A DNA stretch of 64,000 nt, taken from NCBI GenBank assembly GCA_026545225.1, contig CM048849.1:52336836-52400835 (forward strand), read 5' to 3'. Each line of letters begins with the position of its first letter. The first letter of the stretch is position 1. The notes beneath the pieces are model-generated. The model was not told the origin of the DNA. It worked only from the letters and a program-made list of their open reading frames with translations, and did no database searches. Below, piece after piece: positions 1 through 64,000 of the stretch. The position numbers and the translations under genes are program-made. Source of the DNA: Cornus controversa. Lineage: Eukaryota; Streptophyta; Magnoliopsida; Cornales; Cornaceae.

Positions 1-1948
1 TTCTTTAAAATAATAGATATCCAAATTTTTCGGGGTATTACAATTGCCAACCTAGCTATAATAAAGATTAAATAGAGCCATGAAGATGCACACCAGTAAC
101 TTATCAATTTTTGATAAAGCTCTGCATTTTGAATGTTGGCATTGGCTTTTGTACAAACACCTTCTTTTCAACAAAATATGAGAATTTTTTAGGTATTGCA
201 TAGATCATTGATCCTGGGCCAATGGTAAAGTGAGTGGCAAGTAAGTAAACAGAAAACTAAAAAAGCTTACACATTTGCATACGTGTCACTTTGTGATTGG
301 TAGAACTAATGGTCCAGAAAATCTTATCTTGAAAAAATGAAGCAACCCTCATATAATATACATGCATATATATTTTCATTTACAAAATTCATAACTGAGT
401 GCACATTAAATTTAGACTGATGAGATAAACATAAAATTAGCACAAAAAATAACCTAATTGGCAATTGCATAAAGTTCAGCTGGGAAAAAGAAAAACATCA
501 AAACGCAATTGCACGGTGTGGGTGTAGATATATACTACAAACTAGTCTGGAGTGCCAGGATGATAAGAAACTTACCTTACAGTGCGCAACTACAATTTGT
601 TGGGGGCAATCCAAACCGGCTGCTGTACTGCAAATTGCGGTAGTTTACTGCTATTTAAAGTGAGTGGATAATATGGTGTGATGCTCTTATCTTTCATGTG
701 AAAGATACCATTATCGTGACCTATATAGTTGCTAAAGGGGGATTGTTCATAATGGTCTGTGAAGTAGATGGAATTCTCCCTTAGCCCTGGATAGTCACAA
801 GTTGAGATAGAAAATGAATGATTACGAACCACAAACAAAGCCTGATCACCGAGGCATGCCACAGACTCCCACTTATTTTGATCGAAATTTAACTTATAAA
901 CGTCCAATCTCAATGACTGATAAAACGGTTCGATGTCATCTTCACTGTTAACGGAAGATCACACCTTTCGTCCCTTAAAAGGAACATAGTGATCGTCTTC
1001 GTAGGAAGTGGCTTTGCTGGCATTCCCAAAAAACCTGATAACAAACAAAAGCTCCCCTGAGCTGGATTCCACAAGATGAGATAAGTAAGGGGGAAAGTTA
1101 TTAGAACTCAAAAATTCTTTTGTTGTCTCCAGGTCCATAGGAGAAGAAGAAGGATTGATCATTTCACGTTTTGGAGAAGAAGGATCGCTGAGATCCAAAG
1201 CTTCAATGCGTGTTGGGGAAGACATGGCGTAAAAGCGTTGATCCTTGCTGAAATACATGACTTCATTGTAACATGAGTCATCCAACATATGCCACCTCTC
1301 GTCTCCGAGTTTACAGAAATATGTATATTCGCCATCAATAATCACAACGGTGCAGTTGTCGTCGTTGTCGTTGCAGTACTTTTGGGGAGATGAACAAGTA
1401 CGTGGGAGTGATGGGGCTGATGACAGAGCAACTTTCTATATGTGCCGGATAATAAATACTGGGGAAAAGAAACTGCCAGCAGACACCTCTGAGTCCTATC
1501 TCAGTGCTGTCCTGCAAATTCTTGTGAATCCGGAGTATAAATATAACTGCTGCTACCAAAGTGAATCCAAAATTTCTTCGATTCACTTAAGGCTTGTGAA
1601 AGGCCAAAAAAGGGATTCCCAAGATCTCTTTCCTAGTCGACCAGTTCCTACCGGCGGAATGCGCCTGCGAATCCATTATGATGTTCTGAACGAAACATGA
1701 AATCTTGGACAAGGGGAGGAGGAGAGGAGATCTGATTTTTGGGCACGGAGATATAGTACATGAAACAATGTTTCCAAGGGAGGGAGAGGGACATAGGGGA
1801 GATATGAAGACTGTATGAGTGGATTGAAGAGGTAGGGGCAGCAATTACGAGGGTTCACAAAGGCAAGCCAGAAATGAGAGGAGCCAACACAGATGGCATC
1901 ATCCGGCGTAAGAATCTCCTTCCGCCCTGTATATAGACTTTCTTTTTA

Positions 1949-2348
1949 GGAAATGCTAAACGTCATGAAATTTTATCATGAATTGCCTTCATAAATGATG
2001 TGGCAAGTGATAATACCATTGACATTCTGTGTATGGGGGAATTTCACTAGAGCAATGCTACATGTCATGAAATAATTTCATGAATTTGTATCATGAATGA
2101 TGTGGCAGGTAACGTGGAGAGTTAGTATTGGTGGGATTCCCACATACACATAATCCCATGATATTATCACTAAATTCCACCAATACTAACTCTCCACGTT
2201 ACCTGCCACATCATTCATGATACAAATTCATGAAATAATTTCATGACGTTTAGCATTTCTCATCCCACTAATACTAACTCACCATTTAATTGCCACATCA
2301 TTCAAGATAAAAATTCATGAAATATTTTCATGACGTGTAGCATTGCTC
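1949..2348. mobile_element. Nested MULE-type MITE pair (outer element)
   Basis: The outer element begins GGAAATGCTAAACGTCATG and ends with the inverse of GAGCAATGCTACACGTCATG. It is flanked by the 9-bp duplication TTCTTTTTA (1940-1948 and 2349-2357). Nine-bp duplications with long inverted ends point to a Mutator-derived MITE. It sits inside the DUF295 pseudogene and is itself split by a second copy of the family at 2050-2261. Confidence 0.85.
2050..2261. mobile_element. MULE-type MITE, 212 bp, inserted in another MITE
   Basis: Almost the whole element is one inverted repeat, with arms of about 90 bp around a short centre. It is flanked by ATTTCACTA (2041-2049) and ATCCCACTA (2262-2270), a 9-bp duplication with two differences. 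It is very close in sequence to the copy at 16898-17110. Confidence 0.85.
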
Positions 2349-2939
2349 TTCTTTTTAACCCTGATTCTTGTTTGTTCCGCAGGACTGAACAAGTGAAAAT
2401 AATCATTGTGGTCCGCCAAGGACAACTCTGATTCATCAACACCAACCCTAGGACAAGGAGGTACAAGCATCAACGGAGAAGACAGTGGCGGAGGAGGAGG
2501 GAGAGGCAAATTAGAAGTTCCTAAGCCAACTAAATCTGCTTGAGAAGAAGGAGAAGGAGAAGGAGAAGAAAAACAACGAACACCAACACCACAAGAGAAG
2601 TTGTGAAACTTGGTCAGAGTCGAACAATTGAAACATGCCTTCAGCACAGACATAGACGTTCGGTGGCAATACATGTACAACATCATCCTTCCTATTAGCA
2701 AATTAAGGTGAAAAAGTAGCTAGGCATCAACTCTCTTAAAAATACCAACTGTTGTGCCTCTATTCCATATTATATGTATATATGTTTCTTTCATCTTTCA
2801 CACAAATTTTTTGGTGGCTCTTGGAATTAGAGCAGATCACGCTGGGCCATATTGGCCCTAAAATTTGAGGCCCGGGATAAATTACCTAGGCCCCAAGTAA
2901 TGCCTTATTTTGATGACTACAATTCTTTTATCTGATTTT

Positions 2940-3825
2940 AGTAAGATGTTTTCCCGTAAAAGACGTTTCCTTCACGGACAAGTTTCATCCATATTCAATC
3001 AAGTCTTTCGATAAACATTTACTATTTTATATACAAGAATACTTTTGTTATCGTTGCCTTAATTTTAATTTTGAAGGCCATTCGGATTTGATGAAATTTT
3101 AGAAACTTGTAATTAAGTTCACATTTGAAATCTTTGAAAATTTGAGTTTGATAATATTTTTGAAAACATAGGTTGTAGATTGGTAACGTTCTGTCTCTTA
3201 ATCTTAGAGAATTGGTTGAACTAAACCTCGTTGGTGTTTCTATTGGTTATCTATTCTGCTACCTTCCGATTTTTTCTAATTTTCAAAATTTTGTATCAAA
3301 ACTCTGTTCTACCAGATGATTTGATTTTGTAATCCAGTTGGCACGTCTAATATTTCAGTATTTAGTTGATTTTCTAGACTATAATACCTGGATTTGTTCG
3401 GTTGTGAGTGATGTTTTGGCTTAATATTTTTCAGACTGATCTGTTTTTGTGTATCCTAGATTGATTGAAGAGTTTCTCTTCGTTTCATTCAAAGCATTCA
3501 GTGGCAGTATTCACGACTCACACCAAAGCCAGGCAAAGTTCTTTGTGTGTGTGTATATATATATATATACACACAAATGCCTCTGTACTTTAATTTTGAA
3601 GGCCATTTTCATTTTCATTTTCATGAAATATTAGAAAATTTGCAAGTTCACATTTCAAACTTCTGAAAATTTGAGTTTTCTATTCCTCATTTGTTATGCT
3701 TCCTGTTGATTTCATAATTTTCAAAATTTTATATGAAAACTCTGTTCTAAGATTTGCGAGAATTTACTTCCAGTACTCTGAGATATATATATATATATAT
3801 ATGATAATGTTTGTTAATGTATTTA
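2940..3825 (+). pseudogene. Decayed copy of the At4g18490-like gene's 5' leader and intron start
   Basis: 2940-3020 resembles 29280-29360, and 3060-3460 resembles the leader exon and intron start at 35150-35650 (matching stretches around ATCTTAGAGAATTG, CTCGTTGGTGTTTCTATTGG and GATGATTTGATTTTGTAATCC). The leader's splice donor GGTAAGC (35394-35400) reads CTAAACC here, so the splice site is gone. A second, shorter partial copy of the same leader follows at 3590-3760. No coding exon of the gene accompanies it. The stretch ends at the 9-bp target site of the MULE at 3826. Confidence 0.75.
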
Positions 3826-3934
3826 GAGTAAACTTCATTGACACCTTATGAGGTTTGAGATATTGTCATGCGATTACAGTTTTGTGCAATTTTGTCACCA
3901 ACACCCCCTTGAGGTTTGTGTCGTATTTCACATA

Positions 3935-4145
3935 GAGAAATGCTAAACGTCATGAAATTATTTCGTGAATTTTATCATGAATGATGTGGCAGGTAACGTG
4001 CAGAGTTAGTATTGATAAAATTCGGTGATAATATCATGGAATTTTGTGTATGGGGGGATCCCACCAATACTAACTCTTCACGTTACCTGCCACATCATTC
4101 ATGATACAAATTCATGAAATAATTTCATAACGTGTAGCATTGCTC
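3935..4145. mobile_element. MULE-type MITE, 211 bp
   Basis: Same family as 2050-2261. It starts GAGAAATGCTAAACGTCATG and ends GTAGCATTGCTC. A perfect 9-bp duplication TTTCACATA flanks it (3926-3934, 4146-4154). It lies just inside the left inverted end of the 3826-11366 element, so it is the younger of the two. Confidence 0.9.
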
Positions 4146-4365
4146 TTTCACATATACCTTCTCCTGCCAAAGGTAGGTCTTGTCAGACCACTTTTTGATG
4201 GTGAAAAGACTATGCTACCCCTTTACTTTTGACATAACCTTTTTGAATACTAAAATTACCTATTTAACTCTGCTTAATGGACCAAAATGCCCCCACTATG
4301 GATTATTATTACATATCCACCTCACTGTTATTACATTATATATATATATATATATATATGCCTAT

Positions 4366-5290
4366 CAATGGCCACTAACCACAACCACCACCATTACTGC
4401 CACCAACCACCACCATCACAAGTGGCAAAACCACCACCACCATTGTTGAACTCCAATCACAACCTAATCCAAGCCAACTGCCACCAACCACAACCACCAC
4501 AGGTGGCAAAACCACCACCACCATTGTTGAAACAAAAATTGGGAATCGGAGACGAAAAAGAATAACAAAATCAAAATACACAATCAGCTGCAACCGTAAC
4601 CCCCACCCTCACTGCCACCAACCACCACCATCACAGGCAGCAAAACCACCACCACCACCACTGTCAAACAAAAATTAAGGATCGAAGATGAAGAAGAAGA
4701 ACAAAATCAACTACATAACCAACCATAACCACTATCACCAACCACCACTGTAAAACCCCGCTCAAACACATGGTATGATATTGTCCGCTTTGGGCCTGAG
4801 CTTGCACAGTTTTACTCTTGGGTTTTACCCCAAAAGGCCCCCACATCACACCCGCCCACAAGGGCTACTACAATCCACCCCCTACGAGGCTCGATGTTCT
4901 CATCGGTACACTTCCGGCTGGGTTCAGGCTCTGATACCAACTGTAATACCCTGCTCTAACACATGGTATGATATTGTCCGCTTTGGGCCTGAGCCTATAT
5001 GGTTTTGCTCTTGGATTTTACCCCAAAAGGCCTCATACCATTTGAAGAGAACACACTACATATAATCACATTCCCTTCTCCACATCCAGGCGATGTAGGA
5101 TTAAGCACCCTGTACCCTGTTAGTGTGGTAGCTCGCCCAGTTTCTCTTCTTTGCACCCGCCTACATCACACCCGCCCACAAAGGTTACTACAACCACCAC
5201 TACAGGTAACAAAACCACCACCACCACTGTCGAACAAAAATTGGGATCAAAAACGAAGAAGAAGAAAAAGAAAATCAAAATACACAAGCA
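4366..5290. repeat. CCA/CAC-rich tandem-like repeats inside the MULE
   Basis: Units rich in CCACCACCACC alternate with a unit reading roughly GTCGAACAAAAATTGGG then GAAGAAGAAGAA. They are seen near 4390-4570, 4600-4720 and 5200-5290, and again just past the hAT at 10470-10545. Long open frames here (poly-Thr, poly-His or poly-Val in different frames) are products of composition, not genes. The TRIM at 4749-5192 interrupts the array. Confidence 0.7.
4749..5192 (-). mobile_element. TRIM (terminal-repeat retrotransposon in miniature), fossil
   Basis: Two direct repeats, 4749-4872 and 4942-5192, each run TGTAGTA... to ...TTACA on the minus strand. They surround a 69-bp interior. Next to the upstream repeat is TTGGTATCAGAGCC, the usual plant initiator-tRNA-Met primer site, and a purine-rich tract precedes the other repeat. 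The flanking 5-bp duplication is ACCAC (4744-4748, 5193-5197). It has no genes, as is normal for TRIMs. The two repeats differ in length and sequence, so it is not a recent insertion. Confidence 0.85.
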
Positions 5291-6238
5291 ACCACAACCA
5301 GAGGCGGAACTAGAGGTGGGCTAACTTGGGCTATAGCCCAGGTCCAATTTTTTTTTTTTATAGCCCATCCCAGCCCAGCAGGTCTTTTATTTTCTACTAG
5401 GGCTCTCATTTAGGAAGTGTTGAATTGTTGATCACAGTCACACAGTGATTATTGTTTGGGCCTGGTTTCTTTTGTAAAAAGAGAAACAGAGATACACAGA
5501 AGCGCCATATCTTCCCCTGTTTTTGGCGAACAAACAAAAACTCAAAGAGGTAAGTTTTCAAATTTTGTCTAAAAAATTCTAATTTAGTATTACTGTCTTA
5601 GATTTTCAATTAAAGAAATACTACCCATTTAGGGAATGTGTTGAAACTTGAATTGTTGATCACATAAGTATTAAGAGATTTCCAATCCCAAGACATTTGC
5701 TTCGAATGTGCTTGAAAGATTGACTTATGGAGTAAATTAGCATAATCTAATTAAGATGACACCTAAGTTAATTTAGAAGCAACTTTTACATGAATCAGCG
5801 ACACTATTCAAATTTGTCCAATAAAAATGTGGTATGAATGGAGTGTATATATGGATAATTCGCTAATTGGGTGTCCCCTCTCTCTGTATATATATATATA
5901 TATATATATATTGCGCCATTTGTATTAAAGAAAAAGTTTGAGCCGTTCAATCGTTTCCAACCTCAAAGTCTGCTTTATAATGACATATTGTTTGCGCCTA
6001 TTTTCTGTGTAGAGAAAAGAAACAGAGATGCATAAAAGCTACCTAGCTGCCCCTGTTTTTGGCGAAGAAACAAAGACCCAAAGAGGTAAGTTCTCAAATT
6101 TTGTCTAAAAAATTCTAAATTTCTAATTGAGTATTTATGGATTAGATTTTTCATTAAAATTCTAAGAACTTGAACTTTAGTTAGATAATCTTAGACTGCT
6201 TAAAAAAATCATTAAGAGAAAGTATAAAGAAACCATAT

Positions 6239-6620
6239 TTGTATGGCCGTGTGAGACATATCTGTTATTGTTCAAATTTATTTGTTTGCCCGTGTGGGGC
6301 ATATTTATTTGTTTCGCCGTATGAGACTTATTTGTTATTGTACATTTATTTGTTTGACTGTGTGGGACATATCTGTTATTGTTCATATTTATTTGTTTGG
6401 CCGTGTGGGGCCGGCATATTTATTTATTTCGCCGTGTGGGGCTTATTTGTTATTGCATATTTATTTGTTTGGCTATGTGGGACATATCTGTTATTGTTCA
6501 TATTTATTTGTTTGGCCGTGTGAGGAATATTTATTTATTTCGCCGTGTGGGACTTATTTGTTATTGCATATTTATATGTTTGTCTTGTGGGGCATATATA
6601 TTATTGCAAATATTCTTTTA
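6239..6620 (+). repeat. Higher-order minisatellite within the hAT element
   Basis: Three units of about 111-115 bp, each starting near GACATATCTGTTATTGTTCA (6255, 6366, 6481). Each is built from about three subunits of 35-40 bp sharing TATTTGTTTGGCCGTGTGGG. The open frames across it are repeat-driven and I do not call them genes. Confidence 0.85.
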
Positions 6621-6741
6621 TTTATCAATATTCTGGGCCTCTATTGTTTCAGACTATTAAGGCACCTACATTACAAGATGAAAAAATTATTTTCCTTCTA
6701 TAAACTAGAAAATGATAAATAAAAAAGTGGGGTAACTTCTA

Positions 6742-9700
6742 ATGAGCAAATGGAGCAGCCTCCTTAAAAAATTTCAAGAGTTGAACAAATACAGGTTGAT
6801 GATATGTCTTTTATATGAGATTCTGGCTTGCGTATTTAAATATGGCAACAACCCGTTAATGAACGTGATGAGTTTCGACGAAATTATATCAAAAGAGGAC
6901 CTTATCAACCAAATCTCCCAATGTTTCCTTCCACCTAAGATAAAACTCAATCTCATCGATTTCTAAGTAGTTAGTATAAAAATTTACTTGGCTTGAGTAT
7001 TCTCCTGAGAAAGATAAAGAATATTGTTTTCCATGCTTTCTCTCTGAAACTAATCCACCATCCCGTCTTGTTTTTACTGTCGAGGGGTTCAATAGTTGGA
7101 AAAAGGGTTAATGATGGAGCTAGGTGCATTTTTTTGCAACATGTGGGGGATCCTAATTCATCACACTTGTGTGTCGTAACATATTCAGATGCTTTCATGA
7201 ATCTTTTGCAACATATCGACAGAGTGTTGAATGTACAATCAAGAGATGTGGTGGAGAAGAATCGACTGCGCCTCAAGATAACAATTGAGAGTGTTCGGTG
7301 GCTTGCATTCCAAACATGTGCATTTAGAGGTCATGATGAATCTGTTGAATATTTGAATCGTGGCAACTTTATTGAATTCATAAAGCATTCAACAACATTA
7401 AATGACAAGGTTGCTGAAGTTGTCTTAGATAATGCTCCAAAAAAATGCAAAGTACATCTCGCCAATGGTTCAAAAAGAAGTTTTGCACATTTTTGGCAAT
7501 AGGGTGAGTTGTAAGATTTGTGAAGAAGTTGGGGATGGAAAATTTTGTATTTTGATTGATGAAGCACAAGATGTGTCTAATACAGAGCAAATGACTATTG
7601 TCTTGAGATTTGTTGATAAGAATGGTTTGCTTAAAGAATATTTTTTTGGAGTTGTAGGCGTTAAAGACACCACTTCCTTAACTCTAAAAAAAGAAATATC
7701 AGATATCCTTACTCTTTATGATTTCCAAATTGATAACATGTGAGGCCAAGGGTATGATGGAACGAGCAATATGCGTGGGGGCATAGAATGGATTACAAGC
7801 ATTATTTTTTAAAGAATGTTTAAATGCATATTATGTACATTGCTTTGCTCACCAACTACAACTAACATTAGTTGCAGCATCCAAAGATGTGCAAGATAAA
7901 TGGTTATTATTTTCCAAGTTGAATTCCATTGTCAATCTTGTCACTGCTTCTCCTAAGTATCATAGTGAGTTACAATCAGCTTAAGTGATTTTATCTTCTA
8001 ATAAGTTAGCTACTGGTGAACTTGAGAGTGGTAAAGGGGTTAATCAAATTAAAAATTTGCAATGAGCAGGTGCCACTTGATGGAGCTCTCATTATGGTTC
8101 TGTTAGTAGCTTGATAGAGTTATTTGGTCCATCTCGTGTAATTCTTAAAAATCTTTCAAAGAATGGACCAACTAGTTCTATACGTGGGAAGCAAAAAGTG
8201 CTCATCTTGCAATGCTATCATTTGAATTTGTATTTATCTTGCAATTGTTGTGTGATATGATGAAAATTACTGATTTACTTTTGTTTCAAGTGGATGTTTG
8301 TCGTTACTTTTCTACACTTCGTACAAAAATAATAAAACCTGCAAAAACTTTACTAAAAATTGTATAGTAGTAAGTAAGGTCGAACCACTCTCAAGTGAGA
8401 TTCCGAATGAGCTGAAATTCACACACTAATTTATGGAATAAAAATTATTTTTTTAAAAATATTTTTTATTTTGGAATTATAATGAATAAATAAACTATAA
8501 TAATAAAATAAATCTCAAGGGAAGGAAATCCACCACCACGAATCCACATAAATAAAATTTTTACTATTCTTATATGATTTTGCTCCAATAAACAATACAC
8601 TTCACCAATTCAATTACAACTTGAAAAGATGAAGGAAAATATGACATAAAAAGCAAATTTGATTATATATGAGAGAGACATTTCTTTACTTAATCTGATG
8701 CACATTGCTAGGTAAACAGAGGTAGGCATTATTCGAATTATCATTATTTGGCAAATACGAAGAATCCTTCCTCCAATTTTAGAAAATAAAAATCCATAAT
8801 AGAAGAGTAGAAGAATGCTCTTGGGAGAAAAAATTAGACAAGAAAATAAAATAACTTACTTATACTTCAGCTATAGTGGCTTCATCACTCCGTTGAGAAG
8901 GATGCTTACGCTTGCATATTAACAGAAAACAAACAAATAGAAATGAAACTACTATTCTTGATTGAATCAATAAAATAATTACACTATTTTTTTCTATAAT
9001 TTCTCTACAATTTTCTAACTCCCCTCACCATCCCCTAAAATCCCCTATTTATAGAGTTAGAGGGGAATGGTTTAGGTGAAAAAAATTTAAAATACAAAAT
9101 TTAAAATACAAAATTCAAAATACAAAATTTAAAATACAAAATTTTGAATTTAAATATCTAAAATTTGATCTCCATATCTTTAATTTCAATTCTGGACTGC
9201 AGACGTGGCCGTGTAAAAATTATTTTGCAAAGTTTTGAACTTAAGACCTCTTATAGAGCAGATTGCATAGAATACCATCTCCCCTACAATTCTTCTTATG
9301 GTAATCTTTGGCTATATATATCATTTTTAGCCCTCTTTTGCTATTTTTCTTCTTATTTGAAAATCAACCCCTATAAAACATAAAATGCAAAGATAAGAAC
9401 ATTTAAATAAAATAAAAGATGAATTAAAAACTTGTTTTAGGATATAAAATAGCAAATTTTGTACACTTATCAATTACTGATTTACTTTTGTCAAGCATTA
9501 CAACGAAAAACTCAAGACATTTTAAATGTTATGAACCTTGTTTCAAGTATGAATGTACTTCTTTAGGAATTGAGAGAGAATGGGTGGCATACTTTCTTTC
9601 AAAATGTGGAAGCATTTTGTAAAGAACATGAGATTATATTACCTGATATGAGTGCTTCTTATATGGTGGGTACAGGTCGTTCTTGTCAACAAAATGATAA

Positions 9701-10267
9701 TATCACATTTCAACATCACTATCAAGTTGATATGTTCAATGCTATTATAGATTTTTAGTTGATGCGAATCTATGAAAGTACAATGGAACTCCTTATTCTC
9801 GACTCAACTTTGGATCCTAAAGATGCTTATAAATCATTTAAAGTTGATAATATTTGTGATCTCGTAGGAAAATATTATCCTAAAGATTTTCATAATGAGA
9901 TGCATGCTTTGAGAAATCAATTGCAGAATTCCAAGATTGATGTCCTCCATTATCCAAGTTTTTAGAATATGTCCACCATTTATAATTTATGTAAAATGTT
10001 AGTTGAAACAGGAAAGAGAGAAACCTATTATCTGATTGATAAATTAATTCATCTCATATTGACTTTCCCTGTTTCTACGGTAACAATAGAAAGAACTTTT
10101 ACGACAATGACGCGTGTCAAAACTGAACTTCGCAACAAGATGGGTGATGAATTTCTTGCAGATTGCATGATCTCAACATTGAAAGAGAATTTGCTGAAGA
10201 TATTGATATAGATTCGATAGTTAATGAATTTGACTCTCTTAAGGATCGTAGGGCTCATCTTCAATAG
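6742..10267 (+). pseudogene. hAT transposase (TTF-type zinc finger, DUF4371, hAT C-terminal dimerisation), decayed
   Basis: Recognisable parts in order. NERDEFRRNYIKRGPYQP and a worn TTF-like region lie at 6800-7060. A DUF4371 core at 7150-7500 has NRLRLKITIESVRWLAFQ, AFRGHDESV and NRGNFIEF. The catalytic-core region at 7500-7990 has GDGKFCILIDEAQDVS and GQGYDGTSNMRG. FEFVFILQLLCDMMKITDLL is cut at 8284. After the insertion, 9570-9965 gives PDMSASYMVG and LDPKDAYKSFKVDNICDLV, and 10040-10200 gives the hAT dimerisation block FPVSTVTIERTFTTMTRVKTE. It is broken by many in-frame stops and several frame changes (for example in the TTF region and around 7430-7500). No functional enzyme is possible. 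Confidence 0.9.
8285..9471. mobile_element. Insertion of unknown class (about 1.19 kb) with a 20-bp direct repeat
   Basis: The transposase sequence AATTACTGATTTACTTTTGT occurs at both borders (8265-8284 and 9472-9491) and the coding match resumes after the second copy. That marks an insertion with an unusually long target duplication. The inserted DNA is AT-rich, shows no coding region I can identify, and begins TTCAAGTGGATG and ends GTACACTTATC. Its class is not clear. Confidence 0.6.
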
Positions 10268-10623
10268 CTTGCTTAAGAAAATGTTATATATATTTTTATA
10301 TCTATCTATGATGTACTTGATTTATCTATATGAGAACGTTCTCATTTTTTTGTCTATTTTTGAATATTTATAACATATATTTGTTATAAAAATTATTGCG
10401 TTTATTTTTAATTTTTCACACTTTTAGCCTTCCCCACTTTGCAATCCTAACTCCGCCCCTAACCACAACCATAGACAGCAAAACCACCACCACCACCACT
10501 GTCGAACAAAAATTGGGGGTTGGAGACGAAGAAGAAGAACAAAATCCACTACACAGAGGGATTAGGCAATTCAGTCTCAACGAAGATCCAAGCAGTACTC
10601 GTAGCCCCAAAGTGTTTGATTGA

Positions 10624-10821
10624 TTCGACGATTCCTCGTCGGAGGATGAGTTATATTTGGCCAGAAGTTTTGGTTTCAAAAATGGAATTGTTCAGAGCGC
10701 CGGTAAAATGCTCGATTACATGATTCAGTTCCTGGATCGTAAGCTCTCATCGCCCAACAACGATGATCAGAACAGCGCTGATTCCAGTAGTCAGGCTTTG
10801 GCGAAGTTCGTAGCCCAATAA
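10624..10821 (+). pseudogene. Coding-like fragment captured in the MULE (65 codons)
   Basis: One frame reads FDDSSSEDELYLARSFGF, then KNGIVQSAGKMLDYMIQFLD, then a Ser/Asn/Asp-rich tail ending ALAKFVAQ and a stop. Composition and codon use look like a plant exon, unlike the low-complexity DNA around it. A TGA directly precedes it in the same frame. I do not recognise the parent gene. MULEs are known to pick up host exons, so capture is the simplest reading. Confidence 0.45.
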
Positions 10822-10825
10822 GTTC

Positions 10826-11005
10826 ACTGAGATGAGGAGGTGGCACCATTTTACGAGTCGATTTGCACTTCGCCCATGCTTTACCTGATTTTAAGAGTTT
10901 GTAGTACACAAAGACAGTGTTTGGTGATGAGAGAAGAATAGTATCGTCATCTTCGATTGGAGCACCTTCCACAGAGATTTTAGAGTGAGAATATGGAGAG
11001 AGATG
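10826..11005 (-). pseudogene. Second coding-like fragment in the MULE, opposite strand
   Basis: On the minus strand this reads KISVEGAPIEDDDTILLSSP, then NTVFVYYKLLKSGKAW, then AKCKSTRKMVPPPHLSEL. It looks like normal protein sequence rather than repeat translation. It is convergent with the fragment at 10624-10821, as expected if two pieces were acquired independently. Parent gene not recognised. Confidence 0.35.
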
Positions 11006-11085
11006 GTGGTTGTCGTTGGTGGCAATTGTAGTGGCACTGGCGGTGTGGGTTGGGATTATGGTGGTAGTGGTGTTGGTGCTGATTG

Positions 11086-11087
<2 letters not shown>

Positions 11088-11128
<41 letters not shown>
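11088..11128. repeat. (TA)n microsatellite
   Basis: About 20 TA units, followed by a short CA run, within the right part of the MULE. Confidence 0.95.
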
Positions 11129-11138
<10 letters not shown>

Positions 11139-11375
11139 CACAGGTAATGAGTTAAAATGGGTTGGGTAATAATTATAGGCTTTTTGGTCTTTTTGTAATT
11201 CTTATATTTTTATATTAAAAATTAATTCAATAATAATGGGTAATCTAGACATTTCACACTTTTTTTAAATGAAAAAATTGACAGTGGGTATTGGTGACAA
11301 AATTGCACAAAGTTGTAGCCGTGCGACAATACCTCAAACTTCAGAGGGTGTCAATGAAGTTTACCCATGTATTTA

Positions 11376-11520
11376 TTAGTATATGCTAGAATACAAGTTA
11401 ATCCGACTGCCCAAAACATACAACATATCTCTTCAACGCCTAATTGTTACCTTAGAGTTGGGAAGAACTATGTGGACACTAACTTATGAAAATTCCTAAA
11501 ACATAGGCTTTTACCCAGTG
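11376..11520. repeat. Continuation of the left duplicated block beyond the MULE
   Basis: This stretch matches 36650-36790 in the leader intron of the At4g18490-like gene (shared CCAAAACATAC, GAACTA(T/C)GTGGA, AAAACATAGG). The duplicated block was therefore continuous before the MULE jumped in at the ATGTATTTA site. Confidence 0.65.
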
Positions 11521-12594
11521 ATTTTTATTTAATGACATCTTTTGGGTGGAATGAATTCTGGAGCAGTTGTAAGCAAATTCAACATGTGGAATGTCAAAAT
11601 TCCATTGACTAGAATTTTCACTAAAAAGAAATCTCAATAAGTTTTCCAATGTTTGAAGCTTAGGAGGGTGTATTCAATTAGGATTTTAAATGATTTTGAA
11701 AGACATTTTTTAAGTGACACACTTTCATGAATTTCTATGAATTTAAGTAAAATTCATGAATTTCTATAGATTTTTATTTCAGACTTTCATAGATTTCTAT
11801 AGGCTTTTATTACAGACTTTCATGGATTTATATAGACTTCTATTAGAGAATTTGATGAATTTTTATAGACTTGTAATGATTTCTTCAATATATTTTATTT
11901 ATTTGTATCCTTCAAGTATACTTGTATGTACAAGAAAACCAATGGTTCAAGGGACAGTTATAATGCAAAATGGATAAACTATCATTTATGATTTCTGCTA
12001 TTTGGAATTATTCAATGGAATTATTAAGAACCTATACAAAGTTACATATATCCGTCCTCATAACAGTGTGAAGAATGTTAACTAATATATGTCAAAATGA
12101 AAGTTGAATGAATGAGGAAGAGATCTTAAATTATCAAGTACCCAAATTAAAAATAAAGCAATTTCAAAGTCCCATATATAATTTGTGAGAAAGCAGGCCA
12201 CATAACTATCCTGTTATATAGACAAAAGCAAAAGGTAGTTTCATTAATCACGATCAGGTACCCCATGTATGCCACCACCAAAGCCATGGACATAAGGATA
12301 TGGAACATAAATAACAATACTGATAAGGAACAATTTAATTATTGATACCCATCTCAACAGCCCCCCAGTGCTATTAAAAACAATTAGGTTTACATCTAAT
12401 TAATAAGACTTGAAAGTGCTGGAAGGTAAGTAAGAGTAGTTATATTAATGTCTTTGAACAAAACAAGAGTTGAACTTTCCTTCCATTCAAGTAAGACAAT
12501 AAGGGCCTTTTCTCAACATGGGTTTTGACATTGATAATCTTTGATATATTGATTGTTACTGTTTGTGCAATTCGTTTGGTTTTGTTTTAAGAAG

Positions 12595-14182
12595 TATGGA
12601 CACGGACACGAATACAACACGACATGGACACAACGACACGACAAATTTTAAAAAAATAGGACACGACACGGCAGGGATACGACTATGAAATAATATATTA
12701 ATATATATTCAACAAGTTAACCAATATCCACAATATCATAAATCTAACAATAAAAAAATAATAAATTACACAAATACTTCAATTTATTATCAAGCAATTA
12801 ATGTATTTTCAAAAATGATGTTCATTATATTCAAACACACTACTAGAATCTTGCATATTACTCATTTTTCTAATAACAAACAAATAAATTTAAATACAAA
12901 GTACCAAATAAACCAACATGACTTTATGTTAAATAAAGTTCTATTTGCTTTTTTATTTTTTTGTTTCTAAATTTATTATTTAGGAATTTTATCTAACTAT
13001 TTTTTATTTTTAAAATTTTTTATTTTAGAAAATACTATATTTGTATAGAAAAAGGGCATAATAGTCATATTAAATGGTATATATGTCATTATAGTTATTT
13101 TAAGGGGTCAAGATGTCAACTTTTAGAAGATGAGGGGTTGAAATACTCAAAAAAATAGTTCAAAGGGGTCTTTTTGTAACTTTAAAAAAGTTTAGGGGTT
13201 TTTTTGCACTTTTAAAAATTACAAAATGTACCCCGCGTGTGCGGCGTGTCCAATCCGTGTCCTTGCCGTGTCCCCCGCGTGTCCTAAAAAAAAAAGAGTA
13301 AAATACACTGACCTCCCCTGAGGTTTGGCCTAATTACACCAGGCATCAAACTATTGAATTTTGTTACAATGACCTCCCCTAAGGTTTGCTCCGTTAGACA
13401 AAGACCCCCCTACGTCCAAAATTTTGTTAGTTTTGTCAAAAATTTTAGGGTAATTTACACTGACCTCTCGGGGTAAATTACACTGACCTCCCTTGAGGTT
13501 TGGCCTATTTAATATTTAATATAATATTTTAATTTTTATAATATAAATATATAAATATTTATTATATATAATATTTTAATAATATTATATATAATATTAA
13601 GATGTAATTATTAACATTATATAATATTATATAATGTTAATATAAAAAAATATAGAGGTAAATGCATTTTTGAATTAGATTTTTCTTGACAATTTAGATT
13701 TTTAAAATATTCATTTTGTCCTTGAAGCATATGTAAAGACATTGTTATCCTCTTGAAAATTCTTCTAAAATTACCCAAATACCCTCATTCTAACAAAATG
13801 CAATGAGTAGAAATACCCTCATTAATAATTGAAAAAGTCTCTCTCTTCATCTTCATCTTATTGGCCTTTATAGACTTCGATCATGGAGGATTTGAGTTGG
13901 CAAGAGAATATTAGAGAGAAGAGAAGAGAGTTTTAGAGAGGGATTGGCATGAAAAAGAAAGCAAAGAATAAAAGATGGGGCATGATGGTCTTTCTATTTT
14001 ATACAATTTATTTTTTAAAAAAATCATTAAAAAGCATTAAAATAATAGAAAAATAGAAAAATATATATATATTCTTTTTTAAAAAAAGAGTCCAACCTTG
14101 TGAACATATATTATTTAAACCTAAGATGGGTGAAATGTCTATTCTACCCTTAATATTATATTGATATAAAAATTAAAATATT

Positions 14183-14214
<32 letters not shown>

Positions 14215-14825
14215 TATAATTAAAATATAATTTTGCCCATCTTAATTATATGTATACATATGAATATTTTAATTATATAATATTATATATATATATATAT
14301 ATAATATTAAGATGTAATTATTAACATTATATAATGTTAATATAATATTATATACATATATATATATATATTATATTAACATTATATAATATTATATAAT
14401 GTTAATAATTACATCTTAATATTATATATAATATTATTAAAATATTATATATAATAAATATTTAATATTTATATTATAAAAATTAAAATATTATATTAAA
14501 TATTAAATATTAATTAGGCCAAACCTCAGGGGAGGTCAGTATAATTTACACCAAACCTTAGGGGAGGTCAGTGTAAATTACCCTAATTTTTTTTGACAAA
14601 ACTAACAGAATTTTGGACGGAGGGGATCTTTGTCTAACGGAGCAAACCTCAAGGGAGGTCATTGTAACAAAATCCAATAGTTTGATGCCGGGTGTAATTA
14701 GGCCAGACCTCAAGGGAGGTTAATGTATTTTACCCAAAAAAAATTCCAGGACACTTCTAAAGAGTGTCCGAGGAGTGTCCGAGAAGTGTCCGAGTGTCCG
14801 ACAAGGGCACAGCACCCCTATACGA
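12595..14825. mobile_element. Region with GGACAC/GTGTCC-rich ends, probable nested DNA element
   Basis: The left part (12595-12690) repeats GGACACG and ACGACACG. The right parts (13235-13285 and 14745-14810) repeat GTGTCCG on the same strand, so the two ends are inverted relative to each other. The relative at 57407-58394 lacks this DNA, which supports insertion. Exact borders and superfamily are not clear. 12945-13215 resembles 62870-63125. Confidence 0.45.
13296..14735. mobile_element. Long-inverted-repeat MULE-like element, 1.44 kb
   Basis: The left end GAGTAAAATACACTGACCTC and the inverse of the right end GGGTAAAATACATTAACCTC continue as inverted arms for several hundred bases. The arms include CTCCGTTAGACAAAGA and the AT-rich ATATAATATTAAGATGTAAT. 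Flanks are A-runs (13287-13295, 14736-14744), consistent with but not proof of a 9-bp duplication. The interior includes a MITE-like GAAGAGAGAC/AGAGAGTTTTAGAG stretch and no gene. The single strand could fold into a very long hairpin. Confidence 0.7.
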
Positions 14826-15261
14826 AGTTTCCATGGTTTCTAGGTTTTGTTTGTACTATGATTTTTTTAAAATTCTAGCTAATTGAATAGAAAAAGAGAG
14901 AATTTGAGAAGAGAGATAGAAAAACCAAGAGAAAAAAAGAAGTGTACCTTGAGATGAAGAAATGTTGTTCCTATATATTCTGCATAAAAAAAAAATTCAC
15001 CAAAATTTGTGGGGAAAAGGTTGGATTTGTTATGAACTTCGGTATTTATAACTTTCACTCTCAAATCCACCAAATCCACCACCTAATGAAATCGTTCAAA
15101 ATCTATGATTTTTTTAATACACCTAGACTTTTGTAAACTTTTTTAAAAATCTTAATTGAATACCGCCAGATTTGTGTAAACTCTTTAAAAGTATATAAAA
15201 GTCTGAATTGAATACACCTATATTTTTAAAGTATTTTAAAATCCTAATTGAATACGCCTCC

Positions 15262-16897
15262 TTAGTTATCACCACAAGTTCTTTTTTTTTTTGGTTCATA
15301 ATTGTTTTGAAGAACTATCCATGTTGGTACAAATTTTTTTAGCCTTTTTATTTTGTGAGTTGCTTTTTAAGATTTGAAATCTTTTTTATTTATTTTATTT
15401 TATTTATCTATTTTTGCAGAGTAAACAAACATAACATATAAGTTTTTAACTATTTTCTTTTGTGGTTGCTTTTTAAGATTTGAAATCTTTTTTATTTATT
15501 TTATTTTTTGTATCTATCTTTGTAGAGTAAAGAAACATAACACATACACTATAAAAGACACTACAAAAAATGGCCTCCTTCCACTCCTAAGATCTCAACT
15601 TTGTAAGATATTTACAAGTGTCACTAATCCAAAAGTCAAAAGAAATCTCTCACATTTAATTAATTTGAAATTGTGCAAATAAGGCCAAATAGCGAGATTC
15701 CGTCAATTTGCTGTTAACAGAAGTATGAAATGTCAAAAATGCGCTAGAGTAGTGTTTGCTACTCATTTTGTATATAACCGGGGTCGTTTTTGCACTTTAC
15801 CCAAAAAAGAAAGTTTAATTTTGTAATAATCTTACCCTTGGCATGATAAGTGCGCTTACATGGTGGGTTACACTTAATAAATTTTTTATTTTTTATTTGT
15901 TCTTGGAGGGAGATCGCACAAGATCGTCAGGGTTCTCTCATCCGATGTGGGGTGTGTGAGTGTTTGTGATATGCATTTTCTCTTATGGCACTTCTAACAT
16001 TGCAACTAGAAGCATGTACAAATAATTCCATCCGGATGGAACAACGAAGCAAACAAACGTTTCAATATAAATTTGATAAAATTTGAGTATAAGAATATAG
16101 TATTCGTAAATACCAATCTTTAGATTTAAAGAGTAAGATATATGGTTCAAAAAGTTTAGATATTTATAGATTAAAGTTTATGCATTATTTTATAAGTAAA
16201 GTGCAAAAAACTCCCCTACTATGTCAACAAGATCGATATGCATTTTCCAATCGTAGTGAACTGGGTGCTCAAACATGGCCTTATTTGGTGATCTGGAGAC
16301 TCCTACTGTTCTATATAAATTTATTTATAATTATATATATGCACATACATTACGCAGACATGAAAATATATTTTGCTTCTAGTCTGAATTGATTTTAAAC
16401 CAACACATTGATTAGTCTTTTAGAAAGCTTAAATCTTTATCTGCACACTTTTAAAATCTGGCGGTGCTTTTTTATCACGCAGGGAGGTGTTTTAATTTAG
16501 CGGTGTTTTTTACCATGCATGGAAGTATATGCATATCACAGGGGTAATATAATTGTAAACAAGTATAAAAATTCTTGAGAAGTCTAAGTCATGGACACGA
16601 TCCAAGTTATCATTAGTCCACTCTCTTGTACACCAAAGCCGGACATGATAATATGCTTGAATTGGGCAAGGAAATGGCATAAAAGTTCCTATAGGTTGTT
16701 ATCGACTGATGTGTAATTTACTTGGGAAAAACTTCAACTTGGAAGAAGGGTTTATGCTATAGGAGGTTGACCTGGATGCAGAGCATTGTTACCTGATTCA
16801 AAGGCATTCAAGTTGAAGTCTTTGTCATAAATGAATAAAGTGCTCATAACCCGAAGATATATTAATCATCATATCCAGGCTTGATATTAAGCTGAAG
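15262..16897. other. No gene seen
   Basis: AT-rich intergenic DNA. 15360-15540 contains a local duplication (TTGAAATCTTTTTTATTTATTTTA appears twice, at about 15377 and 15480). No splice-consistent coding stretch was found. Confidence 0.6.
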
Positions 16898-17110
16898 GAG
16901 CAATGCTACATGTCATGAAATAATTTCATGAATTTGTATCATGAATGATGTGGCAGGTAACGTGGAGAGTTAGTATTGGTGGGATTCCCCCCATACACAT
17001 AGTCCCATGATATTATCATTGAATCCTACCAATACTAACTCTCCACGTTACCTGCCACATCATTCATGATACAAATTCATGAAATTATTTCATGACGTTT
17101 AGCATTTCTC
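16898..17110. mobile_element. MULE-type MITE, 213 bp
   Basis: Full copy of the 2050-2261 family, starting GAGCAATGCTACATGTCATG and ending TTTAGCATTTCTC. It is flanked by TAAGCTGAAG (16888-16897, 17111-17120), a perfect 10-bp repeat. The two arms pair over about 90 bp. Confidence 0.9.
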
Positions 17111-17894
17111 TAAGCTGAAGATGTCTGTGTTTGTGTAATCAGCCCATGAATAGTCTGCTATCACTAATTTTATCTCTTTGCAATATTTTATTATACTAAA
17201 AAAAAAAACTTCCCGCTAAGTATATATACAAACAATATTATATTAAATAATTATATTCTAACCGATTTTACAAACTTTATTCCTTTGATACAGTCAACAA
17301 GATATTCCTCCTTTGATGCAGTCAATAAGATTCACACTCCCGTCCATTTTATCAAAGGAATAACAAAGTAAATGTAAATCACACACATGAATTTGAAAAA
17401 TAGGTGTAAATAACATTACTTTTATATATATATATGGAGGTGGTATTCATACTCCATTTTTGCACAAATGGACTCCAATTTTAAATAGAAAGGCCTTCTA
17501 ATGCGTAACTTCAATAATAAAGTTAATCAAAGTATGCATGAGGTATTCAAAAGAAAAGAAGTAACCACTAATAATAAGAAGGGCAATAAACCATCATAAA
17601 ATTATATTAATTATAATCAAAACAAACATATATTAATGATACAACCAGAAAAAAACGATAAAAAACATTATTAAAGCAGAAGCTAATACAAAATAATTGC
17701 ACTAGGTAATTATTGTCTCGTTTACCATAAGTAGTATTACTAAAAGAGAAGACTTGAAGAGCCAGTGAGGATTTTTTTTTCCCCAAAATGAGTGAATTGG
17801 TAAACAAGAATGATAGAGTGTTGGGACAGAGCAAAAATTGAAACATAGCATAGATTTGGAATGAGACAAAAAGGATTAATTAGTTGAGTTGTCT

Positions 17895-19598
17895 TCAAAG
17901 CTGAGGAAGAACCCAAATAGGAGAAGGTCGAATCTCCTTGAGGTCGAAGAGGTAGATGCTGTCATCTTCCAAGTTAAAGACCCCCAAATCGTAACATCCC
18001 CAAGAGTTTTCAATATATTCAGCAGTGAAGTAAATAGAATTCCTTCTCAACCCGGGAAAATCATGGGCGGATACAGAAGCAGAGTGATTTTGGCCAATAA
18101 ACAATACACGATCGCCCAAGCTGGGCACATATACCCACTTATTCTCAACAAAGTCCCGCTTATACACATCAAATGTAGCGGTCATAATGTTTTCCTTGTC
18201 ATCAGGATGATCACGGAGGTACCTAACAACCATCAACAGTTCCCCTGAAGATTCCACCAAATACCTAGTGGAAACAGAAGAAATTCTCACCTTCCGTTGG
18301 CGATAGTCCATTGTTGGTTGCACAGTTGGAGGCACAGTAGAAATTGCAAGACTTCTCTTTGGAGAAGAAGGGTTTGTGAGATCCCAAGATTCTACAGAAC
18401 CATGCCTGCACAAAGCATAAAAAAGTTTCTTCTTGCTGAAATACAAGAGATCAACATAGGAGTCCGTTATCGGCGAATCTAGTGCAGTCCATGAAGTGTC
18501 CCCAATTCTGCAGAAGGCAAGTCGGTTTGGGTGTTCTTTGCCTTGGATGGCCATAACTGTGCAACACTGAGAGTACTCTTGATCAACATTGCTCTTGTTG
18601 TTGGAAACAAATGGGGTTGGGGCTGAGGACATAACAAGCTTCCTAAAGAAATTCTCACTCAGATTTTTAGCCGATATGGGCGACATCTGTTTCCATATCA
18701 TGAACTCTGTAACAACGGGGGAGGAGGAATCAATGTGCATGCCATTGAGACGTCGACTTGAGATAAGCGGAGGGAGGGTTTCGATAGGAGGGAGGGGAAG
18801 GTAGGGCATAGAGGAGTCAATAAAGGGATTGTAGAGATAGAGGGAGCAATTGTGGGAGTGAATAAAGGCAAGCCAGCCATGAGAGGAACCAATGCAAATG
18901 GCTTCCTCAGGCGAAAGGTGATCCGTATGCCATGGCATCCACAGATTCTTCTTCTTCTTCAAAAGCTTATTCTCTGCCGCGTTCAAGAAGTGATAGTAAT
19001 CATTGTCCTCTGGCTCCACCTCCGATTTACGTTTAACCTTGAATTTTGTGGATATCAAAGTTGTGCCCACCGACCCAAGAACTGTGCTTCTGCAGTGGCG
19101 ACAGTAAGTAGCATCCCTTTTACGCTTATAATAACCGCCTTCGCTGTCAGCAACCAAACTAGGAGGTACCATCAGCCACGGGGAGCCAGAGCCAGACAAA
19201 TAAGTAGTTCCCCCTTGTCGTGTTGTTTCTGTTTCTTCTTGGTCAAGTAATGTTGCTTCTGCTTCTGCTTCTGCTTCTGCTGCAGATGTTTGAAGAGAAG
19301 AAGAAAAACAACGTTGCATGGACGACGAAAAGATGAGTGCAGGTTTTTTGAAAACTACTCTGCCTTCCAGGAGTAAACTGTTGTTTTGGGTTTTGGAAAC
19401 GGACAATCGTGATATGGTTGTACAAGGGGGTTGTATTCTTTGAAGATGCAGAGAAAAGTCTGATGATCGGACGGAAGAGAGTGAACGAACAGCAGCTTCA
19501 CAAGAGGGTTTGTGAAATCTCACTCTGGATGGCCATATTTTCAGCACAGATCGGTGGGAAAATAACATCGAATGGGCTAAAGGGGAGTAACTAACCAT
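17895..19598 (-). CDS. DUF295 (KIB1-4 beta-propeller) protein, organelle-targeted type
   Basis: Single-exon gene for a 567-aa protein of the plant DUF295 family. There is no F-box. The N terminus is instead a long Arg/Ser-rich presequence, with RCFSS at residues 96-100, as in the mitochondrial DUF295 subgroup. An Ala-Glu repeat (about 106-115) comes from a GCTTCT microsatellite. The propeller domain is complete: CIGSSHGWLAF (235-245), YLYNPFID, LLYFSKKKLFYAL, SWDLTNPSSPKR, YLVESSGELLMVVRY, FDVYKRDFVENKW, SLGDRVLFIGQNHS and NSIYFTAEY. The first ATG gives the longest product; Met11 is an alternative start. The gene is intact, unlike 590-2686, and diverged from its neighbour at 24936-26531. Molecular function in this subgroup is unknown; organelle location is inferred. 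Confidence 0.9.
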   Translation of the reverse strand: MVSYSPLAHSMLFSHRSVLKIWPSRVRFHKPSCEAAVRSLSSVRSSDFSLHLQRIQPPCTTISRLSVSKTQNNSLLLEGRVVFKKPALIFSSSMQRCFSSSLQTSAAEAEAEAEATLLDQEETETTRQGGTTYLSGSGSPWLMVPPSLVADSEGGYYKRKRDATYCRHCRSTVLGSVGTTLISTKFKVKRKSEVEPEDNDYYHFLNAAENKLLKKKKNLWMPWHTDHLSPEEAICIGSSHGWLAFIHSHNCSLYLYNPFIDSSMPYLPLPPIETLPPLISSRRLNGMHIDSSSPVVTEFMIWKQMSPISAKNLSENFFRKLVMSSAPTPFVSNNKSNVDQEYSQCCTVMAIQGKEHPNRLAFCRIGDTSWTALDSPITDSYVDLLYFSKKKLFYALCRHGSVESWDLTNPSSPKRSLAISTVPPTVQPTMDYRQRKVRISSVSTRYLVESSGELLMVVRYLRDHPDDKENIMTATFDVYKRDFVENKWVYVPSLGDRVLFIGQNHSASVSAHDFPGLRRNSIYFTAEYIENSWGCYDLGVFNLEDDSIYLFDLKEIRPSPIWVLPQL

Positions 19599-20778
19599 CT
19601 CTCTCTCCTCTCTGCAGGTAGCCGCCTAGTCTTTCCAATAGTTTCTCTACGTATTGTAGAGTAAACAGGAAAAGAGAGGATTAGGAGGGGTAGCTGATGG
19701 GTTCGGTCCAGTTGGCTATGAGTTTTCGAGAAATTGTTGGAAGGGAGTGCTTACAATATAATTTATTTGAGACCAAGACTTATTGGGTAATGGGGTGTAG
19801 AGTCCCTGTCAGAGAAAAGTACGTGTTTACTAGTTATTTCAAACAAACATTGCTTGATATGATTTTATATTTCTTATATAAAATCATCATTTAACAAATG
19901 TAATATTTTAATATCAAATATTAATTAATAATGTTTATATAAACATTATTCTTATTGAAATTATTGTATTTAATTGAATTATTTTCTATTAATAAATTTT
20001 TTAATTTTTAACGATATTTTTCTGATACATAAATATTTGTAGAAATAAAATATGATTTTTGAATAAGATCTTTTTTTTTTTACTTGGTTCACTTTCTTTC
20101 ATTATTCGTAAAGAATTTTTGTATCACACATTTGATTATCATTATAAATTTTAGTCGCTAATATATTTATTTTTTATTATTATATTATCTTCTAGTAATT
20201 CTTTTAAATGACTTGGTTGTTCATTTATCGATTTTTACCTAATTTTCTTGTTATTTTATTATTTATAACACAAAAAATTGTTGTAACAAAAGAAGAGAAA
20301 ACGTGAGGAATTGAGAAAAAAAGATAAAAGTGAATAGAAGATGGAAGTTTTATAATTTCTATTTTTTTTTACAATTATCCGTTAATTATATATTCAACCA
20401 TTCATAAATAAATAAATAAACATGAAATGAGGAGTGATATAGAGAAAAAAGAGGAAAGTTTTGAGATAAAGTTAAAAATTAGAAGTTTTAGAATGAATTA
20501 AATTATTTTGGCCTATTTTTAAAGTTTTACCATTGGTTGAGGTCTATCACTACCAGGGAACAAGAATTTTAAGAAGTCTAATAATATTAGAAAATAAAAA
20601 TTTTAGAAACTCTTATTAAGAAAATAAACTAATTTGGAGGTATTCTATTAGCTGAAGCCTTAGGCAACCGCCTAAGTCAGCTTAAAGGTCCAACCGGCCC
20701 TAGATCCAGACATACCATACTCATCCAATAATACGTACTACTGTTTTCCTTTAGATAAGAGTGTATTTTGTAAATGGG
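19599..20778. other. Intergenic, no gene seen
   Basis: Upstream of the DUF295 gene is a TC-rich stretch (19600-19620), possibly part of its leader. The rest is AT-rich with no coding stretch I can support. Confidence 0.55.
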
Positions 20779-20902
20779 AAATGCTAAACTTCATGAAATT
20801 ATTTCATGATTTTTTATCATGAATGATGTGGCATGTGATAATACCATTGGGACTCTATGTATGAGGGAATTTCACCAATACTAACTCACCATTTAATTGT
20901 AT
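20778..20902. mobile_element. Truncated MITE of the 1949-2348 outer type
   Basis: It starts GGAAATGCTAAACTTCATG and matches the left half of the outer MITE, including the unbroken middle GGGAATTTCACCAATACTAA that the inner MITE split at 2050. The right arm is missing after TCACCATTTAATTG. Confidence 0.8.
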
Positions 20903-23205
20903 CTTCTAAAATAATGAAAATATTGGAGGCATAGTGATGGAGGCACGGTACCGGACGATAAAGACCATCTACATGTAAACCCTTTTTGCTATTATTATTT
21001 TGTTGTACATAGTTGATACCTAAGATGTGGGATGAGATTTTCATATAATGTTTTTGTATAGATGATCTAGATGATTGTCTTTTGTTGTATAATGTAAATA
21101 TTGAAAGTATTTATGCTATGGTGGTGTTGTTTTTTCAAGTCTCACATCAAATTCAAGTATTGAATGTAAGTTTCTTATATTTGAATTTGGGGACGTGACA
21201 TAAAATATAGTGAAATCTGAAAATACATCAATAATATAACCTCTTTGCTCTAAATCCATTTCCCTCTTCCTCACGCTCTTTCTAACAGGAAACACACCAC
21301 GAACAATGAAGCAAATGAGGAACATGTATAGTGTCTCTGAAAAGTATATTATGAGACGAATGAAAAGAATTTTGGTCTTTGAATCAATATTTGGGTTTCG
21401 GACTAAGAGCTTGGAAAACGTTTGAACAAATTGGTGACTTTGGCTTTATATGAGTATTTAATTAGATACATATTGTCACAGTGGGAACAACAGATTCGAT
21501 CAATTATTCAAAATTATTCGAGAATATTAATTGAATTACGGTTTTGAGAAAGTTCATATTGCATGATTTTGTAGTAATTCACATATGTAAATGGGAGAGA
21601 AATTAGAGTTCTTTTATTAAATGAAAATTTCATTGAAAATAAAACTGTAAATGGGAGAGAATATTAGATTTCCGGATGAATTGAACCGGTATTTTGTAAA
21701 TACCGTAGACACAAGTAACAATAATACAATGATTTATGTCAAAAGAGGCACACTGGCAGTGTATGCCGAGGTTTTGCTAAAATTCATGTGAAGATTAGCT
21801 AGATACTTTATTCTAAATCATGCCTCACCCGCTGAGATTTTTGATGAAACTTTTCCATATTTTTTTTTCTTTCAAGAAATTTAAGATGGTTCCTATATGT
21901 CATTTGTTGGTAAAATATATGAATATAATATAATCCCACTTGTGCACGCCTGCAAAAAAAATATATATAGGAACAAAACCTTGTTTATCAATACTAATGT
22001 AAGCACTTAAAAGCTAACATGAGAGCTCAATGCCCAGAAGGCAAAGTGCAGCTAATTAAACTACCAACACGAGTTACTAATTGTTGAAACAATCAAAGTC
22101 TTCATGCTAAAGACTTGTGATTCCATGTCATAATCAAAACCAGATAAACTAAACCACTGACATAATTGAAGGAAGATATCGACTCGTAAAAGAAAAAACG
22201 AGCGCTTTGCAAGGGAAGAACAACTAAAAGCTTGGTACTAAAGGTATCGTGACTCCATGCCATAATCCAAAATGATCTGCATCACACAATAAGCAAAATT
22301 CAATCAAATATTACCCAAAAAGAAATATAAAACTTCAAGTATGCTAATGAGTGGAGATTTTTGTGTGTGCACACATCAATTTGTGTGCTTGCTTGCTAAT
22401 GTGAGAGAGATTTAAATAGGACAAAAAGCTCCAAACACGTACGTACGTACGGTACTTGTTTAAACAAGATTTACAATAGAAAAACCTTCAACTTAAGCTG
22501 AACCTTACAGGGTATGATTAGTGATTACTTTACTATGTAGTATGTTCATGATGTACGTTGAATTTTGTGATATTAACTATGTACGTACGTTCCTTTTCTG
22601 TTCAATGGTCGCATAATTAGTGGCAATGATTTACTAGGTAGATGTCCATTGAACAGAAGGCTCTCATTGGATTAATCTAATTCTATGCACCTTGCAGTAA
22701 TAGCAAGTGATGGTTGATGATGTTTATATATTGTACGAGCTTATGGGGGCCCTCAATATGATAGAAAGAAAAGAAAGAAAAATAATCCCTAACGTAAAGA
22801 AGAAAAACAAGGTTCAAAGTATCATTTGCAGCAAATACGTTCAAGCTGAAGCTTTTTACCATAAACATGAATGTACGTTGCTTCTCAGTGAAGACAATTT
22901 TACTTCAAACCTATCAGCATTTTCAAATTTAATGACAATACTTTCTTCGGCCCTGATCAGGAATCTTTAAATATAATATCAAACCATCTTGTTCAATCCT
23001 TAAACACTTGGGTAAGTTAAGTGGTTGTGGATATTTTAGGAGTTGAGGGAGAGCTTAATCGAGTTTTGATAATCTTTTTAAACTCAGAAGAGAGACTTTT
23101 GCGACTCTGTTTATGGTGATGGTACCAAAAGCTTTGCAGCTTTATTCAGTTGTCCTAGCATTTAGTCCCTCATATCTGATATTTAGATAGAACAAATTCG
23201 AGAAA
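20903..23205. other. Intergenic, no gene seen
   Basis: No coding stretch with motifs or splice-consistent frames. It contains a short (ACGT)n run near 22438-22450. Confidence 0.5.
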
Positions 23206-23213
23206 CCTGTAAA

Positions 23214-24333
23214 CAGGGGCGGAGCCAGGATTTTGGTGTAGGGGGGGCCAAATTTTTTTTTTTTTACATCAGTTTAATATTAGTTTTATAATTATGTACA
23301 AAAATATATATAATATATATGTATTATATAAATGTATATATACAATATATAAAGCGTCAATAGTTTTTAGTGACCTGACTAGACTTAGGCCTATGCTTCC
23401 AAAGTAATCAATTAACCTAAAATTTTATCAATTAGTTATTTAAATAAATTTTCTTATCAAACTTTTTTAACAGGATAGAAAAAGATTAAGCTAAAATTGA
23501 AAAAGCTTTCAACTAAACAATTAGACTTTTAACATATAAACAAATACAAAATTCATGTAGTAATATCAGAAATTAATAATTAAGCAAAATCTGGAACACG
23601 TCATACATATTAACATATCAACTATCAATTTATCATTATTTTTAATTATCAATTAATAGTATAATCGTACTAATAGAATAATTCAAAAATAATACTTCTA
23701 ATTCAATAGTCCTTTATACCACTTTTTGCTAACATACAAGTATGTCTCTGATCACTACACTAAAAAAAAGAAGCTTAGTTTGATAAGTATATATCTATTA
23801 AATAAAGTACAACTGTTTCTTTTTCTTTTTTTCGAAACCCATATAAAAAATTATTTTCCAATCCAAGCAATAAGATTGAAATTAAATTAGGAACTGAATT
23901 GATATAAAAGGGATTAGTGTGAGGGTGTGTTTATATTCATGCTATGTATCTGCTATTGAGATTTCGGATACAACATTGACATAATATACTAATATATAAG
24001 TCTTGAGTTTCTAAAAGGCCAATGAAGAATTGGGTTTGGGGAATTTATTAGTATTAAGTTTCTAAAGGCCCAATAACCAATGAGGAATTGGGTTTGGGGG
24101 GTTTATTAGTATTAAGTTTCTAAAGGCCCAATGGCCAATGAAGAATTGGGTTTGGTGGAATTTATTAGTATTGAATTTCTGAAGGCCCAATATCTAATGA
24201 AGAAATGGATTTGGAGGGGCCAAGTAGTGCATATACATGTATTAATTTTGAAAAACAGGCATACTAGTAAAAGAAATTTCAAATTTTTGGGGGGGCCATG
24301 GCCCCTGCTAGCCCCCCCCTGGCTCCGCCCCTG
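23214..24333. mobile_element. Non-autonomous hAT element, 1.12 kb
   Basis: Perfect inverted ends CAGGGGCGGAGCCAGG and a perfect 8-bp duplication CCTGTAAA (23206-23213, 24334-24341). G-runs and C-runs next to the ends extend the pairing. There is no transposase. An internal array at 24002-24222 has about four units of 58-60 bp built on AAGTTTCTAAAGGCCCAAT. Confidence 0.93.
24002..24222 (+). repeat. Minisatellite inside the hAT element
   Basis: About four units of 58-60 bp, each with TTTCTAAAGGCCCAAT, GAAGAATTGGGTTTGG and TTTATTAGTATT. Confidence 0.85.
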
Positions 24334-24935
24334 CCTGTAAACTTGAACTGCACATTTGTTTTTATTTACCAAATACCCTCAAATAAAAGTAAATCCAAAT
24401 CAGCAGTACTAGACAATAAAAAATAAATGATAGATTCTGGTCAATATTACCAAACTAGCTATAATAAAGATTAAATGGAACCAGGAAGATGCCCACAACT
24501 AACTTATCAAGTTTCATCTTTAATACACCCATCAGTATTAACAAATTGAAATAAAATATATAGATGCAATTCTCATATATACATATACTTTCATAACTTT
24601 CATCGTCATTCTTTTCTTAATTTCATATGAATGGAGTTGGTCACATGAATTCTATTGAATTAAGTGAGAATTTATCAAAAATATTTCACATAAATTTTAC
24701 AAATTGAAAACGTACTATATGCACTATCAAATTTAAACCGGTGATAATTTAAACAAATTCGCACAAAAAAGTACCCTAATGGGCAATTCCATAAAGTTAA
24801 GCTCGGGAAAAGATGAACATAACAACAAAATGTGTGTATATATATATATATATATATATCAAACTAGTATGCAGTGCGAGAATGAGAAGAAACTTATTAC
24901 CTCAGAAGGGAATCAAAAATACAGAAGGGTGTCGC

Positions 24936-26531
24936 TTATAGTGCGGAATAATTGTTGGGGGCGACCCAAACCGGCTGCGATACTTCTACTGGCGGTAGTT
25001 TACTGCCATTCAAAGTGAGTGGATGATAAGGTTTGACGCTGTTATCTTTCAAGTGAAAGATGCCATTATCGTGACCTGTATAGTTGCTTATGGCTAATGG
25101 TTGATAATCGTCTGTGAAGTAGATGGAATTCTCACTTAGCTCTGGATAGTCACGAGTTGAGAGAGAGAATGAATGATTACAACCCACAAACAATGCCCGA
25201 TCACCTAGGCATTCCACAAACTCCCACTTATTTTGATCGAAATTCAACTTATAAACGTCAAATCTCAATGACTGATGAAACGGTCCAACGTCATCATTTT
25301 CTGCATTAACGAAATCCACTCGTTCCTTGGTATAAGGATCAGGGGGATCGTATTCCTGGACTCCGCAGGGAGTGCCATCGCCATTATAATCTGAACCATA
25401 AAACCTGAAAACTAACAAAAGATCCCCTGAGGATTCCACAAGATAAGTTAAGTAACTGCAATATGTATTAGAACTCAAAAATTGTTTTGTTCTCTCCAGG
25501 TCCAGAGGAGAGGAAGAAGGATTGATCATTTCACGTTTTGGAGAAGAAGGATCGCTCAGATCCCAAGCTTCAATGTGTTTTGGGCCAGCCATGGTATAAA
25601 AGCGTTGATCCTTGCTGAAATACATGATTTCATCGTAATAAGCATTGTCTGATTTATCCAAGATATGCCACCTCTCCTCCCCGAGTTTACAGAAATATAT
25701 TTCTTCGCGATCGATAACCATTACAGTGCAGTTGTCGTCGTGGTCGCTGTTGCAGGACTTTTGGGGAGAAGAAGAACGTGGCAGTGATGGTGCTGATGAC
25801 ATAGCAACCTTTTGTATGAAATGCTTACTCTCCTTATCAGCGTATCTATTTTCATAATCTGAATACTCACTCGCACTCGCACTCGCACTCGTCCTCATGT
25901 CGAGCAATATAAAGTCTTTGACAAGGGAAGAGGTGGGGGAGAGGTGATATGATTTTTGGGCCCGGGCACATCGTATATCAGGGAAGGTTTCGTAGGGAGG
26001 GAGAGGGACATAGGGTAGATGAGAAGACTGTATTAGTGGATTGAAGAGGTAGGGGCAGCAACTACGAGAGTGGACAAAGGCAAGCCAGCCATGAGAGGAG
26101 CCAACACAGACCGCATCATCCGGCGTAAGAAGCTCCTTCTGCCATGGTATACTGAGTTTCTTCTTGACCCTGATTTTTGTTTGCTCCGCAGGACTGAAGA
26201 ACTGAAAATAATCATGGTGGTCCTCAGATTCTGATTCACCAAACTTGTTAGGATCAACATTAACCCTAGGACTAGGACTAGGACTAGGACTAGGAGGTAC
26301 AAACATCAATGCGGACGATAGTGATTGAGGAGGAGGGCGGACAGGCAAAGAAGTTACTTTGTCAACTAAATTTTCTTGACGAGAAGAAAAAAAACAACGA
26401 ACACCAACACCACAAGAGAAGTTGTGAAACTTGGTCAGAGTCGAACGATTGAACCATGGCTTCAGCACAGACGTTCGGTGGCAATACATGTACAGCATCA
26501 TCCTATCAGCAAAAGGTGAGAAAGTAGGCAT
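24936..26531 (-). CDS. DUF295 (KIB1-4 beta-propeller) protein, organelle-targeted type
   Basis: Single-exon gene for a 531-aa protein. The presequence is Arg/Ser-rich with RCFFSS at 45-50, followed by a Pro-Ser dipeptide run (81-88) encoded by an ACTAGG repeat. Domain motifs: CVGSSHGWLAF (142-152), YLFNPLIQSS, IMYFSKDQRFYTM, AWDLSDPSSPKRE, YLVESSGDLLLVFRF, FDVYKLNFDQNKW, CLGDRALFVGCNHS and NSIYFTDDY. There is no F-box, so it is probably not an SCF subunit; mitochondrial import is inferred from the presequence. It is the intact partner of the pseudogene at 590-2686, and flanking DNA on both sides is shared with that copy (24420-24930 and 26535-26710). Confidence 0.92.
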   Translation of the reverse strand: MPTFSPFADRMMLYMYCHRTSVLKPWFNRSTLTKFHNFSCGVGVRCFFSSRQENLVDKVTSLPVRPPPQSLSSALMFVPPSPSPSPSPRVNVDPNKFGESESEDHHDYFQFFSPAEQTKIRVKKKLSIPWQKELLTPDDAVCVGSSHGWLAFVHSRSCCPYLFNPLIQSSHLPYVPLPPYETFPDIRCARAQKSYHLSPTSSLVKDFILLDMRTSASASASEYSDYENRYADKESKHFIQKVAMSSAPSLPRSSSPQKSCNSDHDDNCTVMVIDREEIYFCKLGEERWHILDKSDNAYYDEIMYFSKDQRFYTMAGPKHIEAWDLSDPSSPKREMINPSSSPLDLERTKQFLSSNTYCSYLTYLVESSGDLLLVFRFYGSDYNGDGTPCGVQEYDPPDPYTKERVDFVNAENDDVGPFHQSLRFDVYKLNFDQNKWEFVECLGDRALFVGCNHSFSLSTRDYPELSENSIYFTDDYQPLAISNYTGHDNGIFHLKDNSVKPYHPLTLNGSKLPPVEVSQPVWVAPNNYSAL

Positions 26532-26710
26532 CTCTTCATCAACTCTCTTAAAAATACTTACTGTTGTGCCTCTATGCTATATTATGTTTCTCTCGCTTTT
26601 CACACAAATTTTCTGGTGGCTCTTAGGAGCAGATTAGGCTGGGCCATATTGGCCCTAGACTTGTTGAGGCCCGGGACAAATTACCTAGGCCCCAAGTAAT
26701 GCTTTATTTG

Positions 26711-28080
26711 ATGACAATCATATTTCTTTGGTTTGGAATTTGAAGGAGACTAAAAAAGACAAGGATACTAAATGTTACAGTGAAGTAAAGAGAATGGGAG
26801 ACCGGTGAGATCAATACTACCGTACGTTTTATTTTTGATCAAGTGATAGGGCGTGAAACTGCAAGAGCCAGAGCCACAAGGTAAATGGGTTTTAATCGAA
26901 GGCTATCGTATAAGAAGCGTGGACTTACATGAAGCTTTTCTCCACCTAAATACATTGGTATACGATTATACTTTCGGAAAATATATGTGTGTATATATAT
27001 ACACACATATTTTTTTAATACAGTCGTACACGATTAATTCACTTAAACATAAGGGTCATAAATACTTGCAGCAGGATAGCTTTTCTTTTTCTTTATGTAT
27101 CTGTACGTGAAATTGAGGCCTCCACCTTTCACTTTTTAGTTTTTACATGCTTTTCATTTTAAGAAACTTATAAATTTAGTAAATTAAAATTACCCAATTA
27201 TCTAACACTTAATGCCAAGTAGCAGAGCGATCGATATGACAGAGAAAGAGAAAAGATCTTGTGATGGGTGGATTTAAAGATCCTTTTCATTTATAATTTC
27301 ATGATATTTATAGGAGTAGGAATTCAAATCATTTTAAAACTTGAATTTCCTTTTTAATAGCTAACTTTTCTATTTAAGAAATTTTAATTTCTGAGTTATA
27401 AATTTATTTTTGATTTGAGTTTTTTAGCCTTGAGGTGGGGCGACTAGGCCCTTAACAATTAACAATCTAATCTATTTGGACTTTCTGCTGGTACATAGAT
27501 TTAAGCCGATGTAGACCTAGTCCGTTTTTTGCACCAGTCAGCCCATTGGAGCGGGTAATAATTTAACCCCTATAATAGAGTAAATTACCACTGCAACAAA
27601 TAAGTTTATTTGTGACAGAAAAAAGCTGTCTCTAATACTTGATATTCTATTCTATAACTAAAAAGTTTTAGTTACAAATCAGCCTAAATTTTGGATGCAT
27701 AAATTATAAAAATTAGTTATATATTGATTTATGTAAGATATCATGTGTGGGTACTGCATCCTGATATAAATATGCTAGCATTACCCATTTCATTCGTCAA
27801 TGACACACCTAAGTTAATAAGAGGTCATACACAAATTTTACATTCAAAAAGAGGGAAAAAAAAAAAATTTGTAACCTTATGTTAAACGAGATATAAGCCA
27901 AGGATCTTTTAATTCTAAGTTACTCTGATTAAATTCAGCTTTGTTGAGAGAGTGTCTAAAAAGGACCAGCCACAATGAAGCTAAAATAACCAAGTACAAT
28001 CAAACTGAAACACTCTGCTTTGAAGACTCCTTGTTTTTAGAGTACCCCATGGGCTTGTAGATTGCTGAGTATTTTACACA
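26711..28080. other. Intergenic DNA with one dispersed repeat
   Basis: 27290-27590 resembles 49870-50185 (shared GCTAACTTTT, TTTAAGCCGA/CTCAAGCCGA, TTTTTTGTACCAGT-like and CCATTGGA stretches, ending near CCTACAATAG). The class of this repeat is not clear. Otherwise no gene is seen. Confidence 0.5.
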
Positions 28081-28113
28081 ACACCATTAATGAAAAAGAA
28101 ATGGTGTTCTTAC

Positions 28114-30047
28114 ATGGAGCTGTTGGGCTTCTTGGGTAGTCCATCCCTTCTTACGTTGATGGTGACTGAGAAGTTGGAAAAAATACTCCGGCAAAACACA
28201 ATCTGAAACCCGAGAAAGGTAATGCTCCCATCCCAAATCTAAGAAACCATTTCTCATCCTCCTTTCGTGGAGGTACAAAATCCTGTGTGTGTGTGTGTTT
28301 ATATGATTATTCTGTGTTTAGATTTTAATTTCATTCACATGCAAGAACCAAAGCAACCCATCGAACTCTTCAAGACCCAGTAAGGATTTCACTTTCAAAT
28401 ACCCCCAAATCTTCAACTCACCATGTGTGTGTGTAATGTGTATATACACTATGATTGATCATAATGATTGTTTCTCTCCTTTTGTATGATTAGCTAAAGT
28501 TCAAGAATTATGTGTCTGATCTCAGTGAGAGAGACCGTAGAAGCCCAACTTATCTCCGATTGAGCTGGAATTCTGTCAATTCCCTCGACGATTTGCCCAT
28601 TTCAGCAACAAAGTAAGCACTCCATCTCCACTTCTTCTTCTGAATGTATTCTAGTTCCATGGATAAGGCCCAAAAGTCTTGTGGCATGTTTTTACCTTTC
28701 AACATACTACGTGCCATGTCAAGGATTGTGTGGTGCAAGCAATAAAAAGAATATCATTTCAATAATATCATTCCAATCAGTAAAGATGTTTTCTCGGGAT
28801 GTTCTATTTTCTCAAGAAAATTCTTTCCTTCACCTGTTAGGTTGCTGAGAATTCTGTGGTTTTACTTTCGAAGAAAATAAAACAAAAAAATTGTCCTGGA
28901 GCCCTGTACAATTACTTGATTTCCCTGATCTCTCTGGTAGAGAGAGCATGACACAGAATAAGAGGGAGAGGACATATATCTTTATCTATGTATAAAGAGG
29001 GAATGTCCCTAACTTATGCTTTTCGGTCATGTCACCAACATGTTAAGTAAGGGTAAAAATGTAACTTCACTACATTGAAGGGTAATTTTGTTACTGCATA
29101 AAAAATATTCAGACAGAGCTAATGGCCATTAATGGGCTGGACTTAGTTGATACTTTTTCCAAATCTCAAGGGAGATTGACTACAGTTTTGACCAAAATTT
29201 AGCCAAGGGTGAAAACTGAAAACCTAATGGGTTCGAGGGTAATTTACCCTTTTAAATATTTATCTTTTCTATGATGATGTTTTCCAGTAAAAGACATTTT
29301 CTTCATGGACAAATATCAACCTATTCAATCAAATCTTTCGATAAACATTTAAGCGAACTGCAGTATTCTCGAACTTCACTCGAAACCAGGCATAAGATGT
29401 TACGAATGGCATGAAATTTCATGGACCTAATTTGGCAAAAATATGCTAATCATATTGAAATCTTAAATCAAAGGAAAGTAATAATCAATTGAACTGAACA
29501 ATTGAGTGATCTGAGAGAAAGAATTCGGATTGTACTGTTCAAAAAAATAATGTCAAAATCATATTCGAACTATATCAATCCGGATCAAGAAACTCCAAAC
29601 CTGCTCTCGTGCAGGACTGACATTTTGAGTCCAATGTTGGTAACTGAAACACGGAATTGAGATCTCCCATTCTTGACTGGGATTTCTGAAACTACAGGAT
29701 GTTCTGCAAAAATTCATCTATTATCTTTTTCAATAACATCAAATTTGAAGCCAAAAAACAACCACAAATGAACTAGGTCCTGTCATCTGACTCATACTTG
29801 CCCAAATTCAACAATGCAAGCTTGAGAAGACAATTTATGGTGTTATACACACACAAATACGTACATACATACAAACACACACATATGCATGTATATACAG
29901 AGATACCTGGAGTTGGAGATAGAGTGAATGAGGGATTTGTAGGTGGCAGATTAAAAGAGTTGAGAGGCCAAGATAGCTGCTGAAGAAGTTCCGAGTACTC
30001 TGGCAAACTAAAGTTGTTCTTTAAAGTGCAAAGTCTCTCCGTGTTTC
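28114..30047 (-). CDS. Unidentified spliced gene or gene remnant, three exons joining in frame
   Basis: Three minus-strand blocks have matching splice sites and phases. 29907-30047 ends ...TLSPTP plus one base before GTATCT. 29601-29703 follows a TTTTTGCAG acceptor and reads EHPVVSEIPVKNGRSQFRV then SVTNIGLKMSVLHES. 28114-28282 follows a CAG acceptor, completes an Arg codon and reads ILYLHERRMRNGFLDLGWEH then YLSRVSDCVLPEYFF, ending QQLH before GTAAGAAC. Phases agree at both junctions, which is unlikely by chance. I do not recognise the family and see neither a convincing start nor a stop, so it may be a remnant. The second intron contains a copia relic. Confidence 0.45.
28640..28738 (-). mobile_element. 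Ty1/copia integrase relic, fossil
   Basis: A short minus-strand stretch reads ILDMARSMLKGKNMPQDFWA, the usual copia integrase-core sequence. Nothing else of the element is recognisable nearby. It is a very old fragment. Confidence 0.6.
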
Positions 30048-30555
30048 CTGAGGTTCTCAATTTTACATGGTATTAGCTTTCTGCTACTGCTTCATTAGAT
30101 GCAAATTAATAGGATATATTTCCATGAAAGTCCTGTCTCTGCTTTGTCAAATTTTAAAGTGGCTTTGCGAGTCACTTAAAAAATAACCCTATTAAAGATT
30201 GCAGTAACGCAAAATGAACTTAAAAGGAGAACTGCAAACATTTCATTGATTTAGATTGCAAATAAAGTGACTTGCACCAACACCATAACATTTGTATCTG
30301 GCACTCGAACAAAAGAGATTCAACAAAATTGCTGGTATCTTTGCAACCTCATTCTACAATGCAGTTTCAATTGACTCATAATGGGAAGACATGAGACCTC
30401 CTATATAAACTAAAACACCAAAGAAACCTTTATTTGTTGATTGTGTCTCTCTCCAGCAATTATTTTCACAAAACATAAACTTTCTTTGTCTTGGTTTGAA
30501 AATTGTCAGCCAAACTCCAGAACACGACAACAAGAAGAAGAATGGCAAAGTAAAA

Positions 30556-32974
30556 TCAAGATGACCCAAACTCCTGGATGCTAAACTTATCCATCTCTGC
30601 CCTGAAAGCAGGCATGGCAGGTTCTTGGATGTACACTAAAACCTTGAACCCATCCTTTTTCCCCTCATTTGCTGAAGAATAAGGCAAGAAAAAACAAGGC
30701 TCAACGCTCCCAAGAAGGTGTCTTGAGAGCGGTAAAACAGTTACAGGTCCTCCCCAACCAAAGTTCACTGTTGAATGGCCTAAGTGTCTCCAATCAGTGA
30801 ATCCACTCACACCTTTTCCAGCAGTGATCCCCTTTTCATAATTTAGTTCCTGAAAGTCGATGAACGAGTGCACATACTCATCAGTAGCGTTGCCTTTGCT
30901 CTTTTTGATCAGATCGGCTGTTACCCAAATGGGTTGCTCAACCAAGTCTTTGGCACTGAGTTGAACATACAATGCTACACATCCATTGCCCCAGTAGCCT
31001 ACTGGTAGTGGGGGTTTTGCTAACTTTCTTATATTGATAGAGTATGCAAATTTCACCTTCTCATGACCTGGAACCCCAGAGGCTTTAACCCTGTTCCATC
31101 AATAAAAATTCCCAAGTCAACAATCTAATCCAGTACACATGTCATATCACAAATAAGCTTCCAATTTTTCCTAAGTTAACAAGTACTCCTATTGCATAAG
31201 CAAAAGAAAACGGAAAAATCATAAACATTTTTGTATATTGAATTAAATTAAAACCCTTCTATAAGAAAATTTGTAACCATCAAAAGGAGTGCGCCATTCC
31301 ATTGAATTCAACTTTACTCTTGACATGTGAACGGCTATACTACACCTAGTGAAATTTAAAAGATCTATTGCCCCAAATGAGGCTATGGAAAACTAACTAC
31401 AGAGGTATCAGTGCATCCTCTTAGTATGGACTATGGGACCAATTTCATGTTTTATGAATTGTACTTCCAGAATTTTCTCTCTTCATGAGATTGTTGCCAC
31501 TATTTCAAACAGCCTCTTCAGCTACATTGGATTTTTGTTATCAAGTCCTATATAAATCACGATGCAACAATTGCAATTGCCAAAAGATCCCCAAGGGATG
31601 TTCAATTCTTCTTTTGAAACATGCAGTAGAGTCTTTTGCACTTAATTTAAAAAGTGTTCTCCATAGACAAATTTTTTCAGGAGAAAATATGAATCATACA
31701 GAAGCAGAATAAATCATAACGTAATAAAATTTATTTCATTCTCTAACACAATAAAAGAGTTAAAATATCATTTTTCTTTCCTTTCAACAATTATTCAATG
31801 AAGTCATCCAAACAATAGAAAAATGTTAATATCTTTTTCTTTCTTTTTCCTCCAAACTAAAATTATTATCTTTTTGTTCTTATTCCTTTACAGTTACACT
31901 AACCAAATGTAAAGTCACTGTTAATAATCTTTAAAGAGTTATGATATTGGGATTGAATATTATTTTTCATCCTTAAAATATTGCAAAACGAAGGATAATG
32001 TGGAAGCCTTGTTGGTTTAAAATAATTCTACAGATTGACAAGAAAATAATATTAAAAGACTTAAAACACACTTGTGATCTTCTCATTTATAAGTGAAACA
32101 AGTTAGAATCTAGAATAAACCATTTTTTTGACAGGTGAATCATTTGCACACAACACTTAAATAATGTGACATACCTTGCTCGCCATATGTAAGCGCCCAA
32201 AGCTTCGAAGGTCGTAAAGCTCGAACCAGACCGTTCGCGCAGTAACCCCTTGAACCGGTCCAACCACTCGTCCCTCACCTGAAAGCACTCCCTGACAACC
32301 GATCCACTCGACTGCGAGTACGGCGAAAAACCCTTATCCAAGCACAAAAACTCCTGAACCGGAAACTCTACCCTAGGCGGCTCTCTCGGACCAAGCAAAC
32401 TCGTCCGATTCCAAACCGGCTCGACCGATAACCGAGTCGCCCCACGAGCTAACTCAGCCATAGCATTGAAAAACTGAGTCGCACCGAGTCCGTCTGACGT
32501 TGAGTGGTGTACCGCAGCACCAAGACAAAACCCGCCACAAGTAAACATCGTGACTTGCAAAATCAAGGGATTAACAAGCCCTTCATCGGAATTCGGGTTG
32601 GGCACAAACTGTTCGACAAAATGCTCAGCCGGGTCGTCTAGGTAGTTAACTGACTCCAACGAGCAGTCTACAGCTGCGCAAATGACGGGCACTCCTTTGC
32701 CAACGGCGCAATATAGCTCGAGCCGGTCGTCCCCGTGACGACGTCGTAGGGTACCGGCGAAAGGGTAGTAGTAGACGAGGGCATCGGAGAGTGCAGCAGT
32801 GATTACCTTAAAGGGGTCGGCCTGGTGGTTGGTCCTAACGTACGCGCGGACGTAACGGAAAGTAACACGGAGGTTATGGTCGTTGTCGAGGTGGGACAGA
32901 GAGAGGACATGGTCGTGGTTGAAGGGTGTTCTAGAGGGATAAACAACGGTGGTTTCCAATAGCTTGACTTCCAT
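30556..32974 (-). CDS. BAHD-family acyl-CoA-dependent acyltransferase
   Basis: Two exons, 32175-32974 and 30556-31090, join across a 1084-bp GT-AG intron within an Arg codon, giving 444 aa, the normal BAHD length. BAHD enzymes move an acyl group from acyl-CoA to an alcohol or amine, usually in the cytosol. The catalytic HxxxD motif is HSTSD (157-161) within AAVHHSTSDG. The structural motif is NFGWG (376-380) where most members have DFGWG. Other typical blocks are YYPFAGTLRRR, PVWNRTSLLGPREPPRVEF and GFTDWRHLGHST. The sequence resembles the plant set annotated as 3'-N-debenzoyl-2'-deoxytaxol N-benzoyltransferase-like, but the substrate cannot be read from sequence. ATG at 32974 with a TATA box 73 bp upstream. 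Confidence 0.93.
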
Positions 32975-33046
32975 TGGTGGTCGGAGCTTTGCTTGAATTC
33001 GGTGGTTGCTTGGTGGTTCATGATTGGCTTGGTGGTGGAACTGCAG

Positions 33047-33053
33047 ATTTATA
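33047..33053 (-). promoter_or_regulatory. TATA box of the BAHD gene
   Basis: TATAAAT on the minus strand, 73 bp upstream of the start codon. Confidence 0.7.
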
Positions 33054-33737
33054 GAGCGCTAACACCAAACCTAGAGAGAGGGAGGAGTTTATTCAATGCG
33101 TTTGAGTTTGCAGAGACGACGTGGGGCATGCCGCAACCTCAACTACTGTTTGGCCGTGGACCTGTGCCAACCACCTCTTGGGAAATTTTATTAAATTTGT
33201 GTTCTAAGTTGAAATTTCATAACAAGTAAACTTCACATCACACACAGAATTCATTCAATGGACAGCATGAAAACATTAGTAATCTTATAAGATACACAAC
33301 ATAATTTTATACTAACTTGACAAAGAGAGTTTGGGATAAAAATACTGTAATCTGTAAAAAAATAATTTAAATAATAGGAATAGAGATGGGAGGCGTGTGA
33401 GGTATTGTCCTAAAGTTGCTATAAACTCGCTATATGTTCGGATAGCCTACAACAATTCCAAGTACAACGAGAAATTTTTTTTAATAGAGTCGTAACGAGA
33501 ATAATAAAAATTTGTTATTTTTCGTAATAATAGCAAATAATACTACGTTTAGTACTCAAGATTGGAATAAAATGCTCATTTCAACCATTCATTTGTTTGG
33601 TAGGCAAGGATGATCATTCCCTTGAAATGAAAATTTATTTGCATGAATGAAAATTGATTCCATAATTAAACTTATAAAATAGACATTTCATTTCTAGTAA
33701 GAATAAAAAATAAAAAAATTATATTACCAAAAAATCA

Positions 33738-33955
33738 TTCACCTTCACCACCACCACTTCCACCATCACACCGGCTCTACCATCACCATTACCACAAACT
33801 CTACCACCATTGCCACCATCACCTCCACCACCACCACCTCCACATTGCCACCTTCCTACTCCAGCACACCACCACCTCCACATCGCCACCTTCCTACTCT
33901 AGCACACCACCACCTCCATATCACCACCTTCCTCCACCACCACCACCATTGATAA
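33738..33955. repeat. CCA-rich minisatellite
   Basis: Imperfect CCACCACCACC repeats containing three copies of a unit of about 39 bp with CACCACCACCTCCACAT and GCCACCTTCCTACTC. It is upstream of the BAHD promoter, between it and the element at 34105. Confidence 0.8.
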
Positions 33956-34104
33956 ATTAATGTTTTTGCCAAATATTTTATATATTTGAGGATATTTATG
34001 TCATTCCTTAATTCAAATAGAAACAAATTGCAATAATTTGTAAATTAAAGGGGTTTGTTGCAATTAAAAAAATTAAAGAAAAGAAAAGGAGGGTATTGAT
34101 TAAA

Positions 34105-34930
34105 GGAAAAATTACTAATAAGTCCAACTTTTAAACTATAAAGACAAACAAATCCTATAAAATTTTTACAAAGACAAATAAGCCTTAAAAAAAGTTCATC
34201 ACACAATGAATACTTATTTTTCATAAAAAATTTCAACAAAATTATATAACTAACTACAATTCCTCTTTTACTTTTTTCATATATCACATATGTTGCCTAA
34301 CTAATTTTTTTCAAACTATTTTGCTAAATTTTTTTTGAAAATAAATAATTTAAGAAAAAGTTTTTATTTAAAATTCACATCATATTCGATTTATTAAGAT
34401 AATTTGATAATAACATTGTCTTAAATTAATAGAGATTTATTTTTTATTATTAAGTTTTTTTAAGCAATATTAAATAAAAAATTCAAAAATAATAGAAAAA
34501 ATTATTTATTATTCATAAATGTAATGAATGAAAATTATTTCATTGCATTTTAACATGTTGTGTGTATTTAGGGAAAGTGAATTTGAAATAATTTTTTAAA
34601 TGTTTTAGGATTATTAATTTTGGTAGTTATTAATATTATTTTAAATCGGTATTAGTTACAAAATATTGAAAGTATAGAGAAATTTTGTATTTTAGTACGA
34701 GAAAAATGCACTAATGAAAATTCAGAAATAAATGGCAATAGTGAAAAAAAAATTATTATTTATAAAATTTGAATTTAGTTGGAAATGTTTTTTTAAAAGT
34801 AATACTCTTTTTGTCTTTATAAATTTTTATAGAATTTATTATTCATGTGTTTAAAAGTAAGACTTTTTTTTTTAAAAATTTACAAGTCTTATTTATTTTA
34901 AAGTTTAAAAGTGGGACTTATTAATTTTCC
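34105..34930. mobile_element. MULE-like MITE, 826 bp
   Basis: Inverted ends GGAAAAATTACTAATAAGTCC and its partner GGAAAATTAATAAGTCCCAC continue with ACTTTTAAACT. Flanks are TTGATTAAA (34096-34104) and TTAATTAAA (34931-34939), a 9-bp duplication with one difference. No coding region. Confidence 0.75.
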
Positions 34931-35019
34931 TTAATTAAAAGGGAGGCCTGTGAGAGCACCCCGTTGTAGCATTAATCTACAATGAACGCAGTCGAATACA
35001 AGTTATATTTCAAAAGGCC

Positions 35020-35394
35020 ATTTCTCCGTCGTCCGAGTCTCTCTCCGTTTCCTTTAAAGTAATCAGTAGCTATTCTCACCAAAGCCAGGCAAAGTTCTCT
35101 CTCTGTGTGTATATCTAATATACATACATTAATATCTCTGTTCTTATCAGTTCAATTTCGAAGGCCATTCGAATTTTGATGAAATTTTTTGTAAGTTCGC
35201 ACTTCAAATTTCAGTTCGGCAATATTTTTGATGTCGTTTTAATTTCGAAGGCCATTCGAATTTTGATGAAATTTTAGAAACTTTGTAAGTTCGCACTTCA
35301 AATGTTTGAAAAATTCAGTTCGGTAATTTTTTTGAAAACGTAGGTTGAAGATTCGTAACGCCTCTGTCTGTTGATCTTAGAGAATTGCTTGAAG
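35020..35394 (+). other. 5' leader exon of the At4g18490-like gene (start approximate)
   Basis: The stretch ends in GAAG/GTAAGC. The next acceptor with suitable context is TTTGCAG at 37632-37638, 32 bp before the ATG, giving a 2.2-kb leader intron. The upstream border is a guess. It contains a local duplication (CGAAGGCCATTCGAATTTTG at about 35158 and 35246). Long leader introns often raise expression in plants. Confidence 0.55.
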
Positions 35395-36190
35395 GTAAGC
35401 TCGTTGGTGTTTCTATTGGTTATCTGTTATGCTACCTGTTGATTTTATCTAATTTTCAAAATTTTATGTCAAAACTCTGTTATAACACTGGCAGATGATT
35501 TGATTTTGTAATCCAGATGGCATGTCTAATATTTCCGTAATTAGTTGATTTTCTAGACTTAAATTCGTGGATTTTTTCTGTACTGAGTGATCTTTTCAAT
35601 TAATGTTTTAAAACTGATCTGTTTGTGTTGTATACTAGATTGATTTCATTCGTAATTTACAGTTGTTCTCGTTTGGCTTTCATTTTTGCTTTACACCTAG
35701 AGTTAAATTTATTTAATTCCATCAAAACCTTTTGTGTTATCATATTTGAGGATAAAGCAATTGTTTTATATTCCTATCGATCTTGTTTGCTTCAGACATG
35801 AAGTTCGGATTTGAGATTTTAAGTTGTTAGGTTTTATTTGATTTGGCACAAACTGCCTTAAGTTCAATTGGATGCCTTGATGATAGAATTTACTTTTTAG
35901 TTTTGATCTCTACTGGTGATTTTTCATTGAATATTTCTGAAAATTAGTTTAATTTGGCCTCTCTTTTTCAGTAAACCAACATAATAGATCTTTTTTCTGA
36001 GATCCAGAGATATGATAGATAGATATAAATTCATTGGTCAAATTTAAGAAACTATCCTTTTGACGGCCATGATAATTATTATAAGGAAACAAGTTTTGTT
36101 ATTTGAAACATGGCTCAACTAAGTTATGTAGCTGCATCAGGCTCAATTTTTCAAGTTCTTTTTCCTTTTCTTTCGTTAGAGGCTTAGAGC

Positions 36191-36528
36191 AACTGACATA
36201 GCAATGGAGGATGAATTGTCATAATTTGGTGTGTGTAGTAAACCTGTAGGGACCATAATTTAGGTAAATGTAAGCTACTGTGTTTGAAAGTAGGAAAAAG
36301 TATTGGAATTTCCTGAGGTGATGCAATTGTTTTTTTTTTTCCTTTCCTAATTCATCAGCAACTGACATAGCAATGGAGGATGAATTGTCATAATTTGGCG
36401 TGTGTAGTAAACCTGTAGGGACCAAAATTTAGGTAAATGTAAGCTACTGTGTTTGAAAGTAGGAAAATTATTGGAATTTCCTGAGGTGATGCAATAGTTT
36501 TTTTTTTTCCTTTCCTAATTCATCTACA
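36191..36528 (+). repeat. 169-bp tandem duplication in the leader intron
   Basis: Two near-identical units, each from AACTGACATAGCAATGGAGG to a T-run and CCTTTCCTAATTCATC. Confidence 0.9.
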
Positions 36529-37670
36529 ATGCCAAAAGAAGAAGTTTGAGCACTGTAATAACAATTTTTTGCCAAATTTCTGATTCAACTTAGACTTGCA
36601 GTTGCAGTTTCTAGTTTCTATCAGTCCCTATCTTCAGTTATCCATCTTTATCTGCTACAATACAAAGTAATCCGACTCCCCAAAACATACGACATCTTTG
36701 CTCACCTCCTAATTGGTATCTCATAGTCAGGGGCAGAACTACGTGGAGACTAATTTCTGGAAAATCATAAAACATAGGTCCTTACATAGTGAGTTTTAAA
36801 ATACTAGAAAGATTTAATATGTGGCCCATCCGAATGTTTATTATCTCTACTTGAGTCATTTAGTTCTTATTTTTGGAAGTCTCCTTTTGAAGGAAATTTC
36901 AATTTTTAAATATAACCCCTATTTTATTATTTTTCTCATTTTATGCGTATAGTAATTTATGGAACACTTTTAATCTATCAATAATCTTCTTAGATCTACT
37001 TTTCAAAAATTATGTTGTAAAGAAAATTATTACACTTAATAAATTATTCAAATTTATTTTCATACTACTAATTTTGGCCCCGGTAACTTAAAATTTCTGG
37101 GTCCACCCCATCTGCTTAGAGTCCTGTCCAACTTCATGCAATTAAACACTATAAAATAGAAACTAAGATGATTGTGCTTGTGCAATTACATGGTGAAAAG
37201 GTTTTCTATTCCTCTTGTGATGTTATGCTTTCAGAGCAAATTGAAAATTTGTAATGGTTTCTTTATTTATAATGTAGGAATTTGTCCTGTGTAAATAAAG
37301 AATTATGCACTTAATCTCAGGATTTTTTCAGAATTAAAAGATAAGTTATCCAGTGGCTCGTTCAGCTGCAGAGTAATATCATGATCTGATTGAAGCTGAT
37401 TTTAGCCATAAATATAGTTCACTGCATTTTTTATTTCGTTATGCTTACTGTTTTCACTACCTGGTCATGACAAGTAATCTACTGTACTCTTAAGTCGTTA
37501 AAAATTGCAAATTTTTTCTCTCTACTAGTTTTCTTGGAACTATCTCGCTATTGTGCTGTTGATGAACCTTCTAAAAGTACTACACGTTTCTCCTTTCCAT
37601 ACTAAACCTACACTTGACAGTTTCCTTAATGTTTGCAGGACTAAAGTATTAGTTCAATCTGTCATTGCTG

Positions 37671-40600
37671 ATGGCAGAAACTAAGAAGGGAGCTTCTTCA
37701 TCTGTCAGTTCAAAGGAAAAAGATTCACTTCTGGGTATTCTCTTAATAGCCCTTAGTGTTTCTAGGTCCTTTGCTATGGAAATAATATAGATAATAAAAG
37801 CATGGAGGTCATTCACATTACTGTCTCACAGTGGCATTGCCAAATTTTGAGATAGTTGGCAATGTTAGAGTGCTACTGTTCAGATGGAATGCCTAGAAAA
37901 GACAGGGAGCAGCAAGGACAATATTCAAGGAAGTAAGGAGAAAAAATAGCTGAAAGCACAAATGAAACATATAGCTAAAAAGTAGATTCCAGTAATATGT
38001 AAAGTCAATCTTCTTTATTAGTTGCTTATTGTGTTCATATGCTTCAGTGTAAGATTCAAATTTTCTTCGTCTTAGTCATTTCTCAAGTAGAAGAAAATCA
38101 ACTAATGAGTTTCTACATATGCTTGTAGCAGATATGGAAATTGGGAAGGACTTTCTTAGCTCCTGGAAATCAATGTCTGTGGCAGAAAATGACGCCATGG
38201 ATTTTGACTTTGACACTGTTGCCAAGGGAAAGAAAAAGACATTCAATTTTGACAAATTGTAAGTGCCAGTGAAAACCGTGAATTATTTTTAATTTTTATG
38301 TAAAATAATTAAGGTCATTGCTTGGTTCAATGGAAATTGGAAAATGCTCGAGCTATTGCTGGTTTGGGTTTTGGAGTAACCACTTTGTGCAAATAATTCT
38401 GAAACTTTATCTATATCCACTCCCTCTCTCCCAGCAATGCGGTGTGCAAACACTGGATATTATAAAGGTGATATATCATCTGTATGACCACGATTTTGTC
38501 AGAAGAAGTAACACTGTAATTCTTTTGGTTAAAGTCTCAGCTTTCATTGCAACAACTACCTGAATTTTGTGGTTGTTCCTTATCATCATTTCCTTTTGCA
38601 CAATTTTACATATTGTACACTGTTATGCCCTTATTAAATGACGTGCTACATGCTGATCACCAGTTTGATTTGTTATTAAATCAAACCTTTCATGCATAGG
38701 GATGACTTTGGAACAAAACTAATTTTCTGCTACAACAGTTATATTGATTAATGCATAACTAATCATTGCCAAATAGCACTCACGAAGCAATAACTTTTCT
38801 AGGGATATGGATTTCGGTCTTGATGGTGATTTTGACAAGATATCATCATTCAAAGTAGACATGTCTGATCTTGATATCTCTTCCCCGTTGAAAAAAACTG
38901 GAAAGGAAAGATCGAAAGACGAATCTGCCGCTGGAAATCATCAAGGCAAACAAGATCGTATAACTTTCTCATTTGATTTTAATGAGTAAGTGTATAAGTT
39001 CTTTTGAGGCTCCTTTGAATCTTTATTTAGTAATTATGCAGTTTGGAATTATGTACAGTCTATATCTTAATGAACTTACAATCTAATTTCGGTATTCCAT
39101 ATCCGACTCTTTTTTTTGGTCAATTCAGGTTGGATAGTTTTGGTTTTGAACCAAGCCACCTAATGAAAGAAGGTAAAATATCTAAAGAAAACCAAGATAA
39201 CAAAGGGGCTTCAAATAGAAGTGAGTTCCAAGGTTCTGGAATCCACCTGAGTGAAGATATTGGTGCAATAGAACATGGTGTCTCCTCAAAGATTCCAGTA
39301 CCAGGAGGTGTGAGCACTTCAAAGATTGAGACTCTGGCTGCAGTTCATGGGGATCTTGACCCCATAAGTGAGAATTTCCCTTCGAAATCAGTGACACATG
39401 ACAATTTCCCTTTGAAATCAGTAACACATGACAATTGCCCTCTAAAATCTGCAACTGTTGGAAGTCTAGTTGCATCACAGGGAGCAAGAACTTTCCCAGA
39501 GAAAACATATGCTACCAGGACACAAGAAAAAGACCAAGAAAATCACCAATCAGATGAAACTCCCTCAGAACCATATGTTCTGGACAAGATCCAGGATCTT
39601 TCTGTCCAGTCTGCATCCGAGTACGAGTCAACTCGAGATACTGCTTCAGAATTAGAGGGAGAAGTTGATTCTCGGGTCACAAAAGTGAGTACCAGCTCAG
39701 ATGGAGAACAAAATGTTAATGGCAAATTGATAGGTGGTTTGGGATCTAAACATGAAAAATCACAGTTGGAGAATCCGACTCAACAACATCTGGCAAGATC
39801 ACTGAGCAATGATGGTGAAAGGAACAGATTTGGGAATGATGATCATGCTCCAACAGGCAGTATAGTTAATACTGAACCAGCTCAAGCTGATTCAGTTTTT
39901 GAAGATACTTCCATCATCTCAAGGGAATCACTGCATGACACAAAGAACAACAGAGAAGAGCAGAATTCAACTTCAAATCTCCTTTTTGCCCCATTGATCT
40001 GGTCAGTTGATCAGTTACTTTGCTCTATTGATAAAGTTTTGTAGACAAGCAATGTTTGAAACAAATTATGGTGATGGGGTCAGATTGTAATTTATTATTA
40101 TTATTATTATTTTCCAGTAAGTTGGACTAGAATATATAGATTATCTGAATTCAAAAATTATACAGATGCATCTGTAACTGTTTTTAAGTCATAACAGTCA
40201 CTATAGAACCATAATGCATGTTTGAAATATGGAAGCATTTTTTTAATCAGACTAATATTAGATGGAATTTAATGAACAGAGGGCATAGTGTGTTCAGTTG
40301 GTGTGACTGTAAATTCTGGTGAAGAACTTTGATAAACCCATGGCATGTGAATTTGTTTATTTGATGCAGTGGAACCACTGTCAATAAGTTGATGTCAGTG
40401 AAAGAAGAAGAAACTGGTATTATCCGGTCAAAGTTTTTCAAGAAATCAGATGAAACTAAATCCCTGCTGCAGCAGGCATCATCAACTCAGACAAAACATA
40501 TGTTGTTTGACAGCAAAAGATATGGCGTGCAACTAAATCCTATAGATGAAAGAAGGTGAGCTATTCTTTTCATAGTGACTTAGTTAGTGTAAATGGTGCA

Positions 40601-43284
40601 ATGTCCCTTATAGTTTTCAACAGAGAGGGTATTGATGCTAAAGATGGACAAAGTGGGAGGAACTTGGCTGGTATTCCGTGGTCACATTCTGGAGAACTAA
40701 ACAAAGATGAACCTGTTCATTCTGGAAGTGGAAATAGTATTAAAGGTCTCAAGAGTATCAGGTGAGGCTTTTGCACTTGGAATTTGCATTCTATACAGAG
40801 TTTTACACTTTTTGTTAGACTTTTCTTGCTCCACAAATATATGGGATTGGATCATGGAAGTCTAGAAATAACACAAAGCTGCATTGTTAGTGTTCTAATG
40901 ACAGTGTGTCATATAATCTCCAGCATAGAGTGCTTCAATGCTGATGGTGCACAAAACAGGATTAAGTTGATTGGTTCTTCTAGGCTACATGACGGAGAGG
41001 TAGCAAACGGAGAACCTGTTTCACATGAAAGTAAAAAGAACATAAAAGATCTTGATACTTTCAGGTTAGACATTTATACTTGAGATTTCCATTCTATACC
41101 CAATTCTTTACATTGTTGACTGAAGGTAAACTTCTTCACTTGAGACGACTAGATCAGTCAAATATCATTGAGATGATTAGATCAGTCAAATATCATACTT
41201 GTCAATCTGAATGGCCTCTCAGGCCCTTAAGTAAAGCACAAAATGTTTTTAGGTTTTGGATAGTGATGTTTGTAAGAAATGCCATTCTGGGGGATGACAC
41301 CTGTTGTTATCTGGAGTTTCATCATTACTGTTATTCTTTTTCTTCGCAGTTCTTGTGCTCATCTTTGAGCTAATCATTTGATATTCTCATTCATAATTAT
41401 AATTTTCTAGATATTTATTTCTGCATTGAACATGATATTTCATTGTAAATATGACAAGTACATCTGTTATGTTGTCTGCTAGAAATAGTCATATATTTCC
41501 GAATTGATTCATGTGACCTTTGGAAGAACATTGTATGGTATACATAAGCTTCAGGACCTGTTTTGATGCAGCTCTGAGTTGGATCCTTCCAGCTCAATTG
41601 GGAAGACAAATAAATCTATCACGCAGAATCGTATAAATCCCAGACTTCAGGTTTCTAGCATGGTGTCTGTTAAGAACTTGAATAAAGTTTGTGATGAAGG
41701 GAATAGAATCTCTCCTTTAAAAGTTGATAGGAGGACACCTAATCTCTCAAGCTTGAAGATTTCAAGGTAGTATGCTAATTTTGCTGTTGATTCATCTTCT
41801 TTGGTGCATATTTATTTGTATAGATTTTGTGGGCCATCTTTCTAATGATCATGTCTCCTAATATAGTACTTTAGGAACAAGTCATGATCCAAGTTCTACA
41901 AGTCAGAAAGAAATTAAATCCTTGAAAAACGCAGAGAATAACGTGGACTTACAAGGGAACAGAGCTTCCAAGATGGTCCATTCTGTTGGCTGCGGGAACC
42001 AAACACCACCGACCCCGTCTTTGAAACGGAAAGCGCTTGAGGTTAATTTCTCCTTTAAAACTGAAGTATTTTTGCTTTTCCCAAAGCGGAGTTTTGTTTA
42101 TAACAGGATAACAGATATGGTAATAATATTATATGAAGTTATATAAAGTTGGTATTAAATACATAGCAAAAATCATTTGATACATAGCTATTGTATATAA
42201 CAATCTATTGCGCAGGCACCAAATGCAGATATTCTGACCTTAAATCCCTCGAAACGTCTCTCAGAGTCACCTTCCGGAAGCAGGTCCCATCATAAAATTG
42301 GTTATTTATTCGGTTAAAATTATTTTTTTTGGGATGTTAACTGCACTTATATATGTTCTCTCTTTGAAATATTCAGAAATTTTAGAGAACCCTCAGAAAG
42401 AGTTGTTGGCAAGCAGGTATCTTACTGAAGAAGTTTGTGTCCATTTTCAGAATGGAGAACTCTAGAAGGATGAAGTTTGACATTCAGAAAATTATTATTA
42501 TCGCTGTTCAATCTTTTTTAATTTTTTACATCTAGGTCTACAACCCTGAGAATCGGACTCATGGTGACACAGAAAATGTTTTCAATAATTGCCAGACCTC
42601 TACAGTTGATATTTCACCAAAGATGAACATGACAGAACTAGAGATCCCTTCAGTAATAGAAGATGACGGGAATGTTGAAAAGGCAGAGGCCTGTGCAAAG
42701 GAGCTTGAAGATGTAAGTATGGACTCTATTTGCTGTTAAGTATGAGTACTCCATAAAGCAAATAATAGTTACACTTGAGCTCAAAACTTGTCAAGTGGCT
42801 AGAGAATCGTGAATCTGAATATATAACTCAGAAAAAACTATAACACCTAAAATGAATATTGCTAGTGTGAGGGTTATCACTGTAATTCTTTTAACCATCT
42901 ATAATAATTTGATAGAATGAGTTCCATTGGTCCTTCCAAAAATTTATGCATTCAATTTATCCACGGAGGTGGTATTAAAAAAAAAAATAACACTTGACAT
43001 CATGGGGAGGATGCTATTGTTTCTGCAGATTTGCAACATGCTGAAAAAGAAACATGAGGAGGCAAAAGAAATTTTCGTTCGAGCTATTGTAAACAACAAT
43101 AATCTTCTGATGCTCAACCATCCAATCTATGAAGAGAAGATATCCTTATAAACTATCTTTGCTATTACATGTTGCTTTATTTGGCAAATTTTATATGTGA
43201 AGTTGGATATTCCTTCATTATGAAAACATCCGCATGGTTAAGAAATTTGCTTCCCGGCTGATGTCCAAGGAGATTCACACGTGA
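37671..43284 (+). CDS. Homolog of uncharacterised protein At4g18490
   Basis: Fourteen coding exons: 37671-37734, 38132-38258, 38803-38985, 39129-40001, 40370-40555, 40624-40761, 40924-41064, 41572-41766, 41867-42041, 42216-42283, 42377-42416, 42536-42712, 43029-43139, 43228-43284. They join in one frame of 2535 bases (844 aa plus stop). The N terminus is Asp/Phe-rich ([36 protein letters not shown]). The middle is long, polar and probably disordered (Ser, Asn, Glu, Lys). The C-terminal 75 residues look helical and conserved: [34 protein letters not shown], then [18 protein letters not shown]. Family function is unknown to me; the match to At4g18490 is from memory. The last intron looks U12-type and must be removed to reach the proper C terminus. 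Confidence 0.85.
43140..43227 (+). other. Probable U12-type AT-AC intron (88 bp)
   Basis: The intron starts ATATCCTT, the exact U12 donor consensus, and ends AC. TTCCTTCAT at 43210-43218 matches the U12 branch consensus TTCCTTRAY at eight of nine positions. The branch A at 43217 lies 10 nt from the 3' end, within the usual 10-16 nt. Removal joins ...PIYEEK to [11 protein letters not shown] in frame. Retention gives a stop three codons later. Confidence 0.85.
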
Positions 43285-46200
43285 ACATGAGCAGCTATAA
43301 CAGCAATTTTTCATATAAAGGTACCCTACCCCTCCCTCTCTCAAAGTGTCTGCATCTGTGCATGTTAATGAGAAGTTTTCTTAAAATTCTTGATTATGTA
43401 TTTCAGTATTTTTGCTTCATTTCAGTTGATGATATCTTATTCTATTATGCAATTTTCAGGGATAGCCATCTGTTCTATTTTCTGTTATATTCTGGAAAAT
43501 AGAAATATCTCATTTTCTCCCTTTTCTATTTTAAACATTTGAACTATGAATAGGATGAATGTCAAAAATGTGATGTCCATGTATTGGATTCCCTTTAATG
43601 CTATAAACTATTGGCCTTTGCATGTTCTTTTATCCTGTTTTAATTGCACGGAGTCCATGAAAGCTTCTCATGCATCAGATTTCTCTAATGAAATTATCAA
43701 GTTTGTTATTACTAAGTTGAACTTCAATTAGATTTTCTAGATGGGAGAACGTATCCAACATAGTTACATATATTTAGTTCGGTTATGATCAAATTAAGAT
43801 TTAGGAACACAAACACCCCCCCCCCCCCCCCCCCCCCCCCCCGTCTTCACTTGGCCTTAAGTTTTCTGCCCATTCTTTTAGTTTTTTCTTCTGTACTATG
43901 TATGCAGAACAAGGATGCTTGCTAAATCAGGTGAAGATCAAACTAATCGAAGTTCCCTTCAGGAGTTTCCTCCCAATTTCTGTTCAAAAGAAGCCACACT
44001 TTCACAAGTCCTCACGCAGATTCATACTTTCAGGTTATATCGTAAGTTCAGAAAGAGCTTTCCCAGTTATATTAGTAACTGTCATAAGTGTTTTCTAGTT
44101 TTTCATATTGGATTTGCCATGGGCATAGATTGGTCTTCCATTTGCTGCTGTGCACCAGTAATCTACCCCCAGAAGAAGCATTTGAGCTCCACATTCTACC
44201 TAGTCGGGTGCCGGAGATATGAACAGACTCCGAAAAATAAACATTTCTGCATTAGTGGATCAGATAGTCCATTATTGTCATGCCATGGAAAAGCACATTT
44301 TATCATAACATGTAATATTGAGTATTAAGACATGAATATCAGGCAACATGGTGACGCCATGCACCATCATATGTGTACACACGATTATATACACTCCTTT
44401 AAGTGTCATGCCAGCACTTTTATACAATTTTTCTTATGCTGGTGATAGGAAATAAGTAACTAATCTGCACTCTCCTTTTAAGTGTCTTATGTCAACATTT
44501 TTATGCAAATTGCAAACTTTTTAAGATGCCTAATAAAGGATGATAGAAAGTACAGGTAAATTATTCTAGCCAATTTATCATCAAGTGATGTAGAGCGATG
44601 CAATCTATAAAAGCAAAAACAAAAACCTCAAGGAATTAGAAAAGTAAAAAACTAAAAAGGAAAATTTGGTAAATTGGTTCAATTTTTAAGATGCGACTCA
44701 CTTGAAACCTTTTGAAATTAACTTCTTGTTTGAGTCAATTATAATTTTGTTTTATGATTTTTTATTAGTTTACTATTAATTTAATTATATTTAATGTTAC
44801 CCTGCTGTTTAGGATTAGGATTCAGTTCAGTAATCGAATGAAGAATGAGAATCCCATACCAAGTAATCAGAGATTCAGAATATGAAGTTGAAGCTGTTCG
44901 GCAAGATCAGGAATGCTATCTCGAAAGCAATGCGGATTCAACTTCTAATGTTTGGTTTATTGATTATCGCACATTCTGCGGGTTTTGTTTGGTTTAGAGT
45001 ACTATCTAATCCCAACATCTTTCATATCCTTATGTGGGTTGAGTCTCAACGGTGGTGGTTATGAAAAATTGACGATAACTGGATTTGAGTCGTATTTCAG
45101 TAAATAGCAATGTTATCAACCTATCATGATTTTTGACAGTGGTTTTATGGTAATCAGGGGTGCAACTCGGACAAGTTAGAGGCTCAACTCAAGATATGAA
45201 ATTTTTAATTCTAATCCGATCTAATCTGACCTTCAATTCAAGCTAATCAACACAAATTCAACTTGTTATAAAATCTTTGAACTTGGATTTAAGATTGAGT
45301 TTGTAATTTGGGTTTGAACTTCAGGTTGTAGTGTAAGGGTGAGATATAGAATTGAGATCTGCTAGGGTGATTAAAAATTTGTTAGAAACCATTACACAGT
45401 TTTTGCAACTATGAGTGTCGTCAACTGCAACACTTGAGAGGGGATAGAGATATGGTAGAATATATATCTGGAGAAAGATAAATTGGTGCGTTTGTCTTGA
45501 AATGACATGATACTTTGTGGGCGGCACATATTCTCATGCATATAATTAACAATTATAAATATACAAAGCATCATAAAAGTACAAACAAATTCTTATAAAT
45601 TAATTTTTCAAAGTATTAATATATAATAAATTAAAATTTAAACAGAAGAAGCTGAAAAGAAAAGAGTGATCATAATTTAAAATATTTAATATTTTTAAAA
45701 TTAAAAATACATACAAAAAATAAAATTAAAATTCGGGTTTAAATTGGATTCGAGTGGGTGACTCCTCAACCTAAACTCAATTCTAATTAAGTTTGGTTTG
45801 AATATTTTCGAACCAACCTAAAACCCTATGTTGCACAAGCTCGTGAAAGATAGAGTTAGACTTGGGTTGGATTCAAGTTGGTTCTTCCAAATACTCCAAA
45901 TGATAAGCTGTCCCTTTTAAGATAAAATAACTCTTATGTAAAATTGTTACTTCAATGGTTGAAATAGAGTTGCAATAGCTTTCCTTTATTTAAAATTTCA
46001 TAAATGTTTAGAATTCTACCTTAAGTGGGATGTAAATTTGACTCCTCTCAATACAAATACATTTATGTTAAAGCTTTTAATAAAAAATGTTTGGTTTTCA
46101 TCTAATCAGATTTTGACCAAATTTAAAATAGGAGTCAAAATCAGTTATATTTCAAATCTGCATTGTTTAATTTTAGAAGAATATATAAATAGATTTTTTT

Positions 46201-46765
46201 ATGATATTAGTATATGCTCGTGCTTACAGCACTATCATGCTCTTTAATCATTATCATTAGATAGGATTATTTTGAACCGTTAATCAACAAAAATATTTTG
46301 ACCCACAAGATTGATTTTTTAATAACTTTTATCCTTTAAATTGATTTTTTTGTTTTATTATACCAAGTTTAAATGTAATACATATTTTAAATTTGTAATC
46401 ATAAAGGGTGTTTTTTTTTTTTTTTTTTTGGTAGCATTTAATCATAAAGTTAACAAAAGGTACATCCTTCAAATTTTAAACGTCCCTCGTGTCCCCATTT
46501 TAATGGCCAAAAGAAGCGCGCTTTCTTATCTTGGAGGGGGAGGGTATGTTTTGAGTTTCAACGCTCATTATTCAAATAGGAAGCAGAAAATCCCAGTCTC
46601 CGCTTCTTTTTTTATGAAAATTTAAACTGACAACATCCCCAAAACACAAACAATTCAGATTCGAACTCCCAAATGCCAAAACAAATCCAAATCTCCCCTC
46701 CAAAAAAAACCCATTTCCCCATCCTTACAATACAAATACCTTGCCTTGCCCCCTTCTAATTCACT
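43285..46765. other. 3' region and intergenic DNA
   Basis: 43905-44034 follows a TATGCAG acceptor and ends before GTTATATC. It has an open frame (ARG MLAKSGEDQTNRSSLQEF...). With the possible donor AAAG/GTACCC at about 43320, it could be a spliced 3'-UTR exon of the preceding gene. A run of 37 C bases lies at 43816-43852. 45155-45880 looks like a worn hAT-type element (AGGGGTGCAACTCGG start), but I could not fix its ends. Confidence 0.4.
43816..43852 (+). repeat. Poly-C tract, 37 bases
   Basis: Uninterrupted run of C. Its true length is uncertain because such runs are error-prone in sequencing. Confidence 0.9.
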
Positions 46766-46790
46766 TCTCTCTCTCTCTCTCTCTCTCTCT
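46766..46790 (+). promoter_or_regulatory. CT-repeat leader element
   Basis: (CT)n just before the ATG at 46793. Such pyrimidine tracts are common in plant core promoters and leaders. Confidence 0.6.
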
Positions 46791-46792
46791 CA

Positions 46793-47083
46793 ATGGCAAT
46801 CCTATCTCTTTATAATATCAATAACAGGGAGAACATCCCACCTTTCTTCATTTCAGTTCCTGCAACATCATCTACACTTCCATTCAACAAGAAAAGAAAA
46901 ATCAGAAATCCTCTTGAGGACATCACCAACCTCTTCTGCCCACCTTCCCTTTCAACTCCAATTCCAATTCCAAATAGTTTAGCCCACAAAGTGAAGTGCC
47001 GAAAGAGAAGAGCTGAGAATGTCCCTGGCTTTTCAATGTTGAGGAATGCGAGTTTTGTGCCTGTAACGAAGGGTTTTAGATAA
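46793..47083 (+). CDS. Small basic protein with a destruction-box motif, 96 aa
   Basis: Single open frame from ATG 46793 to TAA, preceded by a CT-rich leader. Residues in order: NNRENIPPFF near the start, KKRKIRNPLEDITNLF in the middle, a Pro/Ser-rich stretch, then KCRKRRAENVPGFSMLRNAS and the end PVTKGFR. RNPLEDITN fits the RxxLxxxxN destruction box read by the anaphase-promoting complex, and KKRK and KCRKRR look like nuclear signals. A short N-terminal REN followed by a D-box resembles the layout of plant PATRONUS-type cell-cycle proteins, but the rest does not match them. Family not recognised; the cell-cycle role is inferred. Confidence 0.6.
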   Translation: MAILSLYNINNRENIPPFFISVPATSSTLPFNKKRKIRNPLEDITNLFCPPSLSTPIPIPNSLAHKVKCRKRRAENVPGFSMLRNASFVPVTKGFR

Positions 47084-47990
47084 TTCATTCCACTGAAGAC
47101 TTTTCATTGATTGGCCTGATTGAAGATGCATTGCATCTCTATATTCTTCTTCCTCTTCCACTTACTTTCTTGCTACTTGTGTAACCAGAATTTATTTGGG
47201 TAAATTCCCCTTGATTCAATAGATAGCTTACAGAGAAATACTAGACAATTTATTAATTTGGCAAATCTGCGCTTTGTCCTGCTTTTCTCCATTGTTCTCA
47301 ATCTGTGAATTGATGGCCAAATTTGAAAACATGAAGTTTGTGATTTTCATGTCTATATTGGGTTTGACATAAAATTCAATGTTGCAATGGGGATGATTTC
47401 AGCTTTGATTTTAATGTTATACTTTTATAAGTATGTGTAGTTATGTTGGCTATTCGACTTGAAAGTTACCCATGCTCGATTCTGCAAGAACTACTACCAT
47501 GTGCAAATTGCAAACATCCTCCCAATCAGTGGTTCCCCCACTTGAGTGTATAGTTTTATGCCTTCCAAGGACAAGAAGAAGCCAAGATAGACTGATTCAA
47601 TTTAAATGGGTAAGTTCAAACATGTTCAACACATTTTGAAGTTCATGTTGTATTTATGTGTTGTTTAGTGAAAATATCATGTACTTTATCTTGCTCTATT
47701 GATAAAGAACTAATTCAAATTTTGCTGTTGAATGCATTATATGCATTTCCAAGGCTAACAAAATTATGCCTCGTTTATATATGTGCATGCCGATGCATGT
47801 TTAGTCACTAAATCATTTTTTTTTCCACTAATCATGGGATGATTTAGTTGATAATGATGTCTTCTTGTATATATGCATTTATGTATGTTGGAAGCAGGGA
47901 TTTAGCTTTTAAAAACTTCACCAGTTTCAGAAAATTTTGCTTAAGTTGTCTTCTCTTTGCTTGCTTGAAAATTGTACATGAGACTCTATA
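47084..47990. other. 3' flank of the small gene, no further gene seen
   Basis: The first few hundred bases probably include its 3' UTR. No coding motif was found. Confidence 0.5.
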
Positions 47991-49735
47991 ATAGACCTGT
48001 CAATTGATCGAATTTTGATTCGAATTCGAGTTAATAATTAGGATATGGATTGAATATTTAATCTGATATTCCGTCACCTAAACAAATTGGATATGAATTA
48101 TGGTTGATCCGATATAATATAATATATAATTGGGTAAATTACACTGATCTTCCCTTACGTTCAGTTAATATACATTTATCTTTCCTTTTGTTTGTCATAT
48201 TACACTAACCTTCCTTGAGGTTTGAATACGAGATAACACAAATCTCCTTTTCGTTAGTGGTCAACACAGTCAATGAATGAAAATTATGATGTCAGTAATT
48301 TGTATATTTTAAATTTCAATTATTCTCTTGAAAAACATGTAAAGATGTAATTATCTCTATGAAATTACATGAAATATTTAAATATCATTTTTAACTTAAT
48401 AAAGTTGATAAAGTTATCTCCCTCTTCTTATCATTTCAAAAAGTTAAAAATTGATCTCCAGCGAAGGATGTCGGGGATAATTTCTAGTGGCAAGAGAGAG
48501 AAATGATAAGATATTTTTTTCTTTTTTTCTCTTTTCATTATCACTTTCTTCTTACTTTTTCTTTCTTCACTTAATTCAATTAAGAGTTAGGATCATGAAA
48601 TTAGAGAGTTTACTTGTGTAGCTTGACTTCAATGGAACATCTAAGTAGTTTCGAAATTAGGTTTAGAATAATTAGAGTTAAATTATTTGAATTGGAGATT
48701 TTGGGTTTAGTTTATGTAATAATTTTTTTTTCTTTTTAATTCTTTTTTACGTTTTAAAAGTCACAGTACAAAAGTTAGTTGTTTTGATTACATATATAAA
48801 TATACACACACTAATATACAAAATTACAGAGCCAAGTAATCAATCCATATATAAAAGCTAGTAGCCAATCAACCCATTTATGTTTTTCAATTCTTGACTA
48901 CATCTCTAAAAAATTACCATTGTTCCTTGGTTACATAAATACAAACCTATTTTAATTCATGGATTTGTTTGTTAAATTTGTGAATAGCTAACTATTCACT
49001 TATTTATTTAAACTACAATTGGGTTTAAGTTGTTAAAAATATTTTATTTTTCATCAATTTAGATTTTGTTTTCTAAATGAACTGTTGAGCTCATTAGTGT
49101 CGTTAATGGCGGTGGAGCGAAAGAAGAATGGTGAGCAGACGTTGGAATACAATTGAGTAATTTTTTCTTTTCGCTTTACTTTGTTTATAAACTAAAATAA
49201 TATTTAAAAAATGAGGACAAAAAAGTAATTTTGTTACTTCCGTTAACGGCATCTACCTAACAACTCTGAGAAGTGAGGTCAATGTAATTTGACAAATAGG
49301 AAAGGATGTCAGTCTTTATCAACTAAACTTCAGGGAGGTTAGTATAACTTACCCTATACAATTTATTATAAATATATTATCTAATGTTATAATATATAAT
49401 ATTTACATACTATTAAAATATTTTTTATCATTATTTTCTTCTTCTTTTCTCTCTCTTTATTTTTTTTCTTTAATAAAAAGTGAAATACTTACTTTGCTTT
49501 TACTTTTTCTTTATATTTTTTTTTCTCAAGCTTCTATATTTTTTTTCTAATCATTATTTGTTAATCTTCTTTTGAAATTAATTTTTTAAAAAAAAAAACT
49601 ATATTCTTTTTGAATTAGATTATTGGATTAATAACAAATCGGATATGCATTTAATTATATATAATTCATCGGGCTATCAGATTCGGATCGAATCAAACCT
49701 GATCCGGTCCGAATCCAATCCGTTTACTAGCCTAC
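47991..49735. mobile_element. hAT-like non-autonomous element hosting a MULE
   Basis: It starts TAGACCTGTCAATTGATCG and ends with the inverse of TAGGCTAGTAAACGGATTGG. Both ends continue with GATCC/GATCGAAT-type repeats, as in a common plant hAT MITE group. Its middle is split by the element at 48132-49354. The outer target duplication is unclear. Confidence 0.55.
48132..49354. mobile_element. MULE-like element, 1.22 kb
   Basis: Ends GGGTAAATTACACTGATCTT and, inverted, GGGTAAGTTATACTAACCTC. The 9-bp duplication has one difference: TATATAATT (48123-48131) and TATACAATT (49355-49363). The same end type occurs at 13296-14735. No transposase seen. Confidence 0.8.
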
Positions 49736-51270
49736 CATATAGAACAACACTACATAGGTGTAGGTACAAAAAATTGTTTAACTGGACTGCCGAACAATTC
49801 AAAGGACACGCCCAAAATTAAGAACACCAAGTTTTCTGAAATAAAGAGAAAAGAAATTGCGAGAGGTGGATTCGAGTATTCCTTTTATTCATCTTTTTAT
49901 GAATATTTATACAAGTTGGAATTCAAATTCTTTTAGGACTCGAATTTTCTTATTTACAGCTAACTTTTATCTCAAGGAGCTTGAACTCCTTTTTGAGTTG
50001 AAAGTTTGCATTTGGTTTGGGCTTTGCAGCCTAAAAATGGGATGATTTGGCCCTTTTAGATTACCAACTCAGCCTTTTGGGCCTCCTGCTGATACACGGA
50101 CTCAAGCCGACGTGGGCTTGGTCTGTTTTTTGTACCAGTTGAGTCCATTGGACCAAGTGATAATTCTGATCCTACAATAGATTTTTCAGAACACCACACG
50201 AGTTGGGATCGATCCTGATGCAAATATTGAGCAAAAGATGGATATCTCTAACCTATAGGCGGCACTTTGATGAATTAAATTTGCCTTCTACAGAGTAGTT
50301 TTGCTTTTTTTTTAATTTTTTTTTTTTTTTGTTGGAGTACGTGGCCAATTGGGGCGGCAAATTATTTACCAAAGAGCTCACAATTTGCTCAAAAGCTACG
50401 TAATGTTTTGCTTGGCCTTCGTTAGGATAAAATTTATGCAGCTTTATTGTGGATAACCTTGTAAGTTTGCTTGAAATGGATAAAGATCAGTAGTAGTTTT
50501 AAGGCGCATTACCAATAAAACATTGATAGTCAAGGCCATGTATGCAACTCTGAGCTACAAAATTATTAAACCAATAGAAAATAAAGTCTGGTTGTTGACG
50601 TTGTGCCTATCACACTAGCTAATTTGGATGTAAAGATAAATTTAAAAGTCATAATCTTTCTATTGCATTTGATAACTATAACTAATTAAAAAAGTTTTTC
50701 TTTATGTTATGCTTGGCTCATCCACGTGAGATCAATCAATATACAATATGCAATATACGATATACAATATACACACACGCACGCACGCACGCATACAGAT
50801 ATGCATATCTATATATAAGTAGGCTTTGTCTTGAACACGCTGTCCAGCCAATAGCTTTTCATCTTTGCATCAGCGTCGCTTCGATAAGGAATCATCATTT
50901 GCTGTAAATTCGTAGTTATCCTTCTGGATCGCCACTCTGATTTGATCAACATAATGTGGTCCTTAGTTTATCCACCAGCATGGTCAAGCAAAGTTACTGG
51001 TATATATGAAATTAAAGCATAATTAAATTGATCTCAGCATTTAATTGCATCAAGTAATTGCATAGAATAGACTAGTTTTCCCCACAGTATTTTTATGTGA
51101 CATATATATAGTTGAATATATGTATATATATATACGGACCTCAACCGATGGCTAGCTAGGTGATGACCACTTCACATAAGGAGACAAAACAAGATTGTGC
51201 CATTTGAATCACTACTCTACTTACCATTATATTTTTAGGCAGTAGTGTGAAAAGGTAAGACCATGCAAAA
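49736..51270. other. Intergenic, CLE upstream region
   Basis: Contains the dispersed repeat 49870-50185 shared with 27290-27590 and a short (ACGC)n run at about 50774-50792. No gene seen. Confidence 0.5.
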
Positions 51271-51274
51271 ATGT

Positions 51275-51283
51275 CTATATATA
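51275..51283 (+). promoter_or_regulatory. TATA box of the first CLE gene
   Basis: CTATATATA about 98 bp upstream of the ATG at 51381. Confidence 0.6.
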
Positions 51284-51380
51284 CCAATACTATGCAAGGT
51301 CTATGTGTACCAAAATTTATAGCTTTCAATTACTTGCACTTGGTAGCTAATAATAAGACCACCACCAGCTTTGAAGGACA

Positions 51381-51599
51381 ATGGCTTGCTTGAAGTTTTT
51401 AATGTGCGGCCTCATCATACTGATCTTGCTTTCATTTGCTGCTGCAGCAGCAGCAGCTCGCCCTCTCAAGCCGATTCGTATCGCCAGAGAAGCATTTGAG
51501 GTAGAATTTAGAGTGAAGGCATATAAAAAGAACTACGAGCATCCAGATCGATCAAGTCCCGGAGGACCTGACCCACATCACCACTTTAAGCATTACTAG
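51381..51599 (+). CDS. CLE-family signalling peptide precursor, 72 aa
   Basis: Single-exon precursor. Residues 1-26 form a signal peptide ending in a run of Ala encoded by a GCA/GCT repeat. A short variable region follows, and the CLE motif is RSSPGGPDPHHH at residues 57-68, with a four-residue tail FKHY. It has the key Arg1, Pro4, Gly6, Pro7, Asp8, Pro9 and His11 of secreted CLE dodecapeptides, which are cut out, hydroxylated and sensed by leucine-rich-repeat receptor kinases of the CLV1/BAM type. Closest in type to the PGGPDP group (Arabidopsis CLE1-7). Ser at position 2 and His at 10 are less usual. Specific function not known. Confidence 0.93.
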   Translation: MACLKFLMCGLIILILLSFAAAAAAARPLKPIRIAREAFEVEFRVKAYKKNYEHPDRSSPGGPDPHHHFKHY

Positions 51600-52431
51600 T
51601 TCGGAATTTTCACTACTAGGTACGGGGTTGTAACATAATGATATTCTTGTACCTCTCAAAATTAAAATGTGAGACTAAGGATATGAGAGAATTTATAATT
51701 TTCGCGTGTCATGATTGTGTAACATGTACCAAATTAATACGTGTTGCTTGAATATATAGTTCTTATTATCTTCGTGTTGGAATTTTTCTAACCAGTATTT
51801 ACTCTGTTACCAAACTTATTTTGATCATCAACTTATCTATATGTGTATCAATAATTGATCCAAGTATATCAACCTGAAAGCTAGCTCGTTTCATAGTTAT
51901 TTGTCAATTGTCATTCCCGTAATTAAGTTGATTATACCGCTAAAGGGACAAGGGATTTGATCCAGAAAGATGTTCCCGATCCGCAAATGTTTGGTAAAGA
52001 AATAAATTTTTTTTTTTGGGAATAATCAAAAATGAAAATTAATATTCAGAAAACAGTAACTAAATTGTTCCTAGATAACACGAATAAATAATTTATTATT
52101 ATTATTCTTTTATAATTTCCAACTTCATGGGATAGATTTGTTATGTAACAATTCAACTTCTTTCGAATAACAAAAAATGATTTAAAAATATTTATAACTG
52201 AAAAAGTTTTCCACTTTCACATGTTATTTGAATTAAATTTTACAACAAGACCGCATTTATGATCATGTAAATTTCTCATAATTAGCAACTTCAACTCCGC
52301 ATCGAAGTCATGATCAATAGTCAAAACTGTCACTATCATTAGCATCGGTCCACTTATCAATACCGATAACATCAATAATTAGTTTTGCTATTGATAATTT
52401 CTTTTCCCTTTCTGAAGTTAAACCGAACACA
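51600..52431. other. 3' flank of the CLE gene, no gene seen
   Basis: AT-rich, no coding motif. Confidence 0.5.
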
Positions 52432-52439
52432 CTTGTATT

Positions 52440-52946
52440 TAGGGGCGCACAAAAATTCGTCCAAATTGAAAATTCAAATCGAATCGGACAGGATCGGACA
52501 ATTCGATCTGATTTTTTCGCTGTCCGATTCGGTCACGGTTCCAATTTTTTGGAACCGTATAGTAACGGTTCGGTTACGATTTTCGGTCTCTCAGGACCAG
52601 ACCGATCCGTTTCTATATATATAAATATAAAATATATTATTTCTAATATTTAAATATTATACTTTTAATCTACTTATAGTATTATAATTATACTATAATT
52701 ATAATATAACTACAATCTTTGTTGTTTGAAATATTATACTTATAGTATTATAATTATAAGTATTATAATTATAGGTTGGTGAAGCGTGGAACAGAAACGG
52801 ACCAAACCGGTTCTTCGCGGTTCGGTTCGATCCGGTTCCATACGGTTAAACGGTTTGGTCCGGTTCCATTTTTAGTGAAACCAGACCATACGGTTTGGTT
52901 CCAAAAAAGGCCAGAACCGGACCGATCCGGATCGTGTGCACCTTTA
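52440..52946. mobile_element. hAT-type MITE, 507 bp
   Basis: The start TAGGGGCGCACAAAAATTCG and the inverse of the right end TAAAGGTGCACACGATCCGG pair. Both ends contain clustered CGGTTCGG/CCGGTTCC repeats. The 8-bp duplication has one difference: CTTGTATT (52432-52439) and CTTGTACT (52947-52954). AT-rich centre, no gene. Confidence 0.85.
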
Positions 52947-53135
52947 CTTGTACTCACGATATTCTCACGATATATATTTAATGGGTTAAACTCTCATCAT
53001 CTTTTTTTTCAAAGAGGAGATTATACAATTCAGACTAAACACTTGGTGAATAATAAAAATTTGTTTATATCATAATATTTAATGGACTAAACACAAGTTT
53101 TGAGAAAATTATAAAAGTAACCATTGAATATTTAA

Positions 53136-54815
53136 GGCAAAATGCACTCACACGTCCTGAGATTTATCTTAAAGACACTCATATGCATAGTTTGGTTTAA
53201 CCTACACTCACCCCTTGTAAGTGCGGTGCCATCAACTAACATGTGAAATTACAAAGCTACCCATCAATATCATAATTATATTATATTTAAAAGATCAAAT
53301 TGACCTTTAAATAAGGATGATAATGGCAATGCATCATGTCCATATTTCTCCTATTCTCAAATTATTTATTGCATTAATCTAAGAAGTTGTAAATGGAACA
53401 TATTTTTATTATCTTAGATATACTGAATGATCCATTGTGAGTTGCGCGGTGCGGAAGCGGTTGCGAAAAGTATTTTAGAACCTAGAGGGGGTGAATAGGA
53501 TCACTTGCTCGTTTGCTTAATTTTTAATTAATTCAATTTTAAGTTCAATTAAAGCAAGCAAATAAATAAAATGCAAGTAAAGAAAAGAATGCACCAGATA
53601 TACGTGGAAACCCAAGGTGGGAAAAACCACGGAGGGAGGCGGCACGCCTCAGAAAACCAATTCAATATGATGAAGCAAAATACAACAGACTTTGTCTCAG
53701 TCTCACACCCCTCTTCACTCTGTCAACGATCTAATGCAGAACACCTCAGGCTTATGATTGCGACAACACGTCCAACTGCTACAGACTCCCGGCTAACGTC
53801 ACAATCCTTACAGAAAGGTTGCTGGAAGAACCAAAATACTCAGCAAGTATTTCATTCCCTTCGTAGTACAATCTGGTCACCTTTCTTCCTCAGTAAGCAA
53901 GCAAGCGAAGAACCATCAATCCAATGTTCTGATCAGCAAATAGATTTGATGCAGTCTCTGAGCAGCTAATCAAAAGTAGAACACTATCCTAAATATCACT
54001 CGTGAAGTATGGATGTGTGTTCTTAAAAATATATATAGCCCTAATTATATTGTATATACTTTCTCTCTTTAAAAATATTAATTTTTCAGGGTACCCTTGT
54101 AGAGAAAATATGAATACATATATATAGGCAAGGAAGTTATAATTCTACTTGAAAAAGAAGTTGAATACCAAAATAGAACTCTCCTAGAAGTTTCAAACCC
54201 AATAGGAATCAGAATTTTCGTCAAAATCTATTTCCTATTTGGAACAGGCTAAGTGGGACCAGTGGGACTTTTGTAAAACCTGCAGAAACCTAAACTGCCG
54301 AGAAAAGTTGGACCGGTCCTAAATATTGGGGACCGATCCTACTTTGAAAAACTCTTAATTTTTCATTAAAATCATAGTTTTTCAAAATAGACTCGAAAAT
54401 AAAATGTGCAGAGTGTCCTCACCATACTTACCTGTACTATATGGTATTCTAACTGATTTGTCTGCATCCATACACTTGAATATCAGCTCCAAGTTGTCGA
54501 TGATCGATATAAAGAATAATACGAAAATTACAACTCGATCAATTAAGTTTTGATCACCGAAATATGTCAATTACAAATTTATATCTCACATCCATGTCAG
54601 AATTGTGTATTGGACTGAACACGTATTAGAAATTTAATTTTTTAGATATTGAATTAATACGCTCAATACTTGTTACTTGAAATAGTATAGTGTAATTTTT
54701 TAGAAAGACTTAGGCTTCACCTTTGGTGAATACTAAAGAATTTTATTCCTCTTTGGCTTCAATCTAATTGTGTGCATAGATTTATTTTGTTTATTTTGGT
54801 TGAAGGTGTTGCTTC

Positions 54816-54854
<39 letters not shown>

Positions 54855-55482
54855 TGAGACATATCCTTTAAAATTTTTGTTCTTTGTTTTCTTCAACTAT
54901 AGATGCTCTACTGCAAATTTCTTAGGTGTGCTCTTTTTTAAATAGTTTGTCTCCTTGGTAGGTTTTTTTATTGTTTATTATTCTATATTATTGTGAATGT
55001 CATATTATGAATTTGTTTTTTTAGATCCTATTTAAAGTTGCATTTTTCGTTTAAAAAAAGTCTTTTCTAAATAAAATACTAGAAATTAAAATGCTCTGTT
55101 ATTTGGATGATTTTCTTCTAGATAAAATGTTAGAAATTAAAGAAAGAAAATTTATCTTAATGAAAGCATTTTCTTTGAATTGTTATCTTCAATTCTTTTT
55201 GGGTCTCAGTGACTACAGTATTTGAATGAAGGTTAAAATTGAAGCAAGAGTAGTTTTGTAAAAGTGAAAATGTAAAATTGGGGTCAATATGGTCTTTTCA
55301 GTTAGTGGAGGGATAAAAAAGACATTTTGCACCATGTCAATGTATTTTTTAACAGATGAATGATGGTTGGGGGTTGTGTGCATTCACACCTCATACCTCA
55401 AGGGATGTGAGTGTATGTTTAAGCAAACTATGCATATGAATATCTTTAGGGCAAACCTCAAGAAATGTGAGTGCATTTTGCC
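53136..55482. mobile_element. Long-TIR element, 2.35 kb
   Basis: The left arm GGCAAAATGCACTCACACGT and the inverse of the right arm GGCAAAATGCACTCACATTT continue with ATTCATATGCATAGTTTG for about 100 bp. The end type is like other MULE-like elements here, but the 9-bp duplication is not clear. The interior (53490-53980) has a dispersed plant repeat containing CCTAGAGGGGGTGAATAGG and CGTGGAAACCCAAGGTGGG. Confidence 0.6.
54819..54851. repeat. (TA)n microsatellite
   Basis: About 16 TA units. Confidence 0.9.

Positions 55483-55529
<47 letters not shown>
55483..55529. repeat. (TA)n microsatellite at the element border
   Basis: Over 20 TA units directly beside the right end of the 53136-55482 element. 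Confidence 0.9.
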
Positions 55530-55533
<4 letters not shown>

Positions 55534-57406
55534 AGAATTTTCACCTAAATTTTTTGTTATTTGATTATTAGGATTAACAAATTTATCAAGAGTTCTTTTT
55601 GAGATTGAATTAATTTACCTACTTTTCTTTTCTTTTTAAGTTTTCATATACTGATTCATACTTTTTAGTAAATAACAATAATTACAAACAAAACAAAAAA
55701 GAATAAGATTACAAAATAATTTAAATTAAAGAAAATAGAACTTGATATTAGAAATATCCGGTCTAATGCTCCAAAAATTCTTCAATTCTTTTGTAGCTAG
55801 TAGCTTGAAAATTTCTAATAAATTTATGATTGTAACGAGTGAAGAAGAAAAATACAAGAGACTAAGAGAGGAGAGAGATGGCTATTGAAGAGTGTAAGAG
55901 AATAGAAAGATAACAAGAGGAGGAGAAAAATAAGGAAAAATTTATGATTAATGCATGCACGCGTACACCAGCATATTGCTACCCGCGTCATCTTTCACAC
56001 CCTCCAGACATGTTGATCCAATTACCAAGGCTCATGCTAGGGACAGTGGACACTTATCTTGGCATCTACTAAGAACACTACGATGGATAAAATCTGAAAA
56101 TTTGGAAGTTTATTGTGCGAAGGCATGGCACATAGATGGAGTAGGATTGGAGTAAGTTAAAGGTCAAAAACTTCAAAAGGATCTTCATCCCATTATGTCA
56201 CGACTAGTCTATCCTACGAGCTTCTTATATATATATATATATATATATCCGACACAAGAAATCAAAGATGAGACGTACAATTTCCATGACTAGACATGCT
56301 TACATACATATATGCACGCACAGAAAATACCATGCATTCTTATTGTGACAGTAATATGTGCAATCACCAGGTGACTTCGGTGGAACACAAACACTGAATA
56401 TTTGCAATAATCCAATTAAAAATAATTTTTAATAACTCTAAATATTGAAATATTTTTTAAATAATTACAAAAGATTGTTTTATGAATAAAGCAAAAAAAA
56501 AAAAAAAACCATGTTACTTCGACATGATGATCAGGTCACACTAGAGCAACTTTACTATTGCATTAATGTCCATTTTTGTTTTGAAAAATTAAGACTTTTT
56601 TTTTAAAAAAATGTCAGCCAAACAAATTTTTGATTTTTTTTTCCGAGTTTTGTAGTTCTCTATAACATTTTACTATTCTCATAAAATTGTTGCAAGCAGG
56701 TGACTAGCTTAGCTTCTTAATTTGTCCCTCCATGTTGGTTTGTAGATTTGATTTTTATTATTTTTTAAGTTAAGGAAATGATATTGACGCTCAACTTTTG
56801 AACATTTGCACTCCATTTGCTCTTTAAAAAGAAAATGGCACAATTGTCTTCTAAAAAACCCTTCACACCCTACAAATTTGCCAACAAGTACTTACAAGTC
56901 AACTCTAATGTTCCGTTTGATAGGAAAGAAGAAAATTAGATGAAAGGAAGAGAGAAATAGATAGATGAGACATCACTACAGAAATGATGATATTCTTTTC
57001 TCTTTTTATTTGGTTAGATAGAAAGAAGAATGTAACACCTTTTTTTTTCTTTTTCCAAAAGTTAAAAATAGTCACCATGTTACAGTCAAGGCTCTCCAAA
57101 ATTCAGTACGCATTAGGTCACAATTCATGTAGCTCACTTATTATAAATCACAATGTGATGAGCAACATTTAAAACAGAACTTAATATTTGAAAAAAAAAT
57201 AACAATAAAATAAAATAAAATAATAGGAACAGAGACAAAACAGTAGAATGAATGGGTTTAATAAGTCACTAGAATTCCTGAGTTCTATTGGACAGTCGAA
57301 AACTACCAATATGGTTCCGAAAGGGCATTTCATTGACTTTTGTTAGGAAGTTTGTTGTCTAGATATTGTCAAATTACAACTAGATTAGATTAGGGAAGGA
57401 AATCAA
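55530..57406. other. Intergenic, no gene seen
   Basis: AT-rich, with short homopolymers and a (TA)n run near 56226-56248. No supported coding stretch. Confidence 0.5.
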
Positions 57407-58394
57407 GGAGGGTGTAATCAATTAAAATTTTAAAAGATTTTGAAAGATATTTTTTAAGTAACCGATTTGAATTCATGAATTTTTATAGACTTTTATTACA
57501 TACTTTCATTAATTTGTATAGACTTCTCTTAGAGATTATGATGGACTTTTATTATATACTTTCGTTGATTTGTATAGCCTTCTATTAGAAATTATGATGA
57601 ATTTTTATAAATTTGTATTGATTTCTTCAACTTATTTTATTTATTTGTATCCTTGAATTCTATTTTTTTTTCATACAAATAAACCAATGGCTTAAGGGGT
57701 AGTTATAATACAAAATGGATAATCTATATATTATCTAAAAATTATTGTATAGTGCAAATATCGCAGAAAAAAGCGGGAATAATAAAGTAATTCACTTTAT
57801 GAACACAAATTTCATATCAACCCTTTCTTAGATTTCAATTGCACGTTATGAAAAAAGAAAAAAAAAAGTACAAACTTTACTTATAGAGTCTAGGTTAAAT
57901 GATTAGATAAATAATTGGAGAATCTTGAACCTATGTTATATTGGATTATTAATTGGACTTCATGATCAATCATGTGGCTTAAGGGATTGATCCCTAACAA
58001 ACAGTGTAGAGAGATTAATCTCTCCATACTATGAAAAATTGATCAACTTGTCTGAAAACTCAAGTTTTACAAGTTTTTCTAATCTAATAGAAAGAGAGAG
58101 AATCTGATAATAGAGAAAAAATGAGTGTACCTTGAGATGAAGAAAGGCTATTCGTATTCTGCAGAAAAAAAAGAATCCACCAAAATCTATGAAAAAAAGA
58201 TTGGATTTGTTATGGCCTTTAGTATTTATACATTCCACCCTTAAATCCATCAAAATCTATGACTTTTTTAATACCCTTTTTAAAATCCTAATTGAATACC
58301 ACCAGATTTGTATGAACTCTATAAAATTCTGAATTGAATATACCGAGATTTTTAAAAAAAATTAAAATTCTTTAAAATCCTAATTAGATACACC
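57407..58394. mobile_element. Non-autonomous PIF/Harbinger-like element, about 1 kb
   Basis: It starts GGAGGGTGTAATCAATTAAA and ends with the inverse of AGGTGTATCTAATTAGG. Subterminal stretches match 11663-12000 (TTTTATAGACTT, CAATGGCTTAAGGGGTAG-like) and 14880-15261 (GTGTACCTTGAGATGAAGAA). It shows the family without the extra insertions. Target duplication unclear. Confidence 0.65.
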
Positions 58395-59615
58395 TATATG
58401 AGAGAAAAAGGAAAGTACTTAAAATTAGTTTCAGTGTGGATTGTAGTTGTTGTTTTGTCCATGCATGGCTCGAAGAAAATGTGGCTAAAAATCTGGATGT
58501 GAAGAGGTTTTAACAATGTAATCAAAAGATGGTGACAACCTACCACTCAAAATACAGAAATTCTATTTTTTTTTTTTAGCAGATGATGAATTGAAAAGTA
58601 GACATGAAACAATTTTAACTTGTGTCATTGTTGGGGGGCTTTTGGTCGGGTTGAAATTTAGAATTCTTACCTGGATAAGAGTTTCCAATACTCTGGTAAA
58701 TGTAATAAGTTAAGAACAAAGAAGGACCTCTCCAATGACAAATAGACTTTATGCAAAGAATTAAGAAGAAATTAAAAGAAGAATACTTTGCAGAAACAAA
58801 TAGATGAAGTGTCACTAATGGAGGATAGGAATACCTCATTGGTGTTTTGAACAAAGTTTGAAATATTTATACTCTTTTTCAGGAAAGGAAAATCATCATT
58901 TGGCCTCCATGTCCACTGACTATCTTAATCTAACATTATACTCTTCATTATGTTCCCAATCATGTCCACTAGCATTTCTGAAACCTGAAATTAAGATGGC
59001 CATTAGGATATTGCACAAGCAAACAAACAAAAACACAGTTGGATAAGCAAATCCACAATAAAAACAATCCGACGACAAAATTCCCAATTCAGGTGTAGAA
59101 AGCAGTAAATTTGTTTTGCTTATAAAAATTAATGTTAAAGGAAAGACGGTCTTCAATAGTCTAAAATGGGCATACCACATTAATTTGGTTGTGGCGATTC
59201 GATTGTCAAAGAGGCATGCATAAATTAGACAAGAAAAATGACATAGTAGAGCTTGGCATTTGCATACTTTTTGTCTTATGGCTTAAAGCAATCCCTGTCG
59301 TCGTGTGTGTTTTTTGTCCTTTAATTTATGTTTTAGGACCCTCCAAGGACACACTAATGAAAGCGGAAGATGAGTAGACAGACAACTTAAAAACACATTT
59401 TAGAGGAAGAAGTTACTAACTAGCAAGCATCCAAAACACAGGTGCTGGAATGGAGATGAAGGACAATCACTCCATTAAATTGCACAAAAAGTAACTCCAT
59501 TTAAGAGAGAAAGACAAAGAACCTTGTTGTATTTGTCAGCTTGTAGACGCCCTACCATTATCCACTTGTGTGTTTGGATTTGTCATATATCTTGGACATT
59601 TCCCCCCCTGCATTT
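58395..59615. other. Intergenic, upstream of the second CLE gene
   Basis: No supported gene. Open frames here lack motifs. Confidence 0.5.
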
Positions 59616-59618
59616 GCA

Positions 59619-59639
59619 TTATATATATATATATATATG
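59619..59639 (+). promoter_or_regulatory. TATA region of the second CLE gene
   Basis: An ATATATAT run 56-76 bp upstream of the ATG at 59695. Confidence 0.5.
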
Positions 59640-59694
59640 TTACTTCATTCATTCTGCAAGTTAAGCTAGCTAGTTACTTGATGCATGTTAATTA

Positions 59695-59955
59695 ATGGCC
59701 AAGCCAACTATCTTCAGAGTTTCAATACTGATCCTATTCATTTTTTTATCCCATGTAATCAATTCAAGAGCAGAAAGTTATCGTGGGGCTAAAACTATTC
59801 ATAAAAGGTTTGGCAGTGAACATATCTTTCGTGAATTAGGCTTCGACTTGTCAAAGATGGAACTTAGTAACAGAAGGTCAATGGTGGATCCAGAAAGAGT
59901 TGCACCCGGAGGACCAGATCCTAAACATCACCAGCAAACTCCGACCACCGCCTAG
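59695..59955 (+). CDS. CLE-family signalling peptide precursor, 86 aa
   Basis: Single-exon precursor with a signal peptide at about residues 1-26 (hydrophobic ILILFIFLSHVI), a variable region, and the CLE motif RVAPGGPDPKHH at 68-79, followed by a seven-residue tail. It keeps Arg1, Pro4, Gly6, Pro7, Asp8, Pro9, His11 and His12. It differs from the Arabidopsis CLE5/6 peptide pattern (RVSPGGPDPQHH) mainly at positions 3 and 10. The mature peptide would act outside the cell through CLV1/BAM-type receptor kinases. It lies 8.1 kb from the other CLE gene on the same strand and is probably an old tandem relative, although the precursors outside the motif hardly match. Confidence 0.95.
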   Translation: MAKPTIFRVSILILFIFLSHVINSRAESYRGAKTIHKRFGSEHIFRELGFDLSKMELSNRRSMVDPERVAPGGPDPKHHQQTPTTA

Positions 59956-60139
59956 ATGCCACTCAAAGGAAGAATAGCTTTACTAGGAGAAGGATAATTG
60001 CAGGGTAGAGTCCCCTTTTTATTGCAAAAGGAGCTTTCCTTTATGCTGTTTGATTATTTTTTTTCTGAGTGTTTAGCAAATTAATTTATCATTATTATCC
60101 TTACTTTTATGGAAGAGAAGTATTCAAATAAATGAACTT

Positions 60140-60257
60140 ACCAAAGGGCTTATAGCCTAATAGTATAATCTCCCTATCCTCAAAGAGGAGGGGAGGGGTT
60201 TGAGTCCCGGCGTGGGCAAAAAAGTGTGTGAGTCCCCCAACTAGGAAAAAAAAAATT
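60140..60257 (+). mobile_element. tRNA-derived SINE, 118 bp
   Basis: A 13-bp perfect target duplication AATAAATGAACTT (60127-60139, 60258-60270) flanks a body with a box-A-like TAGCCTAATAGT and a box B GGTTTGAGTCCCGG. The body ends in an A-run. It is inserted at or beside the 5' part of the LINE fragment. Confidence 0.85.
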
Positions 60258-60262
60258 AATAA

Positions 60263-60952
60263 ATGAACTTCATAGTATGGATGACAGTCCAAGAAAAGCT
60301 AGCCACTCTGGATAGCCCTTCTTTGGCCTCACTTCACATTCCTAATGCTTGCTCTCTTTGCCTATCTGACAAAGAAAGTCATAACCACCTTTTCTTCCAA
60401 TGTTCCTACTCTTCACAAATTTGGCATCACTTCACTTCTTTACGTAAGATCACCATCTCATCTGACATCATCACATGGAATGAGCTCATTAACTTGCTCT
60501 CCAACTCTTGGGATGGTAGGTAGGTTTTTCTATCCTAGAAATTAGCAATGGCAGGATGTGTATATGGCATTTGGAAAGAGAGAAACAATAAGGCATTCAG
60601 GAACAAGAGCTCAAGTCCCCAAGTTCTGATCCACAACCTCATCAGACTTAGGCTGAGCAACATAGAAGTGAAGAATTGCAGAAGTAGCAGAATTTTTGCT
60701 GACATGTGGTCACTTTCAAGTTCTGTTGTCAAGCCGCCTAGAAAACCTCCTGACTAACTCTTCACTATGCTGCTTCTTCGGCAGAATCTGCTGTTAGTTT
60801 CCATGGCATCATGTAGGCCGAACATTCAATGCATAGCACACAGTGCTTAAGTTGTTTAGCCAGGTCTTTTCTTCAAGAAGGCTGGCTTAGGTATTTGTAC
60901 AAACATCTTATACTCAATACAATCTTATCTTATCTTATCATGAAAAAAAAAA
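60263..60952 (+). mobile_element. LINE (L1-type) 3' fragment
   Basis: 60263-60523 encodes the zf-RVT zinc-binding block of plant LINEs (CSLCLSDKESHNHLFFQC then SYSSQIWHH). After two stops near 60520-60540, 60560-60757 gives GIWKERNNKAFRNK and the tail of the ORF2 product. The 3' end has TTATC repeats then a run of ten A bases (60943-60952). It is 5'-truncated and dead; I could not find the left border. Confidence 0.8.
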
Positions 60953-61809
60953 CAGCTTGATATTGTGTTTATTACTTTCAGTTTCAGATAAAAAAATATT
61001 CATGCAACAGCAAATCATCTTTTTTATGTTATGTCTATTACTTTTCCTTTCCATTGTTCTGCTATGCCAGAGAAGAATATAATGCCCTAGCTAGGCATGC
61101 AGCTTTCTAGCAAAAGTACATGTCCTGCATGCATTCTTAGATGCTGATTGATCATTATCTGAAAAGTCCCAAATTCGATTTGACTCTTCTTTCTTACTTT
61201 AAGAACTCCTGGCATAAATTCATCTGCTTAAATGCATACTAGTTTTATCACTATCAATGGATACCATCCAGGCATCCATAGAGTTCCTGTAGTCTCGCTA
61301 AACATTTGACATTCTTGCCATTACCAACCTGACAGAACATCTCCTTTCAAAGATGGTCTACACAGGCAAGCAAGCAGAGCAATACAAAGGTCCCCATTTT
61401 AACTTTGTTTCCCAGAAATTAGATTTTCAAAGTATATATATATCCTTCACAACTCTAGCCTAGAAAGAATGTTTAACCTTGCACCAACCAGTAAAGGTTC
61501 CTTGATTAATCCCTACTTAGAAATAAAAGAGTGGTTTTTCTTTTCAAATGTCAGAGGACTTGAGAGTAGCTTTGTACTCTATTTCTAAACATTCATAATA
61601 TAAATGGGAATTGTTTTTCCTTTTTTGTGGTTTTCCAATGAAGCTAATTTTAGTAATTATTTGTCCATCATGAAGAGAAGCACACCAGACCCCTTCTGTT
61701 ATCTATCACTTAGTCCTCAATCCCAGGAATTGATTGTCACTTTTCTCATCAAACACAGATTTTTAGCAATAATGCACTTGATGTTTATCCATGAAATCAT
61801 TAATTTAAT
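60953..61809. other. Intergenic, no gene seen
   Basis: No coding motif found. Confidence 0.5.
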
Positions 61810-62414
61810 TAAAAAAATTACTGTTAAGTCTTACTTTTACCATTGAAAGACAAATAAGTCCTACAATATTTCTTTTAGGATAAAAAAGTCTTACTTTTAA
61901 TTTTTTTTTCCCATTTAAATCCTAAATCACTACATATTTCATTTATACCCTTACTAAATAGAAGTAAAATTTTATAATTATAAATTTATCCAAGAATTGA
62001 TATATAATATATATTTTTTTATATTCCTTTAAGTTTTAGTTCCTTAATAATATTGAATTATGAGTTTGAATAATAATTAATTTAAATTCAATTCAAAAAC
62101 TCATCTAGAATACACGATTTTACTACAATTTTTTTTATTCTATAAAAAAAATTAATAACAAGTATTTTTGACCTTTTTATTCAAAATTTATGTTTGCTTT
62201 TGTAAGGGTATATATGAAAATTTGAGCCTAAATTTTATATCTAATGTAGCAATTAGTATATATAATTTATTAAAGGTATAAATGGAAGATTTAGTGAATT
62301 GGGACTTAAATGAAAAAAAAATCTCAAAAGTATGACCTATTGGTGATTCTAAAGGAAATTATTTAGAACTTATTTGTCTTAAAAAAAAAGTAAGACTTAA
62401 TTGTAATTTTTTCA
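61810..62414. mobile_element. MULE-like MITE, 605 bp
   Basis: Both ends read AAAAAATTAC then TTAAGTCTTACTTT when inverted, with further pairing across AAGACAAATAAGT. Likely 9-bp flanks are TAATTTAAT (61801-61809) and TAATTTAAA (62415-62423). Similar in style to 34105-34930. Confidence 0.65.
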
Positions 62415-62649
62415 TAATTTAAATTATTTTCTTCTAATCAGAGCTCAATCAATCACGGGCATCAGCTAGGCTAATACATCCAAGAGATCACTTCCAGTGT
62501 TAATTTGGAGAAGGATGTGAAATTGTATTAGTTAAGGAGGCCTTTCACCTAAACAAACAAGAACACGAGTTTGATAGTAGGTACAACACTGATAGAAGTG
62601 ACCTTAATTAATCTTTGCCGTGCCGTATGTAGTTTAATTATTTATTTGG

Positions 62650-63127
62650 TAAAAGTGCAAAAAAATTACAGAATTTTTCAGAGCAAATTCATCCCTCAAG
62701 TATTTTTTTTAAGTAAATGAGTTTCTCGTCTAACAAAAGTGAAAAACTTTACCCGAAAATACTATAATAACATATATACCATTTATTATGTCCATTATGT
62801 TATTTTGTTTATAATATAATATTTTTTAAATAAAAGTATAAAAAAAGAGTTAGATAAAATTTCTAAATAATAAGTTTAGAAACATAAAAACAAAAATAAA
62901 AATAAAAAGTTGAAAGGCCAGTAGAACTTTATCTAACTATTTTTTTATTTTATGAAATTTTAGGACACTATATTTATAGAGAAAATGACATAATGAAAAT
63001 AGTAAAATGTATATATGTCAGGACCAAGTTGCTCACTTTTGAAAGATGCAGGACATATTTGATTCAAAAAATAGTTCAGAATTTGAACATCCGAAAAAAT
63101 TCAGGGGAAGTTTTTGCACTTTTGCCT
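62650..63127. mobile_element. Probable short TIR element
   Basis: Starts GTAAAAGTGCAAAAAA and ends with the inverse of GGCAAAAGTGCAAAAACTTC. The right part resembles 12945-13215. Target duplication not clear. Confidence 0.45.
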
Positions 63128-63521
63128 ACTTATTTTTATTACCTCGAGAGAATGAACAAAATTACCGTAGTGAAGGGCTAAATCCTATATCAAAAGAACA
63201 AAAGCATCTCAAATATAACTTAATTTTGTTCTACATAACTATTTTTCTTTTATTTTATTTTATGTTATCATCATCATCAGATCAAGGTATTGTCTAGAAA
63301 ACAGTGAACTATAAAGGGAAAAGGAATTTAATAAGAAAGTTATATTAATTAAAAGAAAACAAAACACAGAAAGAAATGCATCTAGAAAATCCGAGTAATA
63401 AGTTAACATGATTTTGATGTTCAAGTTGGCTGTTGAAAACATCTTTTGGTAACCAAAACAACAGCAAAATGACTTAGAATAGTAAAAAAGATACTAGTAG
63501 GGATATGCATGAATGATTTCA

Positions 63522-63678
63522 CTAGTGAAAAGCAGAGAGGGGATCAGTAGGGTCAATCTCTGCTATGAGTGGGAGATCAACCGGTAAATTTTCAAGACTC
63601 AATCCTGTCTCTCTCAGCTTGCCAATCACTTCCTCAAACACAACTCTGTTGCCCAGCTCAGTCAGGTGCAAACCATCT
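63522..63678 (-). CDS. GDSL esterase/lipase, last exon only
   Basis: The minus-strand exon follows a TGCAG acceptor and reads DGLHLTELGNRVVFEEVIGK, LRETGLSLENLPVDLP, then LIAEIDPTDPLSAFH and a stop. DGLHL carries the catalytic Asp and His of the SGNH/GDSL fold. The sequence matches the plant group related to isoamyl-acetate-hydrolysing esterase (Arabidopsis At5g45920/At5g62930 type, from memory). 63679-64000 is intron; upstream exons with the GDS serine block lie beyond the window. Confidence 0.85.
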
Positions 63679-64000
63679 CTGCATTTCATACAAGAGAATA
63701 TATCATATATCACTATCATCATACACTTAATTTTTTTGCTTGTACAGGCACTTTATAAATTGAATCATCACTAACCAGATCTAACTAACTACTAGACCAT
63801 TATTAATCTTCATTGATACAAACAGTATTTAGTAAACCAAGATCAAACTTGAATTCCCTGATTTACAGTGGTCAATGAAATCATCTAGGCAACAAGTTCA
63901 CCAAACCAACTTATATATACCACATGCCAACTTCAGAAATAAAAAAGGCCATCATAAATATTTGGAACAAATAATTAATCACAGAAGAATATTTTTCAAA

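What the first reader, a model, noticed from the sequence alone, without database searches (positions are those of the whole stretch)
43140..43227. U12-type AT-AC intron that sets the C terminus of the At4g18490-like gene
The donor ATATCCTT, the terminal AC, a near-consensus branch TTCCTTCAT and the 10-nt branch-to-acceptor distance are all visible. Splicing restores a conserved-looking helical end ([18 protein letters not shown]). Without it the protein stops after ISL. AT-AC introns are a small minority of plant introns, and standard GT-AG gene models will miss this exon.
Basis: partly seen in the sequence, partly recalled or inferred. Interest (0 to 1): 0.7.

Follow-up and report, generated by a model that had tools for sequence, protein, structure and literature searches.

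The report
AT-AC intron in a synaptonemal-complex gene
The last coding intron of a plant gene for a chromosome-pairing protein (SCEP3) looks like one of the rare introns cut out by the minor spliceosome, and without that cut the protein should lose the end of a domain used in holding paired chromosomes together; the intron type is known, its place in this gene is the interesting part.

Summary
At 43140-43227 (+) lies an 88-nt, phase-0 AT-AC sequence with donor ATATCCTT, branch-like TTCCTTCAT and 10 nt from branch A to the terminal C. In a hand-made model it follows 12 coding exons joined by 11 GT-AG introns. The gene is no longer "unknown": At4g18490 is SCEP3, a synaptonemal-complex central-element protein. 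Two printed Arabidopsis antibody peptides match the window protein at 13 of 19 and 15 of 20 residues. Arabidopsis SCEP3 (803 aa, cDNA-confirmed) has 28 residues after the second peptide; the spliced window protein has 30, the retained form 15. This supports the splice independently. The motif alone is weaker: a look-alike with a better branch site lies at 61440-61516, with an in-phase open frame but no coding signal. Exon 13 supplies 18 of the last 70 residues; in Arabidopsis the last 70 form a helical domain that binds ZYP1 in yeast two-hybrid (disputed in vitro) and overlaps a self-associating coil. Not shown: RNA junctions, or whether relatives share the AT-AC intron. Verdict: a new example of a known intron class in an important meiotic gene.

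The parts
43140..43227 (+). candidate U12-type AT-AC intron, 88 nt, phase 0, last coding intron
   Evidence: sequence, gene model, motif scan, enumeration of alternative junctions
43140..43147 (+). donor ATATCCTT, exact match to the U12 5' splice-site consensus
   Evidence: consensus as printed in PMC2831892 (passage)
43210..43218 (+). branch-like TTCCTTCAT, one mismatch to TTCCTTRAY (C at the upstream purine); candidate branch A 43217, 10 nt before the terminal C
   Evidence: consensus as printed in PMC5932401 (passage)
43226..43227 (+). terminal AC; the only AC ending 9-20 nt after the candidate branch A
   Evidence: list of AC positions
43228..43284 (+). coding exon 13: [18 protein letters not shown] + TGA
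   Evidence: composition test inconclusive
43029..43139 (+). coding exon 12: [37 protein letters not shown], holds the match to Arabidopsis SCEP3 756-775
43149..43151 (+). in-frame TAA met if the intron is retained
38134..43284 (+). coding span of the SCEP3 (At4g18490) orthologue, 13 coding exons, 822 aa; phenylalanine-rich N terminus, C-terminal end with the peptide match
   Evidence: gene model by hand; peptide matches

Best explanation
43140-43227 is a genuine U12-type AT-AC intron, the last coding intron of the window's SCEP3 orthologue. Inferred mechanism (established for the class, not shown here): U11 pairs with ATATCCTT, U12 with TTCCTTCAT, and the minor spliceosome (U4atac/U6atac/U5) joins ...YEEK to [18 protein letters not shown]. 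[quoted passage not shown] If retained, translation stops after ISL and 18 of the last 70 residues are missing. Shown: the sequence elements, the frame, the lack of a good GT-AG alternative, and the fit to the Arabidopsis protein length. Inferred: splicing in vivo, spliceosome class, effect of retention.
For: Exact donor, near-consensus branch, AC at 10 nt, no polypyrimidine tract by eye, phase-0 junction. Position +5 is C; the U2-type AT-AC introns of sodium-channel genes have G there (PMC2831892, passage). Exon 12 up to the TAA has only two GT dinucleotides. Of 1898 enumerated junctions (GT-AG, GC-AG, AT-AC, AT-AG; introns 60-1200 nt) 2 GT-AG and 4 GC-AG keep the ...KEIHT end, and both GT-AG ones delete the stretch whose Arabidopsis counterpart (VVDNNK) is in the printed peptide. 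SCEP3 orthology: peptides 69-87 (13 of 19), 756-775 (15 of 20) and 61-75 (9 of 15 ungapped); for these three 0 of 2000 shuffles scored as high. Residues from the 756-775 peptide to the C terminus: Arabidopsis 28, window spliced 30, retained 15. Exon-13 peptide: of 648 stop-free intron 18-mers none equals both its helical moment and its helix propensity.
Against: No RNA and no homologous genomic sequence was available. A better-scoring motif pair at 61440-61516 shows that such pairs, even with an in-phase open frame around them, can arise where nothing else points to a gene. The branch motif has C where plants favour A, and 10 nt is just under the 11-13 nt optimum given in PMC3584512. Phase 0 is the rarer minor-intron phase (average 22%), and minor introns in many plants lean to the 5' end while this is the last coding intron (PMC10639083). 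Codon usage of exon 13 is no help: 1.85 bits in frame against 4.62 in the +2 frame; 4.9% of 648 stop-free intron 54-mers and 13.8% of 1062 downstream 54-mers score as high. The exon-13 moment is reached by 7.5% of shuffles of its own residues. GC-AG 43112/43202 leaves 29 residues after the peptide and AT-AG 43140/43242 leaves 25, so length alone does not exclude them.
Confidence: 0.92

Rival explanations
1. The intron is real but regulated: a fraction of transcripts keeps it and makes an 807-aa protein without the last 18 residues, or is removed by nonsense-mediated decay, so that SCEP3 dose follows minor-spliceosome capacity. (This is a refinement of the best explanation, not exclusive of it.)
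For: In-frame TAA at 43149-43151. Branch site with C at the upstream purine, where A favours splicing in plants (PMC5932401, passage). [quoted passage not shown] A possible 3'-UTR intron (AAG|GTACCC at 43321 to TATGCAG at 43907, picked by eye from 8 GT and 19 YAG sites listed) would put the retained stop 169 nt, and the normal stop 36 nt, before a junction.
Against: No expression data. In Arabidopsis floral buds only one of seven predicted SCEP3 splice variants was detected (PMC12711579, section 11 read); whether those variants differ at this intron is not stated there. The 3'-UTR intron is a guess from motifs.
Confidence: 0.15
2. Another junction (GT-AG, GC-AG or an AT-AG using the same donor) makes the C terminus and the AC at 43227 is not the acceptor.
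For: Junctions that keep the ...KEIHT end exist: 2 GT-AG, 4 GC-AG and 10 AT-AG of those enumerated; GC-AG 43112/43202 leaves 29 residues and AT-AG 43140/43242 leaves 25 after the peptide.
Against: Both GT-AG and three of the four GC-AG junctions remove part of the stretch matching the printed Arabidopsis peptide; the remaining GC donor (GAT|GCTCAA) and its acceptor (TTATATGTGAAG) look far from consensus. AT-AG combinations are disfavoured (PMC3584512, passage), and 43242 lies 25 nt after the candidate branch A.
Confidence: 0.04
3. The motifs are chance and the protein ends with ISL at 43148.
For: Probable chance look-alike at 61440-61516.
Against: Expectation 1.0e-4 for an in-frame hit in the stretch where exon 12 must end; Arabidopsis SCEP3 extends 28 residues past the peptide, the ISL form only 15.
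Confidence: 0.03

Closest known systems
U12-type (minor) AT-AC spliceosomal introns of plants
   Same: Donor ATATCCTT, TTCCTTRAY-like branch, short branch-to-AC distance, A+T-rich, no pyrimidine tract; one AT-AC intron among GT-AG introns. AT-AC makes up 0.092% of plant splice-site pairs, and 64 from A. thaliana were followed across plants, in PMC7072748 (passages).
   Different: Phase 0 and last coding position, both less usual for minor introns; C at the upstream purine of the branch motif.
CBP20 AT-AC U12 intron of land plants (PMC5932401, passages)
   Same: AT-AC U12 intron that separates a C-terminal segment from the rest of the protein; the shortest is 76 nt.
   Different: CBP20's intron is present in all ten plant species compared there and splits off a less conserved tail; here it falls within the C-terminal domain, and conservation of the intron is untested.
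SCEP3/ATC21 (AT4G18490) of Arabidopsis; ZSL of Brassica napus
   Same: Phenylalanine-rich N terminus, long middle, conserved C terminus; 801 or 803 aa in Arabidopsis and a fragment ending at 811 in B. napus, against 822 aa here; peptide matches.
   Different: The passages that I read do not say what kind of intron lies at this position; 16 exons in Arabidopsis against 13 coding exons modelled here (UTR exons not modelled).

Membership tests
U12-type AT-AC intron | Highly conserved 5' splice site ATATCCTT | tested here: met
   8 of 8 bases
U12-type AT-AC intron | Branch site TTCCTTRAY close to the 3' splice site | tested here: met
   8 of 9 positions; A-to-end distance 10 nt, just short of the 11-13 nt optimum in PMC3584512
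U12-type AT-AC intron | AT and AC termini with C at +5 | tested here: met
   +5 criterion from a passage of PMC2831892
U12-type AT-AC intron | No polypyrimidine tract before the 3' splice site | tested here: met
   judged by eye on GAAGTTGGATATTCCTTCATTATGAAAAC; not scored
U12-type AT-AC intron | Removed by the minor spliceosome in vivo | not testable with these tools
   no RNA data; species not identified
SCEP3 (At4g18490) orthologue | Conserved N terminus with phenylalanine repeats and FKMD-type site | tested here: met
   window aa 55-73 [19 protein letters not shown] against printed 69-87, 13 of 19, 0 of 2000 shuffles as good; ITFSFDF against FAFSYDF, 4 of 7, a weak match that 70 of 2000 shuffles reach
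SCEP3 (At4g18490) orthologue | Conserved C-terminal helical domain | tested here: met
   window aa 773-792 against printed 756-775, 15 of 20, 0 of 2000 shuffles as good; only 20 residues of the domain could be compared
SCEP3 (At4g18490) orthologue | Unconserved middle | tested here: inconclusive
   printed peptide 689-703 has no convincing match (720 of 2000 shuffles as good), as expected if only the ends are conserved
SCEP3 (At4g18490) orthologue | Required for synapsis and crossover interference | not testable with these tools
   reported for Arabidopsis in PMC12283363 and PMC12711579 (abstract and passages)

The most novel reading that the evidence does not exclude
The minor spliceosome gates the plant synaptonemal complex: a conserved AT-AC intron inside the C-terminal interaction domain of SCEP3 makes full-length SCEP3 depend on AT-AC splicing capacity in meiocytes, so that retention yields a truncated protein or none and shifts synapsis and crossover interference.
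Probability: 0.12. Interest if true: 0.68.

Novelty: new member of a known kind. Interest (0 to 1): 0.36.

Why it matters
SCEP3 is needed for synapsis, crossover assurance and crossover interference in Arabidopsis (abstracts), and it was among the genes differentiated between diploid and autotetraploid Arabidopsis lyrata and A. arenosa (passage). If the last segment of its interaction domain depends on an AT-AC splice, annotation and cloning of SCEP3 in other plants can lose the C terminus, and minor-spliceosome mutants become a direct test of a link between rare-intron splicing and meiosis.

Tried and rejected
Relatives of the C-terminal 68 residues: 7 pattern matches in viral contigs and 75 in genome contigs, none confirmed by tblastn; these collections are viral or prokaryotic, so this says nothing about plants. 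Pfam: no family above its cut-off for the 822-aa protein (best MSG, E 0.059) or its last 68 residues (CARD 0.031, bVLRF1 0.13). PDB sequences: 4 weak hits, best E 0.15, not used. Rfam: 0 matches at gathering score in the window. Codon usage of exon 13: inconclusive; exon 12, when held out, scores only 3.84 bits over 37 codons, so the test has little power. Search of the paper library for six C-terminal strings: 1 paper, the known peptide only.

On rechecking, 46 codons (from 61302) are open before it and join in phase to 23 open codons after it. The codon scores are 0.19 and -7.54 bits, 46% of 962 equally long stop-free stretches between 44300 and 58000 score as high as the upstream part, and Pfam has no match. 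I still read it as chance but less firmly, and lowered the main confidence from 0.93 to 0.92.

On what is in print: papers holding At4g18490 (4) and SCEP3 (5; two groups sharing PMC12283363; one, PMC12585055, is off-topic and was not opened). 'U12' has 0 occurrences in PMC12711579, PMC12283363, PMC4254747, PMC8665957 and PMC12342985. PMC13170185 has 0 for 'intron' and 'splic'. PMC11706510 was searched for At4g18490 alone. U12 + intron + meiosis + synaptonemal + minor spliceosome gave 2 animal papers (listing only); a looser search gave 9, of which I saw passages of two (PMC12114641, PMC8280824). A search for DROL1 with AT-AC gave 3 papers, none opened for it. Supplements and most subscription papers were not seen, so a list of U12 introns may already hold this one.

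PMC8665957, a tea review, gives At4g18490 as CHLI1; that looks like a slip and was set aside. The one further scan of genome contigs that the tool allowed was not used.

Full report
WHAT IS THERE. The window carries, on the + strand from 38134 to 43284, a gene that I modelled by hand as 13 coding exons. Eleven introns are GT-AG, and the twelfth, 43140-43227, is AT-AC. The joined coding sequence is 2469 nt and gives 822 residues. The AT-AC intron is 88 nt, 73.9% A+T and phase 0. Its donor is ATATCCTT, its branch-like element TTCCTTCAT at 43210-43218, and the candidate branch A at 43217 lies 10 nt before the terminal C. If it stays in, the frame meets TAA at 43149-43151 and the protein ends ...YEEKISL (807 aa); if it is cut out the protein ends ...[22 protein letters not shown].

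IS IT MORE THAN CHANCE? A scan for an exact ATATCCTT, a branch motif with at most one mismatch and AC 9-20 nt later (intron 60-300 nt) found two places on the + strand and none on the - strand; simulated sequence of the same dinucleotide composition gives 0.163 per strand (65 hits in 400 simulations; 0.32 with limits of 40-400 nt, 120 simulations). With one donor mismatch allowed the window has 8 and 3 hits against 6.1 simulated per strand, so the relaxed motif says nothing. The second strict place, 61440-61516, has a perfect branch motif (TTCCTTGAT, 11 nt). Its donor runs out of a TA repeat. An open stretch of 46 codons before it joins in phase to 23 open codons after it, but these do not score as coding (0.19 and -7.54 bits; 46% of 962 equally long stop-free stretches elsewhere reach the first score), and Pfam has no match. 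I take it as a probable chance look-alike. It warns that the motif pair, even with a frame, does not prove an intron. What is improbable is an in-frame pair in the 123 nt where exon 12 has to end: 3.1e-4, or 1.0e-4 with the frame.

ALTERNATIVES. Exon 12 up to the TAA holds two GT dinucleotides, TTC|GTTCGA and ATT|GTAAAC. I enumerated 1898 junctions with introns of 60-1200 nt (128 GT-AG, 317 GC-AG, 551 AT-AC, 902 AT-AG). Of these, 23 keep the ...KEIHT end: 2 GT-AG, 4 GC-AG, 7 AT-AC and 10 AT-AG. Both GT-AG and three of the four GC-AG ones cut away residues that match the Arabidopsis peptide below. The fourth GC-AG (43112/43202) leaves 29 residues and is not excluded by length, but its donor GAT|GCTCAA is very poor by eye. 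Among the AT-starting junctions that keep the end, only those from 43140 have a U12 donor, and of the acceptors only the AC at 43227 lies 9-20 nt after the candidate branch A. An AT-AG junction 43140/43242 would leave 25 residues, but lies 25 nt from the branch A and is of a disfavoured type.

WHICH GENE. The B. napus homologue is ZSL (PMC13170185, passages). The papers print antibody peptides of Arabidopsis SCEP3. Residues 69-87 match window residues 55-73 at 13 of 19, and residues 756-775 match window residues 773-792 at 15 of 20. Residues 61-75 match at 9 of 15 without gaps. For these three, 0 of 2000 shuffles scored as high. Residues 689-703 do not match convincingly (720 of 2000 shuffles as good), in line with the printed statement that only the ends of SCEP3 are conserved; the short motif FAFSYDF matches weakly (70 of 2000 shuffles as good). 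Orthology is thus tested on printed sequence and not from memory.

AN INDEPENDENT CHECK OF THE SPLICE. Arabidopsis SCEP3 is 803 aa in the model that Feng et al. say was confirmed on flower-bud cDNA, so 28 residues follow the peptide 756-775. Seear et al. give 801 aa; their peptide 61-75 overlaps Feng's 69-87 with numbers shifted by two, so the difference seems to lie before that point and the C-terminal distance to be the same (my inference, if there is no other difference). The window protein has 30 residues after the same peptide if the AT-AC intron is spliced and 15 if it is retained. The spliced form fits.

WHAT IT DOES. In Arabidopsis the last 70 residues (734-803) form a helical domain by AlphaFold2, and bind the ZYP1 N terminus in yeast two-hybrid. 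Seear et al. found that the C-terminal coil (715-801) self-associates into 1-2 MDa species but saw no robust ZYP1 complex in vitro; the ZYP1 contact is thus disputed. In the window, exon 13 supplies 18 of the last 70 residues. These have a helical hydrophobic moment of 0.482 and good helix propensity. Of 648 stop-free intron 18-mers none equals both values, but 7.5% of shuffles of the same residues reach the moment, so the helix claim is moderate. The codon-usage score of exon 13 is positive yet higher in the +2 frame and does not help. I expect the minor spliceosome to complete this domain; a retained transcript would give a protein short of its last 18 residues, or be lost to decay. A possible 3'-UTR intron (43321-43907) would make decay of the retained form likely (169 nt against 36 nt from stop to junction), but it rests on motifs picked by eye.

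COMPARED WITH WHAT IS KNOWN. Donor, branch, termini, +5 C and lack of a pyrimidine tract meet the description of U12-type AT-AC introns in PMC2831892, PMC3584512 and PMC5932401 (passages). AT-AC pairs are 0.092% of plant splice-site pairs (PMC7072748, passages). At positions aligned to 64 A. thaliana AT-AC introns, AT-AC was kept in 967 sequences, other non-canonical pairs stood in 93 and GT-AG in 157. AT-AC introns are thus usually kept among plants, and this one may be old; that is inference. Two traits are less usual: phase 0 (average 22% of minor introns) and the last coding position (112 of 290 streptophytes show 5'-biased minor introns). The C at the upstream purine of the branch site and the 10-nt spacing suggest less than optimal splicing.

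VERDICT. Observation confirmed, interpretation supported. It is a new member of a known kind, in a gene whose role was described in 2025. The open and testable point is whether the AT-AC intron is shared by SCEP3 genes of other plants and whether SCEP3 output follows minor-spliceosome capacity in meiosis.

Noticed in passing
40624-40761 and 40924-41064: Exons 5 and 6 of the SCEP3 gene encode similar 46- and 47-residue segments (score 51, 0 of 1000 shuffles as high; the only one of 78 exon pairs with 5 or fewer of 1000): a likely tandem exon duplication. Exons 2-7 all have lengths divisible by three and phase 2 at both ends, so each could be skipped without a frame shift.
   Followed up: partly
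61440-61516: A second AT-AC/U12-like motif set with a perfect branch site and an in-phase open frame around it (46 + 23 codons) but no coding signal and no Pfam match; most likely chance, worth an RNA check.
   Followed up: yes
43816-43842: A run of 27 C downstream of the SCEP3 stop codon.
   Followed up: no
59695-59955: 86-aa ORF with a hydrophobic N-terminal stretch and a C-terminal RVAPGGPDPKHH (translation), which looks like a CLE-type signalling peptide (motif recalled; Pfam gave no hit at E 0.1).
   Followed up: partly
17895-19598 (-), 24936-26531 (-) and 400-2917: Two ORFs with a KIB1-4 beta-propeller. DNA of 24720-26715 is 75-82% identical in pieces to 400-2917, so this part of the window holds a local duplication; 400-2917 was not itself tested for the domain.
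   Followed up: partly
30556-31056 and 32087-32974 (-): Two exon-like halves of a Transferase-family (PF02458) gene, matching profile positions 278-432 and 1-265 of 434.
   Followed up: no
2049-2261, 3935-4146, 16898-17110: About 213-bp elements in direct and inverted copies (82-96% alike, partly self-complementary), like a MITE family (that listing was cut short).
   Followed up: no
60263-60523 and 6993-7502: Remnants of mobile elements: zf-RVT, and DUF4371 as in hAT-type transposases (the hAT link is recalled).
   Followed up: no
literature, PMC4254747: In sacred lotus a gene similar to At4g18490 (NNU_020674) is listed as a putative target of a phased siRNA (passage).
   Followed up: no
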